From positions 1 through 47,013 of the IMG/VR virus record IMGVR_UViG_3300031787_000206: a DNA stretch of 47,013 nt. One strand, 5' to 3'. Below the pieces are notes generated by a model. That model did no database searches, was not told the origin of the DNA, and saw only the letters and a program-made list of their open reading frames with translations. Both the position numbers and the translations under genes were made by a program. Positions within the stretch are counted from its first letter, which is position 1. Each line of letters starts with the position of its first letter. This DNA comes from a virus. Shown here piece by piece: positions 1-47,013 of the stretch.

Positions 1-165
1 ATGGTTCCATGTCCGGTACCGCCCGATCTTGCGCTGGAGCCTCCGGTGCGGAATTGGCAAAAGGAGATGGAGAATTTCTTGCAGGGTACAGTGCCGACGC
101 AGCCCGCCTCCAAGCAGCCCTCGACCAGTGCATCAAACAATACAACGCCATCAGGCAGACAGTGA
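1..165 (+). CDS. Rz1-like outer-membrane spanin, C-terminal part
   Basis: Frame 1 is open from the first base to the TGA at 163-165 and encodes a short Pro/Ser/Thr/Gln-rich peptide beginning MVPCPVPPDLALEPP. Cys followed by a Pro-rich run is typical of Rz1-type o-spanins, small lipoproteins that join the inner-membrane spanin Rz to disrupt the outer membrane at lysis. It overlaps almost completely an Rz-like reading frame (3-170) in another phase, which is the classical nested or overlapping Rz/Rz1 arrangement. The ATG at base 1 may be internal: a signal peptide and lipobox are not visible and would lie off the left edge. The call rests on composition plus context rather than on a strong motif, so a fortuitous open frame remains possible. 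Confidence 0.5.
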   Translation: MVPCPVPPDLALEPPVRNWQKEMENFLQGTVPTQPASKQPSTSASNNTTPSGRQ

Positions 166-170
166 AATAA
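3..170 (+). CDS. Rz-like inner-membrane spanin, C-terminal part
   Basis: Frame 3 is open from the window edge to the TAA at 168-170. The last 55 residues contain the pattern AELAKGDGEFLAGYSADAAR, then LQAALDQC and a basic end, which matches the C-terminal periplasmic helix of Rz family i-spanins (Leu/Ala-rich helix, conserved Cys, then QY-x-x-R). Rz spans the inner membrane and its periplasmic coiled coil contacts Rz1 to complete lysis. The N-terminal membrane anchor is outside the window. The stop is only 5 nt downstream of the Rz1-like stop, and the next gene begins 6 nt further on, so the lysis cassette appears to end here. Holin and endolysin genes are expected to the left of the cut. Confidence 0.6.
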   Translation, partial: GSMSGTARSCAGASGAELAKGDGEFLAGYSADAARLQAALDQCIKQYNAIRQTVK

Positions 171-175
171 GTTTT

Positions 176-748
176 ATGAAACAACTTCAGGATTTTATTC
201 TCACTGTGCCAAACGTCTTAGCGGCGGATTTACGTGCGAAGATTTTGCAGGAGTATGCAGATTCGGATGAGTGGGAAGCTTCACGCGTGGGAAATACGCC
301 CGTAGTAGATAAAACATACAGAGATGTTTCTGAAATTTGCGTATCGAAACAAGAAATTATCCAAAAAAATATTGTTGCACGTGCAGAGATAGACAAAGAT
401 CTTTTTGCTTGTGCGGGTTTTGTGCTGGTCGAATATCAGAAAGCTTTTGCAGAATTTACAAAAGTGCATATTGAAAACGATGAGGGGTATAAGTTACTGA
501 GGTACGAAGCCAATCAGTTTTATGTTGAGCATACTGACGATATAAAACAGCAGCCGCGTACAGTCTCTTGCTCGTTTGCACTAAATGATGACTACGACGG
601 CGGCGAATGGTCTTTCTTTGGCGGTGCGTACACAACGCGGCTAAATGCTGGAGATGCTATTTTGTTTCCGTCAACTTTTCTGTACCCGCACAGCATTCGT
701 CCAGTATTAGAAGGTACAAGGTATTCCGTCATCACTTGGTTTAGGTAA
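176..748 (+). CDS. 2OG-Fe(II) oxygenase (prolyl 4-hydroxylase-like)
   Basis: This 190-aa protein has the iron and 2-oxoglutarate ligands of the P4Hc/2OG-Fe(II) oxygenase superfamily: H119-x-D121 in FYVEHTDD, distal H172 in LYPHSIRPV, and R182 in GTRYSVITWF, ten residues after the His. Length and spacing fit the compact double-stranded beta-helix fold. The family hydroxylates protein side chains or nucleobases; the substrate here is unknown. The ATG at 176 was preferred: the same frame is open further upstream, but that stretch is the spanin overlap region and its translation looks non-natural. Similar oxygenases are frequent near tail or structural genes of aquatic phages, and a role in modifying a virion or host protein is inferred. 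The family call is firm; the target is not. Confidence 0.85.
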   Translation: MKQLQDFILTVPNVLAADLRAKILQEYADSDEWEASRVGNTPVVDKTYRDVSEICVSKQEIIQKNIVARAEIDKDLFACAGFVLVEYQKAFAEFTKVHIENDEGYKLLRYEANQFYVEHTDDIKQQPRTVSCSFALNDDYDGGEWSFFGGAYTTRLNAGDAILFPSTFLYPHSIRPVLEGTRYSVITWFR

Positions 749-786
749 AACAAATTAACGCCGTCAGGCAAAAGTAAGGAATAGCT

Positions 787-1782
787 ATGCCTAGTACATA
801 CAGTCCAGACCTACGAATTGAACTGATTGCCAACGGTGAGCAATCGGGTACGTGGGGTTCAACGACCAACAGCAACCTTGGCACCATCATCGAAGATGCT
901 ATTTCTGGTTTAGCTACGGTTACGATCTCAAGTTCAAACCAAGCGTTAACCGCACTAAACGGTGCGGCAGACCAAGCGCGATGTGCAGCCGTAGCGCTGA
1001 CTGGAGGCAGTGCACCATTTAACTTGTTCGTGCCGCCGGTAACTAAGCTATACGTCATTAAAAACAACACGGCGTATTCCGCGTCCGTCTACTGCTCAAC
1101 GGTTCTTGGCAACACCACCGCTGCCGGTGCGGGTGTGGACGTTCATGCAGGCAAGAGTGCATTAGTTCGCAGTGATGGCACCAACGTCGTAGATCAGCTA
1201 AATTATGTTTCGGATAGCTTCGAGATTGGCACAACACTAACCGTCAACGGCGCGTCTACACTTACTGGCGCAGCAACATTCGGTAGCACAGTCACGCTAA
1301 ACGCTAACCCAACGCTTGCCTTGCAAGCAGCTACTAAACAGTATGTAGACAGCGCAGCATCTGCCAGCTTCCCGGTGGGCGGCATCATTATGTGGTCGGG
1401 ATCGGTGGTATCGATCCCCGCTGGTTGGGCGCTGTGTAATGGTTCAAATGGTACACCGGACTTGCGAGATCGTTTTATTGTAGGTGCTGGCAGCACTTAT
1501 GCAGTGGCTGCAACAGGCGGCTCTAAAGATGCAATCGTTGTAGGCCATACTCACTCAGCTAGTTCGTCTGTTAGCGACCCGGGCCACACGCACACATATC
1601 TTGGTACTGTTGGGCCTTCTGGTACGGGCGAATCTAGTCGTTTGAGCGTCCCCTCTACTCGTACTACTAACATTGCTTACACCGGTATCTCCGTATCTAC
1701 CTCAATTAGCCCATCCGGTTCATCTGGGACTGACGCAAACTTGCCGCCGTACTACGCACTTGCGTACATCATGAAGACGTAA
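787..1782 (+). CDS. Tail fibre / phage tail-collar domain protein
   Basis: The 331-aa product carries a phage tail-collar domain from about residue 195: FPVGGIIMWSG, then PAGWALCNGSNGTPDLRDRF and a glycine-rich segment with GHTHSAS and GHTHTY. This is the classic receptor-binding tip signature (Gly-Trp-Cys-Asn-Gly then PDLR-x-RF). The N-terminal half (about 1-190) is Ala/Thr/Ser-rich beta-type sequence, probably the attachment and shaft part. The C-terminus ends in LPPYYALAYIMKT, also typical of collar-domain fibres. A Shine-Dalgarno-like AAGGAA precedes the ATG. It sits between the oxygenase and the gp10-like tail protein. Known family role: adsorption to the host surface. The receptor cannot be inferred. 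Confidence 0.85.
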   Translation: MPSTYSPDLRIELIANGEQSGTWGSTTNSNLGTIIEDAISGLATVTISSSNQALTALNGAADQARCAAVALTGGSAPFNLFVPPVTKLYVIKNNTAYSASVYCSTVLGNTTAAGAGVDVHAGKSALVRSDGTNVVDQLNYVSDSFEIGTTLTVNGASTLTGAATFGSTVTLNANPTLALQAATKQYVDSAASASFPVGGIIMWSGSVVSIPAGWALCNGSNGTPDLRDRFIVGAGSTYAVAATGGSKDAIVVGHTHSASSSVSDPGHTHTYLGTVGPSGTGESSRLSVPSTRTTNIAYTGISVSTSISPSGSSGTDANLPPYYALAYIMKT

Positions 1783-1791
1783 GAGGCCAAG

Positions 1792-3981
1792 ATGCCATTA
1801 CAAAAGTTACAGTTCCGCCCCGGTGTAAACCGCGAAGGCACTACGCTTGCTAACGAAGGTGGTTGGTACGATTGCGACAAGGTACGCTTTCGTTCTGGCT
1901 ATCCTGAAAAGATCGGTGGCTGGTCGGTTCAATCGTACGCCACGTTTCTTGGCATTTGCCGGTCTTTGTGGAACTGGATCACACTCAAAAGTTACAATCT
2001 CATGGGTGTTGGCACCAACCTGAAGTTCTATGTAGAGTCGGGCGGTGCTTATTACGACATCACCCCAACTCGCCTTAACACTACTAACAACACTACGTTT
2101 GCCGCTGATACATCAGCACCTTTCTCTGCGTTCATTACAGTAACGGATGCTGGCGCATCGAGTTTGCAGGTAGGGGACTTTGTAACCTTCTCCCAAGCAG
2201 TTAGTTTGGGCGGGAATATAACAGCAGCTATTCTTAATCAAGAGTACCAGATTCAAACAGTACTATCTGGTACGTCTTACACTATCGTTGCACGAGCGGC
2301 AGGTGCGCCTATTGAAGGCTATAACTTTACAGTTAACACGGCTACTTCAACCATATCACTTTCTTTACCTTCGACGGTAACCATTGCTAACGGCGCTACT
2401 GTTACGTTGGTTATCGGTGCTGGTGCGCCGGGGGCGTTAAACTACGCTACGGCATATTACATAGTCAACGCGGCGGGTACGACGTGTCAGTTAGCAGCAA
2501 CAAGCGGTGGCACACCCATTACACTAACCAGCCAAGGTATTGGGCTTCAGTCGTTGTACCTCACTGTTGAGTCTAACGCATCAGATTCAGGTGATGGCGG
2601 CGGTGCGACTGATGCTGCTTATCAGATAAATACAGGGTTTCCAGCGTTCACAATCGGTACTGGTTGGGGTGCGGGGCCTTGGTCGCGTGGCACATGGGGT
2701 TCGGCAACGACAACGGGTTTTGGTTTACAGCTTCGTCTATGGAGCCAGTCAAACTTTGGTGAAGACCTATTATTTAACCCACGCGGCGGTGCTCTATACC
2801 TATGGCAACCGGGGTCAGGTGCAACTCCTGCGTATGGTACTCGTGGCTCTGTCGTATCTGGTACATACACACCATCGCTTATAAACGAGATTATGGTGTC
2901 GGATTCTTCACGAATCGTTATTTGCTTTGGTTGTAATGACCCGAGTGGGACTTATGGGCCTACAACACTTGATCCGATGTTGATTCGTTGGTCTGATCAA
3001 GAAAGCTACACCCAGTGGGAACCACAAACTACTAACCAAGCCGGGGATTACAGGCTCTCTCACGGGTCAGAGATTGTCGCTGCCTTGCAAACCCGTCAAG
3101 AAATTAACGTCTGGACGGATGCCGCTATCTACGCCATGCAATATCTGGGGCCTCCGTTTGTATGGGGCTTTACGCTTCTAGCGGACAACATATCAATTGC
3201 TTCGCCTAACGCTATGGCAACGGCGTCCGGTGTTGTTTACTGGATGGGAGTCGATAAGTTCTATGTGTATTCTGGTCGGGTAGAGACGCTGCCATGCTCA
3301 GTGCGGACGTATATCTACGATGACATTAATCGTGATCAGTTTGCGCAAGTCTATGCGGGTACCAATGAGGGCTACTCTGAGGTGTGGTGGTTCTACTGCT
3401 CCAAGAATTCAACTATTATTGACCGTTACGTAATCTTCAACTATCTGGATCGTGTGTGGTACTACGGCACGATGGATAGAACTGCATGGCTTGATTCGCC
3501 ACTTCGTCAGTTCCCAGTTGCCACGACAGGTAACAACAATCTCTTGGTCTACCACGAGTCTGCGGTAGATGATGGCTCGACTAACCCCCCGAGTGCAATT
3601 AATACTTACATCCAGTCATCTGACTTTGATATTGGCGACGGGCACAACTACGGGTTTGTCTGGCGGATGATTCCCGACATTACGTTCAACGGGTCTAACA
3701 CTTCTGGTACTACGACTGTAAACCCAGAAGTTAATTTTACGGTACGCCCACGCCAGAACCCCGGCTCTGCTTACAGTGCTTCCAATAACCCGACGGTGCA
3801 ATCAGCGGCAGCACAGACTTACAGAACGACAACGACGTACAACGTGCAAGAGTTTACTGAGATTGTGTACACACGGATTCGTGGGCGGCAGATGGCGTTC
3901 AGGGTAGAGTCCAACACGCGGGGTACGCAGTGGCAGTTGGGCACCCCCAGAATCGATGTTCGTCAAGATGGTAGGAGGTGA
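1792..3981 (+). CDS. Packaged-DNA stabilisation / tail-hub protein (P22 gp10-like)
   Basis: The 729-aa product begins MPLQKLQFRPGVNREGTTLA followed by WYDCDKVRFRSGYPEKIGGW, a hallmark start of the Phage_stabilise family (P22 gp10-like), which plugs the portal after packaging and connects to the tail needle. The middle region (about 90-270) is a Thr/Ser/Ala-rich beta insertion, making the protein longer than P22 gp10 (472 aa, from knowledge). The rest has many aromatic-rich blades (WYYGTMDRTAW, VWRMIPDITF), as expected for a propeller-like hub. AAGAGG lies 6 nt before the ATG. The downstream gene starts 3 nt after the stop. Family identity is a pattern judgement; an independent structural protein with similar blades is the alternative. 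Confidence 0.72.
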   Translation: MPLQKLQFRPGVNREGTTLANEGGWYDCDKVRFRSGYPEKIGGWSVQSYATFLGICRSLWNWITLKSYNLMGVGTNLKFYVESGGAYYDITPTRLNTTNNTTFAADTSAPFSAFITVTDAGASSLQVGDFVTFSQAVSLGGNITAAILNQEYQIQTVLSGTSYTIVARAAGAPIEGYNFTVNTATSTISLSLPSTVTIANGATVTLVIGAGAPGALNYATAYYIVNAAGTTCQLAATSGGTPITLTSQGIGLQSLYLTVESNASDSGDGGGATDAAYQINTGFPAFTIGTGWGAGPWSRGTWGSATTTGFGLQLRLWSQSNFGEDLLFNPRGGALYLWQPGSGATPAYGTRGSVVSGTYTPSLINEIMVSDSSRIVICFGCNDPSGTYGPTTLDPMLIRWSDQESYTQWEPQTTNQAGDYRLSHGSEIVAALQTRQEINVWTDAAIYAMQYLGPPFVWGFTLLADNISIASPNAMATASGVVYWMGVDKFYVYSGRVETLPCSVRTYIYDDINRDQFAQVYAGTNEGYSEVWWFYCSKNSTIIDRYVIFNYLDRVWYYGTMDRTAWLDSPLRQFPVATTGNNNLLVYHESAVDDGSTNPPSAINTYIQSSDFDIGDGHNYGFVWRMIPDITFNGSNTSGTTTVNPEVNFTVRPRQNPGSAYSASNNPTVQSAAAQTYRTTTTYNVQEFTEIVYTRIRGRQMAFRVESNTRGTQWQLGTPRIDVRQDGRR

Positions 3982-3983
3982 TT

Positions 3984-4295
3984 ATGTCTACTGGTACAAC
4001 TAGAGCACCCCTCTTACCCTATGCCCCGGTGCAGTACGACCGGCAGTACATGGACACCTTGAACAACATCCTGCGGCAGTACTTCCAGCAACTAGATAAT
4101 GCCGGGCCGAGTGCAGCGTCCACTCAGTTTTTGAACGCTACCGATATCATTTCGGCAATGAATTTTAGTACTGTTGACAGAGCTACAGGGGCTCGTGTAG
4201 TCAGCCTGCCGACTCAAGCCGATCTAGCCAACTTGCGGGTAGGTGATCTGTACAGGGACACTTCGGCGGGCAACGTTATCAAGATAAAAGTATAG
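3984..4295 (+). CDS. Small structural-region protein, unknown
   Basis: A 103-aa protein that starts at the ATG preceded by AGGAGG (3973-3978) at a 5-nt gap; the GTG six bases upstream is inside the ribosome-binding site and was rejected. The sequence contains a Tyr/Gln-rich N-terminal segment (APVQYDRQYMDTLNNILRQ) followed by a short beta-rich C-terminus (GDLYRDTSAGNVIKIKV). No catalytic motif is seen. Location between the gp10-like tail protein and large virion proteins suggests a minor virion or assembly component; proteins of this shape regularly accompany gp10-like genes in podovirus-like metagenome phages. Function not assigned. Confidence 0.75.
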   Translation: MSTGTTRAPLLPYAPVQYDRQYMDTLNNILRQYFQQLDNAGPSAASTQFLNATDIISAMNFSTVDRATGARVVSLPTQADLANLRVGDLYRDTSAGNVIKIKV

Positions 4296-4371
4296 GGCAG
4301 GACGGTCTTGCGCCTATGATCTGCCGGTATGAAGTGTTAAACTTTGACAAATTTTCACGGATGAGGTAGCG

Positions 4372-6126
4372 ATGAGCCTCCACCAATTAGCAAACCATCT
4401 CCAGTCCAAAGGCAGACAAGGCGACGACGTTCTTGTCCACATGACCCCACAAGAAGTCGGTGGTCTGCAAGCCCTTGCAATGGCGCATGGCGGCTCTCTC
4501 ACCATCAACCCAGAAACAGGTTTGCCGGAAGCTAACTTTCTAAAAAGGCTACTGCCTACTATTGCGGGTTTTGGTCTGTCCATGATCCCCGGTGTGGGGC
4601 CGTTAATGGCGGCGGGTATTGTGGGTGGCGGCACCGCCTTGGCTACGGGCAATCTGGGCAAAGGACTTATGGCCGGTCTCGGCGCGTATGGCGGCGCGGG
4701 GTTGGGTGCTGGCTTGGCGAATGTGGGCGCGGCAGGGGCGGCAAAGGCGGCGGGCACCAGTGCGGTAGAGGTGGCAAAAACTACTGGCGGTGCAGGCGGC
4801 GCTCCAATCTGGGCTAACGCAACTTCTGGTGGAACAACGCTGGCTTCCCAAGCAACCGCCGCTAATACCGCAGCCGTGCCGGGGGCGTTTGACAAACTAG
4901 CCGCAGGCGCAAAGACGTTAGGGCAAACCGGCGGCTTTACCAACCTGTACAACGCACTTCCTACGGGCACACTGCCCGCACTGGGGACAGCCGTTGCCGG
5001 TGCAATGGGGCAAAAGGGCATCACGCCGCAGAAATCTACCGCTTTGATTCGCCCCTACACGTACGAAAGAACACAAAACCCCCAAGCCTATAACATCGGC
5101 GCACCGATGTACTCGGCCACACCGGGAACCAGTGCTGAACAGCTCTTTTTTACCGACGGTTACACAGCACAAAAGCCATATCTTGCGCCGGGACCCGAGT
5201 ATCCAAAAGCTGCGGACGGCGGATTAGTAGCGCTTGCCGTAGGCGGTCCCATAGAAACAATGTCTGCGTTGAATGCTGTGGGCGGTAACACAAAGTACCC
5301 GCAAGCACAGCTAAACACCCCGCTGTACAGCAACCCTAGCATGCAGCGCCCTGAAGCAGTGAACGTCATTTCACCAAGTGGTGAATCTGCTGTTGGTACG
5401 TATAGTGGCGAGCCGAAGTTTGCTGATGGGGGTATTACGCCTGCACCACAAGCGGGGGCTGGGGCGTTTAGATTGTTTGGCAAGCTGTTACCGCAAGCAG
5501 ATCCAAGTGGATACGCGTATTCGTACAACCCGGACACCATGCAGTTTACGCAACTCGCCGCGCCGACACCGGCCACAAAATCTGGCCCATTTAACCTAAT
5601 TAGCCGTGCAATAGCCCAAGGCGTAAACACGCTACAAGCTGCGCCAGCAAACGGAACTGTATCTGGCGGCGTAGCACAACCAATGGCAGCGCCAGCAATG
5701 CCAGCGCAACCTGCATACACACCCCCATCAATCCCTGAGTATCAAACGCCGGAAGATCAGCTTGGCTTAAATGCGTTCTACGGCATGATGAATCAAAGCC
5801 TTGGACAGATAGGTGGCTATGCTGCGGGCGGTGGTATTTCTGATCTTGGTGGCTATTCTGATGGTGGACGTTTATTGAGGGGGCCCGGCGATGGAGTTAG
5901 TGATTCTATCCCTGCTGTCATTGGCAAGCGTCAGCCTGCTCGTCTTGCTGATGGTGAGTTTGTGATCCCCGCCCGGATTGTTTCAGAACTTGGCAACGGC
6001 AGCACCGAAGCCGGGGCACGTAAGCTCTACGCCATGATGGATCGCGTGCAAAATGCGCGAAGAAAAAGCATGGGCAAAAAGAAGGTAGCTGTTGATAGTA
6101 AGACAGATAAACTGTTACCGGCATGA
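4372..6126 (+). CDS. Virion-internal protein with glycine-rich hydrophobic core
   Basis: A 584-aa protein with a long Gly/Ala-rich hydrophobic stretch at about residues 56-135, which could insert in or cross a membrane after ejection. Several dispersed Gly-rich ADGGL/YAAGGGIS elements follow, then a distinctive C-terminal module: GPGDGVSDSIPAVI (504-517) and LADGEFVIPARIV (525-537) followed by STEAGARKL. This module is common in large virion proteins of aquatic podovirus-like phages, where it is usually annotated only as structural. The ending is Lys-rich. It overlaps the next gene by ATGA (6123-6126). By position and composition I infer an internal or ejection protein; no enzymatic motif is visible. 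Confidence 0.65.
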   Translation: MSLHQLANHLQSKGRQGDDVLVHMTPQEVGGLQALAMAHGGSLTINPETGLPEANFLKRLLPTIAGFGLSMIPGVGPLMAAGIVGGGTALATGNLGKGLMAGLGAYGGAGLGAGLANVGAAGAAKAAGTSAVEVAKTTGGAGGAPIWANATSGGTTLASQATAANTAAVPGAFDKLAAGAKTLGQTGGFTNLYNALPTGTLPALGTAVAGAMGQKGITPQKSTALIRPYTYERTQNPQAYNIGAPMYSATPGTSAEQLFFTDGYTAQKPYLAPGPEYPKAADGGLVALAVGGPIETMSALNAVGGNTKYPQAQLNTPLYSNPSMQRPEAVNVISPSGESAVGTYSGEPKFADGGITPAPQAGAGAFRLFGKLLPQADPSGYAYSYNPDTMQFTQLAAPTPATKSGPFNLISRAIAQGVNTLQAAPANGTVSGGVAQPMAAPAMPAQPAYTPPSIPEYQTPEDQLGLNAFYGMMNQSLGQIGGYAAGGGISDLGGYSDGGRLLRGPGDGVSDSIPAVIGKRQPARLADGEFVIPARIVSELGNGSTEAGARKLYAMMDRVQNARRKSMGKKKVAVDSKTDKLLPA

Positions 6127-6569
6127 AAACGCAAGCAAACCCTGATTGGTTTGGTGGCAATCAAGACGCCATAAATTTGTTTGACATGCTGATTGACTTG
6201 GCGCATACATGGGATGATTTAGTTGATAAAGACAAGGACGTAACGGAAGCAAAGATAAACAACGCGTTCATGATTTGCCTTGTTTATTTGCCAATGAATC
6301 CGTTTTATCAGCTAATTCAGCGCGATGTGATGCCTATGTGGATAACGGTGGTATCTGCGTACCAAACGGCAAACCACTACGAAAGAACTAAAGACGCGCA
6401 CGGAGTCGAAATAGCGCACACCTTACGCTACGCAGCAGGACAAATTATTGCGTATGCCGTGCATGTTTGTGTAGGTCCAGAAAAAGCCGCTGAGTATTTA
6501 CCGGACGTATGGAAAGCGCTGGTTATTGAGCGGTTTGACGATTACCGCAAGGAGCATATAAATGCTTGA
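6123..6569 (+). CDS. Small all-helical protein with DDxxD motif, unknown
   Basis: A 148-aa protein predicted from composition to be mostly alpha-helical, translationally coupled to the upstream gene (ATGA). Its N-terminal part contains HTWDDLVDKDKD (about residues 28-39), matching the DDxxD metal-binding pattern of class I isoprenoid/terpene synthases. A later segment, NHYERTKDAHGVE, has charged residues in the place where a second metal motif might be expected. At 148 aa it is far shorter than a real isoprenoid synthase, so this could be a chance resemblance. It lies between two virion-protein genes and overlaps the next by 8 nt. Function unknown; a virion-assembly role is equally likely. 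Confidence 0.7.
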   Translation: MKTQANPDWFGGNQDAINLFDMLIDLAHTWDDLVDKDKDVTEAKINNAFMICLVYLPMNPFYQLIQRDVMPMWITVVSAYQTANHYERTKDAHGVEIAHTLRYAAGQIIAYAVHVCVGPEKAAEYLPDVWKALVIERFDDYRKEHINA

Positions 6570-7614
6570 AGTCCTAAAATTCTTTTTCTCTCCCCGCTGG
6601 TACACGTTCAGCATGGGCGGCGACGAACCTGCGCAACCAACACAACAGACTACTAGCACTACGGAAGTACCGGCGTACGCTAGGCCGTACGTCGAACGCA
6701 TGCTGGGTAAAACCGAAGCGCTTTCTGGGACCCCCTATCAGGCGTATAAGGGGGAACGTATTGCTGGTTTTACGCCAATGCAACAGCAGGCTTTCCAAGG
6801 TGTAGCCAACATGCGCCCCGCGCAGCAGTTGGGGACCGCTACGCAGATGAGCGGTATTGCAGGGTTGCAAGGTCTTGGTGCAGGTCAGCAGTACGCACAA
6901 CAAGCGACAGATCCTTACGCGATGGGCGCGTACATGTCGCCGTTTACAGATTTAGCTCTTGCTCCGCAACTACGTGAAGCCGCACGCCGTTCGGCTATAG
7001 AAGGGCAAATGAACCAAGCGCAAGCGGTACAGCGCGGCGCATTTGGTGGTTCGAGATCGGGTTTGATTGAAGCGGAGCGGCTGCGTAATTTGGGGCAGCA
7101 GCAGGCAGACATCTACGGCAGGGGGCTGCAAACCGCCTTTGAGCAAGCGCGTCAGGCGCAGCAGTTTGGCGCAGACCTTGGCCTTCGCGGAGCCGCAACC
7201 GGCCTTCAAGCTGCCAGCACGCTGGGGCAGTTGGGCCAGTCACAGTTCGGTCAGCAGAAAGACATTTTGCAAGGGCAGTTGTCGGCAGGCGCTCAACAGC
7301 AAGCCTTGGAGCAGCAACGTCTGTCACAACAGTACCAAGACTTCCAGAATCAGCGTCAGTATCCGTATCAGCAGTTGGCGTTTATGAACGATATGCTGCG
7401 CGGCCTACCGCTGTCGCAACAATCGCAGACGATGTATCAGGCACCGCCGTCGGCACTTTCGCAGATTGGCGGTCTGGGCTTGACCGCATACGGTCTGTTT
7501 GGTGGACAGAACCCGCTAATTCCCAGAGGTGCTGAAGGCGGCAGTACGGACGATATAAAAAACGTACCAGCAGGGTTGGCAGAGTTGCTGGTGTATGACA
7601 TCGAGAGAGGTTGA
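6562..7614 (+). CDS. Gln/Ala-rich virion protein (ejection-protein-like)
   Basis: A 350-aa product starting at an ATG with AAGGAG 10 nt upstream. After a short aromatic start (LKFFFSPRWYTF) it has an acidic/Thr linker and then a long Gln/Ala/Gly/Arg-rich helical region, roughly residues 70-290, with repeated patterns such as QQQAF, GAFGGSRSG, LGQQQAD and FGQQKDILQGQ. Low-complexity, Gln-rich helical proteins at this position are typical of the small virion-internal proteins of P22-like and T7-like phages that leave the capsid with DNA. No enzyme motif is visible. It abuts the SLT-domain protein gene (3 nt between stop and ATG). The function is inferred from composition and position only. Confidence 0.65.
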   Translation: MLEVLKFFFSPRWYTFSMGGDEPAQPTQQTTSTTEVPAYARPYVERMLGKTEALSGTPYQAYKGERIAGFTPMQQQAFQGVANMRPAQQLGTATQMSGIAGLQGLGAGQQYAQQATDPYAMGAYMSPFTDLALAPQLREAARRSAIEGQMNQAQAVQRGAFGGSRSGLIEAERLRNLGQQQADIYGRGLQTAFEQARQAQQFGADLGLRGAATGLQAASTLGQLGQSQFGQQKDILQGQLSAGAQQQALEQQRLSQQYQDFQNQRQYPYQQLAFMNDMLRGLPLSQQSQTMYQAPPSALSQIGGLGLTAYGLFGGQNPLIPRGAEGGSTDDIKNVPAGLAELLVYDIERG

Positions 7615-7616
7615 TT

Positions 7617-10028
7617 ATGTTTAATGTTCAGCAGATAACTTCTCGGCTGTCCATGATGTCGGATAAGCAGTTGGCACAGTATGCCCGCATGCACAAGGAC
7701 GACCCATACATTCTGCCGATGGCCGCAGCAGAAGCCAAACGTCGTCAACAGACGCGCCAAGGTGTCGCAGGTCAGCAGGCTATGCAAGAAGCCACTCAAC
7801 CTACCATAGCGGATCGAGATGTCGCAGCGATGCAGTTGCCGGAAGATCAAGGCATTGGTGTGCTGCCTGCACAGAACATTGAGGGCATGGCGGATGGTGG
7901 GATCGCAGGCTACGCTGAAGGCGGTAAACCTAAATCCAAAGTAAACACTGACGAATATCGTGCGTACGCGATGCGCAAGGCACGCGAGTTTGGTCTTGAT
8001 CCGAAGTTTGTGGACGCCGTTTTCCAAATCGAGTCAGGTTACGTACCACACGCTAAGTCCAAGACAGGCCCTGTAGGTATCGGGCAGCTTACTAAAGGTA
8101 CTGCCAAAGCGTTTGGTCTTAGTCCTAAAGACCGTGCCGATCCGTACAAAAATATGGACACGTCGATGGCGTTGATGAAGTACTTGTTCGGTAAGTACAA
8201 AGACCCTGCCAAAGTCGCCATTGCGTACAACCAAGGCGAAGGCGTGCTGAACGACCACCTGAAGAAAAACAAAGGTAAGTTGGTGCCAGAGAAATTGCAC
8301 GAGAACGTGCGCACAACCAACAAACAAGAACCGGTCAACTACCTCAAAAAACTAAACAACTACATTCCAATTTCTGCTGCCGCAGCAGCCGATATGCCGC
8401 CGCGTGGCGAAGCTAAAGTGTCGCCCCCTTCGGGCGCTCCTGCTGCACGCGGTGTTGCAGCATTACCTACCCTACCAAAAGAACCCGCAGCGTCTGCCGC
8501 AGCACCAGAACCGCGTTATACGGATTTGCCTGCTGACGTACCTACACCAGAGCGGCTTCGTGCGGAAGAAAAAGCACGAAGAGAAGCAGAACCTTCTTGG
8601 CTAACAAAGCGTGGGCGTGAGTTGTTGGGTGCACCAGAAGCAGGGCTGTCTGCGCTTACGGGCGCGATTTCTCCGCTCACGGGCACGATATACGCCGCAG
8701 GCCGCACACTTGCCGGAACACCAACAACCGCAGAAGAAGGCTTTGGCGCAACTACATTTGCGCCGCGCTCGGAGTACGGTAAAGAATCGCTGTCTGAAAT
8801 GCACAGAGCGTTTGAAGACTTCAAAATCCCGCCGTTCATCCCCGGTGTTGGCACTACAAGCGCCAGACCCAAAGCAGGCAAAGCAATTACTGCCGCAGAA
8901 TTGGCAGAAGCCGAAGCAGCAAGAGCAGCACAGGCGGCTGAGACTGCTAAAGCACCACGACTTGAAGGGCCAAAATCCCAAGGCGCTGGGCGTGCGTCGG
9001 ATTTGCAGCAGCGGTTTGCTGAAGCACAAGAGCGTTCTGCAAAAGCGTTAGAACAGGCTGATCTTTTAGCTACGTCTGTGGTGGACGGTAAGCTCATGAC
9101 CGGCAAACAGAAAGCTGCGGCTTTACGTGCAAGCATGCCTAAAACAGAAGGGTTTACGCCCGACCCTGCTGCGCAAAATCTTGGAGTAGAAGCACTCTTA
9201 AGACGCAAACGTGCGGAACAAGCAAAAGACGTAATGCGGGCAAAAGAAGACGCAGCAAAAGCCGCACGCAAAGCCGAAGAAGCTGCGGTAATTGCGGAAA
9301 GAGAAAAGGCGCTGGACAGAGGCGACGCCACAATTGCAGGAGCGCGTAGGCAAGCAGAAGCGCGTAGTAACATTTTTGCTCCCGGCGTGATCGGGTCAGA
9401 AGCCGGTGTTAGAGCGCCAGCGGCAGTTCCGGCTGTGCCCGAAGTAGAGTACCCGAACATATCGGAAAACATGTACTCGAACGAGCCACCGAAACCCGAG
9501 GCTGAAATCACACCTGATAAGCTGGAGGCAGCTAAAGACGTTGCAAAACAGATTGCACCAAAATCCGAAGGCTTCACCAACGAAGACATTCTGACGATGG
9601 GCTTGAACATGCTGATGGCCCCCGGCGGTCAACCCGGCGGCGATATATCGCAGTTGTTCTCTAACGTGGGGCGTTCAGGTATTGCCACGCTGGGAGCGCG
9701 TCGTGAACGCGAACTGCGTCAACAAGAAAAAGATTATAAAGACGTGATGAAGGGGTACTATAACAAACTGACCGAGACGTACGGACGGCCAGAAGCGGAA
9801 GAGCGCCAGATTGTGCAGATCATGAAAGACAACCCCGGCATCCGCTACGAAGAAGCTGTACGGCGACTCTACGATGCCAAGTACGCTTCGCGTGGAGAAA
9901 CAACATTAGAAGCCGCAAGACTGCGTAACCCGTTTGCCCAACTTTTTGATCAGGGCTTGATGGAGCCGTCAGGCGGTCTTACTGCTCAAGGACAGTCGAT
10001 CTTTAATAAGTACTTTCCACAACGCTAA
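7617..10028 (+). CDS. Virion protein with lytic transglycosylase (SLT) domain
   Basis: An 803-aa protein; the ATG at 7617 follows GAGAGG and was chosen over a TTG six bases upstream. Residues ~105-225 form a soluble lytic transglycosylase-like domain: catalytic Glu139 in FQIESGYVPHA, then SKTGPVGIGQLTKGTAKAFG, DPYKNMDTSMALMKYLFGKY and the AIAYNQGEG motif. This fold cleaves peptidoglycan, and in virions it locally opens the wall for DNA entry. Before it, GMADGGIAGYAEGG is a Gly-rich linker similar to those in the upstream virion protein. The remaining ~550 residues are Ala/Glu/Lys/Arg-rich, probably helical or disordered, and end near QSIFNKYF. Likely an ejected internal virion protein comparable in role to T7 gp16; the SLT call is strong. 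Confidence 0.82.
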   Translation: MFNVQQITSRLSMMSDKQLAQYARMHKDDPYILPMAAAEAKRRQQTRQGVAGQQAMQEATQPTIADRDVAAMQLPEDQGIGVLPAQNIEGMADGGIAGYAEGGKPKSKVNTDEYRAYAMRKAREFGLDPKFVDAVFQIESGYVPHAKSKTGPVGIGQLTKGTAKAFGLSPKDRADPYKNMDTSMALMKYLFGKYKDPAKVAIAYNQGEGVLNDHLKKNKGKLVPEKLHENVRTTNKQEPVNYLKKLNNYIPISAAAAADMPPRGEAKVSPPSGAPAARGVAALPTLPKEPAASAAAPEPRYTDLPADVPTPERLRAEEKARREAEPSWLTKRGRELLGAPEAGLSALTGAISPLTGTIYAAGRTLAGTPTTAEEGFGATTFAPRSEYGKESLSEMHRAFEDFKIPPFIPGVGTTSARPKAGKAITAAELAEAEAARAAQAAETAKAPRLEGPKSQGAGRASDLQQRFAEAQERSAKALEQADLLATSVVDGKLMTGKQKAAALRASMPKTEGFTPDPAAQNLGVEALLRRKRAEQAKDVMRAKEDAAKAARKAEEAAVIAEREKALDRGDATIAGARRQAEARSNIFAPGVIGSEAGVRAPAAVPAVPEVEYPNISENMYSNEPPKPEAEITPDKLEAAKDVAKQIAPKSEGFTNEDILTMGLNMLMAPGGQPGGDISQLFSNVGRSGIATLGARRERELRQQEKDYKDVMKGYYNKLTETYGRPEAEERQIVQIMKDNPGIRYEEAVRRLYDAKYASRGETTLEAARLRNPFAQLFDQGLMEPSGGLTAQGQSIFNKYFPQR

Positions 10029-10034
10029 ATAAAA

Positions 10035-13000
10035 ATGCCGACAATCCAGCAAATTGAACAGGCGATGATCGCCGCAGATCGTGCGGGTGATACCGCTTCT
10101 GCTCAAATTCTTGCGGAAGAGATTAGACGGTTGATGGAAGAAGCCCAACCCCGCAAACGCGGTATCAGCGGAGCGTTTCAACGAGGGCTGGAGTCACAGC
10201 TTTCTTCGGGCCGTACTGGGGCAGGTGTGTATACAGGGTCGCCAGAAGAAGCTGCGGAAGCTGCCAGAGCAGGCTTGGCGCGGCAGGAAGACATTGGTCG
10301 CAGGTACGAAGATGAAATCGGTCTGGAGCGGCTGAAGAAGGTTTACGAAGAAAAAGGTCTGCTTGCGGCAGGTAAAGAAGTCGGACGCCAGATTCCGTTA
10401 GCACTGGCAGAACAAGCCCCCCAGATTGCTGCGACATTGGGCAGCGCCAGAGTTGGCGCTATGGCGGGTGCGCCCCTCGGCCCCGCAGGGACTATTGGCG
10501 GTGGTTTGCTTGGCGCAACAATTCCATCGTTCTTAATGGCTTCCGGCTCTCAAGCAGAACGTCGGGCACAGGAGCAGGCTAAACGAGGAGAACAGGTCAG
10601 TATTGACCGAGGCGAATTGGCTACCACGGCAGTCCCCAGCGCCGCGCTGGATGTCGCGGCTACCTTGATCCCGCTTGGTAAAACGGCAGTTAGCCAGATT
10701 ACAAAAATTCCGCTAAAGGCATTTTCGGGGCGCACAGCGGCGCAGGCTGAGAAGTTAGCTAACGAAAGACTACTGGCCACACTAACTAAAGGCACAGCAA
10801 CCGGTGTCGCGGTTGAAGTCCCGACCGAAATACTTCAGCAAATGCTGGAACGCGCACAGGCCGGTCTGCCTTTAGCTTCCCCTGATGCGTACGCTGAGTA
10901 TGGTGACACGGCATATCGTGTCAGCTTGTTGGGTCCGTTGGGTGCTGCGGGCCGTTTCTCTGAAAAAGGTGCAGCGCAAGCCGAGCTGGCAGCACAACAA
11001 GCAGCCCCAACAGCAGCTACAACAACCCCAATAGAAGCACCCATAACACAAGCTGCACCTGCCGCAGAAGAAATACCTATTGAAGAGCGGCGCTTTAGGG
11101 ACATTACGCCAATATCCGGTGCGCCTGCGGCTGAACGTCGTTTTAGTGACATTACCCCAATTCCCGCAACACCTACACCTCCCGCAGCGCCTGAAAAAGT
11201 AGACATCTTCAAAATGATGGAGAGCCACGACACGCTGAAATCGTCGTTGGACCCGTTGGCAGATCAGATTTATAAAGCCCGTCAGGAAGGCGACAACGAG
11301 ACGGCGCGGACTCTCATGCAGGAGTACCGGGACAACGAAGCCGCGATGAATGCGCTGGCTACTCAGATTACGGAAGCAGGTGGTGTGCTGGAGTCGGCTG
11401 AAGAAGCCGAGGCTGCATACAACAAGCAGCTAAAGACGCTGGACAGCAAGATTGCCAAAGAACAAAACACCATCACCGAGATGAGCCGCGCTGATGTGCG
11501 CGACTACGACGCTGTCGATAAAGCTGAGAAGCGCCTTGCCAAGTTGCAGGCCGAGCGCGGCGCAGCCGAAGAAGAATTCCAGCGCAAGCGGGGTGTGTTG
11601 CGTGTAAAAGAAACACCTAAAGACGAACAGATACCACTGTTCGATACTGAAGAGCAGCAGCCCAAAGCTGAGGAAGTCCTGAAGTTCAAGACAGAAAAAG
11701 GCGAAGAGTTTACTGCGGCAGACATTGAAAAAATGACGCAAGGGCCGGTGCAGACTACGGCCTTGTCAAAAGACACCGAAAACCAGATTGCCCAGAAGCA
11801 AGCGGAAGCCGATGATTTGCTCAAGCAAATTGTGGCAATGAGTCCGCGTGTTAGTTCAGAAAACGTAGAGATTGGCGGGCCAAAACGCGCCACTGACATA
11901 GAACGTCAAAGTGTCTTGGATCGGTTAAACGAAGCGCGGCAGAAGTACCGAGACTTGCAAGAGCAAGAAGGTAAGTTGTCTGATGCATCGGCGCAGCCGG
12001 GGTACTACGACAACATGGAATCTGCCAAGGGCAGTGTGCGTCGTCAGATTATTGAACTTGAGCGTGAGCTTGAGCGCATGGCTCCGCGTAACGTCAACAG
12101 AAAGTTTTTAAAAGACTACTACGACAAGAGCACCCAGCTAAACAAAATATACGGTGAGATCGACGCGCTAAGTGCTGCGCCTGTTGAACAGACAAAACAG
12201 CCGGTTGATATTTTTGACTACGCTAATCAGCTTCGCACCGCTACGCTGAACAATGATCCCAAAGCAATCATGGCGATCATCAATCAGCTAAAGAAAGAAG
12301 GCAAAGTAATACCGGACGCGACGCGGGAACGTGCAGAGAAAAAAGCCGGTGAGCGTGCGCAGCGCGGTATGTCCGAGAAAGATAAGCTGGTTCAGACCTT
12401 GGGCCAGCGTCTGGGTTTGCCGGGGCGGATTTCGGAACGCACAGTAACTGAAGAAGAGTATCAGCGGATTGCGGACCGCATCAGCTACCTGATGGACATG
12501 GTTGATAAGCCTGTAGGTCGGGCAAAAATGTCGGTCAAAGACAAAGTAGAAAAGCTAGGCCGCGAGATTGCAGGGCTGACGGAGACACTCAAGAACAAAG
12601 ACCTACCACCCACCACACGGCAGGGTGCCAGCAAGAGCCGCAACGCCAAGGTCAAAGAGTACAACCACCTGATTGAGAACGTCATGGTACCGGCGCGAGA
12701 CGAAATCTTTGCGCTGTATCGCAGCATGTTTACGGTCAAAGAAGTTGCGCCTGTCGGTAGCGCCGAGAAGATGTTGGCGGCAGACGCTGAGAAAACCCGC
12801 AAGGATTTACTGAAAGAGTTTGAAGAGCGTGTAGAAAACTATGGGCCAGAAAGCCCGCAGGTACGGGAGTTTGTTGAGAAGAATCTGTCAGTCAAGATGT
12901 CGCCGCAATACAAGCGGTACAAGAAGATCATTGAAGGTAAAGGTATTACTGCCAGCCCCAAGCGCGTTGCTATGGAGATTGGCCGCGAGACGGACGAGTA

Positions 13001-16000
13001 CAAAAAGTTTGCCGCACCTAAAGAAAAAGAGATTGCCAAGCGTAAAGCAGCGTACGAGAAGTACGAAGCCGACGCTAAAGCTGAACTGGCTAAATTAAAA
13101 GCGCGTGTTGGTGAAACGTCTGAAGACTATAAAAACCGCGTCAACGAGTACACCAAAGGTGCCAAGCAGAAGCTAGACGCGTGGAAGAACTTTGAGAAAG
13201 CCGCGACCAAGGCAATGGACGCTAAAGCTGAAGAGCTTGGCAAAGCCAGCCCAGAGTATCGCAGCCGTAAGCTGAAGGCGACGAAGGAATACAAAGAGGC
13301 AGTTGCTGCGGGTGAACAAGAAATAGAAACCAAACGCACCACGCAAGCGACCCGCAAGATACCTAAACTGAGCCGGATGCAAACGGCTTCGGAAGAGAGT
13401 CGGGCGCGTACACGCACCATTCAGGAAAAGCAAGAACCGGGACTCCTGCCATCGCAAGCAGGCGAGAAGCCTGAAGTGCCATTTAAACCAAAAGCAGAAC
13501 CTAAGTCAGCCAGCGCCATGCTGTCGGCATTCCAAGCTGCGGCTACTAAACGGCTTAAAGAAACTGGCAAGATGCTTCCGGGTGTGGAGACCGAAAGCAA
13601 AGACCTGACGAAAGATCAAGTCAAGCTGTTGGAAGATAACAAGCTGCGCGATGCGTACAGAAATATTTCTGAAGACGATACCAACCAGCCGCTAAACCGC
13701 GCAGTAGCGCTTGCACTTGAGGTTTACGCGGACAAAACAGACGTTGTTATACGCGACCAGTTGTTTACGTCGGACGGCCAAGAAGTGATGGGGCTTGCGA
13801 CCGCACGTAAGGTTGAAATTAGTCGTAAGTACGGCTTGACGCAAGAGGTGTTGTTGCATGAAGGCACGCACTCAGCGGTCGAACGCACGATCCAGATAGC
13901 CGAAGAAGACATCACGCAGCTAGGTAAACAAGAGCAAGCGGCGTATCGTGAGCTAGTAGCGTTGTACAACGCGGCAAAGAACGACCCTGCGATTACCAGT
14001 AAGAACGCTAAGAGCAGCGTATCGGAGTTTGCTGCCGAAGTGCTGTCCAACGAAAACTTGCAGAAGCAGTTGCGCCAGAAGAAGTGGCGTGTATCAGATG
14101 CATTCCGTGGGTTCGTTAGCATTATCCTACGCATGATTGGTGTGAAAAACGTCGAGAACATGCTGGATGCGTCGGTGGCCGCTGTGGAAGCGTTGATGCT
14201 GCCAACTAGTTTTGGGCAGCAGGCAGTTGAGCAACAACGGGCGAAGCCGTTGGAAGGCATTGGTGTGGTTGAAAAAGCCAAAGGCGTGTTTGGGTTTAAT
14301 TCCCAGATGCAGCCCACGCAGTTTGCGTCTTCGTTTGTTGCGAAAGAAAAAGGTGCGGTTGATAGCTTCCGTGCCAATGCGTTGGGTTTGGCTGGTCGCG
14401 TTCAGTTTGTTGACCAGTACGCAGCGTTGTCGGACGCGCTAAGAAAAGGTGTGGATAGCGCAGTTGTAAAAGACCTTGAGGCAGAGCAAGCAGAATACTT
14501 CTTACGCTTCGGTCAGCAACGCACACAGTTTGCCACACAGTTCCTAACCAATGGCCCTGTTAAGCTGGTTGGGCAAGACACCAAGCGCGGCAAAGAATTT
14601 ACCTACGAGAGCAAACCCGGCGCTAACTTGGTGCAAATGGCAGATGCGCTTGAGAAGTCGGGTATGGGTAATGGCACGCAGTTAGAAGCAATGTTTACCG
14701 CATACATGGCAGGTAAGCGTGCCAAGCAGGTAGGTTGGAACAAACTAAATATTAGCGACCCGGCTCTTGCCGAGCGTGAGTACAACGAGGTGGTTGCTGC
14801 ACTTAACGCCAACCCGAAAGGCAAAGCTGCGTTTGAAGAAGCCGCCAAGATATACAAGGAATACAACGCAGGATTGTTGGACTTCCTCGTACAGACCGGC
14901 TACATGACCCGCGAGAAGGCTGCTGAGTTGAAGGCAATTGACTACGTGCCTTACTACCGCGTCAAGGGCGGCGAGTTGCAGTTGTTGGTGGATAAAGAAA
15001 CCCCTGTGCGTATTGCCAGCATCAAGGACCAGCCAGAGTTGCATTCGCTGGTGGGCGACAACGCGCAGATCATGCCAATCTTTACTAGCGCGGTACAGAA
15101 CACGTTTATCTTAGCTAACATGGGCTTGCGTAACCAGTCCGTTAAAGATACGTCGTTCCTGTTAAAGCGTATGGGCATCGCCAGTAAGTTGGGCGAAGGT
15201 AGTGGTCCAAGCAGCCCAGACACCGTGCGTTTCAAAGTTAGCGGTAAAGACTACTTTGCTACCATCGATACGGACGAATACGGCATTCCGGCTGAGTTGA
15301 TTGTCAAGGGCATGGAAGGTATCAAGACCACCATTCCCGCAGCAGTGCGCTTCATGGGTTTGCCTGCTGATTGGTTGCGCACATTTGTTACACGTAACCC
15401 AGCCTACGCGCTTCGCCAAGCCGTACGTGACCCGCTGACTGCCTACATGACCACGGGTGTGGATGGCATTCCTGTGCTGAACTCGATGAAAGAACTCTCC
15501 AAGATGGTGGCGGGTCGCAGCGAAGAGGAACGCAAGCTGATGGCCGCAGGCGCGATCAGCAGTAACGTCTTGACCGGTGACGAAAAGGACATGGAGAAGG
15601 CGCTGCGGGATATTAGCGCAGGTAAATCGGGCTGGACTAAGTTGATGGCGAAGGCCGATGCCTTTGCGATGCAGGGCGATGCGGCAACGCGGGCAGTGAT
15701 TTACAAAGACTCTATCGACAAAGGCATGTCGGACATGCAGGCGTATCTGCGCACACTGGAGTCGATGAACTTTGGGCGGCGTGGGTTATCGCCTAGCATG
15801 CAGATGATGTCTACTTTGATCCCGTTCTTCAACGCTCAGATTCAAGGTTTGGATGTTCTGTATCGGGCGTTTACCGGCAAGTACGGCGGTATGCCGCACC
15901 AAAAGCAGCTTGAGATCAAGAAGAAAATGCTGATGCGCGGCACGCTCATGGCGATGGCGACGTTGGCCTACGCGATGGCGATGGAGGAGGACGAAGCATA

Positions 16001-16877
16001 TAAACGCGCTAAACCCGAAGAGCGATTGGGTAACTGGTTTGTGTACACCCCGTTTGCAGACGAGCCGCTGAAGATACCAATCCCATTTGAGTTTGGTTAT
16101 GCGTTCAAAGCACTCCCAGAAGCGCTATATAACTTGGCTGCAAAGGATGAGCGCAACGCTGACATCACCAAGGGTATGATCAAGCTGGTCGGGTTGTCGA
16201 ACCCGTTTGCGCTACCGGCGGCAATCAAGCCAGCTACCGAGGTCATACTAGGCAAATCGTTCTTTGGTGGTGACATTGAATCGATGCGTGAGCAGAACAC
16301 CCTACTGCCTACCGAGCGGTATCGCGCCAGCACGACAGAACTCTCGAAGCTGATTGGTAGCTTGACAGGGGACGCAGGACTTACTCCGATCAAACTTGAC
16401 CACCTGATTCGCGGACACACAGGCGGGTTGGGCATCGCGCTGATTTCATTAGCCAACCCTATACTGAACACCGAACTCGGCAAAGATGTAGCCGAGCCGA
16501 CCCTGAAGGCAAGCAAAACACCGCTCATCGGCGGTCTATTTCAGCCGGTAGAGGGAAGGGGTACGCTAGACGCTGCGTATGCGCGTATGCTAGAGGTTCA
16601 ACAAACGACCGGGACATTCAAGCGGTTGCTTGAGTCGGGTAAGAAAGCAGAAGCCAAGGAGTTCTTGGACCAGTACCGTAACCAAATTGCAGCAATGCCG
16701 GTGTCGGGTGCGGTACAGCAGAAGCTAGGGGAGTTGGCAAAGTACCGGCGTGTGGTGCTTGAGACACCGAAGCTGACCACCGAACAAAAAGACGCACTGC
16801 TGGACAAGATTGACGCGCAGCAGTATGAAATTGCTAAACGGTTTGTCAGTCTAACCGAAAGAACCAGACCCCAATAA
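10035..16877 (+). CDS. Giant polyvalent virion protein with zincin motif
   Basis: A 2280-aa protein, the longest in the window. Its N-terminal region has a Gly/Ala hydrophobic segment at ~118-172 and two copies of an ERRF-x-DITPI repeat (starting at 351 and 367). Residues ~380-1180 are highly charged, probably coiled coil. At 1275-1279 lies HEGTH within a hydrophobic helix (QEVLLHEGTHSAVE), an HExxH zinc-metallopeptidase signature. The C-terminal third (~1770-2150: WLRTFVTRNPAYALRQAVRDP, then LSPSMQMMSTLIPFFNAQIQG) resembles the LPD38-type domain of large polyvalent proteins, which are injected with phage or plasmid DNA. It is the last gene of the rightward operon before a convergent junction. 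Inferred role: an ejected multidomain protein combining structural and peptidase functions. Confidence 0.75.
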   Translation: MPTIQQIEQAMIAADRAGDTASAQILAEEIRRLMEEAQPRKRGISGAFQRGLESQLSSGRTGAGVYTGSPEEAAEAARAGLARQEDIGRRYEDEIGLERLKKVYEEKGLLAAGKEVGRQIPLALAEQAPQIAATLGSARVGAMAGAPLGPAGTIGGGLLGATIPSFLMASGSQAERRAQEQAKRGEQVSIDRGELATTAVPSAALDVAATLIPLGKTAVSQITKIPLKAFSGRTAAQAEKLANERLLATLTKGTATGVAVEVPTEILQQMLERAQAGLPLASPDAYAEYGDTAYRVSLLGPLGAAGRFSEKGAAQAELAAQQAAPTAATTTPIEAPITQAAPAAEEIPIEERRFRDITPISGAPAAERRFSDITPIPATPTPPAAPEKVDIFKMMESHDTLKSSLDPLADQIYKARQEGDNETARTLMQEYRDNEAAMNALATQITEAGGVLESAEEAEAAYNKQLKTLDSKIAKEQNTITEMSRADVRDYDAVDKAEKRLAKLQAERGAAEEEFQRKRGVLRVKETPKDEQIPLFDTEEQQPKAEEVLKFKTEKGEEFTAADIEKMTQGPVQTTALSKDTENQIAQKQAEADDLLKQIVAMSPRVSSENVEIGGPKRATDIERQSVLDRLNEARQKYRDLQEQEGKLSDASAQPGYYDNMESAKGSVRRQIIELERELERMAPRNVNRKFLKDYYDKSTQLNKIYGEIDALSAAPVEQTKQPVDIFDYANQLRTATLNNDPKAIMAIINQLKKEGKVIPDATRERAEKKAGERAQRGMSEKDKLVQTLGQRLGLPGRISERTVTEEEYQRIADRISYLMDMVDKPVGRAKMSVKDKVEKLGREIAGLTETLKNKDLPPTTRQGASKSRNAKVKEYNHLIENVMVPARDEIFALYRSMFTVKEVAPVGSAEKMLAADAEKTRKDLLKEFEERVENYGPESPQVREFVEKNLSVKMSPQYKRYKKIIEGKGITASPKRVAMEIGRETDEYKKFAAPKEKEIAKRKAAYEKYEADAKAELAKLKARVGETSEDYKNRVNEYTKGAKQKLDAWKNFEKAATKAMDAKAEELGKASPEYRSRKLKATKEYKEAVAAGEQEIETKRTTQATRKIPKLSRMQTASEESRARTRTIQEKQEPGLLPSQAGEKPEVPFKPKAEPKSASAMLSAFQAAATKRLKETGKMLPGVETESKDLTKDQVKLLEDNKLRDAYRNISEDDTNQPLNRAVALALEVYADKTDVVIRDQLFTSDGQEVMGLATARKVEISRKYGLTQEVLLHEGTHSAVERTIQIAEEDITQLGKQEQAAYRELVALYNAAKNDPAITSKNAKSSVSEFAAEVLSNENLQKQLRQKKWRVSDAFRGFVSIILRMIGVKNVENMLDASVAAVEALMLPTSFGQQAVEQQRAKPLEGIGVVEKAKGVFGFNSQMQPTQFASSFVAKEKGAVDSFRANALGLAGRVQFVDQYAALSDALRKGVDSAVVKDLEAEQAEYFLRFGQQRTQFATQFLTNGPVKLVGQDTKRGKEFTYESKPGANLVQMADALEKSGMGNGTQLEAMFTAYMAGKRAKQVGWNKLNISDPALAEREYNEVVAALNANPKGKAAFEEAAKIYKEYNAGLLDFLVQTGYMTREKAAELKAIDYVPYYRVKGGELQLLVDKETPVRIASIKDQPELHSLVGDNAQIMPIFTSAVQNTFILANMGLRNQSVKDTSFLLKRMGIASKLGEGSGPSSPDTVRFKVSGKDYFATIDTDEYGIPAELIVKGMEGIKTTIPAAVRFMGLPADWLRTFVTRNPAYALRQAVRDPLTAYMTTGVDGIPVLNSMKELSKMVAGRSEEERKLMAAGAISSNVLTGDEKDMEKALRDISAGKSGWTKLMAKADAFAMQGDAATRAVIYKDSIDKGMSDMQAYLRTLESMNFGRRGLSPSMQMMSTLIPFFNAQIQGLDVLYRAFTGKYGGMPHQKQLEIKKKMLMRGTLMAMATLAYAMAMEEDEAYKRAKPEERLGNWFVYTPFADEPLKIPIPFEFGYAFKALPEALYNLAAKDERNADITKGMIKLVGLSNPFALPAAIKPATEVILGKSFFGGDIESMREQNTLLPTERYRASTTELSKLIGSLTGDAGLTPIKLDHLIRGHTGGLGIALISLANPILNTELGKDVAEPTLKASKTPLIGGLFQPVEGRGTLDAAYARMLEVQQTTGTFKRLLESGKKAEAKEFLDQYRNQIAAMPVSGAVQQKLGELAKYRRVVLETPKLTTEQKDALLDKIDAQQYEIAKRFVSLTERTRPQ

Positions 16878-16937
16878 GGCCGTTTTTGACCCCCTCCCTA
16901 GCACGCGCATCAAACAGCCGGTAGCGAAGCGCGTGTT

Positions 16938-16963
16938 GCAAGCCGTCAGTTTTGACGGCTTGC
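16938..16963. terminator. Hairpin at the convergent junction
   Basis: A perfect 11-bp stem, GCAAGCCGTCA / TGACGGCTTGC, with a 4-nt loop GTTT sits midway between the stops of two convergent transcription units (16877 and 17000). No clear T-tract follows on either strand, so it may act as a bidirectional factor-assisted terminator or a transcript 3'-end stabiliser. A weaker CACGCGC / GCGCGTG pair lies just upstream (about 16904-16936). The rest of the 122-bp gap holds nothing else recognisable. Confidence 0.6.
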
Positions 16964-16999
16964 GTATCTAAGCAGGGAACAAAGAACCCCTGCCCGCGT

Positions 17000-19951
17000 T
17001 TAAGCTGCTGCCACGGATAGTTGATTTGTAAGCTCTTCTTCATCAATTCTGCGTGTGATCTTCAGCACCGGCACTCGCATTTGTGGACCCTTGGTACGCG
17101 ACATCATGTCTTTCTTCGGCATGTATGCGACGTTGAACTCCAACTCAAGCTGCTTCTTGAAGTCCGCATAGCCGAAGCTAAGACTGGAACAGAACGCTTT
17201 AAGCAGTCGTTCCTCGATGTAGTAGTCCACATGCCCCACCGTGACACCATGCTCGATACGTCCCATGATGTTGGAACGCGTCGTTGACGCATCGATAGCC
17301 CCACCATTACCAAGCTCTGCCAGCACACCGTCTACTGGGTTGAACTTAACAATGATGAAGTTGCCGTAGTATGTACGCGTAAAGCTGTTCAGCACATCCT
17401 CGGCGTTGCGGCTACCGGCTTTGATACTGTCGCGCATATACGCTACGACTTCCTTGTACGCGTTAATCACCGGCTCTAACGGGATGTCCACGATGTTGGC
17501 ATGCTCCTTACTCCAGAGAATACCGGCAGCGATGTTGGCACCGATACCTGCCATCCAGAAACGCTCGTCGTTCGTAGCCTTGAACTCGGTGTACATGCGC
17601 TGCACTACCTGCGGTACAAACGTCTTTAGCGTCGAGACGTTGCGCACCATGAACTCAACAAACATGTGCCCAGCTACCGCAAAGTTCTTCTGCAACGATT
17701 TGAGAATCTCAATCTCGTGCGGCTCCCATGTCAGCACATCATCGATGATGAACTCCAGTACACGGCGCAGTTCACCTTCCGCAGCATGATCCTGTGCCCC
17801 GGTGAAGTAGTCCACAACGTGCGTGTTAGATGACATGATGGCGTTCGACATCCACGTTGACAGGTTCATCCGCTCCTTGTTGGAGCCGGACTCCATACGC
17901 TCCTTGCCTCGGCCTTCTGTCATGTCCAGCGCGTGTGCTGCGAACCAGTCGAAGTCCTTGCGGTTTTTGCTGGTGATCTCATCGGTAATCAACGAGAAGC
18001 TGTTGAGCAAACCCAGACGCTGCTGCATGGCCACAGGCGATGTGCCCTTACCTGTGCGGTAGTGCACCGGATGCCCCCAGATCGAAGCCGCAGCTTCCAA
18101 CGCCAAGGACTTACCTGTACCGGAGTATGTCGAGCCAACGTGGTAGGTCAGGCCGTAGATACCCGTGAAGCGCATCAGCGGTGAACCCGCACCTGCCAAC
18201 AGAATCGCCAAGTGCTTCCACATTTTCTTGCGGATGAGCAAGTTAACGAAGTCGCGCCACGCCTCGATGCTGCCGGTGGGTTGCGTGTTAGCAATGATGT
18301 TCTCAAGCCCCGGCATCGGCACTTCGAAGTTACCGTTGGCCGTGTATATCTTGCCAGCGAACACCATCGTGTCATCCTCCTGCCAGCCGTAGCTGGTAGG
18401 CACCTTGATTGGTGACTTCTCAACGCTGACTTTCTCCACGCAAGCGCGGATGTAGTCGTACAGGTTCTTGTCGTTACCCGCTCCGAACGAGGCCAGAATG
18501 TTCTGGCTGGCCAGACTCTTTAGCGTCTCGTCTTTACTGACCGTGGACTTCTGCGGCATCGTGACCTGAAACGTCTGGTTCCCACGGATCGCCATCATGT
18601 GTACGGTGTGTTCGGTTCCGCTCTGCAAAATGTCAACCGGGAACAAGTCGTAAGGCAGCAGCATGATCTGTCGCTTGATCTTATTGCCGTCAGCATCCTC
18701 GTCTTCCTTCTCGATGAACACACCGCCCTGCGCACCATACGCATAGCCGCGTGGTGGTTCAGGCCGCAGTATCTTGCGTGCCTTGTCATCCACCGTGACT
18801 TCGATCACCTTCTCGGCAACCTCGACAGCGTATTGCCGCCCCAGCGCCAAGGGGTTGGTGATCTTGCCCCAGTGTACACACGACGTACACACGCCCGGAT
18901 TCTCGGAGTCGAACTTAGTGCAGGGGTACGGTCCTTTGATCTCCCGCAGCTTGGTCTCCATCCGGTCTTCCGAATAGGGGTGCATCTTGGATAGCCAGAC
19001 CACCGCCTTCGGCGCTTCTTCACACTTCTGCGCTATCGACAGCAGCCCACGCCACAACGGTTCCATCCCATCGTCTGTTGCGTTCTCGATGTAGTGTGCA
19101 AGCTGACCGCAGCCCGTGCCCTGCTTGGTCTTCTCAAGGATCGTCTTGAACTTCGTGACGCTGTTCTCGAACAGCTTGACCGCTGTGCCGGTGGGCGCAG
19201 GTGCCGTAGGCCGTTGTCCGGGTAGCTCAATGACGTTCGCAGGTGGCAGTGGTTTGGCCTCGTACGCCGTGCCGACTAACTCTTTGTCCACCAGCGCCAT
19301 GATGTCGTTGAAGTCGAACAAGTCGCCCTCGTTCATGAACCGCACGTTGGTTGTACCGCGCACCTTTACGCCGTTCTTCACGCCGTTATTGGTGGTGCCG
19401 GGAATACGCAGGATGCGTGACGAATCCCCCGTGACGTTCGGGTCAATCTGCAAACCCTTGACGAAGCACAGGCGCTTGAATCGTTCGGCCACAGGTTTCC
19501 ACACCGCTGCGGGCAGTGCTTCTTTCAACGGCCAGTATGCGTGTACCCCGCCGCCCGAATGAATGAACCATGGCTGACCCAGACCTGACAGACCCACCTC
19601 ATCGGCAAACTTGATAATGGCTTCGAAGCCTGCCTTGGGTGACGGGTACGCTTTGGTCTTGATTACGCCTTCAGCATCGGGTACGTCTTGTGGGTGATTG
19701 CAGTCAACGTCAATGGCAATGCACTTCACCATGTTGACGTTGGGTGATGTGCGGCTGTCGGCCTCTTTAAACGTACCCAGTGCGAAGTACGTATCGTGGC
19801 CGTTGAGCTTGCATCGCGCAATGAATGGTTCTAGTTCTTCTAAAGTCTCCTTGTACTGGTGTTCCTTTTTTCTTGTTGTAAGTTCTACGGCGCAGAAGAA
19901 ACCACTCCCCTGCGGAGGTAGAACCGCCGCCATAAAGTCAAGCGGTTGCAT
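17000..19951 (-). CDS. Primase-helicase (AEP-like primase plus DUF927-type ATPase)
   Basis: A 983-aa two-part replication protein. The N-terminal ~220 residues look like an archaeo-eukaryotic-type primase: catalytic D81-x-D83 (CIAIDVDCN), the SGGGVHAYW segment with H137, and R179/R182 in SRILRIPGTTN. The C-terminal half has a P-loop, GSTYSGTGKS, with K614, followed by SLITDE and an Asn-rich sensor-like region (STWMSNAIMSSNTHVVD), as in DUF927/superfamily 3-like helicases. It would prime and unwind DNA at the fork. AAAGGA precedes the ATG. It is the last gene of the leftward block. Length and order match phage primase-helicase fusions; assignment to a named subfamily is less certain than the dual function. 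Confidence 0.8.
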   Translation of the reverse strand: MQPLDFMAAVLPPQGSGFFCAVELTTRKKEHQYKETLEELEPFIARCKLNGHDTYFALGTFKEADSRTSPNVNMVKCIAIDVDCNHPQDVPDAEGVIKTKAYPSPKAGFEAIIKFADEVGLSGLGQPWFIHSGGGVHAYWPLKEALPAAVWKPVAERFKRLCFVKGLQIDPNVTGDSSRILRIPGTTNNGVKNGVKVRGTTNVRFMNEGDLFDFNDIMALVDKELVGTAYEAKPLPPANVIELPGQRPTAPAPTGTAVKLFENSVTKFKTILEKTKQGTGCGQLAHYIENATDDGMEPLWRGLLSIAQKCEEAPKAVVWLSKMHPYSEDRMETKLREIKGPYPCTKFDSENPGVCTSCVHWGKITNPLALGRQYAVEVAEKVIEVTVDDKARKILRPEPPRGYAYGAQGGVFIEKEDEDADGNKIKRQIMLLPYDLFPVDILQSGTEHTVHMMAIRGNQTFQVTMPQKSTVSKDETLKSLASQNILASFGAGNDKNLYDYIRACVEKVSVEKSPIKVPTSYGWQEDDTMVFAGKIYTANGNFEVPMPGLENIIANTQPTGSIEAWRDFVNLLIRKKMWKHLAILLAGAGSPLMRFTGIYGLTYHVGSTYSGTGKSLALEAAASIWGHPVHYRTGKGTSPVAMQQRLGLLNSFSLITDEITSKNRKDFDWFAAHALDMTEGRGKERMESGSNKERMNLSTWMSNAIMSSNTHVVDYFTGAQDHAAEGELRRVLEFIIDDVLTWEPHEIEILKSLQKNFAVAGHMFVEFMVRNVSTLKTFVPQVVQRMYTEFKATNDERFWMAGIGANIAAGILWSKEHANIVDIPLEPVINAYKEVVAYMRDSIKAGSRNAEDVLNSFTRTYYGNFIIVKFNPVDGVLAELGNGGAIDASTTRSNIMGRIEHGVTVGHVDYYIEERLLKAFCSSLSFGYADFKKQLELEFNVAYMPKKDMMSRTKGPQMRVPVLKITRRIDEEELTNQLSVAAA

Positions 19952-19960
19952 AGGAGTCCT

Positions 19961-20143
19961 TTAGAACAGGGAGAGTTGGCGCGGGTCGGATTTAATTGTG
20001 TGCTCACCTTCAAACAAAATGCGCTCCAAGCGTGCCAGTATTTCTTTCTGCCAGTCTGCGGGTAGTCCGCCGCGTAGCAGCATCAGGTCAGCATGCTTGA
20101 TCAGTTCTTCTGTTGTCAGGCTGGTAGGTTGTACAGATCGCAT
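19961..20143 (-). CDS. Small acidic/Leu-rich protein, unknown
   Basis: A 60-aa protein (start MRSVQPTSLTTEEL), mostly helical by composition, ending in DPRQLSLF. The ATG at 20143 is preceded by GGAG at a good distance; an ATG four codons upstream lacks its own ribosome-binding site and was not chosen. It overlaps the 3' end of the HTH gene upstream by 28 nt, which suggests coupled translation. It ends 9 nt before the primase-helicase start. No motif recognised; a small replication accessory or regulator is possible but unproven. Confidence 0.6.
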   Translation of the reverse strand: MRSVQPTSLTTEELIKHADLMLLRGGLPADWQKEILARLERILFEGEHTIKSDPRQLSLF

Positions 20144-20397
20144 ATTTTTCTCCATGCTTCTTCGGCAGTCTTGGAAGACGCCATGATTTTGGTCATCAGT
20201 TCAACACGCTCTTGATAGCCGACGAATACTTCCGTCTCTCCGGTGAACCAGTTGTATACAGTCTGACGCGTAACGCCCAATGCCTTGGCAATCTTGGTTA
20301 CTGGAAAGTCCAGATAGATTGCCCATCGTCCCAGCACAACACCGGGAGTCTTTGGCGCTTTGGTGATTGCGTCGATTATTTTTTGTGAGTAGGCCAT
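20116..20397 (-). CDS. Helix-turn-helix DNA-binding protein
   Basis: A 93-aa protein with a clear helix-turn-helix at about residues 32-52: VTKIAKALGVTRQTVYNWF, with the Ala-x3-Gly-Val turn and a TRQTVYNW recognition helix as in homeodomain-like or Cro-like folds. Flanking helices (YSQKIIDAITKAP and YQERVELMTKI) complete a small globular domain. The start lies three bases after the upstream gene's TAA, so translation is probably coupled. It may regulate phage transcription or help recruit the primase-helicase to DNA; the sequence does not discriminate. The HTH call is firm, the role is not. Confidence 0.75.
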   Translation of the reverse strand: MAYSQKIIDAITKAPKTPGVVLGRWAIYLDFPVTKIAKALGVTRQTVYNWFTGETEVFVGYQERVELMTKIMASSKTAEEAWRKICDLYNLPA

Positions 20398-20400
20398 AAA

Positions 20401-20655
20401 TTATTCGTTCGGTATGACACGGTATTTGAAAAGCCCCCTGCGAACGAACTCGCGTTCAACGGTATGCCCACCAAATTTTTTCTTACGAAAGTCACGGAGT
20501 CTTGCGCTGACACTTGCTTCAGGACAACCGACCCGTGCCGAGATTTGTTCCAGTGTTCGCCAACGTCCGTCACGCATTAATCGCCACACGATAAATAGCT
20601 GTGTCTTTAGTCTTTCTTTGTCGCGTTCGGGATCGTATGTTGCGCCATCAAACAT
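20401..20655 (-). CDS. Winged-helix DNA-binding protein
   Basis: An 84-aa protein; the ATG at 20655 has AAGGAG directly upstream and gives the start MFDGATYDPERD. A more distal ATG 13 codons upstream has no ribosome-binding site and lies across that Shine-Dalgarno sequence. The segment LFIVWRLMRDGRWRTLEQIS, then ARVGCPEASVSARLRDFRKKKFGGHTVEREFV, has the helix-turn-helix plus wing pattern of small phage winged-helix proteins, with the basic RDFRKKKFGG at the start of the wing. It sits between the SSB-like gene and the HTH gene. A role in replication or gene control is inferred; proteins of this type recur in phage replication modules. Confidence 0.7.
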   Translation of the reverse strand: MFDGATYDPERDKERLKTQLFIVWRLMRDGRWRTLEQISARVGCPEASVSARLRDFRKKKFGGHTVEREFVRRGLFKYRVIPNE

Positions 20656-20768
20656 AGTTTTCTCCTTGTAGGTGTGGTGCGGGGTCACTGCCATAGTGTC
20701 GTACCTGAAAGGATGTCAGCCCCCGCTGCCGGTGTTATTAGCGCCACCTCCGGCTGGGCTATTCGGTG

Positions 20769-21713
20769 TTACTCGTCGTCCCAGTCAGACACGATGTCAG
20801 CCAGCTTTGACTTCTTCTCCGGTACTGCCGAAGGTTTAGCCGCGTCCTTGCGAACTTCTGGTTCGGAGCCATCGTCCTCAACGACTTCAGCCTTGGCTTT
20901 CTTGGCCTTCGGTTTCGCTGGTGCTTCGTCTTCTTCCACCGCAGGTGGCTTGCCCGGAAGGGCAATAGGCGCAGCCTTGGTAATTCCATCGGCAGCAGCC
21001 ACGGTCATCACCACCGCACGTTGTGCGTCAGCAGTCGTGCTTTGCCGCTGCACAATCGCATACTCGTCGTCAGTCAACCAGCGCATCGGTTGGAAGAACA
21101 GCTTCGGAGCTTCTGCTTTGGTGTCGAACCGCATGCGGGTGACAATCTGCTCTGGGTTGATCGGAGGCGACTGCACGGCCAGATAACGAGCGAAAGCTTG
21201 CAGCGGACGCTTGTCACCTTCTTCTTTACCAAAGATCGATGTGGCTGGCAGCGTAAGCTGAAGCACATCACCAGTAGGATTGTTCTCCAACACAACAGCA
21301 AGGCGCTGCTGATACCGACATGCACGGCTGTTGCCGTTGCCGCTGCCAGCGATGTTCTGTGGGCACGACATGCACGTTGCTGCTTGTGGGGAATCAATCG
21401 ATGCGTCTGGCTTCTCACCATCGTTCGACCAGCAATCAGGGCCAGCAGGATTCTCGGCATCGTACTTCGCCATGTAGAACACGCGGCTGACCTTGGGTGC
21501 AGCTTTAACGATGATGACATCGAGATGGCGATCATCAACGGATGCGATCTCCTTGCCACCAGAGACAAGACGGAACACACCACCTTTAATGCTGATGCGC
21601 TTGATGCCCGCGCCAGCACCGCCACCGGTTAGGGCTTTGGCGGTATCGGACAACTCGTTGTTACGAGCGAAGGCAGGAACTTGGGACGGATTGAATAGGG
21701 ATACATTGCTCAT
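20769..21713 (-). CDS. Single-stranded DNA-binding protein-like, zinc-containing
   Basis: A 314-aa protein with features of phage SSBs: a beta-rich core, four well-placed cysteines (C94, C114, C117, C132; CxxC in ATCMSCPQN) that could hold zinc, a disordered Pro/Ala/Lys-rich linker (about 225-285), and a very acidic tail ending in ADIVSDWDDE, like the partner-binding tips of SSB and T4 gp32. It is surrounded by replication genes. The ATG at 21713 was chosen; an in-frame GTG at 21725 overlapping the upstream stop (GTGA) is an alternative start, and neither has a strong Shine-Dalgarno sequence. SSB is the most economical reading of tail and context; core family membership was not tested. Confidence 0.62.
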   Translation of the reverse strand: MSNVSLFNPSQVPAFARNNELSDTAKALTGGGAGAGIKRISIKGGVFRLVSGGKEIASVDDRHLDVIIVKAAPKVSRVFYMAKYDAENPAGPDCWSNDGEKPDASIDSPQAATCMSCPQNIAGSGNGNSRACRYQQRLAVVLENNPTGDVLQLTLPATSIFGKEEGDKRPLQAFARYLAVQSPPINPEQIVTRMRFDTKAEAPKLFFQPMRWLTDDEYAIVQRQSTTADAQRAVVMTVAAADGITKAAPIALPGKPPAVEEDEAPAKPKAKKAKAEVVEDDGSEPEVRKDAAKPSAVPEKKSKLADIVSDWDDE

Positions 21714-21721
21714 GGGTAGTC

Positions 21722-22126
21722 TCACTTAGACGGTTTAGTTACACGGATTTCGAACTCAGTGTTCGAGTTTAAGCCGGGCGGTACAAGCCCCGGATTCTCT
21801 TCAAGGAACGTAGACATGTTGGTCTGTGCAATACGCTTCTCCAACAGATCAACGACATCGTGCTCGACAACAAACTTCTTGAACGAGTCCCAGTCGGTGG
21901 TGTTGTAGCGCGTCTTGGTGACCATCGTCACCGTCCCGAAGGCGGTGTTGACCGATCTCACACCGAGTGCTTTCATCTGGTCTTTCATTGCAAAGCGCAA
22001 CTCATCTTGCTGTGCTTTGAGAGTTTCCAGCTTGGTGTCGTACTCTTGGGTGAGTTGATCGATCTCGGACTTGATCTTGCGGTAAATCTTCGCAAGCTTG
22101 TCCAGCGGTACAAGATCATCGGACAT
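21722..22126 (-). CDS. Coiled-coil phage protein (Gp157-like)
   Basis: A 134-aa protein. Residues ~8-55 form a charged coiled coil (LDKLAKIYRKIKSEIDQLTQ onwards). The second half contains FGTVTMVTKTRYNTTDWDSF and an EIRV end, which resembles siphophage Gp157-type proteins that couple recombination or replication proteins. It is translated from a strong leader ACAGGAGAAG located 4 nt before the ATG, within an 18-nt leader that is repeated exactly upstream of the gene at 31637-33217. It precedes the SSB-like gene by only a stop/start overlap. Function not established; an accessory recombination or replication role is inferred from position. Confidence 0.6.
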   Translation of the reverse strand: MSDDLVPLDKLAKIYRKIKSEIDQLTQEYDTKLETLKAQQDELRFAMKDQMKALGVRSVNTAFGTVTMVTKTRYNTTDWDSFKKFVVEHDVVDLLEKRIAQTNMSTFLEENPGLVPPGLNSNTEFEIRVTKPSK

Positions 22127-22154
22127 TTGCTTCTCCTGTTATTAAGTACTTTTT

Positions 22155-22170
22155 TGTCTAGGGTTAGACA
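22155..22170. promoter_or_regulatory. TGTCTA-N4-TAGACA inverted repeat, operator-like
   Basis: A perfect 6-bp inverted repeat (TGTCTA GGGT TAGACA) lies in the only sizeable gap (22127-22205) between the SNF2-type helicase gene and the Gp157-like gene. A run of six T on its left flank means the minus-strand transcript would read hairpin then six A, so it is not a conventional terminator for the operon. The half-site TTAGACA occurs again twice in the divergent promoter region (37545-37551 and 37629-37635), which suggests a protein-binding site. Confidence 0.4.
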
Positions 22171-22205
22171 GATTACTGCGAATTGAATTTGAATGCAACC
22201 CCCTT

Positions 22206-23768
22206 TCACGAACGGATTTCAGTTGTAAACATGTCAGTTAGCAGAGTGTTATCTGTCACTTTGCTTTCCAACGCCTTGAACATGCGGCGCTCAATCGGAC
22301 TGCCTTGGATATGTACTACTGTTACCTTGTCGGAGTCCTGCCCCTTGCGATCAGCACGGGCAATGCACTGGATGTATTGCTCAACAGACATCAGTGGACC
22401 GTAGAAGACAACTGTATCCGCTGCCGTTAAAGTAATCCCATGCGCCGTAGCCTGCGGTTGCATGACAAGCACACGCGGATCTTTTTCAGTTTGAAAACGT
22501 CTGATGATCTCAGCGCGTTTGTTAGGCGAGACATCACCGTGGATGCAGTCGTTGCTAATGTTGCGCTTGGTCAAGTGTGTCTGGATGGTATCGATAGTGC
22601 TGCGGAACAGCGCAAAGATAATGACCTTGCGTGAGGTCTCTTCCAGAATTTCTTCCAGCACATGCAGCCTTGGCGCAGCATCAAACTCGATGACTTCCTT
22701 GTCGTCTGTATACGCAGCACCGCAGGATATCTGAAGCAGTTTTGAAACCCCGGCAGCGGCGTTGACTGCGGTGATCGTTTCGCCTGCGGCCTGCACCATC
22801 ATGCGTTCTTTCAGCAGGTTGTAGTACTTGGCCTGCTGTGGTGTGAGTGGTACGTCCCGCGCCTGTGTGATGACCGGTGGTAGATCAAGGCACTGTTCTT
22901 TGGTAAAGCGTATCGCCGGTTGCAACGCCTCGTGTACGTCCTCGGCGGCAGACGGCTTGGGCATCCATTTGAACTGTGTGACTTTGTACATCACCTTGTC
23001 ACGCCAGCCCGTGAAGAACTTCGGCACACCCACAGGGTTGACCAGTCGAGCCAAGCCGTACGCATCCGCAGGTGACTGCGATGCTGGTGTGCCCGTCATC
23101 ATCCAGAGGTGTGTCGTGGGTTTCAGTATGGACTGCAACGCCTTCCAGCGTTTGGTAGTGATTGTCTTGTAGGCGTTGGCCTCGTCAACAATAATCAGAT
23201 CGAACCGACCATCGTTGTTCACCTCGTCAGCAATCAGGTTCAAGCCGTCATAGTTAGTGATAACGAACTCGTAGTTACCCTGAACCATCTCGATACGCCG
23301 ACTAGCTTGGTAGTGGTGCGCGATGACGGCAGAGCGATGGATGATGCTGTTGTTCAAGTCATTCAACCATGCACTTTGCATGATCGATAGTGGGCAGAGA
23401 ATTAAACACCGCCTTACTTCGCCGCGCTCCATAAGATAGTCCGCAGCCCACAGAGCCGAGAGGGTCTTGCCTGTTCCCGGCTCGGAGAAAACAAACGCTT
23501 TCTTGTTAAGGGTGAGGAACGCCGAAGTTTCAATCTGGTGGGACATGGGCTTAAACTTGCCCGGCCAGTTATACCGGCGAGTAATCGGAGACGGGACATT
23601 TTTGACACCAAGATTTTTGAGTACACGCGCCTCGTCCAACCCGAAATAAACGGCGATTTCTGCGCTGCCATCTTCATATTTTTGCATCACCTTATGTTTA
23701 GGAATGATCGAATACTTGCCCGGATTGCGCGTCTTAAACAGCAACGCTTTATCTTCGATGATCTGCAT
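22206..23768 (-). CDS. SNF2-type DEAD/DEAH helicase
   Basis: A 520-aa superfamily 2 helicase with the SNF2 motif order: Q-like region KPMSHQIE, Walker A EPGTGKT with K101, motif II VDEANAYK (D195-E196), motif III MTGTP (~224-228), and in the second RecA domain VLVMQPQATAHGITLTAADT and motif VI QCIARADRKGQ. Phages use such enzymes for recombination-dependent replication, repair or fork remodelling. GGAGAAG precedes the ATG and its 5' end overlaps the upstream small gene by 20 nt. It lies in the same operon as an SSB-like protein and a Cas4/RecB-like nuclease, which together suggest a recombination module. All core motifs appear intact. Confidence 0.88.
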   Translation of the reverse strand: MQIIEDKALLFKTRNPGKYSIIPKHKVMQKYEDGSAEIAVYFGLDEARVLKNLGVKNVPSPITRRYNWPGKFKPMSHQIETSAFLTLNKKAFVFSEPGTGKTLSALWAADYLMERGEVRRCLILCPLSIMQSAWLNDLNNSIIHRSAVIAHHYQASRRIEMVQGNYEFVITNYDGLNLIADEVNNDGRFDLIIVDEANAYKTITTKRWKALQSILKPTTHLWMMTGTPASQSPADAYGLARLVNPVGVPKFFTGWRDKVMYKVTQFKWMPKPSAAEDVHEALQPAIRFTKEQCLDLPPVITQARDVPLTPQQAKYYNLLKERMMVQAAGETITAVNAAAGVSKLLQISCGAAYTDDKEVIEFDAAPRLHVLEEILEETSRKVIIFALFRSTIDTIQTHLTKRNISNDCIHGDVSPNKRAEIIRRFQTEKDPRVLVMQPQATAHGITLTAADTVVFYGPLMSVEQYIQCIARADRKGQDSDKVTVVHIQGSPIERRMFKALESKVTDNTLLTDMFTTEIRS

Positions 23769-23931
23769 CTTGCTTCTCCATTAGTTCGTGTGCTTCATGG
23801 CCCTCTTTGTGGCCTTCTTCGAATCCCTTGTGGTATGCCGCGTCCCAAACAAACTTAGCTGTGTTTGGTCCGATGACTCTGCGTTCTACCGCAGTGATTG
23901 ACATCCACCACTCTTGAAACGGACTATTCAT
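23749..23931 (-). CDS. Small conserved-type phage protein, unknown
   Basis: A 60-aa protein (MNSPFQEWWMSITAVERR), Trp- and His-rich, with a helical GFEEGHKEGHEAHEL segment. It starts within the TGA of the HNH gene upstream (ATGA overlap) and runs 20 nt into the helicase gene, so it is wedged in a coupled operon; that spacing is the main support for it being real. No domain recognised. Confidence 0.55.
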   Translation of the reverse strand: MNSPFQEWWMSITAVERRVIGPNTAKFVWDAAYHKGFEEGHKEGHEAHELMEKQDADHRR

Positions 23932-24158
23932 TTGTTATCACTCCTGTTTGCCTTCACGCTGCGAACTCTGAGGTTGCTTCTAGTGGTGGTGCCGCCAGAG
24001 CGCAGAGGTTTTTTATGATCGACATCTTTACCGTCGCCCTTGGCGACAGCGCCTTCCTTCTCTAGCATGCGGCGAGCTTTCACCCGCGATGCACGTTTCT
24101 TGATTTGCTCTGGTTGTGCGTGGTAGTTCTGGTACTCGGATTTGTAGTTGCGAGTCAT
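23928..24158 (-). CDS. Minimal HNH endonuclease-like protein
   Basis: A 76-aa basic protein whose C-terminal half has the HNH signature DVDHKKPLRSGGTTTRSNLR with H48 and N62, followed by KANRS. Many Arg/Lys in residues 17-40 fit DNA binding. GGAGAG precedes the ATG, which overlaps the upstream gene stop (ATGA). Small HNH proteins of this kind act as nicking enzymes or as packaging-associated nucleases; here the gene sits inside the replication operon, between a small gene and the SNF2-type helicase. The classic final His of the HNH triad is not visible (an Asn/Arg-rich end replaces it), so catalytic competence is uncertain. Confidence 0.65.
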   Translation of the reverse strand: MTRNYKSEYQNYHAQPEQIKKRASRVKARRMLEKEGAVAKGDGKDVDHKKPLRSGGTTTRSNLRVRSVKANRSDNK

Positions 24159-24409
24159 GTGATCTCTCCAAAGAAAGGTGGTGTTGGCGGAAAGGCTTGC
24201 CAAGATTGCGTGTCAAGAACATACAAATAAACCGTATCGGGCGTACCATCCACATAGGTATCAATACGGTTAATCTGATCATCAACGCTTTCAAAACATT
24301 TGATGGTGCTACGCATATCAGGAAAGTTATCTTTAGGCAGATATAAAGACCCGCAACGGTTTTCTACGTCGATTACAATTTTGGATACGTTACACATTAC
24401 GTTCCACAT
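24155..24409 (-). CDS. Small phage protein, unknown
   Basis: An 84-aa protein (MWNVMCNVSKIVIDVENRCG) with alternating hydrophobic residues suggesting a small beta-rich fold and a Pro/Phe-rich tail (FPPTPPFFGEIT). AGGAG sits 6 nt upstream of the ATG. The stop overlaps the HNH start as ATGA, so both are probably co-translated. No functional motif recognised. Confidence 0.6.
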   Translation of the reverse strand: MWNVMCNVSKIVIDVENRCGSLYLPKDNFPDMRSTIKCFESVDDQINRIDTYVDGTPDTVYLYVLDTQSWQAFPPTPPFFGEIT

Positions 24410-24418
24410 AGTTTTCTC

Positions 24419-25084
24419 CTAGTGTCTTGGATGATGTTCGCATGTTGTCACCGGACACCACGGGCACAACGGCGAAGGTCTTGGGTTCCACACATCAACA
24501 GCATGTGCTTGTTCGATACGCGCTACGCGCTCCCTGTACTCCCACCATGCAGGATCGGCATCGTCGAGCGTGTACGATGCTTTCACCATGTCGTTCTTGA
24601 CCACGAACAGCAGGGCTGCGTTGACTTTGCGAATGTGCGGGAAGTGTGCGAACACCATCAGCGCCATCAACTGTAGCTGCTCACGGTCTGGGTAACGGTT
24701 GTTGCCTGTCTTGTAGTCCGCCACCCACGCCGTCAAGTTATCGTCGTCAACGATCAGCAAGTCAGCGATGCCCCTGACCCAAACCTTCTTGTCCTTCCAA
24801 TCGCAAGGCTTTAAGTCTTGGGTCAGCGCCATCTTGTGTTCGCACAGTTTGCGTCCGGGCTTTTTGTTGAGTGCATCCAACGTGTCCTTGATGAACGCAA
24901 ACTGTTCGGGCAACTCCTTGCCATCCCTGATGTACTCCTCGGCAGCAAGGTGTAGCTGCGTGCCGTACTTGGTAGCCTCGGTCTCTTGGAACGCATAGTT
25001 CTTCAAGACCCGAACCTCTTGGTACCGGCGTGGGCAACCCTCGTAATCTTTCAGGGCGCTGTGTGACCACACAACTTTAGTCAT
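24419..25084 (-). CDS. Cas4/RecB-like PD-(D/E)XK exonuclease with Fe-S cysteines
   Basis: A 221-aa nuclease of the RecB/Cas4/AddB superfamily. Motifs: H45 in TQLHLAAEEY, D108 in VRGIADLL, D123-Y-K125 in WVADYKTG, then the Gln/Leu motif REQLQLMALM. Four cysteines, C17 (YEGCPRR) and C207-x2-C210-x4-C215 (CPWCPVTTC), match the one-plus-three arrangement that binds a 4Fe-4S cluster in Cas4 and AddB. Expected activity: 5'-exonuclease/end processing on DNA. It is transcribed with the SNF2-type helicase, SSB-like protein and DNA polymerase, indicating phage recombination or replication rather than CRISPR adaptation; no Cas genes or arrays are present. It overlaps the upstream zincin gene by ATGA. 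Confidence 0.85.
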   Translation of the reverse strand: MTKVVWSHSALKDYEGCPRRYQEVRVLKNYAFQETEATKYGTQLHLAAEEYIRDGKELPEQFAFIKDTLDALNKKPGRKLCEHKMALTQDLKPCDWKDKKVWVRGIADLLIVDDDNLTAWVADYKTGNNRYPDREQLQLMALMVFAHFPHIRKVNAALLFVVKNDMVKASYTLDDADPAWWEYRERVARIEQAHAVDVWNPRPSPLCPWCPVTTCEHHPRH

Positions 25085-25407
25085 TCAAACCTCGCAGAGT
25101 CAATTGCTTCAGATAGTCGGTTGGCAAACTCGGTGACGAACTTCTCGTTGCGGTTCAAGCGGTGCTCATCCATGTCGTACAGAATGGCGTGTACCAACTC
25201 ATGCCAGAACGAATCATTCATCTCTTTCTTTGAGTAACGCCGACCAGTGACGCCACTCTTCTTACCGATCTGTATCTTTCTCTCGTCGTAGAACACCCGC
25301 GCCATGTCGCCCTTGTTCAGCATCGTCTCCACCAGATCGACGGAGTATCGTAGCTTCCCTATGCGTATCGTGCGCGGCAATGCTGGTCTTAGTTTTGTTT
25401 TGCTCAT
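25081..25407 (-). CDS. Small zincin metallopeptidase-like protein
   Basis: A 108-aa protein with a complete HExxH motif, H69-E70-L-V-H73 in FWHELVHAILY, and a downstream acidic helix whose E93 (KFVTEFANRL) is a plausible third zinc ligand, as in ImmA/SprT-like minimal zincins. The basic N-terminus could bind DNA or protein. It lies directly downstream of the DNA polymerase gene and overlaps the nuclease gene. Phages often carry such genes near replication enzymes; possible roles are processing a phage or host protein or removing protein from DNA, both speculative. GGAG precedes the ATG. Confidence 0.75.
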   Translation of the reverse strand: MSKTKLRPALPRTIRIGKLRYSVDLVETMLNKGDMARVFYDERKIQIGKKSGVTGRRYSKKEMNDSFWHELVHAILYDMDEHRLNRNEKFVTEFANRLSEAIDSARFE

Positions 25408-25415
25408 GCTTCTCC

Positions 25416-27383
25416 TTACCCTTTCGCTAAACCATACCGCTGGTTGAAACCTACTTCTGCATTGAGTGGTATGCCGGGCATGTACTTCGGTTCCTTGATC
25501 ATCTGCTCAAGCATCCACCCTCTTGCTTCTTCGCCCTCTGCTGCGGGGGCAATTACCCACGCCTCATCGTGCACCGTGCCTACTACCGGATACCGCTTAT
25601 TGATGCGCAGCATTCCGTCAGTCATTACGATTCTTGCCAACGCTTGTGTCACGTTGTTGGTGATCTTCCCTGCGTACAACTTGGTTGCATCAGGGCCATA
25701 CACGAACTGATTCCTTCCGCGATCATCTTTTTGGATGCGCAGATCGGGGTACAGCAGCTTCATGCCGTTCGGTAGTTCGATCTCTTCCTTGCGGAAGATT
25801 AGACATTTATACGCGAACTCTTTGCCGCCGTAAAGACTCGTCTCCAGCAGGCTGGAACACATTTCCCAAAAGCCAACAACGGGGTATGCCGTGCTGCGGT
25901 AGATGTCGATGATCTTCTTGGAGGCTACTGCATGTATTAAAAGCTCTTTGGTGCTGCACGTATGGGGTATGGCTTCGAGCTTAACGGCGTTGTCACCCCA
26001 TGCTAGGAACTCATCCACGTAGTCCTTGGTCACGCCCAGCTTCTTGGCGAACGCCATGTCGTAGCGCACCGGAGGCGCACCCAGAAACCCCACCAGAAGC
26101 TGCGATGCGAACGATGCCCAGCCTAGCCCATACCCGCAGCCCAGCAATGCCGACTTCGCAGACTGCCGCAGATCAGGGTGTGACTCTTTTGTTAAGTCTG
26201 GGATGTTGAACATCTGCCGCCCGAACATGGAGTACGCATCCTGACCCGAACGGAATATCTCCAGCAGGTCTTCATAATCTGACAACCACCCCAGCACACG
26301 CGGCTCGATCTGCGACAAGTCACCAGCGACCACCACGTACCCATCGGGTGCCATGATTGCCTTGCGCAAGAACGACCCGCGCTTTAGGTTCTGCATGTTT
26401 ATCGCGCTGCCTTTTGATGCCGTCCATCGTCCCGAAAGTGCGCCGTAATATGAGAGTGGTACTGGTAAGGTTCCTCGGTGTGCGATATCAAGGAAACGCT
26501 GCGCTCGTGTTCGCTCAGTTGTAGACTTGACTCGCAGTCGTGCTTCACAAAGCAGCTTAACGTCGTCGTTGGGGCCGTGTAGCAAGGCTTGGAAGAGCGC
26601 GTCGTTTTTAGCCAGCGCAAGAGTCTGCTTGCCCGTAGTTTTACTCGTCTTGTGTGGTACAGCACATCCCAACGAAGCCAGCAAATCCGCGAATTTAGGG
26701 TTGCTCGATAACGTCGCATCGTCCACCCCAAGTCTCTCCAATAGCGCCTCACGGCTTGTCCTTTCATGTTCAATTTCTAATGCCAACATTTCCCGATCCA
26801 ACACCAGCATCGGGCGCGTGTACATCTTCAGGGTCATATCAATCAGGCGTAGCTCGCTCGGTGGGTAGCCATCGCCCAGCCGTTTGAATACTTCTTCGCA
26901 CAGGAACACATCGTGCCGACAGTAGTCAGCCAACTCCATCTCGATGTCCCACGTCAGTTCCTCCAGCCCATCTGTGCTGTGCACAGCCTTGCCCTTGGGC
27001 GGTAGCTCGAAGTCTTCTGCCAGCTTCATCAAGCTGTTGCCCACCTCCACGCCACGTAGTGCGCGGGCCATAGACAGCGTATCGAAAATAAACGCAGGCT
27101 CTGCCCCATAAATCCAAGACAGGATAGAGACATCGAACTGTGCGTTGTGTGCAAGCACTGCCGTGCGACTCCAGTCAATAGCGCCAAACCAACGAACCAG
27201 TTCAGAACCACGTACCCATGTCGCCGGACCGTCCTCATCGAAGTACTTTATGCACGCGCCGAAAGCCTTGAACCGGGGGTCTCGTATGTACTCCTCGGTT
27301 GTCATCTTCGACAGCGTGTAGTCCTTGCTCGACCATCGAGTCTCGAAGTCGATTGCAAGTATGCGGTCGTAGGGTTTACTCAA
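25416..27383 (-). CDS. Family A DNA polymerase with 3'-5' exonuclease
   Basis: A 655-aa replicative polymerase. The exonuclease domain has D12/E14 (AIDFETRWS), HNAQFD and YCRHD, the DEDD-type motifs. The polymerase domain has motif A D355-LSQIEPR, motif B RQSAKSALLGCGYGLGW and motif C H605-D606-E607 (VGTVHDEAW), so all catalytic acids are present. Motif A carries Pro where Pol I has Leu (SQIEPR against SQIELR). The length matches phage PolA without a 5' nuclease domain. It starts at an ATGA overlap with the small gene upstream and is co-transcribed with the primase-helicase, SSB-like protein and helicase, giving a self-sufficient replisome. Identity is very secure. Confidence 0.95.
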   Translation of the reverse strand: MSKPYDRILAIDFETRWSSKDYTLSKMTTEEYIRDPRFKAFGACIKYFDEDGPATWVRGSELVRWFGAIDWSRTAVLAHNAQFDVSILSWIYGAEPAFIFDTLSMARALRGVEVGNSLMKLAEDFELPPKGKAVHSTDGLEELTWDIEMELADYCRHDVFLCEEVFKRLGDGYPPSELRLIDMTLKMYTRPMLVLDREMLALEIEHERTSREALLERLGVDDATLSSNPKFADLLASLGCAVPHKTSKTTGKQTLALAKNDALFQALLHGPNDDVKLLCEARLRVKSTTERTRAQRFLDIAHRGTLPVPLSYYGALSGRWTASKGSAINMQNLKRGSFLRKAIMAPDGYVVVAGDLSQIEPRVLGWLSDYEDLLEIFRSGQDAYSMFGRQMFNIPDLTKESHPDLRQSAKSALLGCGYGLGWASFASQLLVGFLGAPPVRYDMAFAKKLGVTKDYVDEFLAWGDNAVKLEAIPHTCSTKELLIHAVASKKIIDIYRSTAYPVVGFWEMCSSLLETSLYGGKEFAYKCLIFRKEEIELPNGMKLLYPDLRIQKDDRGRNQFVYGPDATKLYAGKITNNVTQALARIVMTDGMLRINKRYPVVGTVHDEAWVIAPAAEGEEARGWMLEQMIKEPKYMPGIPLNAEVGFNQRYGLAKG

Positions 27384-27649
27384 TTAAATTTCTCCTTGGG
27401 TGGTGCGTCTTTTGTATTTACAAACTCAAACCACTGCGTTGTTGCCATTGATATTTGATATGCCTCCATGTCATCACAGTTAATTGCAATAGTATCCACG
27501 CGCCCTGACGGATTGTCGATAATAACCAAGCCTTTGACCCCGTCTCGCACGTAGCAATACGACAGTGCATCGATCACTTGTTTGAAGTGTTCTCTGTCGT
27601 CTTCGTCCATCGAGTCCACGCGTTGGGCAAATCCGCTTGGATCAAACAT
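27380..27649 (-). CDS. Conserved-type small phage protein, unknown
   Basis: An 89-aa acidic protein, mixed alpha/beta by composition, with LVIIDNPSGRVDTIAI in the middle. AGGAGG stands 6 nt upstream of the ATG at 27649, so that start was preferred over an internal Met 13 codons later. Its 5' end overlaps the last 76 nt of the VRR-NUC gene in another frame, an unusually long overlap for this operon, and its stop overlaps the polymerase start. No function recognised. Confidence 0.65.
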   Translation of the reverse strand: MFDPSGFAQRVDSMDEDDREHFKQVIDALSYCYVRDGVKGLVIIDNPSGRVDTIAINCDDMEAYQISMATTQWFEFVNTKDAPPKEKFN

Positions 27650-27924
27650 ATCAGTTCCTCCTGAAGTTGATCGAGGTTATGTTCGTTGGCCACGAACGCA
27701 TAGCCGCCAGCGTTTTGAATACTCTCGATCTCACGCTTCTGTAGCGCGGTTGTGATGTTCTTACCTGCCTTGCATTCAATCGCAATAAACCTGCCGAGGA
27801 CGCACCCAATAACATCCGGGATGCCCGCCCGACCGTAGCCATTGGCTGGTGGAAAGAAGTAGTAGATTTGTAAGTCATCCAATATGCTCCTCACTTGTTT
27901 CTTGACTTTCGCTTCCGGTGTCAT
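27574..27924 (-). CDS. VRR-NUC domain nuclease
   Basis: A 116-aa protein with the compact VRR-NUC signature: GIPDVIGCVLGRFIAIECKAGKN, in which the Asp of GIPD and the Glu-x-Lys of IECK are the PD-(D/E)XK catalytic residues, followed by Q-x6-IQNAGGYAFVANE. These nucleases cut branched or structured DNA such as Holliday junctions. The ATG at 27924 gives the compact domain; extending the frame further upstream adds a non-natural leader. It begins inside the NrdR-type ribbon gene (50-nt overlap) and ends inside the following gene. Likely role: resolving replication intermediates before packaging. Confidence 0.85.
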   Translation of the reverse strand: MTPEAKVKKQVRSILDDLQIYYFFPPANGYGRAGIPDVIGCVLGRFIAIECKAGKNITTALQKREIESIQNAGGYAFVANEHNLDQLQEELICLIQADLPNAWTRWTKTTENTSNK

Positions 27925-28099
27925 GTTGTTCCCGTCTGATTGCTTCGATGGCTTCCAGTTCTTCTGCCGACATGTAACTCTCGATGGTGTAGAACCGCTC
28001 GTCACAGGCCGTGCACTTTCTTTTGCGGACTACGTGATCCCCAATGTGGCGGGAGTCGTAGATGTTTAACTTGCTGCTCTGACATTCGGGACAGTTCAC
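27875..28099 (-). CDS. NrdR-type zinc-ribbon protein (ribbon only)
   Basis: A 74-aa protein with a zinc ribbon formed by C3, C6, C29 and C32 (MNCPECQSSK ... KRKCTACDERFYTIE). The pattern VVRKRKCTACDERFYTIE, and DSR in the N-terminal strand, match the N-terminal zinc ribbon of the ribonucleotide-reductase repressor NrdR. The ATP-cone domain of NrdR is absent: after residue 40 there is only an acidic helical tail. It might compete with host NrdR or serve as a stand-alone DNA-binding ribbon; both are inference. It overlaps the VRR-NUC gene, so the two are likely co-translated. Confidence 0.75.
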   Translation of the reverse strand: MNCPECQSSKLNIYDSRHIGDHVVRKRKCTACDERFYTIESYMSAEELEAIEAIRREQHDTGSESQETSEEHIG

Positions 28100-28111
28100 T
28101 TGATACCCCTG

Positions 28112-28315
28112 TTAGATTTTTCGTTGACAGGTAAACGCCTGAATGTCAGCGCGGAAGGCACCGGCAAACTTGCAGTCCGATACGATCCGGCCTTCAGTCA
28201 TGACGCCACCAATCCAGATACCGATAACGAACAGCACAATAGCAATCATGGACTTTGCCCACACTGCATTGACCCATGCCCAGATTGCTTTGTAGTTGAT
28301 TGTTTCTACGATCAT
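28112..28315 (-). CDS. Small membrane protein
   Basis: A 67-aa protein with one strong transmembrane segment (SMIAIVLFVIGIWIGGVM, about residues 23-40), a short aromatic N-terminal helix and a C-terminal segment with two cysteines (SDCKFAG ... FTCQRK). The start at 28315 overlaps the upstream stop as ATGA. Single-TM proteins with this Cys-x-Cys tail are frequent in phage early regions but unnamed; function unknown. Confidence 0.65.
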   Translation of the reverse strand: MIVETINYKAIWAWVNAVWAKSMIAIVLFVIGIWIGGVMTEGRIVSDCKFAGAFRADIQAFTCQRKI

Positions 28316-28737
28316 TCTTCTCTCGCTTTCATCATTGCATCTGCTATTAAGTACGCTTCTTCGGCGTAGTACTGCGCCCATGTGTACCTAAAATCTTTGC
28401 CCTCTTTATCTGTGCCGTGCAGCAGTATTTCGGAATTAAAGCCGCACGCAACGGCTGTTTCAAAGCTACAGTCGTCCATAAGTTTGTCATCATCCTTTAC
28501 GTTCAGCGATGCGCTGGCTTGTACCATTGCTTGCATCGCCTGCGCCGCGAAGTAATCACGCAAGTCCATGCCGAGTTGTCCGACTAAGTTTGGAAATGCT
28601 TTCGGCTGCGCCTTATTCACCGGCGGTGGTTCTTCAGGAACGTAGTCTTCCCACGGACCATCAGGTGTGCGTTGAACCCTGTGTTGTATCAGGACGCCAC
28701 CCTTGTACAACTTTTCATGCCTTGTCTCCCAGTTCAT
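28312..28737 (-). CDS. Phage early protein, unknown
   Basis: A 141-aa protein starting MNWETRHEKLYKGGVLIQHR. The central DLRDYFAAQAMQAMVQAS and the closing AEEAYLIADAMMKAREE are a recognisable helical module seen in many small phage proteins of unknown function, where it typically forms the whole of a short protein; here it is interrupted by about 40 residues. It is coupled by ATGA overlaps at both ends. No enzymatic motif seen. Confidence 0.65.
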   Translation of the reverse strand: MNWETRHEKLYKGGVLIQHRVQRTPDGPWEDYVPEEPPPVNKAQPKAFPNLVGQLGMDLRDYFAAQAMQAMVQASASLNVKDDDKLMDDCSFETAVACGFNSEILLHGTDKEGKDFRYTWAQYYAEEAYLIADAMMKAREE

Positions 28738-28985
28738 GGCGCACCTCTCTCGCGGATAACTAGAGCGCACATAGTTGCACCGGAAAGAACGCCTTCTTTG
28801 AGAACCTCATCACGAATCATCCCGCGATCTACGCTCAATAAGTCACACACCTTCGCACACGCCTCGCGCTCCGCTGCTGCGACTAGGTTGGCAAAGCGTT
28901 CGATCTCTGGCATGAAGTCGCGGAAGATTCCCCAATCGTCCCCACCAGCCTCCCGCGCCATGCGGATAATGTCATCTCTGTTCAT
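28734..28985 (-). CDS. Small helical phage protein, unknown
   Basis: An 83-aa protein. MNRDDIIRMAREAG at the start and FANLVAAAEREACAKVCDLL in the middle form a pattern found widely in unnamed small phage proteins (paired Cys in the helix ACAKVC). It is coupled on both sides by ATGA overlaps within the leftward operon. Function unknown. Confidence 0.65.
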   Translation of the reverse strand: MNRDDIIRMAREAGGDDWGIFRDFMPEIERFANLVAAAEREACAKVCDLLSVDRGMIRDEVLKEGVLSGATMCALVIRERGAP

Positions 28986-29173
28986 TCTTTCTCCTTTAGT
29001 TGCTTTCGTAGTTTCCTGATCTCTGCGACCAGTGCTTTGTGGTAAATGTGCATCTTGTGCAGATGCCGTGCTACCTCATCTTCGCCGTCGGCTTTTAACC
29101 GCGCCACAATATCTGGCGTGTCATCGAACCATTCGGCTTTCTTCAGTACGTCAATGTCTTTTGGCGTCTTCAT
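28982..29173 (-). CDS. Small charged protein, unknown
   Basis: A 63-aa protein, rich in Lys, Asp and Glu, ending in a basic helix (AEIRKLRKQLKEKE) that could form a short coiled coil. Both termini overlap neighbours by ATGA, strongly supporting expression. No motif recognised. Confidence 0.6.
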   Translation of the reverse strand: MKTPKDIDVLKKAEWFDDTPDIVARLKADGEDEVARHLHKMHIYHKALVAEIRKLRKQLKEKE

Positions 29174-29385
29174 AGTTTCTCCCGGATTTTCTCAATGCTC
29201 CAGCCTGTCCTGTCGTACACGCGCAGTATGGTGTCGCCTGTTACGGATAACGTGCGGTGCCGTATCTTCGAGACCATCGACGGCGCTATCTTTAAGAACT
29301 GTGCAAGGGCTGCGTCGTGTTTCAGGTTGAACTCCTTGATGATGGCATCAAGGAGTGGGTGGGTTTCTTGTAGTGCTTTTACCAT
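29170..29385 (-). CDS. Helix-turn-helix (Cro/C1-type) regulator candidate
   Basis: A 71-aa protein; the ATG at 29385 is preceded by GGAG and overlaps the stop of the 53-aa gene upstream. The segment HDAALAQFLKIAPSMVSKIR has the Cro/C1 helix-turn-helix form (Ala-x3-Leu, then Pro-Ser-x-Val-Ser-Lys-Ile), followed by SVTGDTILRVYDRTG, the usual next helix of this fold. Such small one-domain proteins often repress phage early promoters or pair with host factors. This is the clearest candidate transcriptional regulator in the block; its operator is unknown. Confidence 0.7.
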   Translation of the reverse strand: MVKALQETHPLLDAIIKEFNLKHDAALAQFLKIAPSMVSKIRHRTLSVTGDTILRVYDRTGWSIEKIREKL

Positions 29386-29540
29386 CGTGCTTCTCCATGT
29401 GTATCGGTTGTTGGTTGTGCGGCCCTGTCTTTTGGTTTGATGACCAGCTTCCACTCCGGCTGTAAAAACTTAACCGCAGTGTGCTGGTCCCAAAACTTTC
29501 GAAAGAGTCTATCGAATTCATCGTAGACCCAATACCTCAT
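29379..29540 (-). CDS. Short 53-aa phage protein, unknown
   Basis: A short gene found by reading the gap between 29386 and 29536. The ATG at 29540 forms an ATGA overlap with the upstream stop, and its TAA (29381-29379) lies inside the first codons of the downstream HTH gene, so it fits the operon's coupling pattern exactly. The protein begins MRYWVYDEFDRLFRKF and continues with FLQPEWKLVIKPK, a compact beta-type pattern seen in unnamed small phage proteins. Function unknown. Confidence 0.65.
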   Translation of the reverse strand: MRYWVYDEFDRLFRKFWDQHTAVKFLQPEWKLVIKPKDRAAQPTTDTHGEARW

Positions 29541-30130
29541 ACCTCACCCAGCATCGTCTTTAGTTTCTTGTACAGGGCAATCGCTTGAGTGAACGACAGC
29601 GTTGAGAGAAGCTGATCGATGTTGTCAGGTAATATGGGCGCGGCTTGCGGCTTGGCTGGTGGTGTAGGCTGTATATTCACAGGCTTGGCTTTGTTTGCTT
29701 CGCGTAGTGCCTTTCTTGCTGCACGCTCTGCGGTTGCTTTTTCTTTGGCCGCTTTCAGTTTGGCTGCTTTTAGTTCTTTCACCTTGATCGGCGTGTACTC
29801 AGGCTGCGTCACCCACATCTGGCCTCGCTCGTTCTTGCGTATCTGTCCCACGCGTGTGAGTTGTGCAAGCAACGAGGTTACTGAGGTGGCCTTGTGCCCT
29901 TGATTCTCTCCGATCTTGACGATGGTCTTTGTGTCGCAGCCGGGGTTGGCTTTAACGAGGTTGAATGTAGCGCGACTGACGTTGGTTGAGATACCGAATA
30001 GGTGTTTAGCTGGCTTCTCATCCTTCGACCAGTCGTTGATGGTTTTCTTTAGTTCGTTTGTTTGCGTTTGCATGTTGTTCTCCTTAGTTGTATTGATTGC
30101 GTTTTTTAGTGCAGTTGCTAGGTCTGGCAT
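29537..30130 (-). CDS. Winged-helix-like DNA-binding protein with charged linker
   Basis: A 197-aa protein. After a short helix (DLATALKNAIN) there is a candidate winged-helix domain at ~45-100: ATFNLVKANPGCDTKTIVKI, then ATSVTSLLAQLTRVGQIRKN and MWVTQPEYT. A long Lys/Ala helix follows (about 107-145), then a Pro-rich linker and a final helix. Two starts each have a good Shine-Dalgarno sequence: ATG 30130 after AAAGGAG, and ATG 30073 (MQTQTNELKK) after AAGGAG, so two isoforms differing by 19 residues are possible. Probably a DNA-binding regulatory or nucleoid-type protein; exact role unknown. Confidence 0.6.
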   Translation of the reverse strand: MPDLATALKNAINTTKENNMQTQTNELKKTINDWSKDEKPAKHLFGISTNVSRATFNLVKANPGCDTKTIVKIGENQGHKATSVTSLLAQLTRVGQIRKNERGQMWVTQPEYTPIKVKELKAAKLKAAKEKATAERAARKALREANKAKPVNIQPTPPAKPQAAPILPDNIDQLLSTLSFTQAIALYKKLKTMLGEV

Positions 30131-30143
30131 GGTGTTTCTCCTT

Positions 30144-30389
30144 TCATCGAACAAGTGCCATGACTACGAGATACCCTACGAAGCCCATGATGAGGTACAA
30201 CAGATACTTAATATCGAAATGAAACTGCGGCATGAAGTTGGTCTTGTCACCTAACAGCAAGCTCTGCAACATCAAGTCCTCGTCGCTTTGCCTCTGGCGT
30301 GGTGGTTTGTAGTACACCCCGATCTTTATCTTGCCTGTGTGATACGGCGGTGGTTGTACGATCTCGTGTTGCGTTGCTTTTTTGTTCAT
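30144..30389 (-). CDS. Small C-terminally membrane-anchored protein
   Basis: An 80-aa protein beginning MNKKATQHEIVQPPPYHTGK, soluble and Pro-rich in its first half, with one C-terminal transmembrane helix (about 59-79: YLLYLIMGFVGYLVVMAL). AAAGGAG precedes the ATG at a good distance. It is the first gene after the terminator at 30452-30473 and just downstream of candidate promoter elements, so it may head a transcription unit. Function unknown. Confidence 0.65.
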   Translation of the reverse strand: MNKKATQHEIVQPPPYHTGKIKIGVYYKPPRQRQSDEDLMLQSLLLGDKTNFMPQFHFDIKYLLYLIMGFVGYLVVMALVR

Positions 30390-30418
30390 TTCAGCTCCTT
30401 TCCTACTGGGAATTGTCA

Positions 30419-30447
30419 AACTTAGTTACTACGGGTAGATTTGTCAA
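30419..30447 (-). promoter_or_regulatory. Candidate leftward promoter
   Basis: On the minus strand a consensus -35 TTGACA (30447-30442), a 17-nt spacer and a weak -10 TAAGTT (30424-30419) lie between a terminator and the start of the 80-aa gene. A second TTGACA (30419-30414) follows. The plus-strand text AATTGTCAAACTTAG here recurs nearly exactly (one extra C) at 37617-37632 in the divergent control region, suggesting shared regulation. The weak -10 keeps this tentative. Confidence 0.35.
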
Positions 30448-30451
30448 GCAT

Positions 30452-30473
30452 AAAAAGGGGTCAAGCTGACCCC
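30452..30473 (-). terminator. Rho-independent terminator after the peptidase gene
   Basis: On the minus strand a 7-bp stem GGGGTCA / TGACCCC with a 3-nt loop is followed by TTTTT. It lies 9 nt downstream of the stop of the 378-aa peptidase gene, so it is correctly placed to end that transcript. It is also copy 1 of the dispersed 17-nt hairpin family (30457-30473). Confidence 0.75.
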
Positions 30474-30481
30474 ATTTGGTT

Positions 30482-31618
30482 TTAGGCAACGTGCAGGTCA
30501 TCGAACAGCATGCCAAACACAAGGTCAATATCCTCGCCCGCTTCGAGTGCTTCGTACGCCTCCTCAAGTAAGCGCAGGTCAAGTTGTTTGAAGTTCATGT
30601 GCTTCATTGCCAACTCGGTATCGTCGGGGTACACCGATGCTGCAATCATCCGCGCTAGGTTGTCGGTGAACCCATGCTGCGCATCGAGCACGGCATCGAT
30701 GGCATCTTCACGCCGCATCATCTGCTCGAACCGAATGTCGTCGTACTCGAAGTCGTACTTGGCTAGGTTGCTTGCGCTGTGCGTGTACGTCTGGTAGTTA
30801 GTCCACCAGCCGCCCTTTGTGTCAGCGTAAAGGTCTTCCACCACCGAGGGGTCCCGCTCCACCGGCAGCGCGTCCCACGCAACGGAAAGAACCGCAGCAG
30901 AAAGATGTTGATAGTAGTTGAGGTCAAGGCTCTCGGCCTGCGTGTGCTCACGGTCATAGCCTACAGAGATGTTGGTGCATTCGGGGATGATGTCAGTAAA
31001 CTCAGCGGTGTCGGTGTACACGCCGGTGTCATCGTTCAGCATCATCAACTGGTCAGACCCCGCCATCAACGCGTCAGCCAGCGCATCACCAAACGCATCG
31101 GAGCAACACCTGCCCCAGCCTTGATGCGTAATCACGCTATCGATACCCCGACGATCAAACGCAATGGCACGATCAAACTCACCCAGCAAGTCAGGCATCT
31201 TCTCAGCCAGATATCGCGCACCTACCCCGCCTCGCTCTTCGCCCTGCGTAAACACGTAGTAGCCCGGCACGTTGTGGTGAATCATGTGAAACAGTATTGC
31301 TACCCCTGCGCCATCGTCAGCACCCAGCACGTCACCCTTGGCATGCCAGTGGGTCTGGGTCTTCCTGATCTTGTTCTTACCCTCCGATCTATGCACTGTG
31401 TCTACGTGTGCGACGAACAGGGTTTTGTGTGAGTCAAGCGATCGGTTGTCCACGTGCAGGTTGCCTGCCCCATCATAAAAAGAAATTTTATTTAATTCAA
31501 ACGGCAGTTGCTCACGCAGCCATGCCGTGATTCGCTTGTTGGTCTCTGACCCATGTGGGCGCTTGGTTGAAAGAAGTTTGTTCAGTACTTTGAACTGGAT
31601 AGTGTTTTGCTTAGTCAT
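30482..31618 (-). CDS. Di-zinc aminopeptidase-like protein (M20/M28/M42 type)
   Basis: A 378-aa protein with the ordered ligand set of co-catalytic zinc exopeptidases: H71-x-D73 (FVAHVDTVH), D101 in LGADDGAGVA, E127/E128 in TQGEERGGVGA, D155 in AFDRRG and H225 in YDREHTQAESLD. These suggest an intact di-metal site. The C-terminal ~110 residues are acidic and helical and extend beyond the peptidase core. Exopeptidases of this clan remove N-terminal residues or hydrolyse small amide substrates. A phage role might be host protein turnover or nutrient release, but nothing in the sequence identifies the substrate. Transcription ends at the hairpin 30452-30473. Confidence 0.78.
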   Translation of the reverse strand: MTKQNTIQFKVLNKLLSTKRPHGSETNKRITAWLREQLPFELNKISFYDGAGNLHVDNRSLDSHKTLFVAHVDTVHRSEGKNKIRKTQTHWHAKGDVLGADDGAGVAILFHMIHHNVPGYYVFTQGEERGGVGARYLAEKMPDLLGEFDRAIAFDRRGIDSVITHQGWGRCCSDAFGDALADALMAGSDQLMMLNDDTGVYTDTAEFTDIIPECTNISVGYDREHTQAESLDLNYYQHLSAAVLSVAWDALPVERDPSVVEDLYADTKGGWWTNYQTYTHSASNLAKYDFEYDDIRFEQMMRREDAIDAVLDAQHGFTDNLARMIAASVYPDDTELAMKHMNFKQLDLRLLEEAYEALEAGEDIDLVFGMLFDDLHVA

Positions 31619-31636
31619 GGTAGTTCTCCTTGATGG

Positions 31637-33217
31637 TTAGAGTGTTGCAAACGCAGACAGGTCTGCGTCGAGGTTGGCTTCAAAGCTGTTAATGTTGTCC
31701 TCGTGTACGGATACGTAGTCATGCGCAAAGTCAGCACCCAAGATACTCAGCAGTACACGCTCCCGCTTGTGTGCTGCTTCGTGGTAGATGTTGCCTGACA
31801 CATGGCATGTCCAGATGTTGTCTGGGTCTGCGTACGTACCGTCTTCCAACTCGGTCACGTCCTCGATGTGCTCGTACTTGTCGTCATGCTCACAGAACAC
31901 AACCTCATCGTCGTTGCAGTACCAATACTCACCGCGTGACTCAAGGTACACCGCCTCGTCCATCGATATGATGTCGCCGTCATGCAGCTCGACCATGTTG
32001 TTGTCGCTGAGATACTCGGGGTCATACCCCTCGTGGCCGTGGTGGTCCCACACGATGTTGTCGTTGTGCAGGTAGTACTGATTACCCCTGCGACCGTACA
32101 CATAGGTGTAGTCCCGACTGCATGATGGACACACGCCGTGATCCTCGTGTCGCCCAACCCATGTGGTGGAGTCCTCGTCGTGGCTATCCCCGCAGTCGTC
32201 GCACTCGCGTCCGTGGTCTTCCTCGTAGCTGCCGTTGGTACACTCGAACACGTACGGCCCCTCCTCATGCACAACGAGATGGTTGCCCACCTGCTGCACA
32301 CGCTTACAGTTACCGTCGAGGTACGGTGCCATGAACTTACCCCAGCCGTTGTCGATCATGGCCAGCCTGCAACCGATCCAGTCGCAGTCCTTGCTGAACT
32401 CTTGCTCACGCAGCCATGACTCAAGCCCCTCGTCGCTGTGCGAGTAACCGCCGTCCTTGTGTGCATACGACCGCACGAAGGTCTTAGACTCCACGTTGAC
32501 CAAGCAACGACCCACGATGTGACCGTGACCATCGAGGCGCACGGCTGCACGCCAGCCGAGGTTGGGGTCATACGCACGGTACGGGTGATCGTTGTAGTCT
32601 GTCTCCTCGCCCCACTGCATACAGCTTGCTGGCCCCTCTTGCACGGAGCGAATGATGCGCTCGGTGGTATCCCACAGCTCGAACCGATAGCCCGCGTAGC
32701 GTGCAGCTAGATCGCGTACCGCATGGTCAGGCATATCGGGGAAGTGTCGGGCTAGGTACTTGCCCACCGTCGTGATGACCTGTCGATCCTCGTGGCCTGA
32801 ACGGTTGTCGCGTGTGTAGGCCAGTCGGTTGGGGTCAGTCTCGGATACGTGCGGCCACTCAAAAACCAACGAGTGAACTGACTTAGGCCGATACTGCCCA
32901 ACAGCGGCAACGACTGCGGGGTGTAGCTTGAACCGATGTTGCAGGTCAGCGTGCCACATGTGCTCACGCGCATCGTCCTTGTTGATGTTTGGGTAGTTAC
33001 GTTCGATGTAGAACGCATCGGGGCAGGTAGCCACCACGTGCATGGTGCGTAGCACGTTCTTGAGATCGTCAATCAAACGCAGCGCAGCAGCACCGTCGTA
33101 GCCTAGCAGCCAGTACTCACGGCGTTTTTGTTTTGCTTCTTCACGAGCATGGCGTAGGCGTAGCTCGAAGTCGGACTCATGTGGGTTGACCCACGTACTT
33201 GTCGTGTGTAGTTGCAT
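31637..33217 (-). CDS. 526-aa Cys/His/Asp-rich protein, unknown
   Basis: A large protein with no family I can name. Residues 1-330 are mixed alpha/beta with many His and Tyr. A zinc-ribbon-like pair follows: C339-x2-C342 (ECDDCGDSHDED) and C363-x2-C366 (VCPSCSRDY). After that comes a very acidic region of tandem beta-hairpin-like units (GNQYYLHNDNIVW, GEYWYCNDDEVVFCEHDDKYEHIEDV, NIWTCHVSGNIYHEAA). The Cys plus repeated Trp/Tyr-Asp units resemble zinc-ribbon tails found behind phage amidoligase-like proteins, but no amidoligase site is visible. Translation starts from an ACAGGAGAAG leader shared exactly with the Gp157-like gene. An abundant metal-binding or decoy protein is a guess only. Confidence 0.75.
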   Translation of the reverse strand: MQLHTTSTWVNPHESDFELRLRHAREEAKQKRREYWLLGYDGAAALRLIDDLKNVLRTMHVVATCPDAFYIERNYPNINKDDAREHMWHADLQHRFKLHPAVVAAVGQYRPKSVHSLVFEWPHVSETDPNRLAYTRDNRSGHEDRQVITTVGKYLARHFPDMPDHAVRDLAARYAGYRFELWDTTERIIRSVQEGPASCMQWGEETDYNDHPYRAYDPNLGWRAAVRLDGHGHIVGRCLVNVESKTFVRSYAHKDGGYSHSDEGLESWLREQEFSKDCDWIGCRLAMIDNGWGKFMAPYLDGNCKRVQQVGNHLVVHEEGPYVFECTNGSYEEDHGRECDDCGDSHDEDSTTWVGRHEDHGVCPSCSRDYTYVYGRRGNQYYLHNDNIVWDHHGHEGYDPEYLSDNNMVELHDGDIISMDEAVYLESRGEYWYCNDDEVVFCEHDDKYEHIEDVTELEDGTYADPDNIWTCHVSGNIYHEAAHKRERVLLSILGADFAHDYVSVHEDNINSFEANLDADLSAFATL

Positions 33218-33257
33218 GATTACTTCTCCTGTTATTAAGTTATGTATGGGCTGATTT

Positions 33258-33274
33258 CGGGTCAGCCCGACCCG
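33258..33274. repeat. 17-nt dispersed hairpin, copy 2
   Basis: CGGGTCA GCC CGACCCG, a 7+3+7 hairpin with one mismatched closing pair, lies between the genes at 33282 and 33217. On the plus strand it is followed by TTTTT, so the T-tract faces against the direction of the surrounding leftward genes. Confidence 0.75.
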
Positions 33275-33281
33275 TTTTTGG

Positions 33282-33524
33282 TTAGCTGGTTGTCAGTAGT
33301 GTGTGCGCCTGTTCTCTCGTTAGTGGGATTGTCGGTGTGTCCGTGTCGAAGCGTTCTTCTGGGTCACCCAGTATGAAGCGCAGGTATGGTTGCTCACCGT
33401 CATCGAATGGTATTGTCAGCACCATCTCTACGATCAGCGTGGGCGTACTTAACACCGTCATCTCGTAGTCGCTGTACCCATACCCGTTTTCTTTCGTTGC
33501 AATCTGCGTGGTTATCCAGTTCAT
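33282..33524 (-). CDS. Small phage protein, unknown
   Basis: An 80-aa protein, beta-rich (MTVLSTPTLIVEMVLTIPF), acidic, ending PLTREQAHTLLTTS. The ATG is preceded by GGAGGGTGAG, which also contains the stop of the upstream gene. Its stop lies 7 nt before hairpin copy 2. Function not recognised. Confidence 0.6.
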   Translation of the reverse strand: MNWITTQIATKENGYGYSDYEMTVLSTPTLIVEMVLTIPFDDGEQPYLRFILGDPEERFDTDTPTIPLTREQAHTLLTTS

Positions 33525-33525
33525 C

Positions 33526-33708
33526 TCACCCTCCGTTCAAGTCAGACATCGTTAATACCCTGCGAAAATAAATGCGTGCGTACCGTTTGTCTGGGTTCTC
33601 ATCAGGAAACAGAATCCGTGCGTACACTTCAGCGGCTTCCTTCGTATCGAACAGCGTAGGCAGCGTCACCTGTTCTTCTTCCCACACATACCAAACTAAT
33701 ATGTCCAT
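33526..33708 (-). CDS. Small phage protein, unknown
   Basis: A 60-aa protein (MDILVWYVWEEEQVTLPTLF) with aromatic beta strands and an AAEVYARILF helix, a layout typical of small phage proteins of unknown function. The ATG shares its A with the upstream TGA (TGATG) and follows GGAGGGTGAG-type sequence. A GTG one codon earlier is an alternative start. Confidence 0.6.
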   Translation of the reverse strand: MDILVWYVWEEEQVTLPTLFDTKEAAEVYARILFPDENPDKRYARIYFRRVLTMSDLNGG

Positions 33709-33935
33709 CACTCACCCTCCTTCTCAATGAACCGTTCGAACAAGTCACCGAACGCATCCAATAACTTGCGCCGGTTGGACAGGTCAGCGTAGAAATAGGC
33801 TGCGGCTATGCGTGAAGCGAAGCTGCCTCCCTGCTGCTCCATCTTCCGCGCTGCATTGTGTAGCTGATCGTTGGTGTACTTATCTAGTACGCGCATCGGG
33901 CGCGGCATAGCTTTTAGTGTTGGTGTGTTGTCCAT
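33708..33935 (-). CDS. Small helical protein, unknown
   Basis: A 75-aa protein with a basic N-terminal segment (LKAMPRPMRVLDKYT) and two helices (NAARKMEQQGGSF and LLDAFGDLFERFIEKEGE). GGGAGAAG precedes the ATG. It is coupled by TGATG to the next gene. No motif recognised. Confidence 0.6.
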   Translation of the reverse strand: MDNTPTLKAMPRPMRVLDKYTNDQLHNAARKMEQQGGSFASRIAAAYFYADLSNRRKLLDAFGDLFERFIEKEGE

Positions 33936-33951
33936 GTGCTTCTCCCTTCAG

Positions 33952-34056
33952 TTAAAAACGATTAAAGACAAGTAATAAAAGCAGCGCACCCAGTACGCAG
34001 CCAAGGATTGCGCCGACGAGGGCGGCAGCTATAGCAAACAGTTCGTTCTCATCCAT
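33952..34056 (-). CDS. 34-aa single-pass membrane protein
   Basis: A very short gene read directly from the gap between its neighbours. The start MDENELFAIAAALVGAILG is followed by CVLGALLLLLVFNRF and TAA. One long Gly/Ala/Leu transmembrane helix with GxxxG spacing, a negatively charged N-terminus and a positive C-terminal end are visible. Its ATG overlaps the upstream gene stop by 8 nt and GGGAGGG precedes it, consistent with the coupled operon. A small membrane-perturbing or holin-like role cannot be excluded, but nothing proves it. Confidence 0.6.
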   Translation of the reverse strand: MDENELFAIAAALVGAILGCVLGALLLLLVFNRF

Positions 34057-34267
34057 CGTCCCTCCCCACCCACTTGGCGTTGATCACGCTGGGGTAGAAC
34101 TCGGTGACCCAGCCGCTGTCGTTCATGAACTTCACGTACACCCTGCCGGTGCTGCCAGCGTGGTGTGGTGTTCTCCAGCCTGTGACTATGACTGCTTCAC
34201 CGTCGAACGTATGCGCTACGTCGCCGGTCTTGACTGGTTCGTTGGTTTTGATGTGGATCAGGTGCAT
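34049..34267 (-). CDS. Small beta-rich phage protein, unknown
   Basis: A 72-aa protein: MHLIHIKTNEPVKTGDVAHT, then VIVTGWRTPHHAGSTGRVYV, ending WVGRDDG. The alternating hydrophobic pattern and repeated Gly turns suggest an SH3-like small barrel. Similar short proteins occur in phage early regions without known function. AAAGGAG precedes the ATG. Confidence 0.62.
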   Translation of the reverse strand: MHLIHIKTNEPVKTGDVAHTFDGEAVIVTGWRTPHHAGSTGRVYVKFMNDSGWVTEFYPSVINAKWVGRDDG

Positions 34268-34279
34268 GGTGTTTCTCCT

Positions 34280-34633
34280 TTACTCGTAGTGTGGACGGCT
34301 AGTTGGGAACGGTTGAGGGAATCCCTCAGACCAGAGTGCTTCGAACACCCCTTCGGACAGGACGCTGCCGATGTCGCGCCTGCCCTCGTTCCAGTCGGGT
34401 ATCACCGTGAGGTTCAGGTACGCCGTGTAGCTCTCCGCGTCAGACAATCTGTCAAACGCCCTCATGTGCAACGCTGCCTCTGGTTCAAGGCATGGCGTGC
34501 CGCAGTCGTAGTACCACCCGCCTTCTTCGTGACCGCCGAAGGCACGGTCAATCAGGTATATGGCTACGGTGTAGAACCCTCGTGCTTGGCGTTCCTCTTT
34601 GAACTGCGCTACTAGTTGCTCTGCTTCAGTCAT
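34280..34633 (-). CDS. Phage protein, unknown
   Basis: A 117-aa acidic protein beginning MTEAEQLVAQFKEERQARGF, with GGWYYDCGTPCLEPEAALH in the middle and LWSEGFPQPFPTSRPHYE at the end. No active-site motif seen. It is translated from the leader TAACCACAACAAGGAGAAG, which is repeated exactly before the gene at 34659-34982. Confidence 0.62.
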   Translation of the reverse strand: MTEAEQLVAQFKEERQARGFYTVAIYLIDRAFGGHEEGGWYYDCGTPCLEPEAALHMRAFDRLSDAESYTAYLNLTVIPDWNEGRRDIGSVLSEGVFEALWSEGFPQPFPTSRPHYE

Positions 34634-34658
34634 GGTTGCTTCTCCTTGTTGTGGTTAG

Positions 34659-34982
34659 TTATTCCCCTGTTACTGCGCTGACGTAACGTGTGTCTGCGTA
34701 CAGCACATCCTCATATGAGTGGTGATCGGTGTGGATGTACCAGTCATCATCTATAGGTAGCTCGACGATGCGTAGGTCTTTGTTACTCAGCTTGCCCTGC
34801 TCTACCAGCGACACCAGATACTCGTCGCTGCGAAACCGCTGCCAATCTATTTCTCTGAACCAAGTGTCGTTGCTGCCTTTGTTGGGTTCGCGTACCGTCA
34901 CGCCCAAGTCTGTAGCAACCATCTGCATTTCATCTGCGGTTAGTTGTAGGCCGTAGCCGTTGCTGTTGTATACGATCTTCAT
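34659..34982 (-). CDS. Acidic phage protein, unknown
   Basis: A 107-aa protein starting MKIVYNSNGYGLQLTADEMQ; the ATG at 34982 was chosen because AAGGAG precedes it and the open frame further upstream gives a non-natural sequence. A helical region with LGVTVREPNKGSND is followed by LRIVELPIDDDWYIHTDHHS, an Asp/His-rich segment, and an acidic end. Function unknown. Confidence 0.62.
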   Translation of the reverse strand: MKIVYNSNGYGLQLTADEMQMVATDLGVTVREPNKGSNDTWFREIDWQRFRSDEYLVSLVEQGKLSNKDLRIVELPIDDDWYIHTDHHSYEDVLYADTRYVSAVTGE

Positions 34983-35002
34983 TTCACTTCTCCTTGTTGT
35001 GG

Positions 35003-35260
35003 TTAAAGAACTGCTAGGTACTTCTTCAGGACTTCGAAGTCTGCTTCGGGTATCTCGCGGTAGTCCTCCACATAGACCAGCGTGGTGTCGCACCAGTACC
35101 CCTGCAACGCCTTGTCCCAATCGCCTTTGGTACTCCCGCGCCAATCTTTTGCCACCTTGTCGGCGTGCTTGGCAGGGTCACCTTTGGTTGTGAATAGGTA
35201 CGGCGTGTCGTACTCGAAGTCACCGTTTCTTTCTCCGATACGTCCCAAGTAGTGTTTCAT
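35003..35260 (-). CDS. Small phage protein, unknown
   Basis: An 85-aa protein (MKHYLGRIGERNGDFEYDTP) with features of a small mixed alpha/beta fold: FLFTTKGDP-like strand (here YLFTTKGDPAKHADKVAKDW), then GYWCDTTLVYVEDYREIPEADF. The same order (strand, AKHADKVAKDWRG helix, then YWxD strand) recurs in unnamed phage proteins. AAGGAG precedes the ATG. Function unknown. Confidence 0.62.
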   Translation of the reverse strand: MKHYLGRIGERNGDFEYDTPYLFTTKGDPAKHADKVAKDWRGSTKGDWDKALQGYWCDTTLVYVEDYREIPEADFEVLKKYLAVL

Positions 35261-35290
35261 TTGCTTCTCCTTTTGTTGTGCCTGATTTTT

Positions 35291-35307
35291 CGGGTCAGGC
35301 TGACCCG
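35291..35307. repeat. 17-nt dispersed hairpin, copy 3
   Basis: CGGGTCA GGC TGACCCG, a perfect 7+3+7 hairpin. It contains the last codons and stop of the 265-aa gene (35295), which therefore ends ...ENGSA. On the plus strand it is flanked by TTTTT before and TTTT after. Confidence 0.8.
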
Positions 35308-36092
35308 TTTTCTTCCGGCATCTTTACTACCGGTAGTTCTGCTACATATAGTTCACCCCATGTGTGTGGCACTTGCTCGTCATCGTCGAGCAGGATTAGC
35401 CAGTTCAGAATGTTCTGGGTGTGTTTCACCTTAGCTTGCGCATCGCGCTCGGCCTCGCTGGGTTGGCCTTTGTTTAGTTCGCGTATCAGGGTGAGTTCCT
35501 GCTCGGCTTCGAGAATCTCGCGCTTGGCCGTGGCGATATGTTTGATACGCAGCTTGATGTTGTCGGCCTTTGACATGGTGCGTGGGAATGGGTCTTTGAC
35601 TCTGGCCTTGGCTGCGCGGGGTATCTCGGCAAACGCTTGGCCTATCGCCCGCTTCATGTGCTCGGGAACCCAGTCCGTCCAATGCTTGCCCTCGTTGGGT
35701 ATCTCCTTGCCCTTCTCCTGCTTCAGGTACTTGGCCTGTTCTTTGGGTGTGCGTTCGCCGTAGTACCTGTACTCACGCAGCTTTTCTTTTAGCTTGGCCA
35801 GTAGCTTGGCGTATGCGTTCAACGCTTCACGCCGTTGTGGGTTCGGGTACTTCTGGCTTTCGTAGTTCAGCATTGACCGCACGCTGCGCTGCTCGTTCGC
35901 CAACGGTGTGAGTAGTTCACGCCACAGGTCTTGCACCATGCGCTTGCGTGCTGCGTTGCTTCGTACTGCGCGTTTGTGTTCGGCCACTTGTTGGCGTATG
36001 GCCTGTGCTTCCGCACCTCGGATGCCACGCTTGAGTAAGGCCGCATGAACTTCTTTGTCAGTCATGCCGATGTACAACATAAACGATTTCAT
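35295..36092 (-). CDS. 265-aa basic helical protein, unknown
   Basis: A Lys/Arg/Gln-rich, mostly helical protein. It starts MKSFMLYIGMTDKEVHAALL, then has a basic stretch (RAVRSNAARKRMVQDLWREL), a coiled-coil-like middle (LNAYAKLLAKLKEKLREYRYYG) and a conserved-looking WTDWVPEHMKRAIGQAF. The N-terminal segment has a DKEVHAALLKRGIRGAEAQA helix-turn pattern that may bind nucleic acid. Its last residues (EENGSA) are encoded by hairpin copy 3. It is the first long gene left of the AT-rich non-coding region, so it may be expressed early. No family recognised. Confidence 0.65.
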   Translation of the reverse strand: MKSFMLYIGMTDKEVHAALLKRGIRGAEAQAIRQQVAEHKRAVRSNAARKRMVQDLWRELLTPLANEQRSVRSMLNYESQKYPNPQRREALNAYAKLLAKLKEKLREYRYYGERTPKEQAKYLKQEKGKEIPNEGKHWTDWVPEHMKRAIGQAFAEIPRAAKARVKDPFPRTMSKADNIKLRIKHIATAKREILEAEQELTLIRELNKGQPSEAERDAQAKVKHTQNILNWLILLDDDEQVPHTWGELYVAELPVVKMPEENGSA

Positions 36093-36127
36093 TTTGTCCT
36101 CTTTTAAAAGGTGTTTTGGATAGTGTG

Positions 36128-36148
36128 TCCGGAAGTATCCATCGTTTT
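36128..36148 (+). repeat. 21-bp inverted repeat, left arm
   Basis: The left arm begins TCCGG and ends ATCCATCGTTTT. Its reverse complement recurs at 36427-36447 with only two mismatches, at positions 6 and 8. Confidence 0.75.
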
Positions 36149-36426
36149 GCCGAGCATGTCCACCTTTTTGGACACCCCAGAAGACGCACTGGTGCTGGGT
36201 TTGCGACGCGACAGTCCTAAGTGTTCATGGTTTTTGGAAATAGCTATACCCCTTCAAAACAGAACAAAAAGTTGAACGGGTGCGAACGCGGAAACGCACG
36301 TACTAAAACACATTTTTTACTACCCTATAGTTTTTATTTATATATATGTATATATAGGACTGTATTTATTCAGACGCTAGGATTCATGCGGGTTTTGGGG
36401 GTGTCCGAAAGTTGTCCGTAGTTGAT

Positions 36427-36447
36427 AAAACGATGGATAGTGCCGGA
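36427..36447 (-). repeat. 21-bp inverted repeat, right arm
   Basis: The right arm reads AAAACGATGGAT at its left end and GCCGGA at its right end. 278 bp separate it from the left arm. Confidence 0.75.
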
Positions 36448-36459
36448 TACCCCCCTTTT

Positions 36460-36476
36460 CGGGTCATTTTGACCCG
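36460..36476. repeat. 17-nt dispersed hairpin, copy 4
   Basis: CGGGTCA TTT TGACCCG, a perfect 7+3+7 hairpin followed on the plus strand by TTTTCTT. The stop of the 61-aa membrane protein (36464) is inside it, and the protein ends ENGSK because of it. Confidence 0.8.
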
Positions 36477-36649
36477 TTTTCTTCGTAATAGATGCGGTTG
36501 ATCCGGTTGGTCAGCATGAATATGCCCAGCGTGTACATGGGAAGCCAGATCGCGCCGTCACCCTCGATGAAGTCCAGCGGGATAACAACGCAGCAGACAG
36601 CGACGATTGTGCCGAGTAAGTGGGCGTACTTTTGAAGTCGGTTGTTCAT
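36464..36649 (-). CDS. Small membrane protein (two TM segments)
   Basis: A 61-aa protein (MNNRLQKYAHLLGTIVAVCC) with two hydrophobic segments, about 10-27 and 35-48, separated by a DFIEGDG turn, then a basic and acidic tail IYYEENGSK. The final ENGSK codons lie in hairpin copy 4. AAAGGA lies upstream of the ATG. Possible small holin-like or superinfection-type membrane protein; unassigned. Confidence 0.6.
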   Translation of the reverse strand: MNNRLQKYAHLLGTIVAVCCVVIPLDFIEGDGAIWLPMYTLGIFMLTNRINRIYYEENGSK

Positions 36650-36668
36650 GGTGTGGTTCCTTTCAGGG

Positions 36669-36818
36669 TTAGATGCGGAAGTCGTTAGCTTTGAGGAACT
36701 CGATTTCCTCTGGTGTTGCCAAGCACACAGCCATCATGTGCTTGTTGAGGTACGCCTGAAGTTTGGCGCGGTCTGATGGTGCGCGGGTTAGTGCGAATTT
36801 GAGGATGAGTTTGGTCAT
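36669..36818 (-). CDS. 49-aa phage protein, unknown
   Basis: Found by reading the gap between 36650 and 36925. The minus-strand frame starts MTKLILKFALTRAPSDRAKL, continues HMMAVCLATPEEIEFLKAND and ends in TAA at 36671-36669. AAAGG precedes the ATG. The alternation of a hydrophobic N-terminal strand, a helix and a C-terminal TPEEIEFLKAN helix looks like a compact natural domain, and the gene fills its gap neatly. Function unknown. Confidence 0.62.
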   Translation of the reverse strand: MTKLILKFALTRAPSDRAKLQAYLNKHMMAVCLATPEEIEFLKANDFRI

Positions 36819-36906
36819 GATTGATGCCTTTCAGGTTGATTTGGGCTGGGTTTGACAGGGATTGAAACAGCGGCCAGCCCTCCCGCTGTCACGTTCAGGA
36901 AAAAAC

Positions 36907-36923
36907 GGGTCAGGTTGACCCGA
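36907..36923 (-). terminator. Terminator after the 127-aa gene (hairpin copy 5)
   Basis: CGGGTCA GGT TGACCCG, a perfect 7+3+7 hairpin. On the minus strand it follows the stop of the 127-aa gene by 2 nt and is followed by TTTTTT, so it is a correctly oriented rho-independent terminator. A second imperfectly placed stem, ACAGCGG/CCGCTGT (36867-36889), lies just beyond. Confidence 0.75.
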
Positions 36924-36925
36924 AA

Positions 36926-37309
36926 TCAAGCAACGGCCTTCAGAAACGCACGGCGCTGCGCTGGGGTCAACGCCTCAAACTTCGTGATCAGCGCGTCAAC
37001 TGGGTCAGTCTTGCCGGATGACTTGCCGCTCGAACGCGACTCACCCTTCAATGCGTTCATGGTGTCGCGTACGCGGGTCTTCAGGAACTCGTACTGCTTG
37101 TGCTTGCTGTCGAGCATAGGCTTGCCGTCTTTCGAGCGGTTGTAGCCCTTGCCCTCTGCGAGTGCCTCGCATACTGCGACGATCACGTATGGTCTCTGCG
37201 TCTCGGGCGTGTCGAGGCCGAGCGAGTGCATAGCGATGAGCAAGTCGTCTTGCTGGGTGAGGTACTTGGCAACGATCTTGTTGACTTGGGTTTGAGTAGC
37301 GTTTTGCAT
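36926..37309 (-). CDS. 127-aa early protein, unknown
   Basis: The first gene of the leftward block, starting MQNATQTQVNKIVAKYLTQQ at an ATG preceded by GGAG; an in-frame TTG four codons earlier was rejected. The protein has a helical N-terminal half, then a basic charged linker (LKGESRSSGKSSGKTDPVDA) and a final AlaLeuThrProAlaGln-type helix (FEALTPAQRRAFLKAVA). The first position after the divergent promoter region suggests immediate-early expression. No known domain; a host-interaction or regulatory protein is possible. Confidence 0.65.
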   Translation of the reverse strand: MQNATQTQVNKIVAKYLTQQDDLLIAMHSLGLDTPETQRPYVIVAVCEALAEGKGYNRSKDGKPMLDSKHKQYEFLKTRVRDTMNALKGESRSSGKSSGKTDPVDALITKFEALTPAQRRAFLKAVA

Positions 37310-37409
37310 GGTGTTCTCCAATCAGGTTGAAAAGGGTTGTGCCGAGGGCTTTCCCCCGACAATTTCAGTATCCCATACCCCCTGTTTTATCGGTTTATTC
37401 GGTTTATTT

Positions 37410-37426
37410 CGGGTCAAAATGACCCT
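37410..37426. repeat. 17-nt dispersed hairpin, copy 6
   Basis: CGGGTCA AAA TGACCCT, with six of seven pairs and a 3-nt loop, followed on the plus strand by TTTT. It lies between the first leftward gene and the candidate promoters, so it is not at a gene end. Confidence 0.7.
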
Positions 37427-37596
37427 TTTTGCTGCTGATTTGGCTGTTTTTGACCCCCACCATACCCCCACCCCCCAAAACTGATGATGGGTGGGGGGTC
37501 TCCATAGAACACTATTCCCCAGCCATCCCCACAACTTCCGTTATCACTTAGACAATACCCCTGATTCAAACCCCCATTTCAATCACCCCCCACAAT

Positions 37597-37625
37597 ATTG
37601 CAAAAAATGCAAATATAATTGTCAA
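37597..37625 (-). promoter_or_regulatory. Candidate leftward promoter
   Basis: On the minus strand a consensus -35 TTGACA (37625-37620), a 17-nt spacer and -10 TGCAAT (37602-37597, four of six consensus positions) would drive the leftward early block. The plus strand at the same place has a perfect TATAAT (37614-37619) for rightward genes, but its -35 is poor. These overlapping elements suggest divergent or mutually exclusive transcription. Confidence 0.4.
37614..37619 (+). promoter_or_regulatory. Candidate -10 box for the rightward late genes
   Basis: A perfect TATAAT lies about 95 nt upstream of the TerS-candidate start. No good -35 is found at 16-18 nt, so an activator or an extended signal would be needed. 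Confidence 0.3.
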
Positions 37626-37645
37626 ACCTTAGACAAATACAGACG

Positions 37646-37673
37646 AAAAAAACCCGCCGAGGGGAGCGGCGGG
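37646..37673 (-). terminator. Strong minus-strand terminator
   Basis: CCCGCCG / CGGCGGG, a 7-bp GC-only stem with a 7-nt loop, followed on the minus strand by TTTTTTT. It would stop leftward transcription arriving from the rightward gene side, just before the leftward promoter, and so could insulate the early promoter from antisense readthrough. On the plus strand it would form a hairpin in the leader of the rightward transcript. Confidence 0.75.
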
Positions 37674-37680
37674 CGAAAGT

Positions 37681-37698
37681 GATGGTTAGCGAACCATC
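37681..37698 (+). promoter_or_regulatory. Hairpin abutting the Shine-Dalgarno of the first rightward gene
   Basis: A perfect 7-bp hairpin, GATGGTT AGCG AACCATC, ends immediately before AAGGAG (37699-37704). In the rightward leader it could act as a translational operator or as an mRNA 5' stabiliser. Confidence 0.45.
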
Positions 37699-37712
37699 AA
37701 GGAGAAGCAACT

Positions 37713-38399
37713 ATGCAACGGGCAGACCCGCTTGCACACTTGCAGAAACGACTATACACTGCGGCCAACGTGGTTACAAGACAAAGTCAAGGGAACCATC
37801 GCATGTTGGATCATCTGATTAATTTCACGCCGGATGTGGAGCAGGACTCCACAGATTTCACACGCCTTGAGAAAACCAATCCCGTCGATGTCATCGATGC
37901 ACAGGTGAAAACCGCCGATTGGTTAAAGAGTCTGGGCGCTGCAAGTAGTGACGTTGCTACCGAACTGGAAGCCAACGCTGCAAGAAAAGCATTTGGTTCG
38001 TTTATAACTGCGCAACCCCCAGAAGCGCAACAGACAGCATTAGCAGAAATAAAAACACCCGCTGCTGTCCAACATTTAGTAGGCATGCTTACCGCCTATG
38101 ACTGGGAATTCATCCACCAAGCCAAAGAGTTGCGCGGCTACACGGTGGCAAAAATCTTGGAAGACACCAACCACCCCACCGCCAGCGTGCGGCTAAAAGC
38201 ACTTGCCCTCTTGGGCAAAGTCACGGAGATTGGTCTGTTTACCGAAAAGATAGAAGTCAAAAAGACCGAGCTGTCCGACGTTGAGTTGGAAGCCCGCATC
38301 AAGGAGAAACTTAATAAACTGGCAAAAATCGTAGACATCACGGACATCAGCGATGCCCAGATAAAAGAAATCGACGATGAAGCCAGTACTGAGTCCTGA
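37713..38399 (+). CDS. Terminase small subunit candidate
   Basis: A 228-aa protein directly upstream of, and overlapping by 23 nt, the terminase large subunit, in the usual TerS position. It starts with an excellent AAGGAG. The sequence is helical: ADWLKSLGAASSDVATELEA, then a DWEFIHQAKELRGYTVAKI segment with a TASVRLKALALLGKVTEIGLF helix that matches a recurrent part of small-terminase-like proteins in metagenomic phages, and a charged coiled-coil C-terminus. A recognisable DNA-binding HTH at the N-terminus is not clear. TerS is inferred mainly from gene order. Confidence 0.65.
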   Translation: MQRADPLAHLQKRLYTAANVVTRQSQGNHRMLDHLINFTPDVEQDSTDFTRLEKTNPVDVIDAQVKTADWLKSLGAASSDVATELEANAARKAFGSFITAQPPEAQQTALAEIKTPAAVQHLVGMLTAYDWEFIHQAKELRGYTVAKILEDTNHPTASVRLKALALLGKVTEIGLFTEKIEVKKTELSDVELEARIKEKLNKLAKIVDITDISDAQIKEIDDEASTES

Positions 38400-39915
38400 A
38401 GAAATACAGGCGCTGAACCGGGTACTCCCCACACTAAGCCCCCAAGAAAAGGCAGAACTGCTACAGGACTTGGAAGAACGCGCAACCCGTGCGTCGAAAC
38501 AGATTGGTCAAGACTCCATGCTGGGCTTTGCCCTGCACGTGTACCCCGGATTTAAAATAGGGCCACATCACAGGAAGTTGGCCAAAATTTTTGAAGACGT
38601 GATTGCGGGAAAGAAGAAGCGCGTCATTATCAATATTGCACCCCGTATGGGTAAGTCCGAATTCTCGTCCTACCTGTTCCCCGCTTACTTTCTTGGCAAG
38701 TTCCCCAACAAGAAGATCATCATGGGAACCCACACCGCCTCCTTATCCGAGGACTTTGGTCGTCGTGTCCGTAACCTGATTGAATCTGATGAATACCAAG
38801 ACCTGTTTCCCCGGACGCAGATTTCTGATGATCAGAAAGCCGCCGGTAAGTGGAGTACCTCCGAAGAAGGCCAGTACTACGCAGCAGGTGTGGGTGGCGC
38901 TTTGGCTGGTCGCGGTGCTGATCTATTCGTTATCGATGATCCTCATTCTGAACAGGACGTAAAGTCAAACTCTAGACTTGCGTTCGATACGGCGTGGGCG
39001 TGGTTCCAAACAGGCCCGCTACAGCGACTTATGCCGGGCGGGGCGATCATAGTAATTATGACAAGGTGGTCGCTGTTGGACTTAACAGGCCGACTGATTG
39101 ACTACCAGACGCGCAACCCCGAGGCGGATCAGTGGGAGATCGTGGAGCTACCGGCCATATTAGAAAAAGAACAAGAAGACGGCACCGTGCTGGAGAAATC
39201 GCTCTGGCCGGAGCAGTGGCCGCTGGAGGCACTAAAAGGTAAGAAGGCCGGGATGGACCCGAGGTTCTGGAACGCGCAGTATATGCAGCAGCCGACATCG
39301 GAGAACTCGGCCATTATTGCTCGGCGGCACTGGCGGATATGGGACAAGGACGACCCGCCGCGTTGCGAATATATTATTCAGTCGTGGGATACGGCATACG
39401 AACAAAAGACATCGTCTGACTTCTCGGCCTGCACGACATGGGGCATCTTCTACAACGAGGAAGAGAACGACACGCCGCAGTTAATCCTGCTGGACGCGTT
39501 CAAGGATCGGATGGCGTTTCCAGAATTAAAACAAGTGGCACTGAAGCACTACAAGGAGTGGGAGCCGGATGCGTTCATCGTGGAGAAAAAGGCAGCAGGT
39601 GCCCCACTTATTCAAGAACTCCGCACAATGGGAATCCCTGTCCAAGAATTCAGCCCCAGCCGAGGCAACGACAAAATTGTCCGAGTCAACGCCATCGCAG
39701 ACTTATTTACTTCGGGCAAAGTCTGGGCACCGGACACCCGATGGGCACGGGAAGTAATCGAGGAAGTTGCGGCGTTTCCAGTTGGAGAACACGACGACTT
39801 CGTGGATACTACGTCGCAAGCATTGCTACGCTTTCGGCAAGGGGGGTTTATTACCCTCGACACGGACGAAAAAGACGACAGATACTACGCGCCCCGCAGG
39901 GCTGCTTATTATTAA
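38377..39915 (+). CDS. terL: Terminase large subunit
   Basis: A 512-aa packaging motor. The ATPase domain has Walker A NIAPRMGKSE (K93), a Walker B LFVIDDPH (D187-D188) and MTRW as the coupling motif. The nuclease domain has D338 in IIQSWDTAYE, a second acidic region near FIVEKKAAGAPLIQEL, and the C-terminal EHDDFVDTTSQALL. The protein translocates DNA into the prohead through the portal and cuts concatemers. Order TerS candidate, TerL, portal is canonical. The start overlaps the upstream gene by 23 nt. All catalytic motifs look intact. Confidence 0.95.
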   Translation: MKPVLSPEEIQALNRVLPTLSPQEKAELLQDLEERATRASKQIGQDSMLGFALHVYPGFKIGPHHRKLAKIFEDVIAGKKKRVIINIAPRMGKSEFSSYLFPAYFLGKFPNKKIIMGTHTASLSEDFGRRVRNLIESDEYQDLFPRTQISDDQKAAGKWSTSEEGQYYAAGVGGALAGRGADLFVIDDPHSEQDVKSNSRLAFDTAWAWFQTGPLQRLMPGGAIIVIMTRWSLLDLTGRLIDYQTRNPEADQWEIVELPAILEKEQEDGTVLEKSLWPEQWPLEALKGKKAGMDPRFWNAQYMQQPTSENSAIIARRHWRIWDKDDPPRCEYIIQSWDTAYEQKTSSDFSACTTWGIFYNEEENDTPQLILLDAFKDRMAFPELKQVALKHYKEWEPDAFIVEKKAAGAPLIQELRTMGIPVQEFSPSRGNDKIVRVNAIADLFTSGKVWAPDTRWAREVIEEVAAFPVGEHDDFVDTTSQALLRFRQGGFITLDTDEKDDRYYAPRRAAYY

Positions 39916-39924
39916 GGAAACATC

Positions 39925-42429
39925 ATGGCGATTGATAAAGCGCTGTACCAAGCACCGATGGGCTTGCCCGAAGAGGACGATGCCGAGGGCATCGAGGTCG
40001 AGATCGTAGACCCTGAAGCGGTCAACATCAGCGGTCCGGGCTTTGCGATTGAGTTGGCTAAGGTCGAGGGCGAAGAAGACTTCAGCAGTAACTTGGCCGA
40101 GGAGATGGACGACGGCAGCTTGCAGTCGCTGGCCAGTGACTTGGCAGACGACATCGACAACGATAAAGGCTCCCGCAAGGAATGGGAGAAGATGTACGTC
40201 GAGGGCATTAAGCTCTTGGGCCTCCAGATCGAAGAACGCACAGAACCGTGGAGCGGCGCATGTGGCGTGTTCCACCCTATGCTGGCCGAAGCCGTTGTTA
40301 GATTCCAGTCCGAAACCATCACCGAGACATTCCCCGCAGCAGGGCCTGTGAGAACCAAGATCATCGGTAAAGAAACGCCGCAGGTCATGGAGGCCGCAGC
40401 GCGGGTCGAAGAGGATATGAACTACGAGCTAACCGAGGTGATGACGGAGTACCGTCCAGAGCATGAAAGAATGCTCTGGAGTCTCCCGGCCACCGGTTCG
40501 GCGTTTAAGAAGGTGTACTACGATCCCAACCTCGGTCGCCAAGTCAGTATGTTTATTCCGGCAGAAGACATCTTCTTGCCGTATGGCGCATCAGACTTAG
40601 ACACTTGCTACCGGGTCACGCACGTGATGCGTAAGACCAAGAACGAGATTATGAAACTTCAACAAGCAGGGTTTTACTGCGATGTGGAGTTGGGCGATCC
40701 GCAGAAAGTCGTGGAGGACATTCAGAAAGCCAAAGACAAAGAAACGGGCTTCTCTGATTTGAACGACGACAGATACACACTGTATGAGTGCCACGTTGAT
40801 CTGTACTTGGAAGACGATCCCTACGCAGATAAAGACGACAAGAATGAGTTGACGGAAATTGCGTTGCCGTACGTGGTCACCATCATAAAAGGCACCAACC
40901 AGATTCTGGCCATACGCAGAAACTGGAACCAAGACGACAAGCTAAAACTCAAACGCCAGCACTTTGTTCACTACCAGTACATTCCGGGCTTCGGTGCTTA
41001 CGGCTTTGGTCTGTTCCACCTGATTGGCGGATTCGCCAAGAATGCAACCAGTATCATGAGACAACTGGTTGACGCGGGCACCCTTTCAAATCTACCCGGC
41101 GGTCTTAAGTCACGTGGTCTGCGAATTAAAGGTGACGACACGCCTATTGCTCCGGGCGAATTCAGAGATGTGGATGTAGCCTCTGGCAACATCCGTGATT
41201 CGATTCTGCCACTACCTTACAAAGAACCGTCTGCGGTTTTGTCAGGACTACTCGATAAGATCGTCGATGAAGGTCGTAGGTTTGCTGCAACGGCAGACTT
41301 GCAGGTCTCGGATATGTCGGCCAACTCGCCAGTAGGTTCTACGCTGGCTATATTAGAGCGGCAACTTAAAGTGATGACAGCCGTACAAGCGCGTGTGCAC
41401 AGCACACTAAAGCGCGAGTTCAAGCTGTTGAAAAACATTATCCGCGACTACACCGATCCGGATTACGAATACACACCAGAGTACGGCACGAAGAAGGCCA
41501 AACGTGAAGACTACGATCTGGTGGACTTAATTCCCGTTAGCGACCCTAACGCAGCTACGCTGTCTCAGCGCGTTGTTCAGTACCAAGCCGTTCTTCAGTT
41601 AGCCCAAGGCGCACCACAGATTTATGACATGCCGTTCCTGCATCGTCAGATGTTGGAGGTGTTGGGTATTAAAAACGCAGAAAAAATGGTGCCGCTGCCA
41701 GACGATCAGAAACCACGCGATCCTGTGACAGAAAATATGGCGGTGTTGAAGTTAGAGCCCGTAAAAGCGTTCTTCTACCAAGATCATCAGGCGCATATTC
41801 AGGTTCACATGGCAGCAATGCAGGACCCGATGATGGCGCAGTTAATTGGGCAAAATCCGCAAGCGCAACAAATGCAAGCAGCGATGGCAGCACACATCTC
41901 TGAGCACGTTGGGTTCTTATATCGCCAGAAGATCGAAGAGCAGATGGGTGTTGCACTGCCGCCGGAAGACGAGAAGTTGCCACCGCAGTACGAGTTGGCC
42001 TTGTCGCAGATGATGGCCCAAGCAGCACAACAAGTGTTGCAACAGAACCAAGCCGCCGCTGCACAACAACAAGCACAGCAGCAGATGCAAGACCCGATTG
42101 TGCAAATGCAGATGCAAGAACTACAGCTTCGCGCCAAAGAGTTGGAGATCAAAGAAAAGCAAATGCAAATCGACGCTGCGGCCAAAACAGAAGAACTCGA
42201 TCTTCGCAAACAAGAGATCGACGGTCGTCAGCAGTTGGAAGCTATGAAAGTCGGCGCGAACATCAAACACCAGCAGGCAACCCTTGAAGCCAAGCAAACG
42301 GCAGAAGGTGTGCGCATGGGCATTGATACGGCCAAGGCTAAAGAGCAAGCAGACCTTCAAAGAAAACAAGCCGCACTAAAACACATGGCGGCGTTTAAGA
42401 AGAACGAGGCAAAACCAAAAGGAGAATAA
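39925..42429 (+). CDS. Portal protein (P22 gp1-like, long)
   Basis: An 834-aa protein following TerL. The acidic N-terminus (ALYQAPMGLPEEDDAEGIEV) leads into a portal core with WSGACGVFHPMLAEAVVRFQ, VMRKTKNEIMKLQQAGFYC and the tunnel region FRDVDVASGNIRDSILPLPY. The C-terminal ~170 residues are Gln/Ala-rich and then a coiled coil (QMQELQLRAKELEIKEKQ), like the barrel of P22-type portals. The dodecameric portal is the DNA entry/exit channel. The length exceeds P22 gp1 (725 aa, from knowledge), mostly from this tail. AAGGAA precedes the ATG. Confidence 0.88.
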   Translation: MAIDKALYQAPMGLPEEDDAEGIEVEIVDPEAVNISGPGFAIELAKVEGEEDFSSNLAEEMDDGSLQSLASDLADDIDNDKGSRKEWEKMYVEGIKLLGLQIEERTEPWSGACGVFHPMLAEAVVRFQSETITETFPAAGPVRTKIIGKETPQVMEAAARVEEDMNYELTEVMTEYRPEHERMLWSLPATGSAFKKVYYDPNLGRQVSMFIPAEDIFLPYGASDLDTCYRVTHVMRKTKNEIMKLQQAGFYCDVELGDPQKVVEDIQKAKDKETGFSDLNDDRYTLYECHVDLYLEDDPYADKDDKNELTEIALPYVVTIIKGTNQILAIRRNWNQDDKLKLKRQHFVHYQYIPGFGAYGFGLFHLIGGFAKNATSIMRQLVDAGTLSNLPGGLKSRGLRIKGDDTPIAPGEFRDVDVASGNIRDSILPLPYKEPSAVLSGLLDKIVDEGRRFAATADLQVSDMSANSPVGSTLAILERQLKVMTAVQARVHSTLKREFKLLKNIIRDYTDPDYEYTPEYGTKKAKREDYDLVDLIPVSDPNAATLSQRVVQYQAVLQLAQGAPQIYDMPFLHRQMLEVLGIKNAEKMVPLPDDQKPRDPVTENMAVLKLEPVKAFFYQDHQAHIQVHMAAMQDPMMAQLIGQNPQAQQMQAAMAAHISEHVGFLYRQKIEEQMGVALPPEDEKLPPQYELALSQMMAQAAQQVLQQNQAAAAQQQAQQQMQDPIVQMQMQELQLRAKELEIKEKQMQIDAAAKTEELDLRKQEIDGRQQLEAMKVGANIKHQQATLEAKQTAEGVRMGIDTAKAKEQADLQRKQAALKHMAAFKKNEAKPKGE

Positions 42430-42633
42430 ATGAGCAACGACTTCGCAAGCGTACTGCGCGAGAAGCTACGCATTGAAATGAACAACTATGCTGATGACGT
42501 GGCCACTGGCGTGTGTCAGGATTTTGCAGCTTATCAAAAACTCTGCGGGATGATTCAAGGTCTAGCCCTTGCGGAGCGGTTATTACTTGACCTTGTTGAA
42601 GCAATACGCAAAGGAGAAGAAGGCGATGAGTGA
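42430..42633 (+). CDS. Small helical protein of the head module, unknown
   Basis: A 67-aa helical protein (MSNDFASVLREKLRIEMNNY) with a GMIQGLALAERLLLDLVEAI helix. Its ATG starts immediately after the portal stop and follows AAAAGGAGAATAA; its own stop overlaps the GroES-like gene by 8 nt. Such a small protein between portal and chaperonin genes is frequent in this phage type, but its job is not known. Confidence 0.7.
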   Translation: MSNDFASVLREKLRIEMNNYADDVATGVCQDFAAYQKLCGMIQGLALAERLLLDLVEAIRKGEEGDE

Positions 42634-43060
42634 GTTAATCCTGCCGAAATACTTAAAAGACTTAATTGAAAACGAAACTGAACTAAAAGACGAGTCTGTT
42701 GAAGCGCCGGGAGACGATGCTAAAGCACGGCAGCTACCCAAACCAAAAGGGTGGAAGCTTTTGTGTGCAGTACCGCCTGCGGAAGACACGTTTGACGATT
42801 CGGTGCTTGTCAAAGCGGCAGTATCGCAACGGATCGAGGAACAGACAACGACCGTTCTTTTTGTCGTTGCAATCGGTCCAGATGCTTACAAAGATACTAA
42901 CAAGTTTCCCAGCGGCCCTTGGTGTGAAGAGGGCGATTTTGTGCTGGTTCGCACGTACTCCGGTACGCGATTCACCATTCACGGCAGAGAGTTCCGCATG
43001 ATCAATGACGATCAGGTGGAAGGTGTCGTTGAAGACCCGCGTGGTTACGCACGCGCTTAA
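42626..43060 (+). CDS. GroES-like co-chaperonin
   Basis: A 144-aa protein whose residues ~38-130 match the Cpn10 fold: PKPKGWKLLCAVPPAEDTFD, a mobile-loop-like DDSVLVKAA (hydrophobic tripeptide as in GroES), then TTTVLFVVAIGPDAYKDTNK, PWCEEGDFVLVRTYSGTRF and RMINDDQVEGVVEDP. The dome/GDxV region and the spacing agree with phage co-chaperonins such as T4 gp31, which let host GroEL fold the capsid protein. Position just before the scaffold and capsid genes supports this use. The ATG at 42626 has AAGGAG-type sequence upstream. No GroEL gene is present in this window. Confidence 0.75.
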   Translation: MSELILPKYLKDLIENETELKDESVEAPGDDAKARQLPKPKGWKLLCAVPPAEDTFDDSVLVKAAVSQRIEEQTTTVLFVVAIGPDAYKDTNKFPSGPWCEEGDFVLVRTYSGTRFTIHGREFRMINDDQVEGVVEDPRGYARA

Positions 43061-43072
43061 CAGGAGAAAGTT

Positions 43073-44062
43073 ATGTCTGAGTTCAAGGGCGAAGAGTTCC
43101 GGTTCCCCGATGAGGAGGAACAGCAGGAAAGTACGGCAGTACAGGAAAAAACAAGAATCGCTGCTGGCGATGATGTCGAAATTGAATTAATTGATGATAC
43201 GCCGGATAGGGACAGAGGTCGCAAACCTTTAGACAAAGAAGTCGCCGATCCGACCGACGACGAGATTGAGAACTACTCGGACAAGGTGCAGGCGCGTATC
43301 AAAGAGCTAACGCATGCCCGTCACGACGAGCGCCGCCGTAAAGAAGAACTCTTGCGAGAAAAGCAAGAGATGGACCGGCTTTTGGAGTACCTGTCTGAAG
43401 AGAACAAAAAGCTCAAGCAGACGGTCAACTACGGACAAGAGATTTATGCGTCTACAGCAACACGAGAAGCAGAAGCCCAGTTGGTTGCTGCACGGCGTAG
43501 TCTGAAAGATGCGCAGGAATCGTTTGACACAGATGCCATTATTGCCGCCCAAGAAGCGCTGATGGAGGCAAAGGTTAGATTCGACCAAGTTAAAAATTAT
43601 AGGCCCGCCCCTTTACAAGAGGATGAACCTGTTGTACAAAGAGCACCATCGCAACCCGAAACGGTTCAACCGGACGAGAAGACGCTGCGCTGGCAGGCAA
43701 AAAACCAGTGGTACGGTCAACCGGGGTTCGAAGAATACACCAGCTACGCACTAGGGCTGCATCACAAGCTAGTCAACGCGGGCATAGACCCACGCACTGA
43801 TGATTACTTCGCCCAAATCGACGGGCGCATGCGAAAGACGTTCCCCGAATTGTTCGGCGCGACGGATACGCCAAAATCTGAGCCTGCAAGTCAGCAGGAA
43901 GCTCCAGCCAAACCTACTACGGTCGTCGCACCTGCTAGTCGTTCGACTGGTAAGAAGACAATCCAGCTTACCCAGAGACAATACGATCTGGCGAAAAAGT
44001 ATGGACTAACCCCGCAGCAATATGCTGCTGAAGTAGCAAAACTGGAGGCAAGAAATGGCTGA
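43073..44062 (+). CDS. Scaffold protein candidate
   Basis: A 329-aa acidic protein with a Glu-rich N-terminus (FRFPDEEEQQESTAVQ), a long coiled coil around residues 75-125 (AR-HDERRRKEELLREKQEMD, then LEYLSEENKKLKQTV) and a C-terminal helix-turn-helix-like basic segment (LTQRQYDLAKKYGLTPQQYA). This is the typical layout of a phage scaffolding protein: disordered acidic end, coiled coil, and a short basic domain that binds the coat protein. It sits between the co-chaperonin and the coat-protein genes. Scaffold is inferred from architecture and gene order. Confidence 0.75.
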   Translation: MSEFKGEEFRFPDEEEQQESTAVQEKTRIAAGDDVEIELIDDTPDRDRGRKPLDKEVADPTDDEIENYSDKVQARIKELTHARHDERRRKEELLREKQEMDRLLEYLSEENKKLKQTVNYGQEIYASTATREAEAQLVAARRSLKDAQESFDTDAIIAAQEALMEAKVRFDQVKNYRPAPLQEDEPVVQRAPSQPETVQPDEKTLRWQAKNQWYGQPGFEEYTSYALGLHHKLVNAGIDPRTDDYFAQIDGRMRKTFPELFGATDTPKSEPASQQEAPAKPTTVVAPASRSTGKKTIQLTQRQYDLAKKYGLTPQQYAAEVAKLEARNG

Positions 44063-44492
44063 AAATCGTACCCCTCGTGATTTGGTTACCCGTGAAAAGA
44101 CAGCACGTGCGGTCTATACCCCACCGTCGATGCTGCCTGATCCGACCCCTGAACCCGGTTGGAATTTCCGTTGGATTGCTACAGCAGTTAACGGTCAGAC
44201 CTACGCCCAAAACGTCGCCATGCGTATGCGTGAAGGCTGGGTACCGGTAAAAGCGGAAGACCATCCTGAACTAATGATCCCCGGAAATGCGTCGGGGAAT
44301 GTCGAAATTGGTGGACTGCTGTTGTGTAAGCAGCCGACAGAAACCGTGCAAGCACGTAATGCTTACTACAACGACCAAGCGTCGAAGCAGGAGCAATCGG
44401 TTGATAACACACTGATGCGCCAGAGCGATGCTCGTATGCCGCTGTTCAATGAACGGAAGTCTACGACAACCTTTGGTAAAGGTAATAAGTAG
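44055..44492 (+). CDS. Head-module structural protein, unknown
   Basis: A 145-aa protein with a Pro/Arg-rich N-terminal part (ENRTPRDLVTREKTARAVYT), a conserved-looking FRWIATAVNGQTYAQNV segment and GWVPVKAEDHPELMIPG, ending in a low-complexity KSTTTFGKGNK. It overlaps the scaffold gene by 8 nt. The same small gene accompanies scaffold and coat genes in related metagenomic phages; a minor capsid or head-assembly role is inferred. Confidence 0.72.
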   Translation: MAENRTPRDLVTREKTARAVYTPPSMLPDPTPEPGWNFRWIATAVNGQTYAQNVAMRMREGWVPVKAEDHPELMIPGNASGNVEIGGLLLCKQPTETVQARNAYYNDQASKQEQSVDNTLMRQSDARMPLFNERKSTTTFGKGNK

Positions 44493-44515
44493 CTTTTTAT
44501 TAACTAGGAGCTAAA

Positions 44516-45208
44516 ATGGCTTATCCGACTGTAAATGCCCCCTACGGGCTAAAACCGATCAATCTGATCGGCGGTCAGGTGTTCGCGGGCCAAACTCGTG
44601 AACTCCCGATTGCCAGCAACACTGCTGGTGCGATCTACAACGGCGACATCGTTCGCCTATCGTCTGGCTTCATTGTCAAAGAGACAGGTACTACTACTGT
44701 TTCCGCGACCGGTGTTGTCGGTGTTTTCCTTGGGTGCAGCTACACTAACCCATCGACGGGTCAGAAACTGTTTGCCAACTACTACCCCGGTAGTGTTGTC
44801 GCTTCGGACATTCTGGCGTATGTATCCGATGATCCTGATCAGTTGTTTAAGGTTGCTGTGACTGGCGGCGCAACTTCGACCACCATCACACCAATTGACA
44901 ACCTGATTTTGGGTAACAATATGGCAATTTCGCAGCCAGCTTCGAACAGCACTATTTCGGGTAACTCGAATATTGGTGCCTACGATTCCGGTTCGAATAC
45001 CGCCGCTTCACTACCGTTCCGTGTCGTTGATCTCGTTCCTGAGACCGTCGATGCCAACGGCAACTACAGTGAAGTAATCGTTAAGTGGAACGCTCCGTAC
45101 ATGGCAGCTACCACAACGGCTACGGGCGATCCGCTTGTCTACACTACTACGGTAACTGTGACGGGTGGTCATCAGTATCTCAATCCGACCGGCACTGCCA
45201 ACGTATAA
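44516..45208 (+). CDS. Capsid decoration-like protein
   Basis: A 230-aa beta-rich, Thr/Ser/Gly/Asn-rich protein: MAYPTVNAPYGLKPINLIGG, then AIYNGDIVRLSSGF, GVVGVFLGCSYTNPSTGQK and FRVVDLVPETVDANG. The NGDIV-x-L and GVVGVF strands are typical of phage head-decoration or capsid-stabilising proteins lying next to the coat gene. It precedes the major capsid gene by 12 nt and has AGGAG upstream. Function inferred from order and fold character. Confidence 0.72.
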   Translation: MAYPTVNAPYGLKPINLIGGQVFAGQTRELPIASNTAGAIYNGDIVRLSSGFIVKETGTTTVSATGVVGVFLGCSYTNPSTGQKLFANYYPGSVVASDILAYVSDDPDQLFKVAVTGGATSTTITPIDNLILGNNMAISQPASNSTISGNSNIGAYDSGSNTAASLPFRVVDLVPETVDANGNYSEVIVKWNAPYMAATTTATGDPLVYTTTVTVTGGHQYLNPTGTANV

Positions 45209-45220
45209 GGGAGCTAAATC

Positions 45221-46129
45221 ATGGCTATTTCACGCGCACAACTACTGAAAGAGCTGCTCCCCGGCTTGAACGCATTGTTCGGTCTGGAGTACGCTCGTTA
45301 CGGCGAAGAACACAAGGAAATCTACGAAACCGAGACTTCCGAGCGTTCGTTCGAAGAAGAAACCAAGCTGTCTGGCTTCTCTGCCGCACCGGTTAAGAAC
45401 GAAGGTTCTGCAATCGCGTACGACAACGGTCAGGAAGCATGGACTGCTCGATACAACCACGAAACCATCGCCCAAGGTTTCTCGATCACTGAAGAAGCGA
45501 TTGAAGATAACCTGTATGACAGCCTGTCGGCTCGTTATACCAAGGCGCTGGCTCGTTCGATGGCATACACCAAGCAAGTTAAGGCCGCAGCAGTGCTGAA
45601 CAACGGCTTCAACTCGTCGTATGCTGGCGGTGACGGTCAGGCACTGTTCTCGGCAAACCACCCATTGGTGGGCGGCGGTGTTAACTCAAACATCCCGACA
45701 ACTCCTGCTGACCTGAACGAAACTTCGTTGGAAAACGCTGTGATTCAAATCGCAGCATGGACTGACGAACGCGGCCTGCTGATCGCAGCTAAGCCACGTA
45801 AGCTTGTTATCCCACCGTCACTACAGTTCGTTGCGACTCGTCTGTTGGAAACCAGCCTCCGCGTTGGCACCAACGACAACGACATCAACGCGCTGAAGAA
45901 CAACGGTTCGATCCCAGAAGGTTACGCAATTAACCACTGGCTGACCGATAACAACGCATGGTTCCTGACCACTGACGTTCCAAACGGTATGAAGCACTTT
46001 GTTCGTACCCCGCTGGCACAGTCAATGGATGGTGACTTCGATACAGGGAATGTTAGATACAAGGCGCGCGAGAGATATTCGTTCGGCTTCAGCGATCCGC
46101 TTGGTATGTTCGGTTCGCAGGGCGCATAA
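45221..46129 (+). CDS. Major capsid protein
   Basis: A 302-aa coat-protein candidate of the Mu gpT-like/HK97-fold type: MAISRAQLLKELLPGLNALF, then EYARYGEEHKEIYETETSER and WTARYNHETIAQGFSITEEA, ALARSMAYTKQVKAAAVLNNGF, SANHPLVGGGVNSN and KPRKLVIPPSLQFVATRLLE. These segments are strongly reminiscent of gpT-family coat proteins (EGFxITEE, AxxSMxxT, HPL). Placement after scaffold and decoration genes, and before a strong terminator, agrees. Codon usage is uniform and no gap or frameshift is seen. Likely the most expressed protein of the phage. Confidence 0.88.
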   Translation: MAISRAQLLKELLPGLNALFGLEYARYGEEHKEIYETETSERSFEEETKLSGFSAAPVKNEGSAIAYDNGQEAWTARYNHETIAQGFSITEEAIEDNLYDSLSARYTKALARSMAYTKQVKAAAVLNNGFNSSYAGGDGQALFSANHPLVGGGVNSNIPTTPADLNETSLENAVIQIAAWTDERGLLIAAKPRKLVIPPSLQFVATRLLETSLRVGTNDNDINALKNNGSIPEGYAINHWLTDNNAWFLTTDVPNGMKHFVRTPLAQSMDGDFDTGNVRYKARERYSFGFSDPLGMFGSQGA

Positions 46130-46150
46130 GCTAGTATTTATGCGGTATCT

Positions 46151-46180
46151 CAAGGGGGCTTCGGCCCCCTTGTTCTTTTT
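46151..46180 (+). terminator. Terminator after the capsid gene
   Basis: AAGGGGGC TTCG GCCCCCTT, an 8-bp stem with a stable UUCG tetraloop, followed by GTTCTTTTTC. It lies 21 nt past the capsid stop and is correctly oriented for the rightward operon. Confidence 0.9.
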
Positions 46181-46197
46181 CTGAAGTTCGATTATCA
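46169..46197 (+). promoter_or_regulatory. Candidate promoter of the HNH gene
   Basis: TTGTTC-N17-TATCAT, with a -10 matching five of six consensus positions and a poor -35, begins within the terminator's T-rich end. It could give the HNH gene its own transcription. Confidence 0.35.
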
Positions 46198-46204
46198 TTA
46201 CTCG

Positions 46205-46216
46205 TGTCATATGACA
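46205..46216. promoter_or_regulatory. 12-bp perfect palindrome before the HNH gene
   Basis: TGTCATATGACA is perfectly palindromic, touches the Shine-Dalgarno GGAGG (46217-46221) and lies 10 nt before the ATG. It may be an operator for the gene's own control. Confidence 0.4.
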
Positions 46217-46226
46217 GGAGGATAAT

Positions 46227-46817
46227 ATGGACTACTCTCAATACCCCACTGATCGGGCAACTGCCAAAGCAACCGGTGCCAAGTATTACTACACAGGTAA
46301 GCCTTGCACTCGTGGGCACACCACCTTGCGAAAAACCAAAGGTGCATGTGTGGAGTGCATGAAAGAAGACTGGACGTTTGACAATAAGAAACGCAGTGAA
46401 AAGCCAAAATCAGAAGCGTCAAAGGCGGCGGGTAAACGCTATTATGAGAAGAACAAAGCGGTAGTAAAAGCCCGTGCTAATGCTCGCCCACCTGAAGAAA
46501 AACGCAGACACCGTAATAAGCATAAGCAAGAGAACCCAGAGGTCTACAAAGCCTTAACTAGCGCCCGTAAGCGCCGCCATCGCAATGCCACCCCCAAGTG
46601 GGTTACTAAAGAAGAGAAGTTAGCAATACGAAAACTGTATTTGAAAGCTATAGAGCTAACCAAATTGACCGGAGAACGCTACGTGGTTGACCACGATTAT
46701 CCTTTACACGGAGAAACGATTTGTGGGCTACACGTGTTATCAAACTTAAAGATCATGACCCAAGAAGAGAACCTGAAAAAGTCGAACAAGCTGCTTGACT
46801 CCCCGCCTGCCCCCTAG
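46227..46817 (+). CDS. Free-standing HNH endonuclease
   Basis: A 196-aa basic protein. An N-terminal zinc-binding pattern C27-x3-H31-x9-C41-x2-C44 (GKPCTRGHTT, GACVECMKE) is followed by a long Lys/Arg/Asn-rich helical region and a C-terminal HNH module: V-V-D155-H156-DYPLH161-GETICGLHVL-S-N173, then ENLKKSNK. This is a typical HNH homing-type nuclease of phages. It has a strong ribosome-binding site (AGGAGG), a terminator upstream, a palindrome and its own candidate promoter, which is the profile of a transcriptionally independent insert between structural genes. It may spread into the capsid/tail region of related phages. Confidence 0.85.
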   Translation: MDYSQYPTDRATAKATGAKYYYTGKPCTRGHTTLRKTKGACVECMKEDWTFDNKKRSEKPKSEASKAAGKRYYEKNKAVVKARANARPPEEKRRHRNKHKQENPEVYKALTSARKRRHRNATPKWVTKEEKLAIRKLYLKAIELTKLTGERYVVDHDYPLHGETICGLHVLSNLKIMTQEENLKKSNKLLDSPPAP

Positions 46818-46823
46818 TATAAA
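46795..46823 (+). promoter_or_regulatory. Sigma70-like promoter for the next structural gene
   Basis: TTGACT-N17-TATAAA, nine or ten of twelve consensus positions with ideal spacing. The -35 lies in the end of the HNH gene and the start of transcription would be near 46830. A leader of about 80 nt follows, containing ACCGG GAATA CCGGT (46834-46848), a small hairpin, before the ATG at 46913. Confidence 0.6.
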
Positions 46824-46912
46824 AGCGGTAATACCGGGAATACCGGTGCGTCGAACAGTCCCGGCTGACTTCATGCAGATCGACGTACCTAACCGCATGA
46901 GGGAAAATTCAA

Positions 46913-47013
46913 ATGGCTCTTTCTACCACCCAAAGTATTTGGCGTTCGGGCGGCGGTGATCAAACTCGTACTGCATATTGCGGTTCTGGCTTGATGGCTG
47001 CTCAGTTCTATAT
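46913..47013 (+). CDS. Structural-region protein, N-terminal fragment
   Basis: The first 33 codons of a gene cut by the window edge: MALSTTQSIWRSGGGDQTRT, then AYCGSGLMAAQFY. GAGGG lies 10 nt upstream of the ATG as a weak Shine-Dalgarno sequence. Short Gly/Ser/Thr-rich N-termini like this are common in minor capsid or tail proteins that follow the coat gene. Too little is visible to name a family. Confidence 0.6.
   Translation, partial: MALSTTQSIWRSGGGDQTRTAYCGSGLMAAQFY

Follow-up and report, generated by a model that had tools for sequence, protein, structure and literature searches.

Dispersed palindromes in the early genes of a phage, putative operators that change sequence together with a small protein

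A family of six palindromes around one small early gene

We analysed a stretch of 47,013 nucleotides of viral DNA (IMG/VR record IMGVR_UViG_3300031787_000206, positions 1 to 47,013; hereafter the window), from a virus of bacteria. An earlier note had described six dispersed 17-nt hairpins here with a strict 7+3+7 architecture, confined to the accessory block. Dyad 1 (30457–30473, GGGGTCAagcTGACCCC) lies in the gap after the peptidase-like gene 30482–31618, and its T-run is in the leftward sense, so that it may double as a terminator. Dyad 2 (33258–33274, CGGGTCAgccCGACCCG) lies 41 nt upstream of the start of the leftward gene 31637–33217 and has one core mismatch that is shared by close relatives. 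Dyad 3 (35291–35307, CGGGTCAggcTGACCCG) overlaps the stop codon of gene 35295–36092 and lies about 31 nt upstream of the start of gene 35003–35260. Dyad 4 (36460–36476, CGGGTCAtttTGACCCG) overlaps the stop codon of gene 36464–36649 and borders a non-coding stretch of about 370 bp upstream of gene 35295–36092.

The last two dyads surround a small gene on the leftward strand (36926–37309), the first leftward early gene, which we call slot 1. Dyad 5 (36906–36922, CGGGTCAggtTGACCCG) follows its stop codon at once, again with a leftward T-run, and dyad 6 (37410–37426, CGGGTCAaaaTGACCCT) lies about 100 nt upstream of its start codon, in the divergent early/late control region. Slot 1 encodes 127 amino acids, with a predicted helix-helix-beta hairpin-helix domain, a disordered linker and a C-terminal helical hairpin. 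A candidate extended −10 element on the leftward strand (37367–37375, TGGGATACT) is similar in close relatives and is the inferred promoter of this gene. Between terS and the early operon there is an ordinary leftward intrinsic terminator (37646–37673), with a GC stem followed by seven T.

The observation in the earlier note was confirmed, with minor corrections. All six copies are present, but the fifth starts at 36906 rather than 36907, and the perfect 7+3+7 form holds in only four of them (30457, 35291, 36460 and 36906). At 33258 the innermost pair is broken (A-C on the + strand, a G.U in leftward RNA), and at 37410 the outermost pair is broken (C...T). The strict invariant is a 6+3+6 dyad, GGGTCA-N3-TGACCC, exact in 5 of 6 copies. 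The note's statements that the copies occur only in the accessory block and that two of the six (30457 and 36906) have the T-run as leftward terminators were both right; no exact copy lies outside 30457–37426.

To determine whether such a family could arise by chance, we counted perfect 6+3+6 dyads of any arm. The window holds 23, of which GGGTCA accounts for 5, while the next arms listed have one copy each. In 300 dinucleotide shuffles, the most copies of one arm was 1 (291 shuffles) or 2 (9 shuffles). When up to three mismatches were allowed the total was at chance level (17 found, 16.6 expected), and only the exact and one-mismatch copies carry signal.

Dyad sequence and the slot-1 protein in related phages

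The same dyad, with arms fixed and loop free, was found in 57 viral stretches on 55 contigs, the window's near-twin among them, whereas two scrambled-arm controls gave 0 and 0. Of the 57 loci found by the dyad alone, 53 encode a homologue of the window's slot-1 protein (type A). Conversely, of loci found by the protein alone (the best 80 of 99 kept), 78 of 80 have at least one exact GGGTCA-N3 dyad. Two of the loci examined, L161 and L162, keep one GGGTCA-N3 copy beside CCGGTC-N5 dyads.

We then collected relatives by their terminase (terL; the best 80 of at least 596). These carry other dyads at the same places, with 2–7 copies per locus. Of 60 loci that were read, four were left out (L063, the window's twin; L069, with no repeated dyad in its short stretch; L108 and L116, with no slot-1 frame there), and of the remaining 56 one more (L090) has no repeated exact dyad, leaving 55 for pairwise comparison. 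Removal of near-identical slot-1 proteins left 41 non-redundant loci with 186 sites in 17 dyad classes. Switching between classes is near-complete but not always complete: L087, L074 and L082 (3 of 41 loci) also hold single exact copies of another class.

Dyad identity closely tracks the slot-1 protein. Pairs of loci whose slot-1 N-domains are under 35% identical share a dyad in 16 of 1284 cases, compared to 67 of 86 at 60% identity or more; at terL identities of 95% or more, the corresponding values are 0 of 28 and 37 of 38. Of the 16 exceptions, 13 are distant pairs within one type. Tracking is nonetheless not strict, as L137 has the dyad class of the type D loci L093, L094 and L097 with slot-1 identities of only 18–24%, and 19 of the 86 highly similar pairs have different dyads, within one type. 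Having the same dyad correlates with the slot-1 protein at 0.69 given terminase (partial Mantel, 0 of 5000 permutations), and with terminase at −0.01 given the protein. When permutation was restricted to within terL groups, 0 of 5000 reached the observed 46.

There are also swap pairs. Loci L098 and L099, for example, are 99.0% identical in terL but 22% identical in slot 1 and have different dyads, although they differ in other early genes too. Sites also differ in sequence inside homologous flanks, for example in L070 and L074, where 132 of 159 columns are identical. In type C, judged by eye, the dyad follows the N-domain of the protein and not the C-terminal module.

To ask whether another gene follows the dyad equally well, we scanned gene families in the 28 loci with over 4.5 kb upstream. 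Slot-1 type A was the only gene with a phi of 1.00 (5 of 5 loci with the dyad, 0 of 23 without), apart from its own antisense shadow, and the next value was 0.61; there were only five loci in the class, however, and near-duplicates among the other 23. The Cro-like HTH gene at 29173–29385 was rejected as the binder, being present in 2 of 19 records and absent from records that carry the dyad. Gene 35295–36092 was likewise rejected, as it does not follow the dyad.

We next examined whether the protein predicts the dyad. Of 216 loci, 55 were on training contigs and 41 were duplicates; for the remaining 120 the nearest protein predicted the dyad correctly in 85, 13 misses stayed within the protein type, and 22 had no library dyad. 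The type A loci among the 120 had already been looked at in the search by protein.

The anatomy is also conserved. In 40 of 41 loci a dyad lies 1–9 nt past the slot-1 stop codon, the exception being L082. Sites are mostly intergenic, with 26 of 186 overlapping a predicted gene by 12 nt or more, compared to 6090 of 8200 random positions.

The window's slot-1 protein has no Pfam match over cut-off and no PHROG match; a search of PHROGs with it and eight other slot-1 proteins gave a best E of 0.02. AF2 models (pLDDT 84.6 and 74.2) had no significant Foldseek or PDB match (best Z 3.5 and 4.8), and in these searches neither predicted fold was seen to resemble a known DNA-binding domain. Profile alignment with hhalign links type A with D (95.6%) and D with B (98.1%), but not A with B or A with C, so the types are partly one family. 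In type C, column 88 separates the two dyad variants (11 against 6 distinct N-domains), which is a lead only since many columns were tested; for the type D ACT/ACA variants the comparison returned one class and gave nothing.

Among named phages, Synechococcus phage MinM2 carries 21 exact copies of such a dyad; the terL hits of Planktothrix phages Pag-Yong1 and Pra-JY27 have the same score and record length. In MinM2, 6 of the 21 lie wholly inside genes, and the link to its first early gene is weak (E 0.0056, through the C-terminal module). No repeated GC dyad was seen in the part searched of the related phages 023Pt_psg01, DSL-LC04 and HTVC027P. A single terL relative was found among genome contigs, on a 7.6-kb contig binned as a beta proteobacterium, which was not informative about the host.

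Alternative explanations for the dyads

The interpretation offered in the earlier note was partly supported. It had proposed antisense terminators, mobile terminator cassettes, or sites for a protein that binds GGTCA-type palindromes, and of these only the last is supported, with the product of 36926–37309 as the candidate protein.

The alternative that survives best, though we consider it unlikely, is that slot 1 is an RNA-binding regulator (a translational repressor or an N-like antiterminator) which binds the hairpin in leftward early mRNA, often close to ribosome-binding sites, with hairpin and protein co-diversifying as lambdoid N and boxB do. The window's sites lie in the leftward-transcribed early block, 117 of 164 sites of relatives are within 150 nt of the next predicted leftward start codon, and in MinM2 eight sites (one with a mismatch) end 22–23 nt before a start codon. 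In addition, the innermost mismatch recurs in 6 of 13 one-mismatch sites (by position, four independent places); these six are A-C on the + strand and so G.U pairs in leftward RNA, while + strand G/T pairs account for 3 of 13. Against this reading, loop sequence is free in the window's clade, unlike the conserved loop of an N/boxB-type RNA hairpin. In classes with 1- or 2-bp spacers, the innermost symmetric bases cannot pair in an RNA hairpin yet are kept (75 of 75 sites), which favours DNA, although this argument is partly built into the way dyads were found and the choice between DNA and RNA is not settled. Watson-Crick pairing in the flanks is at or below the mean of within-locus shuffles at 8 of 8 positions, and mean extension of the stem was below the shuffles too. 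The flanks often carry the same base run on both sides.

Intrinsic termination, sense or antisense, is not supported as the general function and appears improbable. In the window two of the six dyads have a leftward U-run and four a rightward one, and a minority may double as leftward terminators, above all the site just after slot 1, where 18 of 40 loci have a leftward U-run of at least 5 in 8 and 1 of 40 a rightward one. However, 112 of the 186 sites have no such U-run on either strand, nor do any of the 21 exact sites in MinM2, and flank pairing is not above shuffles. The arms are fixed in sequence within a lineage, whereas the terminator upstream of terS in 8 close relatives has a stem that varies while pairing is kept. 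For this contrast we rely on the alignment of those relatives, since a broader terminator search was loose (23 of 41 found, 16 distinct stems) and for locus L021 took a stem other than the one aligned. Terminators would also not be expected to track slot 1.

Sites for a host regulator, with phages on different hosts carrying different host sites and slot 1 following the host indirectly, cannot be excluded but are very unlikely, as dyad identity is unrelated to terL once slot 1 is known and a dyad adjoins the slot-1 stop codon in 40 of 41 loci. Recombination or gene-conversion repeats, or a mobile terminator or promoter cassette, would fit the recurrence of one type within a genome but are the least likely, as loops and flanks differ between the copies of a genome while arms are fixed, and sites differ inside conserved flanks.

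A putative early repressor with diversifying operators

We are fairly confident in the following explanation. The six palindromes would be operators, bound in double-stranded DNA by a homodimer of the slot-1 protein. The protein would be made early, would recognize the two half-sites GGGTCA/TGACCC without reading the 3 bp between them, and would lower early transcription at its own promoter and, by blocking or terminating RNA polymerase, at gaps along the operon. One of the putative operators lies in the leader and promoter region of its gene (37410), a second follows its stop codon at once (36906) and four more lie in gaps of the next 6.5 kb of the early operon. In relatives the N-terminal domain and the repeated dyads change together to other sequences and spacings, so that lineages would carry different, probably mutually blind specificities. 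The comparisons establish the dyad family, its near-complete concerted switching, its close tracking of slot 1 and the anatomy of the locus. That the protein binds directly, that it binds DNA rather than RNA, that it is a dimer, that it represses, and that competition or superinfection between related phages drives the diversification are all inferred, on present evidence, without binding data.

The arrangement resembles an immunity-type repressor system, but in apparently virulent phages, and related arrangements exist. In the cluster A (L5-type) mycobacteriophages, the Rep repressor acts at dispersed stoperators, with a site in the intergenic region upstream of the repressor gene, proposed for autoregulation, sites in downstream genes, and a motif that varies between lineages with the repressor (PMC6550527, PMC9283540). 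Dispersed copies of one site tracking a phage-encoded protein are likewise seen here. Stoperators, however, are asymmetric, the crystallized repressor is monomeric and those phages carry integrase or parABS, whereas here the sites are palindromes with perfect arms, and spacing and sequence change radically. No integrase, resolvase or ParA-like ATPase (PF00589, PF00239 and PF13614) was found in 13 records (0 of 13 each), although the records may be incomplete. In SPbeta, a repeated intergenic element (SPBRE), recognized first in silico, was later shown to be the binding site of one phage repressor, MrpR (YopR), in promoter regions of several phage genes (PMC10516654). MrpR is a prophage master repressor related to tyrosine recombinases, with a 15-bp motif, and we found no description there of a change of motif between relatives.

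Lambdoid N and nut/boxB also combine a first early gene with dispersed hairpin sites in type-specific pairs, but boxB is RNA with a structured loop, whereas here the loop is free and dyad symmetry extends into unpairable positions. The T4-type promoter early stem-loop cassettes are stem-loops in early intergenic gaps, whereas the arms described here are fixed in sequence within a genome and tracked by a protein gene. The start-associated sequences of cluster K mycobacteriophages (PMC3203893) are repeated short elements just upstream of start codons, as in MinM2, and no linked protein is known to us. Literature searches listed no paper that by title or the start of its abstract describes the present system, which is no proof of its absence from print.

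A bolder possibility, which remains doubtful, is that strictly lytic phages carry an immunity-like specificity system, in which an early autorepressor with dispersed operators has its recognition code re-invented lineage by lineage. An infected cell would then silence the early genes of superinfecting phages of the same type but not of others, and negative frequency-dependent competition between virulent phages, rather than lysogeny, would drive the diversification. Slot 1 would in that case be an undescribed, modular family of DNA-binding proteins with several N-domain types and swappable C-terminal modules.

The pairing of protein and site, which is strongly supported by comparison, raises the testable question of why apparently virulent phages should diversify operator specificity as temperate phages diversify immunity. 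It suggests a function, as sequence-specific regulators, for a set of unannotated small phage proteins. It also gives a natural panel of 17 candidate protein–operator specificities, useful for studying how DNA recognition evolves when a protein and many sites must change together, and as a possible source of orthogonal repressors.

The six dyads and their distribution

The observation in the earlier note of six dispersed hairpins was confirmed, with the correction that the fifth copy starts at 36906 rather than 36907. The strict 7+3+7 architecture that had been ascribed to the family was found to be perfect in four of the copies. The shared invariant is instead GGGTCA-N3-TGACCC, which is exact in five of the six and carries a single innermost mismatch in the copy at 33258. 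The window contains 23 perfect 6+3+6 dyads, of which five have this arm, while the next arms listed have one copy each; 300 dinucleotide shuffles never gave more than 2 copies of any arm. No exact copy was found elsewhere in the 47,013-bp virus record.

Judged by reading direction and family matches, the record has late genes to the right (terS at 37713, assigned from its position and our reading, terL at 38377, portal at 39925, and the region 1–16877) and early genes to the left (17000–37309, comprising primase/helicase, helicase, exonuclease, DNA polymerase, peptidase and many small unknown genes). The dyads occupy the promoter-proximal part of the early block. The same part of the record includes an A/T-rich non-coding stretch of about 370 bp in the middle of the early operon (36093–36459), possibly an origin or promoter region. 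Next to it lies a leftward 265-aa gene (35295–36092) of no known PHROG or Pfam family, which is present in many relatives but is only 24% identical in L064, a related locus whose terL is 95% identical (loci are numbered with the prefix L). Among the late genes, the rightward gene at 10035–16877 encodes a 2280-aa protein with a Pfam ‘Large polyvalent protein associated domain 38’ at residues 1986–2165 and, by its place, is perhaps an injected virion protein. We also read a leftward Cro-like helix-turn-helix gene in the sequence at 29173–29385, which was found in only 2 of 19 related records.

To determine how widely the dyad is distributed, we searched IMG/VR with the 20-base pattern TTTCGGGTCANNNTGACCCGTTTT. 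This gave hits in 57 stretches on 55 contigs, one of them a near-twin of the window, whereas two patterns with scrambled arms gave no hits. In 56 of the 57 loci at least two copies (and up to 8) with at most one core mismatch are present; the loops vary, and the G+C content runs from 0.41 to 0.59. Arms that do not drift while loops do are what a sequence-reading factor leaves behind.

Switching of the dyads and their relation to the slot-1 gene

We then searched the terminase relatives (the best 80 of at least 596) for repeated dyads without assuming a sequence. These relatives carry other dyads at similar places, about −1.0, −1.5, −2 to −2.4, −3.5 and −4.6 kb from terL. The 41 non-redundant loci contain 17 classes, namely GGGTCA-N3, GGGGTCA-N2, GGGGTG-N4, GGGGTA-N4, GGGAAG-N4, GGGGAG-N5, GGGAGA-N2, GGGAAC-N2, GGGACT-N1, GGGACA-N3, GGGACA-N2, GGGGAAA-N2, TTGCGACA-N2, GTGGTCA-N2, GATTCAG-N1, GGGGGAAC-N1 and GTGGAC-N5, with 2 to 7 copies per locus. 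The switch is nearly complete: 38 of the 41 loci hold exact copies of one class only, while L087, L074 and L082 hold single copies of another. In L087, where the repeated dyad is TTGCGACA-N2, a single GGGTCA-N3 dyad remains at about −4311 from terL and is a possible relic of an earlier specificity. Alignments through single sites show different dyads while both flanks stay homologous; for example, L070 and L074 have GGGGTCAGTTGACCCC and GGGGTGAAGTCACCCC, respectively, with 132 of 159 columns identical.

The gene directly left of the control region (‘slot 1’; window 36926–37309, 127 aa) lies between two dyads and comes in several types. Over 55 loci, pairs whose slot-1 N-domains are under 35% identical share a dyad in 16 of 1284 cases, compared to 28 of 115 at 35–60% identity and 67 of 86 at 60% or more; where terL is 95% or more identical, the two ends of this range are 0 of 28 and 37 of 38. 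Of the 16 pairs, 13 are distant pairs within type A or type B, and 3 join L137 with type D loci, a real exception. With the 41 non-redundant loci, the partial correlation of same-dyad with slot-1 identity is 0.69 given terL, and that of same-dyad with terL is −0.01 given slot 1 (0 of 5000 permutations; also 0 of 5000 when permuting only within terL groups). The three mixed loci of 41 and the one cross-type exception do not change the statistics of these comparisons. In a scan of ORF families in 28 loci, some of which are near-duplicates, slot-1 type A was the only gene, with its antisense shadow, to match the GGGTCA-N3 class fully (5 of 5 and 0 of 23); the next family has a phi of 0.61.

The association was seen from both directions. 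Starting from the dyad, 53 of the 57 pattern loci encode type A. For L006, L008 and L035 another stretch of the same contig has it (L060, L030 and L177, respectively), and L016 remains. Starting from the protein (best 80 of 99 kept), 78 of 80 loci have at least one GGGTCA-N3 copy; the two without are L159 and L208, and in L159, L161 and L162 the commonest dyad is CCGGTC-N5-GACCGG. A forecast of the dyad from the nearest slot-1 protein, made on 120 loci outside the training contigs, was right for 85 and wrong but within the same protein type for 13, while 22 had no library dyad in two copies; the type A loci among the 120 had been inspected beforehand.

Site anatomy, DNA or RNA, repressor or terminator

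In 40 of 41 loci a dyad begins 1–9 nt past the slot-1 stop codon, L082 being the exception. Of 186 sites, 26 overlap a predicted leftward gene by 12 nt or more, compared to 6090 of 8200 random positions, and 117 of 164 lie within 150 nt of the next predicted start. The A/T runs next to the dyads in the 41 loci are often the same base on both sides (T..T or A..A on one strand), giving a symmetric site an unexplained polarity. In type C proteins two C-terminal modules occur with both dyad variants, so the N-domain appears to carry the specificity. AlphaFold gives a confident helix-helix-beta hairpin-helix N-domain for type A (mean pLDDT 84.6), with a disordered linker and a C-terminal helical hairpin, and predicts an all-helical N-domain for type C (74.2). 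Neither model has a significant match among solved structures, nor does type A among viral models.

Dyads with 1- or 2-bp spacers keep symmetric bases that RNA could not pair (75 of 75), which points to DNA, although the way in which the dyads were found helps this figure. The recurrent innermost G.U (6 of 13 one-mismatch sites) keeps an RNA reading open.

A general role as terminators is not supported. U-runs are missing on both strands at 112 of 186 sites, and pairing in the flanks does not exceed that of shuffles. In contrast, a real and strong leftward intrinsic terminator, which lies in the divergent control region between terS and the early operon (37646–37673), shows the opposite behaviour, with a drifting stem and a U-run at a constant place in 8 close relatives. 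The site after slot 1 often has a leftward U-run (18 of 40) and may double as its terminator. The interpretation in the earlier note, which had offered terminators and sites for a palindrome-binding protein among its alternatives, is supported only in part, in favour of the latter.

A named phage and the proposed regulator

Synechococcus phage MinM2 (65,014 bp; loci L216/L217), whose terL is 44% identical, carries 21 exact GGTTCA-N3-TGAACC dyads. Of these, 13 are essentially intergenic, 2 overlap a gene by 12 nt and 6 lie wholly inside genes, in a genome whose early region is 88% coding. The dyads are spread over the whole early block, with a few inside late genes; eight sites (one with a mismatch) end 22–23 nt before a start codon, and none of the 21 has a U-run. 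The first early gene of this phage (MM2_92) shares the C-terminal module of slot-1 type A, although the match is weak (E 0.0056).

Searches for phage integrase, resolvase and ParA-like families gave 0 of 13 records each. There is thus no sign of lysogeny, with the caveat that the records may be incomplete (the window has 47 kb and the other twelve 59.7–66.5 kb).

Dispersed sites of one repressor are already known from L5-type phages (PMC6550527) and SPbeta (PMC10516654). In our literature searches we found no description of these protein families, the palindromic sites, the degree of switching or the apparently virulent setting. The comparisons show the dyad family, its nearly complete switching and its close tracking of slot 1, whereas binding of the dyad by the slot-1 protein, DNA as the ligand and repression are inferred. 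On this reading, these phages encode a regulator with dispersed operators, both diversifying together.

Follow-up and report, generated by a model that had tools for sequence, protein, structure and literature searches.

A conserved non-coding element upstream of the terminase genes is a candidate replication origin in a large group of uncultured phages

The 371 bp gap between two leftward ORFs of a phage sequence of 47,013 bases is best read as the replication origin of the phage group to which it belongs, and from comparison of sequences we put the probability of this reading at about 0.6. The whole of the 47,013-base virus record is referred to here as the window. It has no end repeats and is probably incomplete, as relatives reach 60–66 kb. 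It encodes a terminase (38377–39915), a DUF927 primase-helicase (17000–19951), a DNA polymerase, a helicase and an exonuclease. A further protein of 2,280 residues (10035–16877), which contains an LPD38 polyvalent-protein domain, is probably ejected with the DNA. The element lies among the leftward early genes, and the change to the rightward late block, at 37.3–37.7 kb, is about 1 kb away; the nearness to a change of gene direction recorded in an earlier note on this DNA is therefore correct. The features of the element are as follows (positions in the window):

36093–36463, strand not assigned: non-coding element, candidate replication origin; gap between the leftward ORFs 35295–36092 and 36464–36649, kept in relatives
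36126–36136, + strand: TGTCCGGAAGT box, one of the two TGTCCG[AG]AAGT boxes in the window
36128–36148, + strand: left outer arm of the inverted repeat, TCCGGAAGTATCCATCGTTTT
36170–36178, + strand: inner stem arm GGACACCCC, complementary in the fold to GGGGTGTCC near 36399–36407
36181–36201, − strand: left, degenerate motif copy AACCCAGCACCAGTGCGTCTT, with 14 matches to the hairpin consensus, a score equalled in 2 of 500 shuffles
36210–36219, + strand: inner stem arm ACAGTCCTA, pairing with TAGGACTGT near 36355–36363
36301–36370, strand not assigned: AT-rich core, candidate unwinding element
36375–36394, + strand: right copy of the conserved 20-mer, CGCTAGGATTCATGCGGGTT, identified by a pattern scan of IMG/VR and in plasmid origin regions
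36399–36407, + strand: inner stem arm GGGGTGTCC, pairing with GGACACCCC
36402–36412, + strand: TGTCCGAAAGT box, the other TGTCCG[AG]AAGT in the window
36413–36418, + strand: TGTCCG box, from the motif count in the window
36427–36447, − strand: right outer arm of the inverted repeat
36460–36486, + strand: terminator-like hairpin CGGGTCATTTTGACCCG followed by TTTTCTTCGT, found by a scan that gives 1.1 per shuffle and so not significant alone

The outer arms described in the earlier note as 21 bp inverted repeats are real, as 36128–36148 matches the reverse complement of 36427–36447 at 19 of 21 positions, whereas the best value among 31 control stretches of the same length was 15 of 21. The repeated TGTCC boxes and the approximately 70 bp of very AT-rich DNA that it reported also hold up. 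There are six TGTCC/GGACA boxes in the 371 bp where 0.59 are expected (Poisson P 3.6e-5), the only two copies of TGTCCG[AG]AAGT in the 47 kb are those at 36126 and 36402, and 36301–36370 is 81 % AT, the highest value for any 70 bp in the window. Among relatives, the TGTCC boxes are less conserved than a 20-mer, CGCTAGNATNCATGCGGGTT, that lies directly downstream of the AT core and was missed in the earlier note. A search of the element for DnaA boxes yielded only one-mismatch matches, at chance level. Hairpins of the form GGGTCA...TGACCC, located at 36460–36476, ~36896–36915 and ~37409–37430 and in some cases followed by a T run, look like the kind of terminator that this phage and its relatives use.

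Relatives were obtained from a terminase scan of IMG/VR that produced 80 loci, 47 of which include enough upstream DNA. Only loci with a motif copy matching at 13 or more of 18 positions and with an AT-rich 5′ flank were counted. On this basis, the element is present 1.9–2.9 kb upstream of terL in 32 of the 47 loci and nowhere in their remaining 296 kb, and a recognisable copy is absent from 15 of the 47. The AT-core type makes up 25 sequence clusters, and the same architecture built from different letters was recognised in L003, L008, L010, L025 and L028 using Blast and inspection. In two loci, L036 and L062, the motif is on the opposite strand with respect to terL. A DNA similarity search of the region against cultured phages found no match. 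The earlier note had named absence of the repeats from close relatives as grounds against an origin; in the relatives compared here, it is the architecture that is kept.

The motif is approximately 1.0–1.4 kb from the divergent gene switch both in the window and in five relatives of 60–66 kb. The earlier note had also suggested the cumulative GC-skew minimum as a check on the position of the origin. After detrending, the window has this minimum 1.0 kb away from the motif and four of the five relatives have it no more than 2.3 kb away, hence 1.0–2.3 kb in five of six genomes, but the skew is confounded by gene orientation and that of G010 fits only without detrending.

In the pattern scan of IMG/VR, at least 119 stretches of viral contigs match the 20-mer. 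The left copy is present in both orientations within a single cluster of 17 sequences. A weaker match, AAGCTAGTATTTATGCGGTAT, at 46128–46148 (+ strand) in the gap between the genes 45221–46129 and 46227–46817, is possibly a second site. The exact pattern was found 29 times in bacterial genomes, with about 30 matches expected in 257 Gb by a rough estimate, and a large part of these 29 may be due to chance.

In short searches, the core of the motif, AGNATNCATGCGGGTT, was found to adjoin replication genes in plasmids. A rep gene is less than 2 kb from the core in nine of the 15 plasmids inspected (pHB2b, Polaromonas JS666 and CJ2, Massilia H6, M. litorea, two Klebsiella RepFIA plasmids, Citrobacter Y19 and an E. 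coli plasmid of 4,072 bp), though some of these are related pairs and the number of independent lineages is about six. Of the 513 motif matches in E. coli genomes, 504 are on plasmids, and the best-ranked 40 records belong nearly all to one 4.1-kb plasmid family. The motif is also near repB in the phage-plasmid pJN2-26.

The order in RepFIA plasmids is DnaA boxes, AT-rich DNA, motif, iterons and repE. The likeness of RepFIA (F ori2) to the phage element consists of AT-rich DNA, then the motif, then iterons, with the motif present as TTTATCCATGCGGGTTACAG in the Klebsiella RepFIA plasmids and as a degenerate copy, TTTATCCATGCTGGTT, at the same place in the F plasmid ori2. However, DnaA boxes, RepE and its iterons are present in F and absent from the phage, and the opposite-strand left motif copy and the long inverted arms are found only in the phage. 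In pHB2b, iterons likewise come directly after the motif, and in the 4,072-bp E. coli plasmid, which is of the MobQ type, the order starting from rep is iterons, AT-rich DNA, a DnaA box and then the motif, which is about 385 bp upstream of rep. Unlike the phage element, both of these plasmids have one motif copy, no long inverted arms and a rep gene adjacent. The recurrence in plasmid origins of AT-rich DNA, the 20-mer core and then repeats supports the origin reading. Thus, of the case for an origin made in the earlier note, the architecture kept in relatives and now this plasmid-origin layout speak for it, while the skew evidence is confounded.

Known single-strand initiation (ssi) sites (phiX174 PAS, the G4-type origin and Frpo) likewise adopt folds when single-stranded and are close to origins of replication or transfer (PMC6854812, PMC11541004), but differ in that the motif is absent from the phiX174 PAS and the G4 origin. 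These were considered as a source of the motif and rejected, and the matches to ColE1 and to half of R100 are weak.

A second property missed in the earlier note is that the arms of the + strand fold as a single long rod. Using RNA parameters, the folding energy is −123 kcal/mol (z −5.2) for the + strand and −98 kcal/mol (z −3.0) for the − strand, and the over-folding of the + strand exceeds that in every other stretch sampled. Arm complementarity is beyond that of shuffles in most of the 25 clusters despite their differing letters and takes the form of a long imperfect hairpin; the stem formed by ACAGTCCTA and TAGGACTGT is rebuilt with other letters in L008, L010, L025 and L028. Where columns are not Watson–Crick pairs, G.T outnumbers A.C on the motif strand by 236 to 103, the expectation from composition being 188:144 (P 9e-7), and this bias suggests single-strand folding of the motif strand. 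Compensatory changes were seen in 8 of 113 pairs in cluster A1 (seven sequences). Some phages of the same cluster have left and right arms that no longer fully match, hence perfect pairing is not indispensable. Upkeep of a palindrome could give the same pattern of compensatory pairs and G.T bias, and template switching is a general mechanism that can keep inverted arms alike (PMC8794818).

The local hairpin around the right motif copy is weak when DNA parameters are used. It was dropped from consideration because pairing of its flanks, compared with mismatched flanks, falls short of significance in the phage clusters (P 0.058), while flank pairing in the integrase and genome matches is weakly significant (P 0.016). 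In a comparison of L048 (1375–1779) with L049 (1214–1618), one phage's left arm matches the other's right arm, which suggests that one stem of the rod was exchanged between them by recombination across the AT core.

The main rival to the origin reading, though in our judgement an unlikely one, is a stand-alone structured non-coding RNA of ~330–360 nt that would run rightward, end at the hairpin 36460–36486 and act in trans, with the motif as a protein-binding internal loop. The better folding of the + strand, the compensatory pairs of cluster A1, the preference for G.T over A.C and the terminator-like hairpin at the end are all as such an RNA would have them. However, the element matched no family in an Rfam search, a promoter scan of the element found one promoter-like match where 0.9 are expected by chance, and template switching can also keep the arms alike. 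The strand of the motif is reversed relative to terL in two loci, and one close cluster contains left copies of both orientations. Nor does a trans-acting RNA explain the presence of the motif in plasmid oriV regions by AT-rich DNA and iterons.

That packaging instead starts here, at a pac or cos site ~2 kb before the terminase genes, appears improbable. The distance to terL is fairly constant among relatives, as packaging would have it, but the motif also occurs in plasmids, among them small ones that have no packaging genes, and the site belongs to the early block, with the late block ~1 kb further on.

Outside the phage group, the motif is beside tyrosine integrases in four bacterial loci, and in some bacterial genomes the 20-mer is at the 3′ ends of tRNAs. 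Together with the occurrence of the left copy in both orientations, these neighbours raised the question of a recombination site, either attP-like or an invertible element, which we consider very improbable. PF00589 tyrosine recombinases were found in none of the 29 records of the phage group, several of which are 60–66 kb, in line with the absence of a recombinase gene remarked on in the earlier note. The sequences next to the motif include many different tRNA and non-tRNA sequences and are too varied for a common crossover core, and the motif is common to plasmid origins and present in origin regions that lack integrases; the integrase-site reading was therefore dropped. That the element is an array of early promoters or operators serving the leftward genes is just as hard to credit, since this would account for the repeated TGTCC boxes upstream of the gene 35295–36092 but leaves the long complementary arms and the plasmid-origin motif unexplained, and the promoter scan is at chance level. 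Hence, neither the promoter array nor the invertible element, both listed as alternatives in the earlier note, is borne out.

The motif is also found between or beside transposase genes (IS66, IS1634). Further copies are between small early genes of the Pseudomonas phages D3, PAJU2 and Haboob, within an extended non-coding stretch of phiEcoM-GJ1 close to its RNA polymerase gene, and, as a pair, between convergent genes in RaK2. None of these sites, nor those beside integrases, is explained by the origin model. In four betaproteobacterial genomes (L201, L204, L208 and L219), the motif is ~110–150 bp before a transposase that looks to be of the IS5 type, judged from its first residues, and there it is possibly part of an IS end.

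A search of papers by sequence gave a single relevant match, a repeat of the Klebsiella jumbo phage GBH019 that was called a putative CRISPR array (PMC8253255). It includes the same core, as CCCAGTATTCATGCGGGTTGTAGG, and related RaK2 has two copies, but these repeats differ from the phage element in lying between convergent genes without an AT core of such kind adjacent. The published repeat of 36 bases, which is without cas genes, corresponds to two motif hairpins between convergent genes (RaK2, L231:2501–2600; also K64-1 and Muenster).

If the element is an origin, the AT-rich core (36301–36370) would be the unwinding element and would melt, with the two opposed copies of the 16–20 nt motif (36375–36394, + strand; degenerate copy 36181–36201, − strand) flanking it. 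The TGTCC boxes are candidate sites that may bind a phage initiator. Once the core has melted, the flanking palindromic arms would fold, and on each strand the motif would be read by a protein as a single-strand signal for the loading of a helicase or primase. Two forks would then leave the origin. The role of single-strand loading or priming signal is proposed because the motif is beside DNA predicted to unwind, the fold has a strand bias, and single-strand signals of this kind are known from the ssi literature (PMC6854812, PMC11541004).

The motif hints at a shared, apparently undescribed start signal. Tentatively, and at somewhat less than even odds, AGNATNCATGCGGGTT may signal replication start in general, being recognised in folded single-stranded form by a conserved host factor and common to unrelated phages, plasmids and other mobile elements of the Beta- and Gammaproteobacteria, with the phages described here having two opposed copies that flank an unwinding core within a long palindrome. 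Because it occurs in RepFIA-type plasmids and, as AGTATTCATGCGGGTT, in the E. coli plasmid of 4,072 bp, the motif is directly testable in laboratory strains. If the proposal is true, a repeat published as a putative CRISPR array would receive a new label, a large group of uncultured phages would have a predicted origin, and a short searchable signature would be available for finding origin regions across phages and plasmids.
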